Both the position numbers and the translations under genes were made by a program. From positions 1 through 32,005 of the forward strand of contig CAIMLG010000007.1 of NCBI GenBank assembly GCA_903842235.1: DNA of 32,005 nucleotides. The letters run 5' to 3'. Every line of letters begins with the position of its first letter. The first letter of the stretch is position 1. The notes under the pieces are model-generated. The model was not told where the DNA came from, ran no database searches, and saw nothing but the letters and a program-made list of their open reading frames with translations. Shown in pieces: positions 1-32,005 of the stretch. This DNA comes from an uncultured Verrucomicrobia subdivision 3 bacterium (GTDB lineage Bacteria > Verrucomicrobiota > Verrucomicrobiia > Limisphaerales > UBA11358).

Positions 1-144
1 AGCAATTTTACCCGTGCCGTCCGGCGAATTATCGTCCACCACCAAAATATCCACGCCGACCGGCAGCGATAATAATTTTTTGGCCATGCGCGGGAGGTTT
101 TCCCGCTCATTGTAAGTCGGCACGATAATGATCGTCGGATTCAT
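1..144 (-). CDS. Family 2 glycosyltransferase (polyprenol-phosphate mannosyltransferase-like), 5' end only
   Basis: The first 48 codons of a leftward gene that runs off the left edge. The translation starts [18 protein letters not shown] and continues to a [16 protein letters not shown] segment. The PTYNERENL and [10 protein letters not shown] motifs are the nucleotide-sugar-binding start of GT-A glycosyltransferases of family GT2, closest to dolichol- or polyprenol-phosphate mannose/glucose synthases, which transfer a sugar from an NDP-sugar to a lipid phosphate at the cytoplasmic membrane face. The ATG at 142-144 is the natural start because the core fold begins within a few residues. The acceptor and sugar specificity cannot be told from this fragment. 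It diverges from the TPR gene at 246. Confidence 0.88.
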
Positions 145-245
145 GCGGCGGGCAGATTGTTAAAAAGATTCGGCCGGAAAACAAGCGGACAGTTGCGGTG
201 GAAAAGCAGATTGCCGCCGGCCGGTTGCCCGATTAGCCTGCGGGC

Positions 246-1028
246 ATGATCTACGAACTGCCGGATAATTCAGGAGGCTGGCACTGGCTGGTGCCTCTAT
301 TGGCCAGTCCGGTTGGGCTGGCGGTGATGGTATTTCAAATCTGGATGCTCATCCACGCTCTGCGCCAGCGCGAATGGCTATGGGCGTTTTTTATCATCAT
401 TGGATCCGGCCTGGGCGCCTTCTGGTATTATTTCACCGTTTACCGGGCGAGCGGTTCCGGCTTGTCGGGCTTCGAACTGCCCGGCGCGCAAAGCCGGGCG
501 CGCATCCGCCAGTTGCAGGCCAAAATCCATCATCTGGACAATGCTTACCACCATTTCCAACTGGGTGATGTATATTTTCAGCGCGGCAAGCTGGCGGTGG
601 CGGAAAAATGCTATCGGGCGGCGCTGGAGCGCGAGCCGAACGACATTGATGCCCGCGCGCATCTGGGCCAATGCCTCTTGCGCTTGAAACGGCCCGCCGA
701 GGCTAGGCCCTTGCTGGACGCGGTTTGCCGGGAGAATTACAAACACGATTTCGGACACTCGCTCATGGCCTACGCCGAGTCTTTGATGGCCTTGAATGAA
801 ACGGAGGCGGCGTTCGACATCTGGCGGCACGTCGTGGAAAACCATGCCTATGCCCGCGCCAAGGTCCAGTTTGCCGAACTGTGCCTCGCAAAAAAACAGC
901 CTGATCTTGCCCGCGCCCAGCTTCAGGATGTCATCAGCGATGACGCTCATGCGCCGGGGTTCCAGCGTCGCCGGGATCGAGTGTGGGTGCGCCGGGCGAA
1001 ACAATTGGTGGCGCAGTTGAAAGCTTGA
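246..1028 (+). CDS. Membrane-anchored tetratricopeptide repeat protein
   Basis: A 260-residue protein with two hydrophobic segments near the N-terminus (about residues 14-38 and 44-65). The short basic link between them (HALRQREW) makes the region resemble the PLDc_N-type two-helix module. Residues about 98-230 contain TPR helices, for example the unit starting HFQLGDVYFQRGKLAVAEKC followed by ALEREPNDIDARAHLGQCLL. TPR arrays mediate protein-protein contacts, so this is probably a membrane-tethered scaffold facing the cytoplasm. No catalytic motif is visible. The ATG start has no strong Shine-Dalgarno sequence. It stands alone, with a divergent glycosyltransferase upstream and a convergent gene downstream. 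Its partner is unknown. Confidence 0.82.
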   Translation: MIYELPDNSGGWHWLVPLLASPVGLAVMVFQIWMLIHALRQREWLWAFFIIIGSGLGAFWYYFTVYRASGSGLSGFELPGAQSRARIRQLQAKIHHLDNAYHHFQLGDVYFQRGKLAVAEKCYRAALEREPNDIDARAHLGQCLLRLKRPAEARPLLDAVCRENYKHDFGHSLMAYAESLMALNETEAAFDIWRHVVENHAYARAKVQFAELCLAKKQPDLARAQLQDVISDDAHAPGFQRRRDRVWVRRAKQLVAQLKA

Positions 1029-1101
1029 ATGATGGCGGTGGGGCAGGGGAAGCTTGTGGCGTTGGTCAGCTTAAGCCGGAAGTTAATTGGCAAATATCTG
1101 T

Positions 1102-2832
1102 TTATTTCAGTTCCGGATGTTCGACCAGCAAGGTAGCCAGTTCTTTTATTGCCGCGGCATAATCAGGCCGCAATTGCAGCGCGGCGCGGTATGGTGGCAC
1201 CGCTTCGGCAAACCGGCCCAGCCGGACGAGCGCTTGGGCGTAGTTCCGTTGCGCCGGGGCAAAGGCGGGGCGCAGCTTTACTGCTTTACCAAAGCAGTTC
1301 GCCGCATTGGTCCAGCTGGCCCGCTGGGCAAAATACAGCCCCAGATCGTATTGAATATCCGGGTTGCCCGCCTCCAGCGCGGCGGCGGCCTGAAGGTGTT
1401 CGAGCGCGGCGGCGGTTTCCCCTGATTCCAACAGGCTCATGGCAAGGTTGAACTGTCCCTGAGGGTAGCGCGGGGCGAGGCGCACGGTTTCCTGATAAAG
1501 CACCCGGGCGTGGGCTTGATCGCCGATTTTTTCGTAGGCTTTGCCCAGGCAATTGGCGGCGACATAGTTGTTTTGCGTTACCGACAACGCGTGCCGGAAC
1601 AGGGTAATGTTGTCCCGCCAGTAGGAAATTTGAATCGCCGTCACCAGCAGGCAGCCGACGAGCGCCCCGCTGCCGAGCAGCCCAAAAATGCGTTTCAACG
1701 GGGGGCGGGCTTTGCCGAATTCCGCCAGCGTCCAGACGATGGCGATGAAAAACCCGATGCTGGGAATGTAGGTGTAGCGGTCGGCCATGGATTGCGCCCC
1801 GACCTGCACGATGCCGATCGTGGGCACCAAAGTGCCGAGAAACCAGAGCCAGCCGAAAATCAGATAAGGCTGGCGCTGCCATTGGCGGACACACAAAAAT
1901 GTCCAGGCCGCCAGTGCTGCCAAGGCCCCGAGCGCCAGCAGGACCGGCCAATGGCTCGGATGGCTGTAAACCAGCGCCAGGTCCGTGGGCCAAAAAAGTT
2001 TGCCGACGTAGCGGACGTAGGCGAGCACCGCATTGCCCAGCCGGTCCAGCAGCAGCGTCTTCCATTCCGCCCCGGCGCCGGTCTGCACCAGATACGTCAC
2101 CGCGCTGCCGGCGGCGGCGAGGAGGAAAAAGGGGATTTTCTCCAGCGCCAGTCGGCTCAGGGTTTTTAACTGCCCGTCGCCTGGAGTCCCGCGCCAGCGG
2201 TTGAGCGGCCAGAAATCGAGCAGCAACAAAACGAACGGTAACGTCACCACCATGGGCTTGCTCATCAGCCCGAGCGTGAAAAGCCCCAGCGCCAACGCAT
2301 AATAAGCTTTGGTCTTCGACCTTTGGCCTTTGGCCAAAAGGGCATACCGCCCATACGCCATCAAGGTCAGCAGCCAAAACAAGGTGCTCAACGTGTCTTT
2401 GCGTTCCGAGGCCCAGGCGACCGATTCCACATGCAGCGGATGCCAGGCAAAAAAAGCCGCCACGAAGGCGCTCCGCCACAGCGCACCCGTGGCCCCGCGC
2501 AGAAACAGAAACAACAGCAGCGTGTTGGCGATGTGCAGCAGCACGTTGACAAGGTGATGGCTCCCGGCCGCCTGCGGGCCGAATAATTCGCAGTCCAGTT
2601 GGTGCGAAAGCCAGGTGAGCGGATGCCAGTTGGCGGCCTCGCCGTTGGTAAAGGCCCACACTAAGTTTTTCCCGCTCAACCCGGAAGTGACGTGGGGATT
2701 CGCGCTGATATATTGCTCATCGTCGAAGAGGATGAACGGGTGGTGGGTGAGCGGCCAATACAGCGCCAAGGTTCCCAGCGCGAGCCCCAGGCAGATGAGC
2801 GCGAAGGAAGTGTTGGCACGCCCTCGGATCAT
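1102..2832 (-). CDS. Polytopic membrane protein with GT-C-like N-terminus and C-terminal TPRs
   Basis: A 576-residue protein with roughly ten hydrophobic segments followed by TPR units (from about residue 430 to the end, including ENYVAANCLGKAYEK-like and QFNLAMSLLESGETAAALEH-like helices). The first luminal loop has an acidic FDDEQYIS motif (D37, D38). A second conserved block reads HPLHVESVAWASERKD (about 131-146). Both are typical of bacterial relatives of the TMTC/O-mannosyltransferase GT-C proteins, so a lipid-linked-sugar glycosyltransferase role is possible but unproven. I chose ATG 2832 rather than the in-frame ATG at 2895. The upstream gene's stop ends at 2834, one base before this start, and a GGAG lies just before the ATG. 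It is the last gene of a five-gene leftward run. Confidence 0.82.
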   Translation of the reverse strand: MIRGRANTSFALICLGLALGTLALYWPLTHHPFILFDDEQYISANPHVTSGLSGKNLVWAFTNGEAANWHPLTWLSHQLDCELFGPQAAGSHHLVNVLLHIANTLLLFLFLRGATGALWRSAFVAAFFAWHPLHVESVAWASERKDTLSTLFWLLTLMAYGRYALLAKGQRSKTKAYYALALGLFTLGLMSKPMVVTLPFVLLLLDFWPLNRWRGTPGDGQLKTLSRLALEKIPFFLLAAAGSAVTYLVQTGAGAEWKTLLLDRLGNAVLAYVRYVGKLFWPTDLALVYSHPSHWPVLLALGALAALAAWTFLCVRQWQRQPYLIFGWLWFLGTLVPTIGIVQVGAQSMADRYTYIPSIGFFIAIVWTLAEFGKARPPLKRIFGLLGSGALVGCLLVTAIQISYWRDNITLFRHALSVTQNNYVAANCLGKAYEKIGDQAHARVLYQETVRLAPRYPQGQFNLAMSLLESGETAAALEHLQAAAALEAGNPDIQYDLGLYFAQRASWTNAANCFGKAVKLRPAFAPAQRNYAQALVRLGRFAEAVPPYRAALQLRPDYAAAIKELATLLVEHPELK

Positions 2833-2833
2833 A

Positions 2834-3634
2834 TCACAGCTCCACGATTTGCCGCTGGCGCTGTTGGAATCGTAGCGTTTGGGTGTAGCCGACACTACGG
2901 CCTAGCGCCACCGCTTCGGCAAAATGCATGCCGACTTCTGCCGGCGCATGCGAATCGGAGCCAAAGGTGATGGGCACGCCTTTTTGAAAGGCCAGCTGGA
3001 GCAGATCGCGGCAGGGATAAATCTCCCGGCAATCTTTCCGCAGTCCGGCCGTGTTCAACTCGATGGCGCAGCCGGACTGGGCGGCAGCCGTGAGAAATTG
3101 TTCGTAAAGCGGCGAACAATCCTGTGCCGGGCGGATGCCGAATTTTTTGGGCAGATCGGCGTGGCCGATGATTTCAAACAATCCTGATTCCGCCGCCAAG
3201 GTCAGCCGGTCAAAATAGGCCGACCACACTTCGAAGGCCTCCCGCTTCTTCCATTCGGACAGCTTGGCGGGATTATCGATGTCCCACGCGTCGCCGACGT
3301 AATGCACGCTGCCAATAAAATAATCCCACGGGTGCCGCGTGGCTAGCTGGCGAATCCAGTCTTCTTGTCCGGGCAGATAATCCACTTCCAAGGCCAGCCG
3401 GATGGTGAGCTGGGGGAATTCCTGCTGCGCGCGGCGCACTTTGGCCACGTATTCATCCAATTGGGAATCCAGCATGCGCCAGTCGTCAAACCCGTCCCGC
3501 GCCATGGGCGAATGATCGGAAAAGCCGATTTCATTCAGCCCGATAGCCACCGCGTGCCGGGCGTATTCCACCGGTTCGCCGGCGGCGTGCCGGCACAGCG
3601 GCGTGTGCATGTGGTAATCGGCAGGTGGGGGCAT
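2834..3634 (-). CDS. hisK: Histidinol-phosphatase, PHP family (HisJ/HisK type)
   Basis: A 266-residue PHP-domain phosphoesterase. It should hydrolyse L-histidinol phosphate to histidinol in histidine biosynthesis, in the cytoplasm, using a multinuclear metal centre. The metal ligands appear in the usual order: DYHMHTPLCRHA near residue 7, FSDHSP near 39, EVDYLPGQED near 82, SVHYVGD near 108, GHADLPKKFG near 160, and a C-terminal GSDSHAPAEVG. The length matches the HisJ family. The ATG start follows the LacI gene by 14 bases, and its stop nearly touches the next gene, so it is likely co-transcribed. No other his genes are in the window. A generic PHP phosphatase acting on another substrate is the main alternative. 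Confidence 0.88.
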   Translation of the reverse strand: MPPPADYHMHTPLCRHAAGEPVEYARHAVAIGLNEIGFSDHSPMARDGFDDWRMLDSQLDEYVAKVRRAQQEFPQLTIRLALEVDYLPGQEDWIRQLATRHPWDYFIGSVHYVGDAWDIDNPAKLSEWKKREAFEVWSAYFDRLTLAAESGLFEIIGHADLPKKFGIRPAQDCSPLYEQFLTAAAQSGCAIELNTAGLRKDCREIYPCRDLLQLAFQKGVPITFGSDSHAPAEVGMHFAEAVALGRSVGYTQTLRFQQRQRQIVEL

Positions 3635-3648
3635 GGCGGTGGGGTGGT

Positions 3649-4659
3649 TTAACTTTTCGGCGGGGCCGTGCTTTTGCGTTGCACCAGTTCGGCGGCCAGC
3701 CGGCGGAGCTGGAAGTCTTCGTTGCGGATCAGATGCATCAGGGTATCCATGGCCGCCACGCCGAGCCGGTGTTTCGGCTGGCTCACCGTGGTCAGGGGCA
3801 CGCGGTAAAATTCTGCCGCCAGAATATTGCCGAATCCGGCGATGGAAATGTCATCGGGAATCTTGATGCCTTGCTGGAGTAACACCTCCGCGCAGCCGAT
3901 TGCCGCCAAGTCGCTCACGGCTTGGATGGCCGTGGGATGGCAATTCTCGTTCAGCATCTGCAAAGCGGCCTTGCTGCCGTCTTCCAGCGTGCTGCCGGAT
4001 TGAAAAACCAGTTTATCATCCACTTCGAGGCCCGCCTCTCGATGGGCCCGGCGGTAGCCTTCAAAGCGTTCATGCGCCCACGGCGCCACCGGCGGGCCGG
4101 TAAGATAGGCGATTTTTTTGTGGCCCAGCGCGAGCAAATGCTTCGTGACATTGTAGCTGGCAACCAGCTCCTCGATTTCCATGCTGACAAAATCCTTGCA
4201 GAACGGCGCGGGCGAGCCCAGCAGCACCGTCGGCACCTTGCGGACTACAATTTCCTGGTAAATCCGCGCTTCCGCCTCGAACCGGTAAACCGGCGTGATG
4301 AACAGTCCGTCCACCCGGCGCGAGAGCAGCCGCCGGATGCAGGCGTCCTCGCGTTCCGGCTGGTTTTGCGTCTGCGCGATCAGCACATCGTAGCCCAGCT
4401 CCTGCGCCCGCTCTTCAATCGCAAAAACCATGCGCGCATAAATCGGGTTGGACGCCGCCGGGATAACCAGGCCCAATAGCTTGGTGGTTTTGGTGCGCAG
4501 CCCCTGGGCGCTGGAGTCCGGCACATAGCCCATCTGGTGCGCGAGGGCCTTGATTTTGGCGCGCGTGGCTTCGGAAACGTCCGGCGCGCCGCGCAAGGCT
4601 TTGGAGACGGTCATCATCGAGACGCCCGAGGCTTGAGCTATGTCTTTTAATCGAACCAT
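3649..4659 (-). CDS. LacI/GalR-family transcriptional regulator
   Basis: A 336-residue protein with an N-terminal LacI helix-turn-helix (residues about 3-22: LKDIAQASGVSMMTVSKAL) and hinge helix (to about 60). A periplasmic-binding-protein-like sensor follows, starting LLGLVIPAASNPIYARM and containing RRVDGLFITP. Family members bind palindromic operators as dimers and respond to sugars or related small ligands. The effector here is unknown. It is unusual that it sits 21 bases after NAD kinase and 14 bases before histidinol phosphatase, with no sugar-use genes nearby. It may control a distant locus, or one of the glycosidase genes elsewhere in the window. ATG start; full family length. Confidence 0.93.
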   Translation of the reverse strand: MVRLKDIAQASGVSMMTVSKALRGAPDVSEATRAKIKALAHQMGYVPDSSAQGLRTKTTKLLGLVIPAASNPIYARMVFAIEERAQELGYDVLIAQTQNQPEREDACIRRLLSRRVDGLFITPVYRFEAEARIYQEIVVRKVPTVLLGSPAPFCKDFVSMEIEELVASYNVTKHLLALGHKKIAYLTGPPVAPWAHERFEGYRRAHREAGLEVDDKLVFQSGSTLEDGSKAALQMLNENCHPTAIQAVSDLAAIGCAEVLLQQGIKIPDDISIAGFGNILAAEFYRVPLTTVSQPKHRLGVAAMDTLMHLIRNEDFQLRRLAAELVQRKSTAPPKS

Positions 4660-4680
4660 GGCAGTTAAATCTTCCCTTGG

Positions 4681-5565
4681 CTAAAGGTAGGTGCCCCGCC
4701 AATGGAGTTTTCGGCGCAGCGCCTCCAAAAATGATCCGTCGGCCAGATGCACCAGCCGCACCGTGCTGCGGCTGCGGCGGATCGTGATTTCATCGCCATT
4801 CACCAGTTCGCCCAAAATCTGGCCGTCGGCGTTGAGGAACGTCGCCGGCTCGGTCTTGATGGCCTTCATCGTGATGGTCGCCGACAGGGGCAAAATAATT
4901 GAGCGATTCGAGAGGGCGTGCGGGCAGATGGGGGTGAGCACAAACACCTCCGCCGTCGGCAGCACAATCGCACCGCCAGCCGCCAGCGAATAGGCGGTGG
5001 ATCCGGTGGGCGAGCTGACGATCAAGCCATCGCAACGATAGCGCGTGATCGGTTCTCCATTTACGCTGACATCCACGGCAATGAGCCGGGAGGCGGCCCC
5101 GCGGCTCATGACCATGTCATTGAGTGCCGTCGCCTTGATTTTTTGGCCGTGGCCGGTGCCGCTGGCCTCAATCAGGGCGCGCGCTTCAAACCGGAAGGCG
5201 CCTTGCCAGACCAATTTCAAGGCGGCGGCCAGTTGGTCCGACGAAACCGCCGTGAGAAAACCCAGCCCGCCGATGTTCACCCCCAGCATGGGCGTTTGGG
5301 AGCCGGCAATTTGCCGGGCGGTGTGCAGCATCGTGCCATCGCCGCCAAAGATGACGAGCAGATCCACGCTGCGGGCCAGCGCGGCGGCATCGGGCGTCAC
5401 CGGGCATTTCAGATGGGCGAGGGTGGCGGTGATTTGGTCGCAGACGACGGTGCGGCCGGCGCGGCGGATGAGCCGGGCGGCGGCGCGCACGCTTGCGGCG
5501 CTCGCGGATTTTTCCGCGTTGCCGATGAGGCCGATGCGTCGAAATTGGTCAGCGAACTTTTTCAA
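4681..5565 (-). CDS. nadK: NAD kinase
   Basis: A 294-residue ATP-NAD kinase, which phosphorylates NAD+ to NADP+ in the cytoplasm. The diagnostic motifs are GGDGT (residues 74-78) in the N-terminal domain, an LND pair at 148-150 equivalent to the conserved NE/ND site, and RYRCDGLIVSSPTGSTAY (about 175-192) in the all-beta C-terminal domain. The length is normal. The only reasonable start is a TTG (codon at 5563-5565) lying inside the 3' end of the tlyA-like gene, giving a 17-base overlap in a different frame. The protein begins MKKFADQFRRIGLIGN, which matches where the family fold starts. The overlap implies translational coupling with the methyltransferase. tlyA-nadK pairs are a common bacterial arrangement. 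Confidence 0.95.
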   Translation of the reverse strand: MKKFADQFRRIGLIGNAEKSASAASVRAAARLIRRAGRTVVCDQITATLAHLKCPVTPDAAALARSVDLLVIFGGDGTMLHTARQIAGSQTPMLGVNIGGLGFLTAVSSDQLAAALKLVWQGAFRFEARALIEASGTGHGQKIKATALNDMVMSRGAASRLIAVDVSVNGEPITRYRCDGLIVSSPTGSTAYSLAAGGAIVLPTAEVFVLTPICPHALSNRSIILPLSATITMKAIKTEPATFLNADGQILGELVNGDEITIRRSRSTVRLVHLADGSFLEALRRKLHWRGTYL

Positions 5566-6283
5566 TCAGGGCTAGGAATTCTTTGTTGCCGGCCGGGCCG
5601 AGCAAGGGGGATTCAACCACACCCCGCCAGCAAAGGCCAGCCTGCGCGCGGACAAATTCCTCCAGTTCCGCCAGCACCCGTTCGTGAACGGCAGGATCCG
5701 TGATAACGCCGCGCCCCTTGTCGGCCTCGGCTTTGCCAGCTTCAAACTGCGGCTTGATGAGGGCGACGATTTTTCCCTCCGGCTTGAGCAGGGGCAGGGC
5801 GGGCGGTAGGATTTTCTTTAGCGAAATGAAGGAGCAATCCACCACGGCCAAATCGGCGGGGTCGGGAAAGTGTTCCGGCCGGAGGTGTCGGGCGTTGGTT
5901 TTCTCCAGCACGGCGACGCGCGCATCCTGTCGTAGTTTCCAGGCGAGCTGGCCTTGGCCCACATCCACGGCAAAAACCTTGGCCGCGCCGCGCTGCAAAA
6001 GGCAATCCGTGAAGCCGCCAGTGGAGGCGCCCAAGTCAAAGACGGTCAGGCCGGTAACGTCCAATTGAAAATGCGCCAGTGCGTGTTCGAGTTTGTGGCC
6101 GCCGCGGCTGACGAATTTCTCCGGTGCGTCCACCGTGATCTCATCCGCCAGCTTGACGCCGTCGCTGGCCTTGCGGGCGGGATGGTCGTTGACGCGCACG
6201 GCGCCAGCCAGAATCAGGCGCTTGGCCTTTTCCCGGCTGTCGCACAAGGCGCGTTCCACAAGAACTTGATCCAGACGCAGCAT
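5549..6283 (-). CDS. tlyA: TlyA-family rRNA 2'-O-methyltransferase / haemolysin-like protein
   Basis: A 244-residue protein with an N-terminal S4 RNA-binding domain (MLRLDQVLVERALCDSREKA) and a Rossmann SAM-dependent methyltransferase domain. The latter includes the FVSRGGHKLEHAL joint, the SAM loop DLGASTGGFTDCLL, the VDCSFISLKKILP motif, and IKPQFEAGK followed by GVITD. Known TlyA proteins methylate the 2'-OH of cytidines in 16S and/or 23S rRNA. The open frame continues upstream to a GTG at 6406, but family proteins begin at the MLRLDQ-like sequence, so ATG 6281-6283 is preferred. No strong ribosome binding site is seen. It is the first gene of the leftward run, and the 143 bases upstream, shared with the divergent dus gene, should hold its promoter. 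Confidence 0.92.
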   Translation of the reverse strand: MLRLDQVLVERALCDSREKAKRLILAGAVRVNDHPARKASDGVKLADEITVDAPEKFVSRGGHKLEHALAHFQLDVTGLTVFDLGASTGGFTDCLLQRGAAKVFAVDVGQGQLAWKLRQDARVAVLEKTNARHLRPEHFPDPADLAVVDCSFISLKKILPPALPLLKPEGKIVALIKPQFEAGKAEADKGRGVITDPAVHERVLAELEEFVRAQAGLCWRGVVESPLLGPAGNKEFLALIEKVR

Positions 6284-6426
6284 GGTAAATCGTTGGGCGA
6301 AGGTAGGGTAAAGCGCCGACTGAAACAATGACATAGCGCAAGTGGAAGGCAGTTTTCGCGCCGGCCGCGGCGGGAGGCTCATTCTCCGGTGGACTTCGCC
6401 GGCCACCTCCTCTAAATATAACCGGC

Positions 6427-7581
6427 TTGCATGCTAATTCCGTCCAGACCATCGGGGCAACCGCCCCCGCCGCCCTGCGCCTCGGCTCTCTCGCGCTGGC
6501 ATCGAACTTATTTTTGTCGCCGCTGGCAGGTTATACCAACCTGCCGTTCCGCCGCGTGGTGCGCGAAATCGGCGGCGTCGGGCTCTGCACCACTGATCTC
6601 GTCAACGCCCGCTCGTTGCTCGAAAAACGGCCCAAGGCGTTCAAACTGATTGAATCGCATTTCGACGATGCGCCGCTGGCTGTGCAATTGTTTGGTTCCA
6701 AGCCGGAGGAAATGCGCGACGCCGCCGTGATCGCGGCGGCGCAGGGCGCGGCGTCCATTGACATCAACATGGGCTGCCCTGTGCGCAAAGTCTGCAATGT
6801 CGGCGGTGGTTCTGCGATGATGACCGAACTGAACAAAACCGCTGCGCTGGCCCAAGGCATGGTCAATGCGGTGAAAATTCCTGTCACTGCCAAGATGCGC
6901 CTTGGATGGGACAGCGATAATCTGACTGCGCCGGACCTGGCCCGCGCCTTGGAAGCGGCCGGGGTGGCGGCGATTTTTGTGCATGGCCGGACGCGGGAAC
7001 AGGGGTTTGGTGGCACGGTGAATCTGGCGGGCATTCGTCAGGTGGTTAAAGCCGTGAAAACCATTCCCGTCATCGGCAATGGCGATGTGGTGACGCCGGA
7101 GGCTGCGAAGAAAATGTTGGCTGAAACCGGCTGTGCCGGCGTGAGCATCGGGCGCGGCGCCTTTTATGACCCGTGGATTTTCCAGCGGACGCAGGCGTAT
7201 CTCCAGACGGGCCAGTTGCCGCCGGAAGCCGCCTTTGCCGAGCGCATTCGGGTGATGCAGCGGCATCTCGACCTGATGGTGGAAACCTTTGGCGAGGAAA
7301 TGGGCTGCCGGATGTTCCGAAAAATTGCGCCGTGGTATGCCAAACGGTTTGGGCCCTGCCACGAATTCAACAAGCGGGTGGTGCATGTGGCCACCCGGGA
7401 ACAGTTTCGCGAGGTTTTGGAAAACTACCAGCGCTGGCGGCAGCAGTTTCTGGATGAAGCCGGCGAACTTCAGCCGCGTTTTCAGCCCGCCCCGCTGGTG
7501 GCTTCGTTCATGCGGGCGGCGGATCCCAGCCAGCCGCCGCCGCACCTTGCCGTGCCCAAAGGCCCGGTGGAATTGTGGTGA
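6427..7581 (+). CDS. dus: tRNA-dihydrouridine synthase (DusB-like)
   Basis: A 384-residue FMN-dependent enzyme that reduces uridine to dihydrouridine in tRNA using NAD(P)H. The TIM barrel starts at LFLSPLAGYTNLPFRR (about residues 28-43). The catalytic cysteine is C117 in INMGCPVRKV. Other family blocks are VTAKMRLGWD, IFVHGRTREQGF, IPVIGNGDV and GVSIGRGAFYDPWIF. The C-terminal helical domain ends in a proline-rich tail. No ATG is available in frame: a TTG at 6427 is the only usual start before the conserved fold, although the frame stays open from 6337. An out-of-frame ATG overlaps at 6431. The stop is 3 bases from the stop of the convergent propeller gene. Confidence 0.93.
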   Translation: MHANSVQTIGATAPAALRLGSLALASNLFLSPLAGYTNLPFRRVVREIGGVGLCTTDLVNARSLLEKRPKAFKLIESHFDDAPLAVQLFGSKPEEMRDAAVIAAAQGAASIDINMGCPVRKVCNVGGGSAMMTELNKTAALAQGMVNAVKIPVTAKMRLGWDSDNLTAPDLARALEAAGVAAIFVHGRTREQGFGGTVNLAGIRQVVKAVKTIPVIGNGDVVTPEAAKKMLAETGCAGVSIGRGAFYDPWIFQRTQAYLQTGQLPPEAAFAERIRVMQRHLDLMVETFGEEMGCRMFRKIAPWYAKRFGPCHEFNKRVVHVATREQFREVLENYQRWRQQFLDEAGELQPRFQPAPLVASFMRAADPSQPPPHLAVPKGPVELW

Positions 7582-7584
7582 CGC

Positions 7585-9753
7585 TTAGTTCGCCCAAAGC
7601 AGGCCGGCGGAGCTGACCGGCATGAACTGGTTGTTGCCGATGTATTGCAGTTCCACCGCCGAACCCTGGCTGCCGCCAATGGATCCCAGCACTCCCGGAG
7701 TGGTGGTGGTGGTGGTGGATTGCAAAAAGGCTTTGCCGTAATAGATGCCGCCGCTGGCTGCCGTCTGGAAATACACAGCGGCCATCTTCGTGCAGTCGGC
7801 AGAACAGGCGACACTTGTCCAGTTTCGTGGATCCGGGACGGGCTGTTTCGACCAGGAAAACCCCATGTTGGCCGACAGGTAAATGCCGCCCCCATAAACG
7901 GCGGCGAGTAAGCGACTGCCATCGGACGAGGAAACAATGGACGACCAGTTGGTGGTCGGCGCATTGGCCTGCAAGCTCCAATTCACCCCATAATCGGACG
8001 ACGTGTAAATTTTACCGCCGTAAACGCATGCGGCCAGCTTGCTCCCATCCGCCGAAGAAGCAATGCCGGTCCAGTTGGTCACCGGCGCGTTGGCCTGCAC
8101 CGCCCAGTTGGCTCCGTAGTTGGCGGAAGTATAGACCTGTCCGCCGTTGACCACCGCCGCCAGTCGGGTGCCATCCGACGAGGCGGCCACCGAATACCAG
8201 TTCCGGTTATTGGGGTCGGTGGCATTGAGAATCCAATTAGTGCCGGAATTGGTTGAAGTATAAATCCGGCCGCCATAAACCACGGCTACTTGCCGGGTGC
8301 CATCCGCAGAAACGGCGAGTGCCTGACAATTGGCCACGGGGGTGGCTGAAGCGCCCCAATTATTTCCGGCATTGGTGGATAATATAATGCTGGAAGGCGT
8401 GCTGGCGTTATTTCCCGCGACCAGCCTGATGCCATTGGCCGAAGAGGCGACACAGGTCATGCCATTGATGGTGTTTGGATTATTCCAAGTCTGGCCATAA
8501 TCCACCGAAGTGAAAATTCCACCGCTGCCCGCCACCGCCACCATTTTGAAACCATCAGCCGAAGCGGCGATTCCGTTCAAACCCTTATTGGAAACATAGC
8601 CCTGTTGCCAGTCGGAGTTGATGGCCATCATGAAATTCCCGTAGATGGACTGACTGGTGTTTTGCGCCACCCGCCAGCCCCCCGCACCGGCGCCGGAAAT
8701 TCGCACGATGTCACCCGCCACCAAGCTGGATGCAGGCAGCGTGACGGTGGTGAAACCAGAATTCAGCAGCAGATAGCCGTGATCGCGCTCTGCAGTTACT
8801 GCGGTGTTGCTCACTACTATCCAGCCGACGAGGCCATTGCCAAAGAAACTTCCACTGAAACTGTTGCCCCAATTGGTCATCGTGTTTACGCCCGTCAAGG
8901 TATTGTCGCCGGTGAAATTATTCGAGCTACTGAACGTCTGGTCATGGTCGAGCAAAGCCACGTTGGCGGTCAGCCGCGCATCCGCCATCGTGCCGAAGGT
9001 GACCTCCGAACCGTTGAGCGTGGTGAGCGCCGCGCCGTTGCCGCTGAACGTGCCGGCAAACGTGTTCGCCGCATTGCTGAAATTGTTCACGCCCGCAAAC
9101 CCATGGTTGCCGGTGAACGTTTGATTATGGTCGAGCAGAGCCACATTGGTGCTGAGCCGCGCATCCGCCACCGTGCCCGAGGTGAGATTCGTGCCGTTGA
9201 GATTGGTGAGGGCGGCGCCATTGCCGGCGAAGGTGCCCGTAAAGCTGCCGGCAAAGCTGTTGGTGGCGTTGGAAAAGTTCACCGTTCCGGAATAAGTCCC
9301 CGCTAGTTGCGCCGAGGGTAGGGGGCCCGTGAGCTGGCTGGCGGCCACCTTGCCCAGCACATTGCTCGCGCTATTGGCAAAGATCGCATACGGCACCGGC
9401 AACAGCGGCTGGCGCGGCACCAGCAGGGTGAAGGTATTACTCCCCGCCGGGCGCACGGCCAGGTCCAGCCAGTAATTCGTGCCCGTGAAAAACCCCGCGC
9501 CAAAATCCAGCGTCACGGCGAACAGGCCATTGCTGGCCGCCACGGCGGCATTGGTCTGCGGCCCACTGACGGCCTGGCCGTTGGTGACGGCATTGTAGAG
9601 CGTGAAGCGTAAGTCATAGGCCGCGTTGGCCGGGGCGCCGGCGTCGGTCAGTTTTCCCTGGTATTGGAAGGCCGTGCCTTGGGCGAACAGCGGCATGGCG
9701 GCACCTACCAGCCATCCGCCGAGGATAACGACAAGTAAATAGCTTCGGTTCAC
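7585..9753 (-). CDS. Secreted beta-propeller protein with N-terminal repeat stalk
   Basis: A 722-residue exported protein of unknown function. A signal peptide (MNRSYLLVVILGGW to a PLFAQ cleavage region) is followed by a domain starting FQYQGKLTDAGAPANAAYDL, common in surface proteins of this phylum. Next come about three stalk repeats built from NGAALTNLNGTNLTSGTVAD and NVALLDHNQTFTG units. The second half has seven repeats of the type SVAASSDGTRLAAVVNGGQV followed by YTSANYGANW, as in BNR/photosystem-assembly-like propellers, which suggests one seven-bladed propeller. A run of threonines near the C-terminus is encoded by a trinucleotide repeat. No enzyme motif is recognised. A GTG at 9753 gives a clean signal peptide; a TTG at 9783 would add ten residues. 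Probably a cell-surface or extracellular binding protein. Confidence 0.8.
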   Translation of the reverse strand: MNRSYLLVVILGGWLVGAAMPLFAQGTAFQYQGKLTDAGAPANAAYDLRFTLYNAVTNGQAVSGPQTNAAVAASNGLFAVTLDFGAGFFTGTNYWLDLAVRPAGSNTFTLLVPRQPLLPVPYAIFANSASNVLGKVAASQLTGPLPSAQLAGTYSGTVNFSNATNSFAGSFTGTFAGNGAALTNLNGTNLTSGTVADARLSTNVALLDHNQTFTGNHGFAGVNNFSNAANTFAGTFSGNGAALTTLNGSEVTFGTMADARLTANVALLDHDQTFSSSNNFTGDNTLTGVNTMTNWGNSFSGSFFGNGLVGWIVVSNTAVTAERDHGYLLLNSGFTTVTLPASSLVAGDIVRISGAGAGGWRVAQNTSQSIYGNFMMAINSDWQQGYVSNKGLNGIAASADGFKMVAVAGSGGIFTSVDYGQTWNNPNTINGMTCVASSANGIRLVAGNNASTPSSIILSTNAGNNWGASATPVANCQALAVSADGTRQVAVVYGGRIYTSTNSGTNWILNATDPNNRNWYSVAASSDGTRLAAVVNGGQVYTSANYGANWAVQANAPVTNWTGIASSADGSKLAACVYGGKIYTSSDYGVNWSLQANAPTTNWSSIVSSSDGSRLLAAVYGGGIYLSANMGFSWSKQPVPDPRNWTSVACSADCTKMAAVYFQTAASGGIYYGKAFLQSTTTTTTPGVLGSIGGSQGSAVELQYIGNNQFMPVSSAGLLWAN
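7701..7718. repeat. TGG trinucleotide microsatellite (six units)
   Basis: Six perfect TGG units on the + strand. On the coding strand of the propeller gene they give a run of six threonines (STTTTTTPG) just after the last propeller repeat. Copy-number change would stay in frame, so it would alter linker length rather than switch the gene off. Confidence 0.85.
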
Positions 9754-9856
9754 CTGCGAATATTGACGCGGGAACGCCGGCAACTCAATTCCGAATTTGT
9801 TGCGCCCAACCCCTGGAGCCCAATCTGCTGATATCGGAAAATATAAGCGTTTTGGT

Positions 9857-9877
9857 TTTTTTTCTGGCAGAAAAAAA
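9857..9877. promoter_or_regulatory. 21-bp perfect palindrome upstream of doxX
   Basis: Arms TTTTTTTCTG (9857-9866) and CAGAAAAAAA (9868-9877) around a single G. It lies 21 bases before the doxX ATG, and downstream of a TATAAG (9842-9847) that could be a -10 element for rightward transcription. The position and symmetry suit an operator. As RNA it would fold into an A-U-rich stem, so a weak bidirectional terminator is a less likely alternative. Confidence 0.45.
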
Positions 9878-9898
9878 CAATTTAGCTAATGTTCCTAC

Positions 9899-10342
9899 AT
9901 GTTCAAAAAACTATTCATCCCTTCCGAAGATTCTGATTTGACCAGTATGGCCCTGCTGGTGGCCCGCTTGTGGTTTGGCCTGACCATGCTTTTTAACCAC
10001 GGCTTCACCAAGCTGGCCAATTTTCACGATCAGGTGGGCGCCTTCCAGGATCCCCTCGGCTTTGGTCAGGAGGCGAGCTTGATCCTCGTTATCGTGGCCG
10101 AAGTGCTGGCGGCCCTGCTGTTGAGTGTCGGGTTTATGACCCGGATCGCGGCGGCAGTGTTGGTGGTGGATATGTTTGTGGCCTTTCTGATGGTGCACAA
10201 GACCTCCTTGATGGGGAGCGGGGAGCAGGCGTTCCTCTATCTCGCCGGTTATGTCATACTCGTGATTGCGGGCGGCGGCTTGTTTTCCTTGGACACGATC
10301 GTGTTTTCTAAATCCGAACGCAGTCGGCTCCAAAAAATCTAA
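9899..10342 (+). CDS. DoxX-family membrane protein
   Basis: A 147-residue protein with four predicted membrane helices. The first has the family signature ALLVARLWFGLTMLFNHGFT followed by KLANF, and the third is SVGFMTRIAAAVLVVDMFVA. DoxX/DoxD-type proteins are small inner-membrane proteins. Some are linked to quinone-coupled thiosulfate oxidation or oxidative-stress responses, but most have no assigned role and this one cannot be assigned further. The ATG start is preceded by an AT-rich leader with a 21-bp palindrome. It is monocistronic as far as can be seen, with a 463-base gap after it. The C-terminus is short and basic (SKSERSRLQKI). Confidence 0.88.
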   Translation: MFKKLFIPSEDSDLTSMALLVARLWFGLTMLFNHGFTKLANFHDQVGAFQDPLGFGQEASLILVIVAEVLAALLLSVGFMTRIAAAVLVVDMFVAFLMVHKTSLMGSGEQAFLYLAGYVILVIAGGGLFSLDTIVFSKSERSRLQKI

Positions 10343-10805
10343 TTTGCCGGGCCAGCGAACAAATGGGGTTTTGATCTGACCCCCGCCAGTTTGCTGGGGG
10401 GTGGGTTATTGGGTGGAAAAGCTGCTCCCGTGTCCCCCACGGCCCATCCCGGTGGTTGAAAGCTACGAGCCTTTGCTCCCCGACCCAGCGGTGTGGCAAT
10501 ACTATGAAGCCGCTGGAGGCGTCCGAGCATTTGACGAACGTGCCGACTTGGGGCAGAGTCCCTTGTCCTATTGGGCGAGCGTCGCAGCGCGGTGTAGCCA
10601 CCCTCTCCGTGTGCAAGCCGGCGGGGTTGTAACCTCTTCGCGTTGCGCTTCGTCTGAATCCGCACCACGCCGCTTGGTTGGGCCGGCGGGGGGTTTGACG
10701 CGCCGCAGGAATCGGACTGTCGCATTGTTTCGCTCTTTGCGAGGGCGAATGCTCTCGATCAGGTGCGGTCGTCAGTTTATGATTGCCCAGTCATTACAAA
10801 TATTT
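10343..10805. other. Non-coding gap, GC-rich with short inverted repeats
   Basis: No convincing gene. Open frames exist on both strands, but their translations are rich in Arg, Pro, Ser and Gly without domain motifs. Just after doxX, CCAGTTTGCTGG (10387-10398), flanked by a run of C and a run of G, forms an imperfect GC-rich hairpin that could end doxX transcription, although no T run follows. A GCCGGCGGGG stretch occurs twice, near 10618 and 10682, and the first is followed by the near-palindrome GGTTGTAACC. These features resemble dispersed intergenic repeats, but I cannot confirm other copies. Confidence 0.35.
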
Positions 10806-11147
10806 ATGATCTCAAACGAACGTCCTTCGCCCTATGGCCGGCGACCCTATCAAAGTCAGGGTTACCCGCCAACGCCCCGGCCCTTTGTCCAGGAGGATAC
10901 CATCAAGTCCGCCGAGATTCAGGTTGAGCGCAAGATTTTCACCATCACGCTCAAGGAAAATCCCCGGGGCCGGTTCTTGCGCATCACCGAGGATGCGGGT
11001 AGCAAACGCAACACGGTTATCCTGCCCATTACGGGCTTGGACGATTTCAAGCGCGTGATCAATGAAATGGCCCAGGCGGCGGATGCCATGCCCGCCCCCG
11101 TCACATCGCCAGAAGAAGATCCGGGCGATTCCATTGGCAACCGGTAA
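10806..11147 (+). CDS. PUR-domain (Pur-alpha-like / DUF3276-type) nucleic-acid-binding protein
   Basis: A 113-residue protein. Its middle (about residues 38-92) reads SAEIQVERKIFTITLKENPR followed by GRFLRITEDAG and then ILPITGLDDFKRVINEM. This closely follows the PUR repeat of eukaryotic Pur-alpha, where a KENxRGRFLRI strand is followed by a helix containing GLxEFRD. PUR domains form a beta-beta-beta-beta-alpha whirly fold, and dimers bind single-stranded DNA or RNA. Bacterial single-repeat versions occur in Bacteroidota, spirochaetes and this superphylum. The N-terminal 35 residues are Pro/Arg/Tyr-rich and the C-terminus is acidic, both probably disordered. ATG 10806 was preferred over the much longer upstream extension because conserved character starts there. 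ATG 10779 is an alternative. No clear ribosome binding site is seen. Confidence 0.8.
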   Translation: MISNERPSPYGRRPYQSQGYPPTPRPFVQEDTIKSAEIQVERKIFTITLKENPRGRFLRITEDAGSKRNTVILPITGLDDFKRVINEMAQAADAMPAPVTSPEEDPGDSIGNR

Positions 11148-11239
11148 TCACCCGCTCATCGAGCCGACGCTTGCGATGTTTTGGAAGTGCGGTTTCGCAC
11201 CGTTTAGCCTCGGCACGATTTGGTTGCGCCCGCGCTGAT

Positions 11240-11270
11240 GGTGGTGCCCCACCGCCAGTTGGTTGGTGGG
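11240..11270. repeat. Two mutually exclusive GC-rich hairpins between convergent genes
   Basis: GGTGG-TGCC-CCACC (11240-11253) overlaps a second possible stem, CCCACC (11248-11253) with GGTGGG (11265-11270). The site lies in the 256-base region between the PUR gene and the convergent response-regulator gene, where nothing else is recognised. It may be a degraded palindromic repeat or part of a terminator. Confidence 0.25.
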
Positions 11271-11403
11271 CCGATACCCCGTGACGGATAATTGCCCCAC
11301 ATAAGATCGTTGGGTGAATGTCCCGCACCGTCCCTGTCCCACCGATGCCCGTGGTGTTGCAAACACGGCCAGCTTGAAGGCATTATATCCGGCCCGCCAA
11401 TCC

Positions 11404-11907
11404 CTAAAGTTCCGCCTGGGAGCGGATCGGGCCCGGCCCGTTGCAATCCTTAACGCCTTCCTCCGGGTGTTCCAACAAGCCAAGCAGACATTTGAAAAGC
11501 GTCTGGATTACAAACGGCTTGCTCAGCAGGGTGACCTTCATTCCGGGATAAACTTGTTGGTAGACGACCCCCGGCTGAAATTCGTCGGAGATCACCAGAA
11601 TCGGGAAAGTCACTTTTTTTGCCGCCAGCCGTTCTAAAACCGCCCAGGCATCAGTGCCCGGATGCTCGACATCGGTGATGAATAGATCCGGGGCGGCGGC
11701 CAATGACAGCCACGCTTCGTCCGCATCGGTAAATTTCTGGATTTGATATTGGGCGGAAAGTTTCGCGAGCACTAGCTCATAAAGGTGCGCCAAAAACTGA
11801 TCATCTTCCAAGATAACCACCCGCTGGCTCCTTGGCGGAATTATTTTCTCCTCCGTTAAGTTAATCGGATGTCGCTCCACGTTCGACCCGCTCATGCTTG
11901 TGATCAT
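11404..11907 (-). CDS. Stand-alone response-regulator receiver (CheY-like) domain
   Basis: A 167-residue protein consisting of a receiver domain with short tails. The acidic pocket is E34/D35/D36 in VVILEDDQFL, the phospho-acceptor is D79 in DLFITDVEHPG, the switch Ser is S107 in ILVISDE, and the conserved lysine is K130 in LLSKPF. All key residues are present, so phosphotransfer from a histidine kinase is expected. There is no DNA-binding or enzymatic output domain. No kinase gene is adjacent, so the partner is unknown. ATG 11907 is used; ATG 11895 (MSGSNVERHP) is equally plausible. A near-perfect inverted repeat lies 40 bases upstream. Confidence 0.9.
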   Translation of the reverse strand: MITSMSGSNVERHPINLTEEKIIPPRSQRVVILEDDQFLAHLYELVLAKLSAQYQIQKFTDADEAWLSLAAAPDLFITDVEHPGTDAWAVLERLAAKKVTFPILVISDEFQPGVVYQQVYPGMKVTLLSKPFVIQTLFKCLLGLLEHPEEGVKDCNGPGPIRSQAEL

Positions 11908-11946
11908 TGCGCGGCTTAAAAATTATTGCAAGGCATATTACACTAT

Positions 11947-11977
11947 GGAAAATCCTCCGACTGTGCCGAGGATTTCC
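11947..11977. promoter_or_regulatory. Inverted repeat upstream of the receiver gene
   Basis: GGAAAATCCTC (11947-11957) and GAGGATTTCC (11968-11977) form a 10-bp stem with one bulged A and a 10-base loop. It is 40 bases upstream of the receiver gene's ATG and 160 bases beyond the stop of the GH36-like gene, both leftward. It could be an operator or the terminator of the glycosidase transcript. No U-run follows it on the leftward strand, which slightly favours an operator. Confidence 0.4.
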
Positions 11978-12136
11978 TATGGATTAATGTCCCCCCCCAT
12001 GCTGCCAAAACCGGAAAACGGGGTTCCCCGCGGCCGGTGGAGGCGACCCCTGCGTCACGCCGAACTGGCTCGCTGGGGGGCGATTGCCTGTCCGGCACTT
12101 TTTCCCCCGCCTGCCGAGAGTCCCTCGTTTTCCTTT

Positions 12137-13843
12137 CTAGCGCCAGTCGTAGCGGACTTCCTGTTCCATGAGCTTCCAGCGGCTGGGGAGTTTGGTCGCC
12201 ATCCAATCCAGTGGTTCGGCCCCCGGCTGAGGTTGGGCGGCAATGGCCAAAGCGTCGCGCACGATCTCCTTTTGCTCGGCTGTGAGTTCGTGCCGGTTGA
12301 GGGAAAGAAACAGGGGCGTGCCACTGCGCGCCACCAGATCCAGCCATTGGCGGTTCTTGGTCCACGGAATGATTTCGGACTTGGTCAGCCCGATGCAATC
12401 CGCATCGCCAGCATAGAAGATGTCATGCTGTGGGGCGCGGAAGGCCAGGGTGTTCACGCCCATTTTGCGGGTGCGCTCCCATTCTTTGCCGCTGGTGTCA
12501 TCGCCGGTGCGGTTCAATTCAAAAATCCCGGCGGCCAGATGGCTGGCCGCGTTGCACCCCAGAATCAGGCTGTGATTCGCTGCCTGACGCAGGGTTTGAT
12601 AGAAATCCAAAATCACCTCCGCCGTGGTCAGTCCGCGATTGGCGAACGCCCAGCCGTCGTTGGTAACGTCGGCGCCCATCTGGAATCCCCATTTGCCGGT
12701 GAGGTCAAACGTGGAGTAATCGTGTTTGATCAACTCGTAGCCCCAGCCGCGAATGCGGGCGATGTCGTCATGCACCAACTGGCGCACCTCGGGGAGGGTG
12801 GGGTCGAGATAGTTGGCGTCGCGCTGCAAACGCCAGCCGTGGGGATGTGCCTTGGCCGCCAGCAGCGGGCGCACCCAGATGCCGGGCTTGGCACCTGATT
12901 TGACCAGGTCGCGGGCCAGCTCTGGCATGGAGGGAAACCGATTGTTGCTTGTATCCCAGGAGCTCTGTGAACTGCCGCCGGGAACTGCCCAGCCGTCGTC
13001 AATCACCGCATAGGGGCGGTTGCTTCCTTTGGGTGAAAGCGATCCGGTAAATTGCGCATTTTCCAACGCATCGGCCGTGCTGTTGTTGCCGTAGGCGTAA
13101 TACCAATCGTTGGTGCCATATACGCGGGACTTGGGCAGGCGTTGTTGGGGGCACATCTGCTGGCAGAAAGCCCGGGTGGCTTGAAAGGGCGATTCGACTT
13201 TTGCGCCGCGCCGGCAAACCACATGGCCGACTTCCAGTTGGCGGGCACCCAATTGCACACCGGTGCCACCACAGCGAACATCGGCGCATAGGTTGATGTC
13301 CTGGTCGTCGGTTTTCCAGTAGCATAGTGCTGCGCCGCCGGTCTTGACCCCGTAGCCATGGGTGGTTTTACCGTCGAAGGCCATAAAATACCACGGCATC
13401 ACCCGAGCCGGGTCCGGCCTGCGCCATTCCAGATCGCCATAGCCGCGCTCCCAGGCATCGCCTAAGCCCTGCTGCATGGAAGCAATGGGGCCGCGCCAAT
13501 GAAAATGGATCTGCTTCACGGCGACTTTCGGCGCCGTTAGGGCCACCCGCAAGGCCTGATGGTGAACGGAGGTGGATAGCTCCACGCCGCCGCCTTCCCA
13601 AATACCCTTGCGCGCGGGGCGCAACGCGCGCCGGCCTTCCTCGGTAATCACCGTAATGGAATCGGGCGACCGCAGGAGATCCATAAACGTATCCTCGTTG
13701 GGTGATTTGCCCCAAACTACCGGTTCGAAAAACGAGGCGATTAATCCACCGGCTACGAGAGAGCCTGCGCCTTTTGCAAACTGCCGTCGGCTGATCCGGG
13801 AGTGGGGTTCGTGTGAATGATGATTGGGGGAGGTTGCATTCAT
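12137..13843 (-). CDS. Tat-exported GH36-like glycoside hydrolase (putative alpha-galactosidase)
   Basis: A 568-residue protein with a textbook twin-arginine signal (SRRQFAK, residues 18-24, then a hydrophobic stretch), so it is exported folded. The TIM barrel shows clan GH-D features: YAVIDDGW (about 278-285), GIWVRPLLA, and LIKHDYSTFD with D375 as the expected nucleophile of the KxDY motif. LNRTGDDTS follows, where D448 or D449 should be the acid/base. This fits retaining alpha-galactosidases and relatives (GH36/GH27). Residues 55-230 are a beta-rich N-terminal region. The exact substrate is uncertain because the family also includes other alpha-glycosidases. The ATG start fits the Tat n-region. 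It diverges from the ATP-grasp locus, with an AT-rich promoter region between. Confidence 0.75.
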   Translation of the reverse strand: MNATSPNHHSHEPHSRISRRQFAKGAGSLVAGGLIASFFEPVVWGKSPNEDTFMDLLRSPDSITVITEEGRRALRPARKGIWEGGGVELSTSVHHQALRVALTAPKVAVKQIHFHWRGPIASMQQGLGDAWERGYGDLEWRRPDPARVMPWYFMAFDGKTTHGYGVKTGGAALCYWKTDDQDINLCADVRCGGTGVQLGARQLEVGHVVCRRGAKVESPFQATRAFCQQMCPQQRLPKSRVYGTNDWYYAYGNNSTADALENAQFTGSLSPKGSNRPYAVIDDGWAVPGGSSQSSWDTSNNRFPSMPELARDLVKSGAKPGIWVRPLLAAKAHPHGWRLQRDANYLDPTLPEVRQLVHDDIARIRGWGYELIKHDYSTFDLTGKWGFQMGADVTNDGWAFANRGLTTAEVILDFYQTLRQAANHSLILGCNAASHLAAGIFELNRTGDDTSGKEWERTRKMGVNTLAFRAPQHDIFYAGDADCIGLTKSEIIPWTKNRQWLDLVARSGTPLFLSLNRHELTAEQKEIVRDALAIAAQPQPGAEPLDWMATKLPSRWKLMEQEVRYDWR

Positions 13844-14166
13844 GGGGTTTGTAAAATATCAGCTGTATTTCAGTTCCGCCATTTTAGGTAAACATCAATC
13901 TTCGCAGCAAATTATAAACCTGTGGAAATTATTAATTTCTTAAAATGCTTTTTCTGAGTTGTTCGGCAAGGCGGTTGCTTAATGGATCATGGGCGGTTGG
14001 AAATAATAGCCAAAGACCCGTTGGGGTAAGACGAAAAATGTCGAAAATCTCAATGAAACGCCGTCTGGTCGTCGGGTTTTACGGATGCGCGTTGAGAATT
14101 CTGACAAATGCGGACCGGATTGGTTGGTGCGATTTGAGCAAAACGAACAAAAAACAACTGGATAAA
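13844..14166. promoter_or_regulatory. Divergent, partly AT-rich promoter region with a 15-bp palindrome
   Basis: The 323 bases separate the GH36-like gene (leftward) from the ATP-grasp locus (rightward). The palindrome GAAATTA-T-TAATTTC spans 13925-13939. On the leftward strand a TATAAT (complement of 13911-13916) could be a -10 element for the glycosidase, but no good -35 is at the right spacing. From 13945 rightward the ATP-grasp frame is open without stops. I treat that stretch as leader because conserved sequence starts only at about 14170. Confidence 0.4.
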
Positions 14167-15603
14167 ATGTTGCAACAATACCAAGTCAACGGCGGTTTCG
14201 ATGAAATGCTGGATCTGGAATCCGGCGTGCGGAGTCATTACCGGAAATTCCAAAAATTGTTTGAAGAACTTAACCCGGAGGAGTTGGAGGCCAAGCGGCA
14301 GGCGGTGGATATGGCCTTTTTGCGGCAGGGGGTCACCTTCAACGTGTATGGCGATGTGCAGGGGGCGGAGAAGATATTCCCGTTTGATTTACTGCCGCGC
14401 ATCATTCCGGCCAGGGAATGGGAGTTTTTGGAGCGCGGGCTGGCGCAACGCATCACGGCGTTAAATCTTTTTCTGCACGACATTTATCACGAGCAGAAGA
14501 TCTTGAAAGATGGCGTGGTGCCGGAATTTTATGTGTTGTCGGCCCGGCATTTTCGGCGCGAGTTTGTGAACTTTAATGTGCCAAAGGATATTTATATCCA
14601 CATCTGTGGCACGGACTTGATCCGTGATGGCCAGGGCAATTATTTGGTGCTGGAAGATAACGGCCGGTGTCCGTCCGGGGTAAGCTATGTGCTGGAAAAT
14701 CGGCGAGCTATGAAGCGGGCGTTTCCAAGTATGTTTGAAGGCATCGGGGTGCACCCGGTGGAAAACTATGCGCAGGAGTTGCTCAAGTCGCTGAAATATA
14801 TCGCGCCCGCCGGCGTGGCGGATCCCATTGTAGTCGTCTTGACCCCAGGTGCTTATAACAGTGCGTATTTTGAGCACACCTATCTGGCTCGCCAGATGGG
14901 CATTGAAATTGTTGAGGGCCGGGATTTGTTTGTAAAAGATTCACGGGTGTTCATGCGCACCACCAAGGGGCCGCAGCCAGTGCATGTGATTTACCGCCGG
15001 ATTGATGATGATTTCATTGATCCGACCGTGTTTCGGCGGGACTCCATGCTGGGGGTGCCGGGGCTGATTAATGCTTATCGGGCGGGCAACGTGTCGCTCG
15101 CCAACTCCATCGGCACCGGCATTGCCGATGACAAGGTGATGTATTACTTCGTGCCGCGCATGATCAAATACTACCTCGATCAGGAACCGATTCTGCCGAA
15201 CGTGCCGACATATCTTGCCAGCGAGGAGCAGGACATGAAATACATCATGGAACATCTGCCGGAACTGGTCATAAAAGCGGCCAATGAATCGGGTGGCTAC
15301 GGCATGTTGATGGGGCCCAAGGCGTCGAAGGAAGAAATTGAAAAATTCCGACAGCTCATCATTGCCGAACCGCGCAATTACATTGCGCAACCCATGATCA
15401 ATCTTTCGCAGCACCCGACATATTGTGACGGCGATTTCGATGGGCGGCATGTGGATTTGCGCCCGTTCATCCTGTCGGGCGCGCGCGTGAGCATCATTCC
15501 CGGCGGCCTGACGCGGGTGGCGTTGCGCAAAGGTTCGCTGGTCGTCAATTCCTCGCAAGGGGGGGGCAGCAAGGACACCTGGGTGCTTTATGGAGATGAA
15601 TAA
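14167..15603 (+). CDS. Circularly permuted ATP-grasp protein (DUF404/DUF407 type)
   Basis: A 478-residue cytoplasmic protein, normal length for the family. It starts [19 protein letters not shown], matching the usual family N-terminus, so ATG 14167 was chosen over the earlier in-frame ATGs at 13945, 14038 and 14053. Intact ATP-grasp elements are visible: the metal-binding E163-D164-N165 in [20 protein letters not shown], a [14 protein letters not shown] block, [12 protein letters not shown], the lysine K370 with glycine-rich loop S375-G376-G377-Y-G379, HVDLRPFIL, and the C-terminal signature [13 protein letters not shown]. The fold catalyses ATP-dependent amide or peptide bond formation. The family is predicted to ligate amino acids or a peptide tag, but its true substrate is not known. 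It is the first gene of set 1, 91 bases before the alpha-E gene. Confidence 0.9.
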
Positions 15604-15694
15604 CCTCCAACTCTTAATATCCAACATCGAACAACCCATGACTGAAATTACAATCATCCGCCCCGATGGATGTTTGGTGTTTCTCTTTTAAATT

Positions 15695-16732
15695 ATGTTA
15701 TCCCGTGTTGCCAACTCTCTCTACTGGATGGCCCGTTACATTGAGCGCGCCGAAAATATCGCGCGCATCGTGGACGTAAATCTGCAGCTCCTGCTGGACA
15801 TTCGTAACCTCGACGAACAGCGGCTCATTGCCTACTGGCAGCCGATCGTGCAGGCCGCCGGCGATGAGGAGTCGTTCTTCAAAATACATCCCCACGCGAC
15901 GGGCGCGGCGGTCACGGAATTTATGGTTTTCGAGAAAACCAATCCCAATTCGCTGGTGCAATCCATCTGTTCCGCCCGCGAAAACGCCCGCATGGTGCGC
16001 GATCAGATCACGCTGGAACTCTGGGAGGAATTGAACCGGTTGTATTTGTTTGTCCGTTCCCCGCAGGCGCGCGAGGTCTGGAAGCGTGGTGCCAGCGAGT
16101 TTTTTCAGGAGATCAAGGCCAGTTCGCTCCACATCATCGGCATTATCAACGCCACGCTCATTCACAATGAAGGCTGGTGGTTCATTCAAGCCGGGCAGTT
16201 TTTGGAGCGGGCGGACAAGACCACGCGCATCTTGGACGTGCGCTACCAAAGCCTGCCGGAACGGGGCGTGCCGGAGCGCATCAGCTCCGATGAGACGCTG
16301 GAATGGTCCGCCGTATTGCGCTCGTGCAGCGCGTGGGACGCTTACAAGTCGCTCTACGCCGCCGATGTGCATCCGCGCCGGGTGGCGGAATTTCTCCTGT
16401 TGAGCTACCGCTTTCCGCGGTCCGTCCGGTTTTGCGTGAACGAGTTGAACCGGGCTCTGCGGCTCATCTCCGGCGTGCCTGAAGGCCGGTTTACCAACGA
16501 CGCGGAAAAGCTTACCGGTCGTTTTCTTGCCGAACTTCAATTCAGCACCGTGGACGAAATATTTGATGTCGGCCTGCATAGTTATCTCGACGAGGCACAA
16601 ATGAAACTGAACAACATTGGGGCCGAACTGTTCCGCGCCTACATTTTTCAGCCTTTTGAGAATCCCGACGAAGTCCATCTGGTGCAGCAGGAGGAGCAAC
16701 AACAGCAGAAGCAAAGTTTGGTCAGCAACTAA
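15695..16732 (+). CDS. Alpha-E domain protein (DUF403)
   Basis: A 345-residue all-helical protein starting MLSRVANSLYWMARYIERAE, the signature of the alpha-E family, followed by NIARIVDVNLQLLLD. Further family blocks are SICSARENARMVRDQI, LWEELNRLY, GWWFIQAGQFLERADKTTRI and a conserved SYRFPRSVRFCVNELN. Alpha-E proteins nearly always accompany the circularly permuted ATP-grasp, either as neighbours or fused to it, and are thought to form part of the same complex. No catalytic residues are assigned. The C-terminal tail is glutamine-rich (QQEEQQQQKQ) and probably disordered. The 67 bases to the next gene and the same direction suggest one operon. ATG start with no evident Shine-Dalgarno sequence. 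Confidence 0.93.
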   Translation: MLSRVANSLYWMARYIERAENIARIVDVNLQLLLDIRNLDEQRLIAYWQPIVQAAGDEESFFKIHPHATGAAVTEFMVFEKTNPNSLVQSICSARENARMVRDQITLELWEELNRLYLFVRSPQAREVWKRGASEFFQEIKASSLHIIGIINATLIHNEGWWFIQAGQFLERADKTTRILDVRYQSLPERGVPERISSDETLEWSAVLRSCSAWDAYKSLYAADVHPRRVAEFLLLSYRFPRSVRFCVNELNRALRLISGVPEGRFTNDAEKLTGRFLAELQFSTVDEIFDVGLHSYLDEAQMKLNNIGAELFRAYIFQPFENPDEVHLVQQEEQQQQKQSLVSN

Positions 16733-16799
16733 TGCCAGTTGTATTTTTGCAGCGCAGGGGATTTTGCCCGTGCGTGATTCATAATTTTACCTACTATTC

Positions 16800-19700
16800 A
16801 TGTCTATCCACGTCGCGCTTCACCACAAGACGCATTACCAATACGACCGGTTGGTCACGCTTGGGCCGCAGGTTATCCGGCTTCGGCCCGCCCCGCATTC
16901 CCGCACGCGGATTTTGAGCTACTCGCTCAAAGTCAGACCGGCAAAGCATTACATCAACTGGCAGCAGGATCCGCAATCGAACTACGCCGCGCGGCTCGTC
17001 TTTGAGGAGCCCACTCGGGAGTTTTGCGTCGAGGTGGACCTGGTCGCCGAGATGGCGGTGCTCAACCCGTTCGACTTTTTTCTGGAACCCGGCGCCCAGA
17101 AGTTTCCGTTTGGATATGATCCGGCGCTCGACACTGAGCTCGCCCCCTTCCAGCGCAAATGCTGGCTGACCGCCAATTTTTCGAAATATTTGACGGACCT
17201 CCGCCAGGACTTGATCGGCGAAGTCAAGCGGCGCACCAAACAGCAGCGGCTGGAAATGCCCGACAGCAAAAAGCAGCCGACGAATGATTTTATCGTCGCC
17301 ATCAATCAGCGCCTCTGGAAAGACATCAAGTACACGATTCGACTCGAACCCGGCGTGCAGACGCCGGAGGAAACCCTCGCGAAAATGAGCGGTTCTTGTC
17401 GCGATTCCGCGTGGCTGCTGGTGCAACTACTGCGGCATTTTGGCCTCGCTGCCCGGTTTGTTAGTGGCTATTTGATCCAAATCAAGGCCGACGTAAAATC
17501 GCTCAAGGGCCCGAGTGGCGCCGAAAACGATTTCACCGATTTGCATGCATGGACGGAGGTTTATCTGCCCGGCGCCGGTTGGATTGGGCTGGATCCGACT
17601 TCTGGTTTGCTGGCGGGCGAAGGTCACATTCCGCTGGCCTGCACGCCCGATCCTTCCAGCGCTGCGCCCATTTCCGGCGGGGTGGACGAATGCGAAACCG
17701 AGTTCGAGTTCGATATGACGGTGAAACGCGTCTATGAATCGCCCCGCGTCACCAAGCCCTACTCAGAGGAGCAATGGACGGACATTGAGAAACTGGGTCA
17801 TGCGATTGATGTGGACTTGAAGAAACACGATGTGCGGCTGACGATGGGCGGCGAACCGACGTTTGTTTCCGTGGATGATCCCGACGGGCCGGAATGGAAT
17901 TTCACCGCAATGTCGCTCCCGAAGCGTATTTTATCCGGCCAGCTCATCAAGCGGTTGCGGGATAAATTTGCCCCCGGCGCGCTGCTGCATTACGGCCAGG
18001 GCAAATGGTATCCCGGCGAACCGCTGCCGCGTTATGCGCTGGGAGCTTATTGGCGTAAGGATGGCGTGCCGATTTGGAAGGAGGATTCGCTCATTGCCGA
18101 CGAATCAAAAAATTACGGCCACGGTGCCAAGGAAGCCAAGGAGCTCGCCACGCGGCTGGCTAAAACGATTGGCGTGGATCCGAAGCATCTGCTTCCCTCT
18201 TACGAGGACGCGTTTTATTACACTTGGAAGGAACGGCGTTTTCCCTCGAACGTCACGCCGGAGAAATCCAATCTCAAAGACCAGCTGGAACGGGATCGCA
18301 TTGCGCGGATTTTTCAGCAGGGACTCGGCTCGGTTGTCGGCTACACGCTGCCAATCAAGCGCGCCCCCTATCGCCAGCAGCTTGGCTGGGTGTCCGGTTC
18401 CTTGTTTCTGCGCGATGATGAAACGCTTTGGCTCATCCCCGGTGATTCGGCAATGGGCCTGCGCTTGCCGCTCGATTCCGTGCCGTGGGTGGCGGAAAAC
18501 GATTTTCCGTGGTTGCGCCAGCAAGATCCGTCGCAGCCGGTTTTGCCCGGGCTGCCCAAAGAATTTCCATATCAGCAACAAATCGTAGGTCGGCGTCCCG
18601 CGCCGTTGGCGGCCGGCTGCGGTCCTGGCCAGCGTGCTCAACAGCTTGAGGATCCCAACCGCCGGCCTGCCCCCGGCGAAAGCGCCCCGTGGATCATTCG
18701 TACGGCGCTCTGCGTCGAGCCGCGCGCCGGCCGCTTGCACGTGTTCATGCCGCCGGTGGAGCGGACGGAGGATTATCTGGATCTCATCGCGGGGATTGAA
18801 ACCACCGCCACGGAAACGGGTTTGCCCGTCGTCATCGAAGGCGAAACGCCGCCGCGCGATCCGCGTATCAACAAGCTTGGCGTGACGCCCGACCCCGGCG
18901 TGATCGAGGTGAATCTGCACCCGAGCAAATCGTGGGATGAACTGGTCGAGCGCACGACGACGCTTTACGAAGAGGCGCGCCAGATTCGGCTGGGCACGGA
19001 AAAATTCATGCTGGATGGTCGGCACACCGGCACGGGGGGCGGCAACCACATCATTCTTGGCGGTGAGACGCCGCAGGATTCGCCCGTGCTGCGGCGGCCG
19101 GATTTGCTGCGCTCGCTGCTGGCGTATTGGCAGAATCATCCGTCCTTGAGCTGGTTGTTCAGCGGTTTATTTGTTGGGCCGACCAGCCAGGCACCGCGCA
19201 TTGACGAGGCCCGGAACGATTCGCTTTATGAACTTGAAGTCGCCTTCAAAGAGATGGGCCGGCAGCTCGGCCAGTCTGGCCAGACCCCGCCGTGGCTGGT
19301 GGACCGCCTGTTTCGCAACCTGCTGATTGATTCCAGCGGCAACCCGCATCGCGCCGAGTTTTCAATTGATAAACTGTTTGCGCCCGAAAGTAGCACTGGC
19401 CGGCTCGGGTTGGTCGAGATGCGCGCCTTTGAAATGCCGCCGGATGCCCGCATGAGTCTCGCTCAACATCTCTTGCTGCGCGGGCTGGTCTCAAAGTTCT
19501 GGCAGGAGCCCTACCAAAACCGACTGGTGCGCTGGGGAACGGACCTTCACGATCGCTGGATGCTGCCGCATTTTTGTGCAACCGATTTCAAGGATGTCAT
19601 CAACGATTTGCGCGACGCGGGTTATCCGTTCCAAGCCGAATGGTTTGCGCCGCACTTTGAATTCCGTTTTCCGCGCCTTGGCGACTTGGAGCAACGGGAC

Positions 19701-20207
19701 TTGCAAATCGAACTCCGCACCGCGCTGGAACCGTGGCATGTGCTCGGCGAAGAGCCCGGCGGCGGCGGCCCGGTGCGCTATGTGGACAGCTCGCTGGAAC
19801 GGCTGCAAGTCAAGGCGCGCGGCCTCATCGGCGACCGCTTTGCCATCACCTGCAACGGCCATCGCGTGCCGCTGCATCCGACTGGCACAGCCGGCGAAGG
19901 CGTGGCGGGCGTGCGCTATCGCGCGTGGCAGCCGCCGGTCTGTTTGCAGCCCACGATTCCGGCCCACGCTCCGCTGCGGTTCGATCTTTACGACACGTGG
20001 AACCAGCGTTCGTTGGGCGGCTGCACGTATCATGTCGCGCATCCTGGCGGTCGGAATTCGGAAACGTTCCCGGTCAACAGCTACGAAGCCGAGTCGCGGC
20101 GGCTCGCCCGGTTTTTCCGGCACGGTCATGCGCCGGGGAAAATGACCATTCCGGCGCCGGTGGAGAATGCGGATTTTCCGTTCACCTTGGATTTGCGGTA
20201 TGTCTGA
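16800..20207 (+). CDS. Transglutaminase-like protease domain fused to DUF2126 (GS-like ligase-type) domain
   Basis: A 1135-residue protein. Residues 1-290 are a bacterial transglutaminase-like module with an N-terminal beta domain (HVALHHKTHYQYDRLVTLGP) and a papain-like core. Its triad is C200 (MSGSCRDSAW), H249 (DLHAWTEV) and D265 (GLDPTSG). Residues about 330-1130 are DUF2126, with LTMGGEPTFVSVDD, HYGQGKWYPGEPLPRYAL, GVIEVNLHPSKSWDEL, DGRHTGTGGGNHI and FEMPPDARMSL. This region has been proposed to be a circularly permuted glutamine-synthetase-like carboxylate-amine ligase; the EVN and GTGGGNH blocks fit that. So one chain may join a peptide-cleaving or amide-exchanging enzyme to a ligase. 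A Pro/Gly-rich linker lies near 598-640. No signal peptide. Third gene of set 1. Confidence 0.9.
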   Translation: MSIHVALHHKTHYQYDRLVTLGPQVIRLRPAPHSRTRILSYSLKVRPAKHYINWQQDPQSNYAARLVFEEPTREFCVEVDLVAEMAVLNPFDFFLEPGAQKFPFGYDPALDTELAPFQRKCWLTANFSKYLTDLRQDLIGEVKRRTKQQRLEMPDSKKQPTNDFIVAINQRLWKDIKYTIRLEPGVQTPEETLAKMSGSCRDSAWLLVQLLRHFGLAARFVSGYLIQIKADVKSLKGPSGAENDFTDLHAWTEVYLPGAGWIGLDPTSGLLAGEGHIPLACTPDPSSAAPISGGVDECETEFEFDMTVKRVYESPRVTKPYSEEQWTDIEKLGHAIDVDLKKHDVRLTMGGEPTFVSVDDPDGPEWNFTAMSLPKRILSGQLIKRLRDKFAPGALLHYGQGKWYPGEPLPRYALGAYWRKDGVPIWKEDSLIADESKNYGHGAKEAKELATRLAKTIGVDPKHLLPSYEDAFYYTWKERRFPSNVTPEKSNLKDQLERDRIARIFQQGLGSVVGYTLPIKRAPYRQQLGWVSGSLFLRDDETLWLIPGDSAMGLRLPLDSVPWVAENDFPWLRQQDPSQPVLPGLPKEFPYQQQIVGRRPAPLAAGCGPGQRAQQLEDPNRRPAPGESAPWIIRTALCVEPRAGRLHVFMPPVERTEDYLDLIAGIETTATETGLPVVIEGETPPRDPRINKLGVTPDPGVIEVNLHPSKSWDELVERTTTLYEEARQIRLGTEKFMLDGRHTGTGGGNHIILGGETPQDSPVLRRPDLLRSLLAYWQNHPSLSWLFSGLFVGPTSQAPRIDEARNDSLYELEVAFKEMGRQLGQSGQTPPWLVDRLFRNLLIDSSGNPHRAEFSIDKLFAPESSTGRLGLVEMRAFEMPPDARMSLAQHLLLRGLVSKFWQEPYQNRLVRWGTDLHDRWMLPHFCATDFKDVINDLRDAGYPFQAEWFAPHFEFRFPRLGDLEQRDLQIELRTALEPWHVLGEEPGGGGPVRYVDSSLERLQVKARGLIGDRFAITCNGHRVPLHPTGTAGEGVAGVRYRAWQPPVCLQPTIPAHAPLRFDLYDTWNQRSLGGCTYHVAHPGGRNSETFPVNSYEAESRRLARFFRHGHAPGKMTIPAPVENADFPFTLDLRYV

Positions 20208-20262
20208 CGGGGCTGCCAGCGGTAAAAACGCCTTTGCCTTTCAACTTGTGATCCCCGCCCAT

Positions 20263-21627
20263 TCAATCCAATCCGCCGCGCACCAGCCGGACGAAATTTG
20301 TGATGCGGACGGCATCGCCTTGTGGGCCGTGGCCATACGGATAATTGGCCGGGTTGCCAGTCTTCATGTCACTGCGTTGCGCGCCCGCTCCGTGGACGTC
20401 CAACCAAGCTCCATTCAGGTAGCCCATCGCCCGGCCGAAACAGATATAAACGGCTGGCGGCGTCGGCGATCCATCGAGATGCGTGCTGTTTGCCCAGAAA
20501 AATGGATAATCCATCTGGCCCGCCTCGTTGGTGATGGCGGTGCAGTTGAAAAAGTTGGGATTGATCGCTGCCGTGCCTGTCGTGGTCGGCGAGCGGGTGT
20601 AGTCCACAATGCTCTGGAGTTCCTTGGCGGTCGGCATCCGCCAGTCGCTGTAACCGCAATAATTCGTGGCATTGCCCGTCTGCACCCAGGTCAGCGCGTC
20701 GGCCCAGTTCATGCCCGTGCCGCTGTCATTTTTCGACCACATGAGGGCGGTGGCCAGATCGGTGATGGTGCCGTCGCCATTATTGACGAAGTTGTTCGTG
20801 CCATAGCTGGGATTGCCTCGGACATAGCGGACATACAACGTCTGCCCAATGGTGCCGCCACTGCCGGGTTGGTAGCGCGGGTAGCCCTTGATCCGTCCGT
20901 CGGCAAAATTGACGCCAAACACCGTGGCATCGCCGTTCATGGTGGTGCTGACATAGGCCGTGGCCGACCAGTCTTGGCAATCAATGACCCGTTCCGAACC
21001 CACGCCGCTGCCGTAGGCGAAACCAAAAAAATTCGTGTCAATGAACGGTGTGTAGCCCGCCGTGCTGGTCATCGTCGTGCCATTAACGCCGGAAAATTGG
21101 ATCAGCGAGTAAAGTTCCTTGATGGTGGGCATCCGCCAGTCCGGGTAGCCGCCGGTGCGATTGGTGGCTGCGCCTGCCACCGCGTTGGCCCACGTTATTT
21201 TGGTGCCCCGGGCCTGCGCCCACATCAATCCGGTATTCAAGTCCGTGATCGTGCCGTCGCCATTGTTCGTATGCGCCGGGACGGGATTCGCAAACTGCGC
21301 GTCCTGACCGTAGAACGGCTGGCCCGCCGCAGGCGCATCTATCCGAGCGTTGTTGTTGTAACAGTTGGTTTCGCCCGTGTCCACGACGGTGAAGGTTGGC
21401 CCGCGCAACCGGAAATATTCGACGGAGTTGGTGGCCGGCAGAGTCAGCGAAGCCACCGCCGTTGGCAGTTCCGTCCAGAGTTCGTTTGCTGCGCCAGCCG
21501 CTTGCAGGATACCTGGTCCCTGCCAGGAAACCGCCACGGCGTTGTTGGTGCGTGTGATGTGGAGCAATGCGGCTGCCGCCGATCCGGCGACCAGCATCAA
21601 AAAGGTTATGTGGGGAATGGTCTTCAT
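20263..21627 (-). CDS. Secreted protein with two DUF1566 (Lcl C-terminal-like) domains
   Basis: A 454-residue exported protein. A signal peptide (MKTIPHITFLMLVAGSAAAA) is followed by a small beta domain ending VEYFRLRG (about residues 25-125), then two DUF1566 units. Unit 1 (about 155-270) contains DGTITDLNTGLMWAQ and YPDWRMPTIKELYSLI. Unit 2 (about 285-454) contains DGTITDLATALMWSK, YSDWRMPTAKELQSIV and ends NFVRLVRGG. DUF1566 is related to the formylglycine-generating-enzyme/Lcl fold and is found in surface-attached or collagen-like proteins. No enzymatic role is established. It lies head-on inside the ATP-grasp/transglutaminase locus, converging on the DUF2126 gene and diverging from the fused ATP-grasp gene. 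ATG start. Confidence 0.85.
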   Translation of the reverse strand: MKTIPHITFLMLVAGSAAAALLHITRTNNAVAVSWQGPGILQAAGAANELWTELPTAVASLTLPATNSVEYFRLRGPTFTVVDTGETNCYNNNARIDAPAAGQPFYGQDAQFANPVPAHTNNGDGTITDLNTGLMWAQARGTKITWANAVAGAATNRTGGYPDWRMPTIKELYSLIQFSGVNGTTMTSTAGYTPFIDTNFFGFAYGSGVGSERVIDCQDWSATAYVSTTMNGDATVFGVNFADGRIKGYPRYQPGSGGTIGQTLYVRYVRGNPSYGTNNFVNNGDGTITDLATALMWSKNDSGTGMNWADALTWVQTGNATNYCGYSDWRMPTAKELQSIVDYTRSPTTTGTAAINPNFFNCTAITNEAGQMDYPFFWANSTHLDGSPTPPAVYICFGRAMGYLNGAWLDVHGAGAQRSDMKTGNPANYPYGHGPQGDAVRITNFVRLVRGGLD

Positions 21628-21689
21628 GGGGACACGCTACAATAAACCACCTTAATGAAACGTTAAGAACATGAATTTTGCCAGCGCCG

Positions 21690-24305
21690 ATGTTAAACAG
21701 TAAAATAGCGTCAATGGATTGTGCCGTGACCAAAAACGAATCTAAAACGTCTGCCGCTCTGCTGGACGATTACCAGCGGACGGCATCGCAATTTGACGAA
21801 TGTCATACGGAGACGGGTGCGTTGCGTCCGCATTATGCCCGGTTTGTAAATTCATTGGCGCAAGTGGGGCCCAGTGAATTAAGTCGCCGCTGGGATAATG
21901 CGCGGCGCTTGGTGCAAGAGCAGGGGATTACTTACAATGTCTATGGCGATGTGCGCGGCATGGAGCGGCCGTGGGAACTGGATCCGATGCCGTTTCTCAT
22001 TGCGGCCGACGAATGGTGGACCATTGAGGCCGGACTCATCCAGCGGGCCACGCTGATCAACCGTGTTTTGGCCGACTGTTATGGCCCGCAAGAATTAATC
22101 CGGTCCGGCTGGCTGCCGCCGGGACTGGTATTTGCCCAGCCCGAATTTCAGCGGCCTTGCCACGGCCTCAAGCCGAAGCAGGGAAAATTTCTCGTATTTT
22201 ACGCCGCTGATATGGCGCGTTCCCCCGACGGCCGCTGGTGGGTCACTTCCGACCGCACGCAAATTCCCACCGGCGCTGGCTATGCTTTGGCTAACCGCTT
22301 GGTCACTTCGCGTATTTTGCCCGAGGCCTTCCGCGATTGTCAGGTGCAGCGCGTCGCCGGTTTTTTTCAGGAAGTGCAAAAGACCCTGGCGCAGCTCGCT
22401 CCCCTGCCTTCGGAAAATCCGCGTGTCGTGCTCCTGACGCCGGGCCCCTACAACGAGACCTATTTTGAGCAGGCATATCTGGCCCGTTATCTGGGCTACC
22501 AGATGGTGGAAGGTCAGGATTTAACGGTGCGGGATGACCGGGTGTTTTTGAAAACGCTCGCCGGCTTGGAGCCGGTGGACGTGATTTTACGCCGCTTGGA
22601 TGACGAGTTTTGCGATCCGCTCGAACTTCGCAATGATTCCATTCTCGGTGTGCCCGGACTCGTCGAGGTGGCGCGGGCTGGTAATATTTTTATCGCCAAT
22701 CTGCCAGGCAGCAGTCTGTTGCAAAGCCCGGCGTTTATGGCCTTTTTACCGGGGTTATGCCGGCATGTGCTGGGCGAGGAATTACAGATACCCTCTGCCG
22801 CCACCTGGTGGTGCGGCCAGAAATCCGCCGAGGATTACGTTCTGGAAAATCTCGACGGACTGTATGTAAAGCCCGCCTTCAACCAGCGGCTGATGAGTAA
22901 GGTGGTTGAAAAGGACCTGTCGCGCGCCGAGCGGGCCGCCCTGGTGCGTCGCATCAAATTCCAGCCGCATCAGTTCGTCGCGCAGGAATGGGTGAAGCTT
23001 TCCACGGCTCCGGCGCTGGATGGCAACCGGTTTATGCCGCGCCCAGTGACCTTGCGGGTCTATCTCGTGGCTACCGAAAATGGGTATGCCGTGATGCCCG
23101 GCGGACTTTCCCGCGTGGCCCCCCGCGCCGATACCAGTTTGGTTTCCATGCAGCGCGGTGGCTCGAGCAAGGACACCTGGGTGTTGAGCGATGAGCCGGT
23201 GGAGGTGTTTACTCTGCTTTCGGCGGGCAGCCAAAGCGTTGAGTTGCGCCGCGTGGGCAATAACCTGCCGTCGCGCCTCGCGGATAATTTTTTCTGGCTG
23301 GGCCGTTATGTGGAGCGGGCCGACGCCGCTGCGCGGCTGTTGCGGAGCACGTTGCGCCGTTTCACCCCGGAACGCGGCGGCAGCCCCCTGCCGCATTTGG
23401 CCCCGTTGCTGGAAACGTTGGAAGCGCAGGGCCAAATGGCGCATTCACTCCGCTCCAGCCTAAGCCAGAGCCAGAGCCAGGGCGCCGGGCAGCGGCCGTC
23501 CATGTCCTGGAAAACCCCCGAGGCGCTCGAGGCGGAATTGCTCGCCGCCATTTTTGCCCCGGATCAGGATGGCAGCCTGCGGCACAGTATCGGCCATCTG
23601 CAGCGCCTTGCCATGTTTGTGCGCGACCGCACGTCGAACGATCTCTGGCGCGCCGCTAATCAGTTGGATGATTTGTTGACGGATGCCCTGCCGGAAAAAT
23701 TCTTGCTGGCCGCCGACGCGTTGGGAGTGCTGAATCAAACGCTGCTGGGGCTGGCCTCATTCAATGGTCTGGCACGGGAGAATATGACCCGCGCGCAGGG
23801 CTGGCGGTTTATTGACATGGGCGTGCGCCTCGAACGCGCCTTTGGCCTCTGCCGGTTTCTGAATTGCGCCTTGCCCTCGCCGGAAGCCGATAATCCCAGC
23901 CTGCTCGAAGCCGTGCTCGAAGTGGCCGACAGCACGCTGACCTACCGGTCGCGCTATAATCTGCTGCCCAATATCGCGGCCGTTTACGATCTGGTGTTGT
24001 TGGATGAAAAAAATCCCCGTTCCCTGATCTTCCAGATCCGCCAGTTGGAAAAACATTTTCAACGGCTGCCGCAGGAACATCTGTCGGTGACACTGCAGCA
24101 GAAAATCCTGCGCGATTGCAGCTCCCGGCTGAATTTGTTGGAACCCCGTGAACTGTTGGAACGCCATCAAGCCTGGGCGAGTGGCGACACGGGACGCGTC
24201 ATTGCTGACATGCTCCGCGACCTGCCGCGTTTGTCTGACGCGCTCGCCGTCAGCTATTTCGCCCACTCCGAAATTTCGCGGACGGGGGGGGGCTACCAGC
24301 CATGA
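21690..24305 (+). CDS. Fused circularly permuted ATP-grasp and alpha-E protein
   Basis: An 871-residue protein joining, in order, an ATP-grasp-like half (about 1-515; NVYGDVRGMERPWELDPMPF, VLLTPGPYNETYFEQAYLAR, SSKDTWVLSDEPVEVF) and an alpha-E half (about 525-865; RLADNFFWLGRYVERADAAA, GWRFIDMGVRLERAFG). It is a paralogue of the two separate genes at 14167 and 15695. Two active-site elements are altered: the metal-ligand EDN is S187-D188-R189, and the glycine-rich loop after the lysine reads K394-PAFNQRL instead of an SGGYG loop. A Ser/Gln linker (SLSQSQSQGAGQ) sits in the alpha-E half. The start is uncertain: TTG 21678, ATG 21690 or ATG 21714. Its stop overlaps the next start by ATGA. Confidence 0.9.
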   Translation: MLNSKIASMDCAVTKNESKTSAALLDDYQRTASQFDECHTETGALRPHYARFVNSLAQVGPSELSRRWDNARRLVQEQGITYNVYGDVRGMERPWELDPMPFLIAADEWWTIEAGLIQRATLINRVLADCYGPQELIRSGWLPPGLVFAQPEFQRPCHGLKPKQGKFLVFYAADMARSPDGRWWVTSDRTQIPTGAGYALANRLVTSRILPEAFRDCQVQRVAGFFQEVQKTLAQLAPLPSENPRVVLLTPGPYNETYFEQAYLARYLGYQMVEGQDLTVRDDRVFLKTLAGLEPVDVILRRLDDEFCDPLELRNDSILGVPGLVEVARAGNIFIANLPGSSLLQSPAFMAFLPGLCRHVLGEELQIPSAATWWCGQKSAEDYVLENLDGLYVKPAFNQRLMSKVVEKDLSRAERAALVRRIKFQPHQFVAQEWVKLSTAPALDGNRFMPRPVTLRVYLVATENGYAVMPGGLSRVAPRADTSLVSMQRGGSSKDTWVLSDEPVEVFTLLSAGSQSVELRRVGNNLPSRLADNFFWLGRYVERADAAARLLRSTLRRFTPERGGSPLPHLAPLLETLEAQGQMAHSLRSSLSQSQSQGAGQRPSMSWKTPEALEAELLAAIFAPDQDGSLRHSIGHLQRLAMFVRDRTSNDLWRAANQLDDLLTDALPEKFLLAADALGVLNQTLLGLASFNGLARENMTRAQGWRFIDMGVRLERAFGLCRFLNCALPSPEADNPSLLEAVLEVADSTLTYRSRYNLLPNIAAVYDLVLLDEKNPRSLIFQIRQLEKHFQRLPQEHLSVTLQQKILRDCSSRLNLLEPRELLERHQAWASGDTGRVIADMLRDLPRLSDALAVSYFAHSEISRTGGGYQP

Positions 24306-25177
24306 CCTACCACCTCATCCATCGCACCATTTACGAATACGCTTCGCCCGTCACCGTGTCGCATCATGCGGCACGGGTGCAGCCGCGCGAATTGCCGTAT
24401 CAACAGGTCGACCGATTCTCGCTGCGCGTGGATCCGTTGCCGTCGGTCTCCCAACCCCGCATTGATTTCTTTGGCAACCATGTCTGCGGCTTCAGCATTC
24501 AGGCCATTCATCAAAGGCTGGAAATCACCGCCACCAGCCGCGTCCGGGTGGCCGCCACTCCGCCGCCCGCCTCGGCGCTCTCGCCGGATTGGGAAAGTGT
24601 GGTGGCATTATTTTCTGATCCGGTTTCGCCGGCGGTGGTCGAGCCCTATCAATTTGTTTTTGATTCCCCGCTGTTGCGCCGTTCGCCGGAACTGGCCGAT
24701 TATGCCCGGCAAAGTTTTGTGCCGGCCTCGCCGCTGTTGCTGGCGGTGACCGACTTGAACAAGCGGCTTTTTTCCGATTTCAAATTTGATCCCGTAGCCA
24801 CCACCGTGGCCACCCCGCTGGAGGAAGTTTTGGAGAAACGCCGCGGCGTCTGTCAGGACTTTGCCCATTTGGCCGTTGCCAGTTTGCGTTCGCTCGGCTT
24901 GCCCGCTCGCTACGTCAGCGGCTATCTGCGCACGCATCCGCCCGCCGGCCAACCCCGGCTCGTGGGTGCCGACGCCAGCCATGCGTGGTTCTCCGTGTTT
25001 TGCCCCGGCTTTGGCTGGGTGGACTTTGATCCCACGAACAATTTGCTCCCCGCCGAAGAACACCTGACCGTTGCGTTTGGCCGCGATTTTTCGGACGTGA
25101 GTCCGGTCTCGGGCGTGATCACCGGCGGTGGGGCGCACGCGGTGAACGTTTCCGTGGATGTAGAACCTCTTTCATGA
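24302..25177 (+). CDS. Transglutaminase-like cysteine protease domain protein
   Basis: A 291-residue protein with an N-terminal bacterial transglutaminase beta domain (MTYHLIHRTIYEYASPVTVS) and a papain-like core. The catalytic triad is complete: C184 in RRGVCQDFAHLAV, H227 in ASHAWFSVF, and D243 in VDFDPTNN. The GLPARYVSGYL strand is typical. No signal peptide or membrane helix, so it is cytoplasmic. Bacterial members act mostly as peptidases or amide-cleaving enzymes rather than crosslinkers. The ATG overlaps the preceding stop by ATGA, and the gene's own stop overlaps the next start the same way, showing tight translational coupling with the fused ATP-grasp-alpha-E protein. Confidence 0.93.
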   Translation: MTYHLIHRTIYEYASPVTVSHHAARVQPRELPYQQVDRFSLRVDPLPSVSQPRIDFFGNHVCGFSIQAIHQRLEITATSRVRVAATPPPASALSPDWESVVALFSDPVSPAVVEPYQFVFDSPLLRRSPELADYARQSFVPASPLLLAVTDLNKRLFSDFKFDPVATTVATPLEEVLEKRRGVCQDFAHLAVASLRSLGLPARYVSGYLRTHPPAGQPRLVGADASHAWFSVFCPGFGWVDFDPTNNLLPAEEHLTVAFGRDFSDVSPVSGVITGGGAHAVNVSVDVEPLS

Positions 25178-26004
25178 AATACGATATTTACCACCGCACC
25201 CGTTACACCTACGCCACGCCGGTGCGTGACAGTTTTAATGATATTCGCCTCCAGCCGATGCCCATTCCCGAGCAAACGGTGGAATCGTTTCTGCTGAAGG
25301 TCTTGCCCTCATCGCGCCTGACCCACTTCAAGGATTTCTATTCCAACTGGATTCATCACTTTGAAATAGTCGAGCCACACAGCTATCTGATGATTGAAGC
25401 CACTTCGCGGGTCATCACCCATCCGCCGGCGCCGCTGCCGGAAGCTAAACTTTGTTCCTTCGAGCAGATGCTGGCCGCGCCCAATATCGAACGTTGTTTT
25501 GATTATCTGGGCGAAAGCCGGTTTGTCGAACTCTCGCCCGAAGCTTGGAAACTGGCGCTTGATGCCACCGCTGGAGTGGAAGACGCGTGGTTGGCGGCGT
25601 TGGTCCTGATGCGCTTTACCCACGGTTTTCTGAAATACGAATCGGCCTCCACGCACGTTCATACGCACATGAGCGAGTTGCTGGTGGATCGGCGCGGAGT
25701 TTGCCAAGACTTCGCCCATTTGCTGCTGGGCCTGTGTCGTTCATTGAAAATTCCTGCCCGCTATATCAGCGGTTATCTCGCCACCGAAGCTGCCAGTGCC
25801 ACCCATGCGTGGATTGAAATCTTCGTGCCCGGCTACGGCTGGCGCGGACTCGACCCCACCCACAATTGCCAGATCGGCGAAACCTACATCAAGATCGGCA
25901 ACGGTCGTGATTACGCCGACGTCCCGCCCATCAGCGGCAACTATCGGGGCACGCGCGACCATAAAATGGAAGTGGAAGTGAAAATTATTCCATTGCCAGC
26001 CTAG
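25174..26004 (+). CDS. Second transglutaminase-like cysteine protease domain protein
   Basis: A 276-residue paralogue of the preceding gene, starting MKYDIYHRTRYTYATPVRDS. It has an N-terminal beta domain and a papain-like core with C177 in DRRGVCQDFAHLLLG, H211 in ATHAWIEIF and D227 in GLDPTHN. The product ends with a family-typical ISGNYRGTRDHKMEVEVKI. It shares the coupled ATGA junction with the upstream transglutaminase, making a three-gene unit (fused ATP-grasp-alpha-E, transglutaminase, transglutaminase). It is cytoplasmic by sequence. The divergence between the two proteins suggests different substrates or a heterodimer, which is inference. It converges on the GH2 gene 59 bases downstream. 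Confidence 0.93.
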   Translation: MKYDIYHRTRYTYATPVRDSFNDIRLQPMPIPEQTVESFLLKVLPSSRLTHFKDFYSNWIHHFEIVEPHSYLMIEATSRVITHPPAPLPEAKLCSFEQMLAAPNIERCFDYLGESRFVELSPEAWKLALDATAGVEDAWLAALVLMRFTHGFLKYESASTHVHTHMSELLVDRRGVCQDFAHLLLGLCRSLKIPARYISGYLATEAASATHAWIEIFVPGYGWRGLDPTHNCQIGETYIKIGNGRDYADVPPISGNYRGTRDHKMEVEVKIIPLPA

Positions 26005-26063
26005 CCTCACTGCGGCGTAGAATAATTTTCGGTCTGGCCTGATGGGGCGGGGGTTGCGTACGC

Positions 26064-28994
26064 TCAGGGTTTCTGAGTCGGCGGTCCGTTCAGCAATAAA
26101 TCGTGTGCCTTCGGTTTATCCTCTCCCGTTGCTTGTCCGGTGGCCGCCGTATCCAGTCGCACGCCCAGATTGGCGAACAGGGCGTGCCAAAAGCGGGCGT
26201 GAACCGGCGACGTTGGAATGCAATCCAGCGAGGAAACCAGCACTTGACCGCCGGCTTGTGGCTGGGCCACCAGTGCCGCGCCGCTGGGCTTGTTCAGGTG
26301 CTCAGACAACACCACGGCGGCGCACTTGGCATTTTCCGGCGCGTTGTTGAACAGGGACCAATCGGTGTTGGCCGCTTGCAGTAAAATCGTTCCCCGCTGA
26401 ACGAACGGGCCGGCTAAGCCGCACTTCAGGATCTGTTTGTCCGTGGCGTCCTCCGCAAAATAGAGGTTGGTCAGGCTCAAGCGGGCCGGCCAAGCGTGTG
26501 GTGTCCCGGGAACCAGCGAAGTGGCGTGCCGGGGAGTCAGGCTCACGGGCACCGGTAGCAATTGATTCACGGCCGCCGACCCTTCGCCCCCTTGACGGAA
26601 CATAACCCAGACGGTGCCATGTTCGGCCAAGGTTGCGGCGGCAGCCTGTTTGGCCTGGGGCAGCCGGGCATCGGTCAGCGTGGCGGCATCCACCAGCAAC
26701 AATTTCGCGGGCTGACTGCTGGCATCGCCGAATGGCACGCCCAGTGCCGTGAGCCGGGCAAAGAGTTCGCCCTCGCGCGCCCCGGCAAAGGCCACCCGAT
26801 CAATCGTCGCCGGGACTTCGGGGACCGCCGGTTTTGAAACTGCCGCTTGGTGCTCCCAAGCGCACGGTTGCGGGCCGCCGGGGGCGAGGGCGGCTCGCTG
26901 GGCTTCAAACATCGGCAGCGGACGGTATAGCGGCAACGCCGGGTCCCAGCCGGGATTGAAGGTGCAGACGTAAGGCGGAAGACGCTCCGGTTGCACGCCG
27001 GGCTTGCCTTCTTCAAACGGCTTGAGCCAGATGCCGTCATTCGTATTGGGCAGCCGGCTGAAGTCGTGATAGCCGAGATTCAGAGGTTCAAGGCCAAACC
27101 ACGCGGTCTCGGCCGGCGAAAAGAAGGCCAGCCGGGGCTGGGCGAGATGGACGATGTTGTCATACACATCCATCGCCAGCGCTTCGTTGCGGCCCAGATA
27201 ACTTTCGTAAGCCCGCTCGCCATTGAAAACCGCGAGCTGCTCGGGCCGCGCGTAGTAAGAGCCGCCGGATTCGCCGATCATCAGCGGTTTGGTCGGCTCC
27301 TTGGGCAGCCAGTCCGGATGCGGCCGGCCCAGGCCGAAATGCTTGTTCCAGACCGGCATGGTGCCGCGCACATCTTCGTCGCCATCGCAGGAAAACCAGT
27401 TGCGCGTGTCGTCCAGCGGGCGCCCGCGCGCGCCCAAGTCCGCGAGCTGCGCATACCATTTATCTTTTTGTTCCTGGGTGATCGCGTCTTCGTAGATGAA
27501 GCTGGCGAACAGCTCGTTGCCCCAGCTCCAGCCGAAGACGCTGGGGTGATTCCGGTCGCGCCGGATCAGGTTATCGTAATGTTCGGCATAGCGATTCCAG
27601 GCGGCGGGCGCTTCGAAATTGAGCTGGAGCGAACTGCCGAATAGCGCGGTCTCGTCCAGCACCAGCAGGCCCATTTCATCGGCCAGATCCAGGTAATGGC
27701 GCGGATGCGGCTGGGCATGGGGCCGCACCGCATTGCCGTGCAGATCCTTGATCATTTGATACCACGCCCAGACATAGCGGCGGGAATTGACGAACGTGCC
27801 GAAGGGATGCAGCAGGTCGCCAAACAACTGCACCTTCTGCCCGTTCAGCAATAAATCCCGGCCGTTAATCTGGCATTGCCGCCAGCCAAAGCGCGTGTAA
27901 CTGCGATCCAGCGTTTCGCCGCCCGCCCGCACGGTCAGCACCAGGCCGTTGAGGTTGGGAGTTTCCGGCGACCACAATTTCAAGCGGCCTTTCACGGCTT
28001 CGCGCAGGGTGAGGGTTTTGGTTTTGCCCGGCGGGAGCGTGACGCGCTGCGCGGGCAGGCTCAGCCCCGGCGCAGCGAGCCGCCATTTGGGTTCCGGCGC
28101 GTCGAGAAGATTGGTGCCGGTTAGGTTGATCCACGGTTGCACGCTGCCGCCCACCTCAAGGCTCTGCTCGTGTGTGGAATCATTGCGCACCGTCACCTCG
28201 GCTTCGAGCAAATCGCGATCCACAAAGGGCTTCACAAACACGTCCGCCACCCGCACCGGCGGCAGGCCCAGCAAAAACACGTCCTGCCAGAGGCCCGCCA
28301 GATTGTCGGTGTTGGACCCGGGTGGGTAGGGGGTCCGCATGTGCTTGTATTTGGTGCTGCGCTGGTCAAATAGCCGCAGGCTGCGCACGCCCACGAGCAA
28401 TTCATTTTCGCCGCCGCGTTGGACCAGGTCGGTGATATCCAGTTCCCAGGGCAGGAAGCGGTCGCAATAGCTGCCCGCCATTTTGCCATTGATGAACACC
28501 TGCGCGTCGCCGCCCACCGCCTCGAAATGCAGCACGAGCCGCCGGTTGCCCCAGGTTTCCGGCACGCGAAACGGGCGCTTGAGCCAGCCCATTTCCACCG
28601 CGTCCCAGCGTGCCGGGAAGCTGGGATAATACACCGCGCTGGGCCAATACGGATGCGGCGTGCCTTCGCCCGCATTGCGCGCCGCGCCCCACGTGTTCAC
28701 GTTCCAGAAGGAGGGAATCTTGATGGGCGTGGGGTCCCACTGATCGGCGACCGGCGGTGGCAATTCCGGCGGCACCCCGGTGTCGCGTTTCCAGTCGCGG
28801 GGCAGCGACATGGGTTGAAACTGCCAGCGCCCATTCAGGCAAAGCTCCTGCCGCCACGGCTGCTCCGGCGGCTTCACCCAGCCTTCGCTGGGCGCAAAAT
28901 CCCGGGTGAATTCCACCCGTTCCGCCGCCAGGCTGGTCTGTCCCGCAAAACCGGCGCAGATCAGGGCCAAGAGTTTTGTCGGGAAGGTCAGCAT
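26064..28994 (-). CDS. Secreted glycoside hydrolase family 2 enzyme
   Basis: A 976-residue exported enzyme with a Sec signal (MLTFPTKLLALICAGFAGQT, cleaved near SLAA). In order: a GH2 sugar-binding jelly roll (about 50-245; LHFEAVGGDAQVFINGKMAG), an immunoglobulin-like domain (about 250-360), and a TIM barrel (about 365-660) with NAVRPHAQPHP and GLLVLDETA. The acid/base is E494 in WSWGNELF and the nucleophile E575 in MIGESGG. A C-terminal region of about 300 residues has no recognised motif. GH2 covers beta-galactosidases, beta-mannosidases and beta-glucuronidases; the exact activity is not clear. It follows the GH76 gene by 13 bases, so the two are probably one transcript. ATG start, no evident Shine-Dalgarno sequence. 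Confidence 0.88.
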   Translation of the reverse strand: MLTFPTKLLALICAGFAGQTSLAAERVEFTRDFAPSEGWVKPPEQPWRQELCLNGRWQFQPMSLPRDWKRDTGVPPELPPPVADQWDPTPIKIPSFWNVNTWGAARNAGEGTPHPYWPSAVYYPSFPARWDAVEMGWLKRPFRVPETWGNRRLVLHFEAVGGDAQVFINGKMAGSYCDRFLPWELDITDLVQRGGENELLVGVRSLRLFDQRSTKYKHMRTPYPPGSNTDNLAGLWQDVFLLGLPPVRVADVFVKPFVDRDLLEAEVTVRNDSTHEQSLEVGGSVQPWINLTGTNLLDAPEPKWRLAAPGLSLPAQRVTLPPGKTKTLTLREAVKGRLKLWSPETPNLNGLVLTVRAGGETLDRSYTRFGWRQCQINGRDLLLNGQKVQLFGDLLHPFGTFVNSRRYVWAWYQMIKDLHGNAVRPHAQPHPRHYLDLADEMGLLVLDETALFGSSLQLNFEAPAAWNRYAEHYDNLIRRDRNHPSVFGWSWGNELFASFIYEDAITQEQKDKWYAQLADLGARGRPLDDTRNWFSCDGDEDVRGTMPVWNKHFGLGRPHPDWLPKEPTKPLMIGESGGSYYARPEQLAVFNGERAYESYLGRNEALAMDVYDNIVHLAQPRLAFFSPAETAWFGLEPLNLGYHDFSRLPNTNDGIWLKPFEEGKPGVQPERLPPYVCTFNPGWDPALPLYRPLPMFEAQRAALAPGGPQPCAWEHQAAVSKPAVPEVPATIDRVAFAGAREGELFARLTALGVPFGDASSQPAKLLLVDAATLTDARLPQAKQAAAATLAEHGTVWVMFRQGGEGSAAVNQLLPVPVSLTPRHATSLVPGTPHAWPARLSLTNLYFAEDATDKQILKCGLAGPFVQRGTILLQAANTDWSLFNNAPENAKCAAVVLSEHLNKPSGAALVAQPQAGGQVLVSSLDCIPTSPVHARFWHALFANLGVRLDTAATGQATGEDKPKAHDLLLNGPPTQKP

Positions 28995-29007
28995 GGAGAA
29001 TCGGAAG

Positions 29008-30138
29008 TTAAGGCGCTTGGCTCGGCGGCACCACTTGCAAGATCACCACCGCGCTGCTGCACCCCCAGGAATTGCGCACGCCGGCGGGCGTGGATTCCGG
29101 CCAGCGGCACCAGGCTAAATTATCGCTGGCGCGGCGGGCCTGCCAGGCGGCATCGGCGTTCTTTTGCAACCACGGCAAAAACATCGCCTGCTCGCCACGG
29201 TCTTTCATGAAGCGCGCAATCCACCGCACGCCGATGCCGTTGAACCCCGCCCCATCCCCCACGTCGCCGTAGGCCGGCAGCATTCCCTCGTGACTGAGAT
29301 TATTCATCGTATAGGCGGCCGCCCGGCGCGCCTCATTGGTGTAGCCCAGAAAATTGGCCGCGCCGACAAACGTCCCCTGATTGTAAGTCAGCGCCATGCG
29401 ATTCACCCGGCCACTGCGGCTGATGGCGTCCGCGATCCGGCCTGTCTGGGGATCGAACAGCGTCGCGCGTTCCCAGAGAAACAAGTTGGTGGCGATGGTG
29501 AAATAGGTTTTGTCCCCCGTGGCCTGACCCAGCAGGTACGCGGCGATGGCCCCCGGGCCGTTCACGCAGGCGTTCTTGGACCGGTTATCCACCTTCCACC
29601 ACAAGCCCCCGCCGAGATTCGTGGAGCTGGCCCGCGCATAGCACAGGTCAAAATTGGTCTTGGCCACCGCGCGAAATTCCGGATTGCCCATGAGCAGATA
29701 ACCCCGGGCGCAGGCGATCACCATCCACATGATATCATCGTTGAACTCGTTCGTAGCCCACGTCGCGCCATGATCGGCCAGGAAACCGTGCACTAGGTGG
29801 GTGAGCATCCCCTGCGTTTGCGGATTTTGGGTGCGCTCATAATGATCCAGCACCATCTCCAACTGCTCCGCGCGCATCCAGAAGGAAATCTTGCCGCCCT
29901 CCGTGTTTTCCTTGAACCAACCCTGGCCGTTGGTGGCCTGATAAAAAGCCTGGGCATGGGCCTGAAACAGGACGTCCGCATCCGCCGCCGTGAAGGCTCT
30001 CGCCGTTCCCGCGGTCCCGCCAAACGCGAGCATCAGGCACCCGCAAAGCAGGAGGTGAACACCGTGGAACCCATCGCTCCGTTGCAATGTGCGCGACGGG
30101 CGGACGGGTTCGAGAGGGGCGACCAGGGGAGAATTCAT
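29008..30138 (-). CDS. Secreted GH76-like glycosidase (putative alpha-1,6-mannanase)
   Basis: A 376-residue exported (alpha/alpha)6-barrel protein. The signal region is HLLLCGCLMLAFGGTAGTAR (about 27-46). The conserved adjacent aspartates of GH76, D134-D135 in EFNDDIMWMVIACA, are present. Other GH76-like blocks are GGLWWKVDNRSKNACVNGPG, ALTYNQGTFVGAANFLGY and a GIGVRWIARF helix. GH76 enzymes are endo-acting alpha-1,6-mannanases cutting fungal or bacterial mannans. The activity of this one is inferred. I moved the start from an upstream in-frame ATG (30288) to ATG 30138, because GGGGGG precedes it at ribosome-binding distance and the extra 50 residues carry no conserved features. Presumed operon with GH2. 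Confidence 0.82.
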   Translation of the reverse strand: MNSPLVAPLEPVRPSRTLQRSDGFHGVHLLLCGCLMLAFGGTAGTARAFTAADADVLFQAHAQAFYQATNGQGWFKENTEGGKISFWMRAEQLEMVLDHYERTQNPQTQGMLTHLVHGFLADHGATWATNEFNDDIMWMVIACARGYLLMGNPEFRAVAKTNFDLCYARASSTNLGGGLWWKVDNRSKNACVNGPGAIAAYLLGQATGDKTYFTIATNLFLWERATLFDPQTGRIADAISRSGRVNRMALTYNQGTFVGAANFLGYTNEARRAAAYTMNNLSHEGMLPAYGDVGDGAGFNGIGVRWIARFMKDRGEQAMFLPWLQKNADAAWQARRASDNLAWCRWPESTPAGVRNSWGCSSAVVILQVVPPSQAP

Positions 30139-30717
30139 GTCCCCCCAGCATGGCGAAGTCCTCTTGAAATTCAAGGCCGCGCTGCGGTCGCTCCGCAATA
30201 TTATATTTGCCGCCAGATAACCCTCGTCCTCAAACCCCAGTGCCGGAGCCGCTGGAGATAACTCGACACGCCAACCAATAGCACCCATGGTGCCAAAGAA
30301 GAATAAACGCTGGACTGGCTTCTCGGCTTACGAAACAAGTGAAAGCTAGCCTACATCAAACTGAACCGCCAAACAGCTTGCCCACCTCGTGCTGCTGTCC
30401 AGGTCAACCAAGGATGCGTTTGGAGCTTATTTCACTCTGCGCATTCAATTCGCTTTCGGTCATGGCGGCGACCCTCCCAGCTATGTTGGGGCTCAATGTT
30501 CCTGCCCAAGCGCCTCATTACAAGAACAGATGTCGCCCATCTCTTTGCAAGGGAAATCACCCGCGCCGCCACATTATCACACCCCCCGGCCCAAGTCGCT
30601 CCACCCGAAAATTATCCCCTTCGGATTTTCGTCCGGTCCGGGCAGCAGGGTAGCGCAGGCGACTCGCCTGCCATTTTCGGCGACCCGCCGAAAAATCCCC
30701 CCTCTGCAGCTTGCCGG
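30139..30717. other. Non-coding stretch between the GH76 and integrase genes
   Basis: 579 bases with no supportable gene. Short frames on the + strand have low-complexity or composition-driven translations and no ribosome binding sites. The left part should hold the promoter for the leftward GH76-GH2 pair; no clear -10/-35 is seen. The right part (30655-30696) holds two adjacent palindromes, annotated separately. CAGCTTGCCG is repeated at 30707-30716 and 30719-30728, across the integrase stop. Confidence 0.5.
30655..30696. repeat. Pair of adjacent perfect palindromes, REP-like
   Basis: Palindrome 1 is GCAGGCGA-C-TCGCCTGC (30655-30671). Palindrome 2 is TTTTCGGCG-ACC-CGCCGAAAA (30674-30694), flanked by an extra A and AT. 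Two close stem-loops in an intergenic position are the usual form of bacterial REP/REPIN elements. They also lie just past the integrase stop and could act as its transcription terminator, since the leftward transcript would read the second palindrome first. Dispersal through the genome is inferred, not seen. Confidence 0.55.
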
Positions 30718-31746
30718 TCAGCTTGCCGCTTGGCCAGCGGCAGCTAGCCGTTCATATTCCTCCAGCGACGGCAATTTCATCAGCGCCCGCTTCGCGTAGG
30801 CGCGATGCACGGCCTTGGAGTTGTGGCCCAGCGCTTCCTGCGCGAACCGTTCGGGATAGCCGACGGTTTTCGCGCGTTCGGCCCAGGAATATCGGTAGCT
30901 GTGCAGCGTGACGCCTTGGATGCCCAGCTGGCGGCAGCGCGACCGAAACTCCGTGGCGCGGTCGCCGGCACGCACGCGGGACAGATACGGGAACAACACG
31001 CCTTCGCCCGGCAGGTCCTTGAAAAAATTCAACGATTCCGCGCCCAAGTGAATGATCACCGGCACGCCGGTTTTCTTGCGGGTGTAACTGATGGTGCTGT
31101 TCTGCCAGTCCACGTCTTCGGCTTTCAAGCTGGCGATGTCGCCCTGCGCGCCGCCCAAGTGCCAGCACAATTGGTAGAGCGTTTTCCGTTCGGGGTTCAC
31201 CTCGGCGGCGATGATCTGCTGGTGTTCGGCCAGCGTGATGGCGCGCTTCTCTTTATACTTCACGGCGGGCCACTGGCGTTTCGGGATCAACGGCCACGGC
31301 AACCAGTTCATGTCCACACAGAAGTTGTGGAGCCGGCGCAGAAAGACGTTGGTCGAAACCGTGCCCGCTTTCATGGCGTTCAACAGCGCTTCGCCGGGCG
31401 TCTCGATGATGATGCGAGGGAGCAGGGGAGCCAGCGCCGGATCCCGGGCCACGACGAGCCAGCGATCTTGATTGGCGCCGAGCTTGGTGTTGGTGAGGCT
31501 CGCCAGAGCGTTCTGCCAGGTGCGCGTGGCGACGCCGTTGTCGGTGCCGGCGAGATACGCCTTGGCGATCTGGAGGTTCAGCGTGGGCTGCCGGAGCGAT
31601 TGATTTTTGGCGAGGACGATCTGTTCGGCGGCATCGCGATCCTTGGTCTTCAAACTGAACCGCCGGCCGGTTTCGGAATCCACACAGTAGAACTGCCGAC
31701 CGCGTTCGCCACGGAAGATCAGACGGAAACGAGTTTTCATAGGCAT
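30718..31746 (-). CDS. Tyrosine recombinase (phage-type site-specific integrase)
   Basis: A 342-residue integrase. Residues 1-60 form an N-terminal strand-rich arm-binding-like region (MPMKTRFRLIFRGERGRQFY). The middle is a SAM-like core-binding domain (about 70-160). The catalytic domain shows the hairpin lysine in YTRKKTG (K224/K225), HSYR (H282, R285), GH (H308) and the tyrosine nucleophile Y317 in HRAYAK. The first catalytic arginine, usually in a G-x-R-x-x-E context, is not visible: the site reads LGGAQGDIASL. The frame is open upstream to 31827, but ATG 31746 (or ATG 31740) fits the compact N-terminus of relatives. It is the only mobility gene in the window. Confidence 0.88.
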   Translation of the reverse strand: MPMKTRFRLIFRGERGRQFYCVDSETGRRFSLKTKDRDAAEQIVLAKNQSLRQPTLNLQIAKAYLAGTDNGVATRTWQNALASLTNTKLGANQDRWLVVARDPALAPLLPRIIIETPGEALLNAMKAGTVSTNVFLRRLHNFCVDMNWLPWPLIPKRQWPAVKYKEKRAITLAEHQQIIAAEVNPERKTLYQLCWHLGGAQGDIASLKAEDVDWQNSTISYTRKKTGVPVIIHLGAESLNFFKDLPGEGVLFPYLSRVRAGDRATEFRSRCRQLGIQGVTLHSYRYSWAERAKTVGYPERFAQEALGHNSKAVHRAYAKRALMKLPSLEEYERLAAAGQAAS

Positions 31747-31765
31747 GGGGTGCAGCCTACAAAAG

Positions 31766-31862
31766 AAGCCAACCGTGTAGTTACGGTGTAACGGGCGTGT
31801 TGGCTTGGGTTGGCTTGATTTGGCCACCGTCCCAACTTTAGTGCCCGTTTTGGTGCCCGTTT
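31766..31862. repeat. Short direct and inverted repeats upstream of the integrase
   Basis: AAGCCAACC (31766-31774) is an exact inverted copy of GGTTGGCTT (31808-31816). GTTGGCTTG is also directly repeated (31799-31807 and 31809-31817). GTGCCCGTTT is repeated at 31841-31850 and 31853-31862. Clusters of 8-10 base repeats upstream of an integrase start often serve as arm-type binding sites or as its operator. That role is inference. Confidence 0.45.
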
Positions 31863-31907
31863 CGGGTCTCTGCCGAGGTAAAACCTTGACGCGGAAGCGT
31901 TTCGGTT

Positions 31908-31932
31908 TGGAGGCGAGGGTCGGAATCGGACG
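31908..31932 (-). other. tRNA/tmRNA 3'-end-like fragment, possible attachment-site core
   Basis: Read leftward, the segment gives TCCGATTCCGACC followed by CTCGCCTCCA, which looks like the T-loop, the 3' half of a T-stem and an acceptor strand ending NCCA-like in a tRNA or tmRNA gene. No matching 5' half folds in the bases before it, so this is not an intact RNA gene. Tyrosine recombinases commonly integrate at tRNA or tmRNA 3' ends and leave such fragments at one junction. It lies 162 bases upstream of the integrase start. Speculative. Confidence 0.25.
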
Positions 31933-32005
31933 AAAAGCCGTTTACCGACTCCCAAAGAATACGCGGATTTGCCTGATTTTGCAAGGGGAACTTGCGGTAA
32001 CTCGG

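Follow-up and report, generated by a model that had tools for sequence, protein, structure and literature searches.

Results

Gene content of the locus

The window, the whole stretch of 32,005 nucleotides that was analysed, carried on its plus strand six genes whose products scored far above the Pfam cut-offs. The first, AG1 (14167..15603), encoded a separate circularly permuted ATP-grasp (CP_ATPgrasp_2, 549.8 bits) and adjoined AE1 (15695..16732), which encoded a separate alpha-E protein (Alpha-E, 317.8 bits). They were followed by TGd-DUF2126 (16800..20207), in which a transglutaminase (TG)-like domain (Bact_transglu_N and Transglut_core) was joined to DUF2126 (1305.7 bits), a putative glutamine synthetase (GS)-like amidoligase. 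Further downstream, AG2-AE2 (21690..24305) encoded a second circularly permuted ATP-grasp (CP_ATPgrasp_2, 513 bits) fused to alpha-E (Alpha-E, 219.8 bits), and was followed by the genes for two TG-like proteins, TGb (24302..25177) and TGc (25174..26004), each with Bact_transglu_N and Transglut_core. By the ORF coordinates, AG2-AE2 overlapped TGb by four bases at 24302, and TGb overlapped TGc by four bases at 25174. The six genes and the overlaps given in a preliminary description of this DNA were thus confirmed. The Cys-His-Asp triad that it had assigned to the three TG cores was likewise present in each, and was kept in 82/83 TGb, 14/14 TGc and 75/75 TGd aligned rows. The two Alpha-E and three Bact_transglu_N matches of the window were the only ones in its assembly (G000, completeness 88.65%).

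Two of the starts allowed alternatives. The AG1 frame was open from 13945, but 14167 was the likelier start, and the homology to PDB 3n6x began 9 residues past it; for AG2-AE2, a TTG start at 21678 was also open.

The preliminary description had placed two complete sets side by side. It missed a minus-strand gene that stands between them (20263..21627), which encodes a protein of 454 aa with two Lcl_C (PF07603, DUF1566-type) stretches (139.7 bits). When this protein was used as a query, no match was obtained in 116 other regions, and the corresponding junction in near relatives left a space too small for such a gene in 13/13 regions. The Lcl_C gene is an insertion in the operon and lies outside the amide-ligase system. 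The plus-strand ORF at 20167-21645, which had no Pfam match, was rejected as an antisense shadow of the Lcl_C gene.

Residues of the two ATP-grasps

Both ATP-grasps were homologous to PDB 3n6x, titled "Putative glutathionylspermidine synthase", with E values of 3.4e-182 for AG1 and 1.4e-87, across most of the chain, for AG2. In AG1, the putative Mg site D224/E237/N239 was located at 14614-14661 (numbering from 13945) and a GGYG loop at 15292-15303. E237, N239 and GGYG were kept in 40/40 AG1 rows, a count that leaves out 3 rows first sorted as AG1 which proved to be truncated fused copies. We take E237 and N239 as putative Mg ligands, on general residue roles and on a motif common to glutathionylspermidine synthetase homologues. 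AG1 has the residues expected of an active ATP-grasp ligase, namely the putative Mg-ligand Glu/Asn and the Gly-rich loop. The profile comparison of AG1 with glutathionylspermidine synthetase itself was non-significant (probability 0.7 of 100); the GSP_synth family (PF03738) had no match in the assembly, and the window ATP-grasps matched CP_ATPgrasp families only.

Differently, the LEDN and GGYG segments common to 3n6x and AG1 were both missing from AG2. The AG2 residues at the positions of E237 and N239 were S191 and R193 (22248-22256, numbering from 21678), and among 86 AG2 rows Asn was found in 0/86, Glu in 6/86 and GGYG in 0/86. In near relatives, LEDN together with GGYG was present in 13/13 AG1 and 0/13 AG2. 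Since AG2 is without residues that are always kept in AG1, the sequence offers no second complete ligase, and since its catalytic site is apparently lost, AG2-AE2 is probably a pseudo-ligase that acts as a helper rather than as a second enzyme.

The chemistry of AG2 could also have been changed rather than lost, in which case AG2 would be a divergent but live enzyme whose [AS]-[DQ]-R-T-Q motif replaces Glu/Asn for another reaction or mode of nucleotide binding. This replacement motif was itself largely conserved (Arg 69/86, Thr 69/86, Gln 65/86), and many AG1 residues were invariant in AG2, with D224, R253, D359, R506 and D544 kept in 86/86 rows. However, the counterpart of the GGYG loop was a variable, partly gapped sequence and Lys 444 of AG1 was kept in only 61/86 AG2 rows, unlike a nucleotide-binding loop under selection, and a live AG2 was considered improbable.

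Alpha-E and DUF2126

AE1 was an internal duplication (residues 1-152 and 153-345) with an ER motif in each half, and the halves were aligned by hhalign with a probability of 98.9. Its structure model had a mean pLDDT of 92.9 and gave no significant match to the PDB by Foldseek. E17/R18 were kept in both kinds of alpha-E, separate and fused (46/46).

When the TGd-DUF2126 model was searched with Foldseek, GS chains were found among the best 50 of 542 matches (E 0.042-0.13, prob 0.38-0.93), and the profile comparison of DUF2126 with GS was non-significant (probability 0.2 of 100). The GS-likeness of DUF2126 is suggestive only. Two working ATP-grasp ligases were not supported; because AG2 is without the Glu/Asn pair and Gly loop kept by AG1, the ligase candidates become AG1 and DUF2126, not AG1 and AG2. 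A second, short type of DUF2126 (about 700 aa) was observed in 14 genomes, 1 of which also had the long type. The assembly also encoded glutamine synthetase itself, an ordinary-looking protein of 355 aa that is of type II as read from its sequence.

Two nested modules and their co-occurrence

Comparison with relatives revealed a gene partition other than the one first proposed. TG-DUF2126, previously grouped with the separate ATP-grasp and alpha-E, is a partner of the fused gene; TGc, the last of the TG genes, belongs with the separate pair. Module A is AG1-alphaE-TGc, and module B in relatives is TG/DUF2126-[AG2-AE2]-TGb. The fused gene lay at most 400 bp downstream of DUF2126 in 63/73 named loci with room, and in 64/66 it was itself followed by a TG at a distance of no more than 400 bp; in 4/73 (L087, L124, L131 and L139) AG2 was not found anywhere in the locus. 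In the TG tree, TGc clustered with the TGs encoded immediately downstream of a separate alpha-E (support 98*).

In the genus of the window, the usual arrangement was B within A, between alpha-E and TGc. The order AG1-AE1-[TGd-DUF2126]-[AG2-AE2]-TGb-TGc was found in 10/16 regions chosen from 15 near relatives, of which 6 were tightly packed, 3 had extra DNA between AE1 and TGd, and 1 was cut at the contig start; the other regions had only module A, or had the two modules on different contigs. The gene set is widespread, and was met again in loci whose titles name Verrucomicrobia, Planctomycetes and Proteobacteria. The separate and fused ATP-grasps were divided by one branch (SH-aLRT 100) across phyla, which rules out a recent duplication, and the linkage recurs; the two sets are thus not a recent lineage-specific duplication without conserved linkage, the finding that the preliminary description had named as fatal to its proposal.

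These data also bear on whether the modules are two independent pathways that travel together, each with its own product. In the four genome sets compared, the fused alpha-E was accompanied by a separate one in 42/43, 44/45, 15/16 and 16/18 genomes, so that both sets occurred together nearly always, though with exceptions. Conversely, a separate alpha-E without a fused one was found in 7/50, 6/24 and 3/21 genomes of three sets. Over these three sets, 16 genomes of this kind stood against 4 with the fused form alone (3 against 2 in near relatives alone), and module B rarely occurred without module A. AG1/AE1 was found in only 23 of the 50 loci in which DUF2126 was flanked by 9 kb or more on each side, and in one genome (G397) A and B lay on different contigs. 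Independence would account for these separations, but not for the near-constant company of the fused form or for the nesting of B in A within the genus, and we consider it quite improbable.

Discussion

Our results replaced the picture of two complete ligases with one of nested modules that contain one apparently active ligase, one probable pseudo-ligase and one possible GS-like ligase. The explanation that we tentatively prefer, at somewhat less than even confidence, is a single amide-ligase system of two partnered, nested modules in which AG2-AE2 is a conserved pseudo-ligase. AG1 would activate a carboxylate as an acyl phosphate and then form an amide bond, with alpha-E as its helical partner or as substrate holder. 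AG2-AE2 may serve as a scaffold or regulator paired with module A parts, and may recruit DUF2126 as a GS-like ligase for a second amide bond, while the TG-like Cys-His-Asp enzymes would trim or transfer the product. A more far-reaching version is unlikely to hold as a whole: the fused ATP-grasp-alpha-E family would be an ancient conserved pseudo-ligase, working solely beside the active ATP-grasp-alpha-E pair and without catalysis of its own. Together with DUF2126 as GS-like ligase, it would convert a simple ligase module into a factory that makes amides in two steps, and alpha-E would hold the substrate in a new fold, all-helical and duplicated. The make-and-remove cycle of the preliminary description, in which one ligase group would tag a target with a peptide that the three TG-like cysteine enzymes take off again, would fit the co-encoded ligase and cysteine-enzyme genes, the three intact triads and published proposals of protein tagging for the class (PMC6376114), but clustering of neighbour ORFs gave no recurrent acceptor or substrate gene beside the cluster, AG2 looks inactive and the parts of the literature on the class considered here report no tagged protein, which makes it very improbable. 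With the single amide-ligase system of partnered modules, AG1 becomes the first protein to assay and AG2-AE2 its partner, and the deletions that should share a phenotype are shifted; this revised division of roles opens the 2009 prediction to a direct test in a laboratory strain.

That prediction concerns the circularly permuted ATP-grasp / alpha-E / transglutaminase class, which is already known and of which the window is a member, as the preliminary description had recognized: a circularly permuted ATP-grasp adjoining alpha-E was present over the Pfam cut-off. The class was predicted by Iyer et al. 2009, and a role in peptide synthesis or modification has been proposed (PMC6376114, PMC5666114, PMC3597751). 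As in those systems, the same families were encoded by adjacent genes; in the window, two modules are nested in one gene run. Release of orthophosphate from ATP is described for an ATP-grasp of this class (PMC6376114). A further conserved neighbour was rejected, since on clustering of 717 neighbour ORFs from 80 loci only four families attained a spread of four non-Pseudomonas loci. A Peptidase_Mx homologue was observed in 6/101 sources scanned.

Relatives of the system are described as under NtrC/sigma54 or nitrogen-supply control in Pseudomonas and Burkholderia (PMC5491218, PMC8050072, PMC7801951). By analogy, the induction of these relatives under nitrogen limitation suggests a role in nitrogen economy, in which a peptide or amide compound may be made or recycled at nitrogen shortage. 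Of three strains, two showed almost no change in the Anbu gene PP_2685 itself (PMC7801951), and conditions without change are cited in PMC5666114. In the window, 13 sigma54-type sites were counted (at most 2 mismatches to the consensus) against 13.0 expected, which is chance level, and 5 sigma70-like sites against 5.8; Anbu or another member of the proteasome family PF00227 had no match in the assembly at 88.65% completeness. With sigma54-type sites at chance and Anbu not found, the connection to nitrogen is one carried over from other phyla.

The Anbu operon (Anbu, transglutaminase, alpha-E and ATP-grasp; e.g. Pseudomonas putida PP_2685-2688) resembles module A in its genes, whereas the assembly of the window had no detected proteasome-family gene and had module B in addition. 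In Yersinia, no stable complex between Anbu and the other operon proteins is reported (PMC6376114). The NtrC/sigma54-dependent BCAM1233-1236 genes of Burkholderia cenocepacia are also similar, encoding DUF404/DUF407, DUF403, transglutaminase-domain and large transglutaminase-domain proteins (PMC5491218), although sigma54-type sites in the window were only at chance level. We infer that this large protein is a TG-DUF2126 fusion. The Rlo / RimK-RimB loci of Pseudomonas likewise place an ATP-grasp gene beside a peptidase, and Rlo also has a transglutaminase-domain protein; there the transglutaminase is described as inactive and membrane-bound and the protease as of retropepsin type (PMC12239564), whereas the window encodes three TG-like proteins with intact triads, together with alpha-E and DUF2126.

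Results

The window was the entire contig C7 of a 4.32 Mb assembly in 354 contigs (88.65% complete). The six genes of the preliminary description were confirmed, all well over the Pfam cut-offs: a separate circularly permuted ATP-grasp (AG1), a separate alpha-E protein (AE1), a fusion of a transglutaminase-like (TG) domain with DUF2126 (TGd-DUF2126), an ATP-grasp fused to alpha-E (AG2-AE2), and two TG proteins at the 3' end of the gene run, TGb (24302-25177) and TGc (25174-26004). AG1 was open from an ATG at 13945, from which its residues are numbered here; homology to PDB 3n6x began 9 residues past the start assigned earlier, 14167. The four-base overlaps noted at the starts of both 3' TG genes were supported by the ORF coordinates. 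No matches to Alpha-E or Bact_transglu_N were found in the assembly besides those of this gene set. The top-scoring named DUF2126 relative came from a Verrucomicrobia MAG (locus L082; 83% identity over residues 1-998), which makes Verrucomicrobiota the most probable lineage. Downstream, on the opposite strand, GH2-like and GH76 genes and then a phage-integrase-family gene were located (26064-31827, minus strand).

Gene order was compared across 80 named loci fetched with DUF2126. Of the 73 loci that offered 1.5 kb of room or more, 63 had the fused gene starting on the DUF2126 strand no more than 400 bp downstream of DUF2126; in the other ten it lay farther away (six) or was not found within the locus (L087, L124, L131 and L139). 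In 64/66 loci with room, a TG gene began no more than 400 bp past the fused gene, and AG1 or AE1 was present in 23 of the 50 DUF2126 loci flanked by 9 kb or more on each side, sometimes in divergent orientation. In two genomes of the window's class (G169, G181), AG1-AE1-TGc was divergent from TGd-DUF2126, AG2-AE2 and TGb. Within the window's genus, the region read in G416 held AG1-AE1-TGc, G414 had AG1-AE1 with TGc 3.4 kb away, and G397 carried the two modules on separate contigs. In the TG tree, the window's TGc fell in a clade with TGs directly after a separate alpha-E or another TG (8 rows, branch value 98) and TGb among TGs after the fused gene (75 rows, branch value 98), in a FastTree run that flags long branches and with labels not fully clean (8 changes for TGs following a TG). 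Gene order and the TG tree therefore defined module A as AG1-AE1-TGc and module B as TGd-DUF2126, AG2-AE2 and TGb, which contradicted the earlier division of the map order into two sets of three. Across 15 genomes of the window's genus, 16 regions were chosen, and 10 of them had module B inside module A: six tightly packed, three with additional DNA separating AE1 from TGd, and one beginning at a contig end; of the six other regions, one was without TGc, two held B only and three A only. The same six-gene order was also found in L085, L086 and L089.

The two sets had been pictured side by side, which overlooked a minus-strand gene between DUF2126 and AG2 (20263-21627) with two Lcl_C (PF07603) stretches in its product. 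This protein had no match in 116 other regions scanned, and the stop-to-stop frames of DUF2126 and AG2 overlapped or were separated by no more than 124 bases in all 13 near-relative regions with both genes. Unrelated inserts occurred at other loci too, and the DUF2126/AG2 junction seems receptive to them. An OprB porin gene occupied the same junction in L089 (13507-15096, minus strand). Between AE1 and the TG-DUF2126 gene of L082, an ORF like 6-phosphofructokinase, as judged from its translation, was seen (2285-3703, plus strand).

Alpha-E was detected in 50 of 194 genomes of the window's phylum, 42 with both copies, 7 with the separate copy only and 1 (G054) with the fused copy only, the last still holding a separate AG1 plus an alpha-E fragment of 33 bits. 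DUF2126 was found in 35 of the 194, all within these 50. Among 45 genomes chosen from the 80 DUF2126 loci, 44 had both alpha-E forms (one fused copy in a frame of just 542 aa), the exception being the genome of L107. In the phylum of G215 (locus L109, titled Planctomycetaceae), 24/149 genomes had matches, sorted by the author's reading with one doubtful case checked: 15 carried both forms, 1 the fused form alone and 6 the separate form alone, and 2 gave weak partial matches. Of 40 close relatives, 21 had matches; both forms were present in 16, the fused form alone in 2 and the separate form alone in 3. These samples overlap slightly (own genome, G215). The two sets thus mostly co-occurred (42/43, 44/45, 15/16 and 16/18 fused-bearing genomes), though not always. 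Over the two phylum samples, 2 genomes were fused-only and 13 separate-only (binomial p 0.007); adding the near relatives made this 4 and 16 (p 0.012), both tests ignoring kinship and draft assemblies. A fused alpha-E without a separate copy is thus rare. No Alpha-E match was obtained in 8 of the 24 other members of the window's genus, including five whose completeness is 90% or higher, so the system is patchy within the genus and hence dispensable.

The tree of ATP-grasp domains held 111 rows, of which 40 were separate and 71 fused, with 15 Pseudomonas loci omitted beforehand. It was built by a quick method that flagged long branches, and a single branch (SH-aLRT 100) parted separate from fused rows. 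Verrucomicrobia, Planctomycetes and Proteobacteria were among the titles of the source loci, so the split predates the window's lineage. A recent lineage-specific duplication was ruled out by that single branch and its spread across phyla.

Every one of the 40 AG1 rows, counted after three truncated fused copies first sorted as AG1 had been dropped, carried the G-G-Y-G loop (450-453) together with Asp 224, Glu 237 and Asn 239. All 86 fused rows retained Asp 224; 6 had the Glu, not one had the Asn (69 read Arg instead) and GGYG was absent throughout, the loop region being variable and partly gapped. Near relatives agreed, with the segment around E237/N239 (LEDN) and GGYG in 13/13 AG1 and 0/13 AG2. 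The earlier supposition of two working ATP-grasp ligases was thus not sustained, AG2 being without Asn and GGYG in 86/86 and without Glu in 80/86. AG1 residues R253, D359, R506 and D544 were also invariant in 86/86 AG2 rows, so the domain is not merely decaying; judged from the residues that it has lost, AG2 looks like an inactive pseudo-ligase. Seven glutathionylspermidine synthetase homologues had a similar D-x(11-12)-E-x-N segment (Asn 7/7, Glu 6/7), a putative Mg-binding site; comparing the profiles of this ATP-grasp family and that one gave nothing significant. On a Bacillus amyloliquefaciens plasmid (L195), a glutathionylspermidine-synthase-like ATP-grasp gene adjoined one annotated as a poly-gamma-glutamate hydrolase family protein.

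The alpha-E model was all-helical (mean pLDDT 92.9), and among its 186 Foldseek matches no PDB chain reached E 0.001, the best standing at E 0.51. Its halves aligned mutually (residues 9-149 on 163-310; hhalign probability 98.9) with an ER motif in each, E17 and R18 being invariant in 46/46 aligned separate and fused copies and E171 and R172 in 45/46; values did not exceed 2.1 when the first block was compared with two further blocks. For TG-DUF2126, the model (mean pLDDT 79.2) matched a TG-like structure at E 1.1e-13. Among the 50 matches listed of 542, glutamine synthetase (GS) chains stood at E 0.042 or weaker, and the DUF2126-GS profile comparison was not significant, so the GS-likeness of the modelled DUF2126 is just suggestive. 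G078, G091, G128 and others held another type of DUF2126, roughly 700 aa long and without a fused TG domain; at L078 (13250-15376, plus strand) and L079 (4919-7135, minus strand), the fused ATP-grasp-alpha-E linked to it scored better with AG1 than with AG2.

Discussion

The gene class itself is already known. In Yersinia, the ATP-grasp of the Anbu operon was reported to free orthophosphate from ATP, and no specific interaction between Anbu and the remaining proteins of the operon was detected (PMC6376114). Another account of the Anbu-type set hinted at a peptide-synthesis system, non-essential without stress and unchanged in expression in several conditions (PMC5666114). The Anbu operon has an Anbu gene, whereas none was found in the window's assembly (88.65% complete). 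Links with nitrogen were reported for Pseudomonas putida, where PP_2685 and PP_2688 were up on nitrate versus ammonium (PMC8050072); nitrogen limitation raised PP_2686-2688, with no clear rise of PP_2685 (PMC7801951). A Burkholderia cenocepacia cluster (DUF404/407, DUF403, two TG-domain proteins) was described as a joint NtrC and sigma54 target (PMC5491218), and urea metabolism domains were associated with domains of the ATP-grasp/alpha-E/TG system in marine metagenomes (PMC3597751). Sigma54-type sites in the window were at chance level only.

The genes may form one amide-ligase system serving nitrogen economy, in which AG1 would be the ATP-grasp catalyst, DUF2126 a possible second ligase and AG2-AE2 a partner without catalytic activity; trimming or transfer of the product would fall to the TG-like enzymes. 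In the literature searched, from which Iyer et al. 2009 was absent, neither an inactive fused ATP-grasp nor module nesting was found to be described, so priority for either cannot be claimed. A homologue of the zinc-ribbon metallopeptidase Peptidase_Mx was also observed near the cluster in L128, L132, L147, L152, L157 and L160, the L160 copy by family search.
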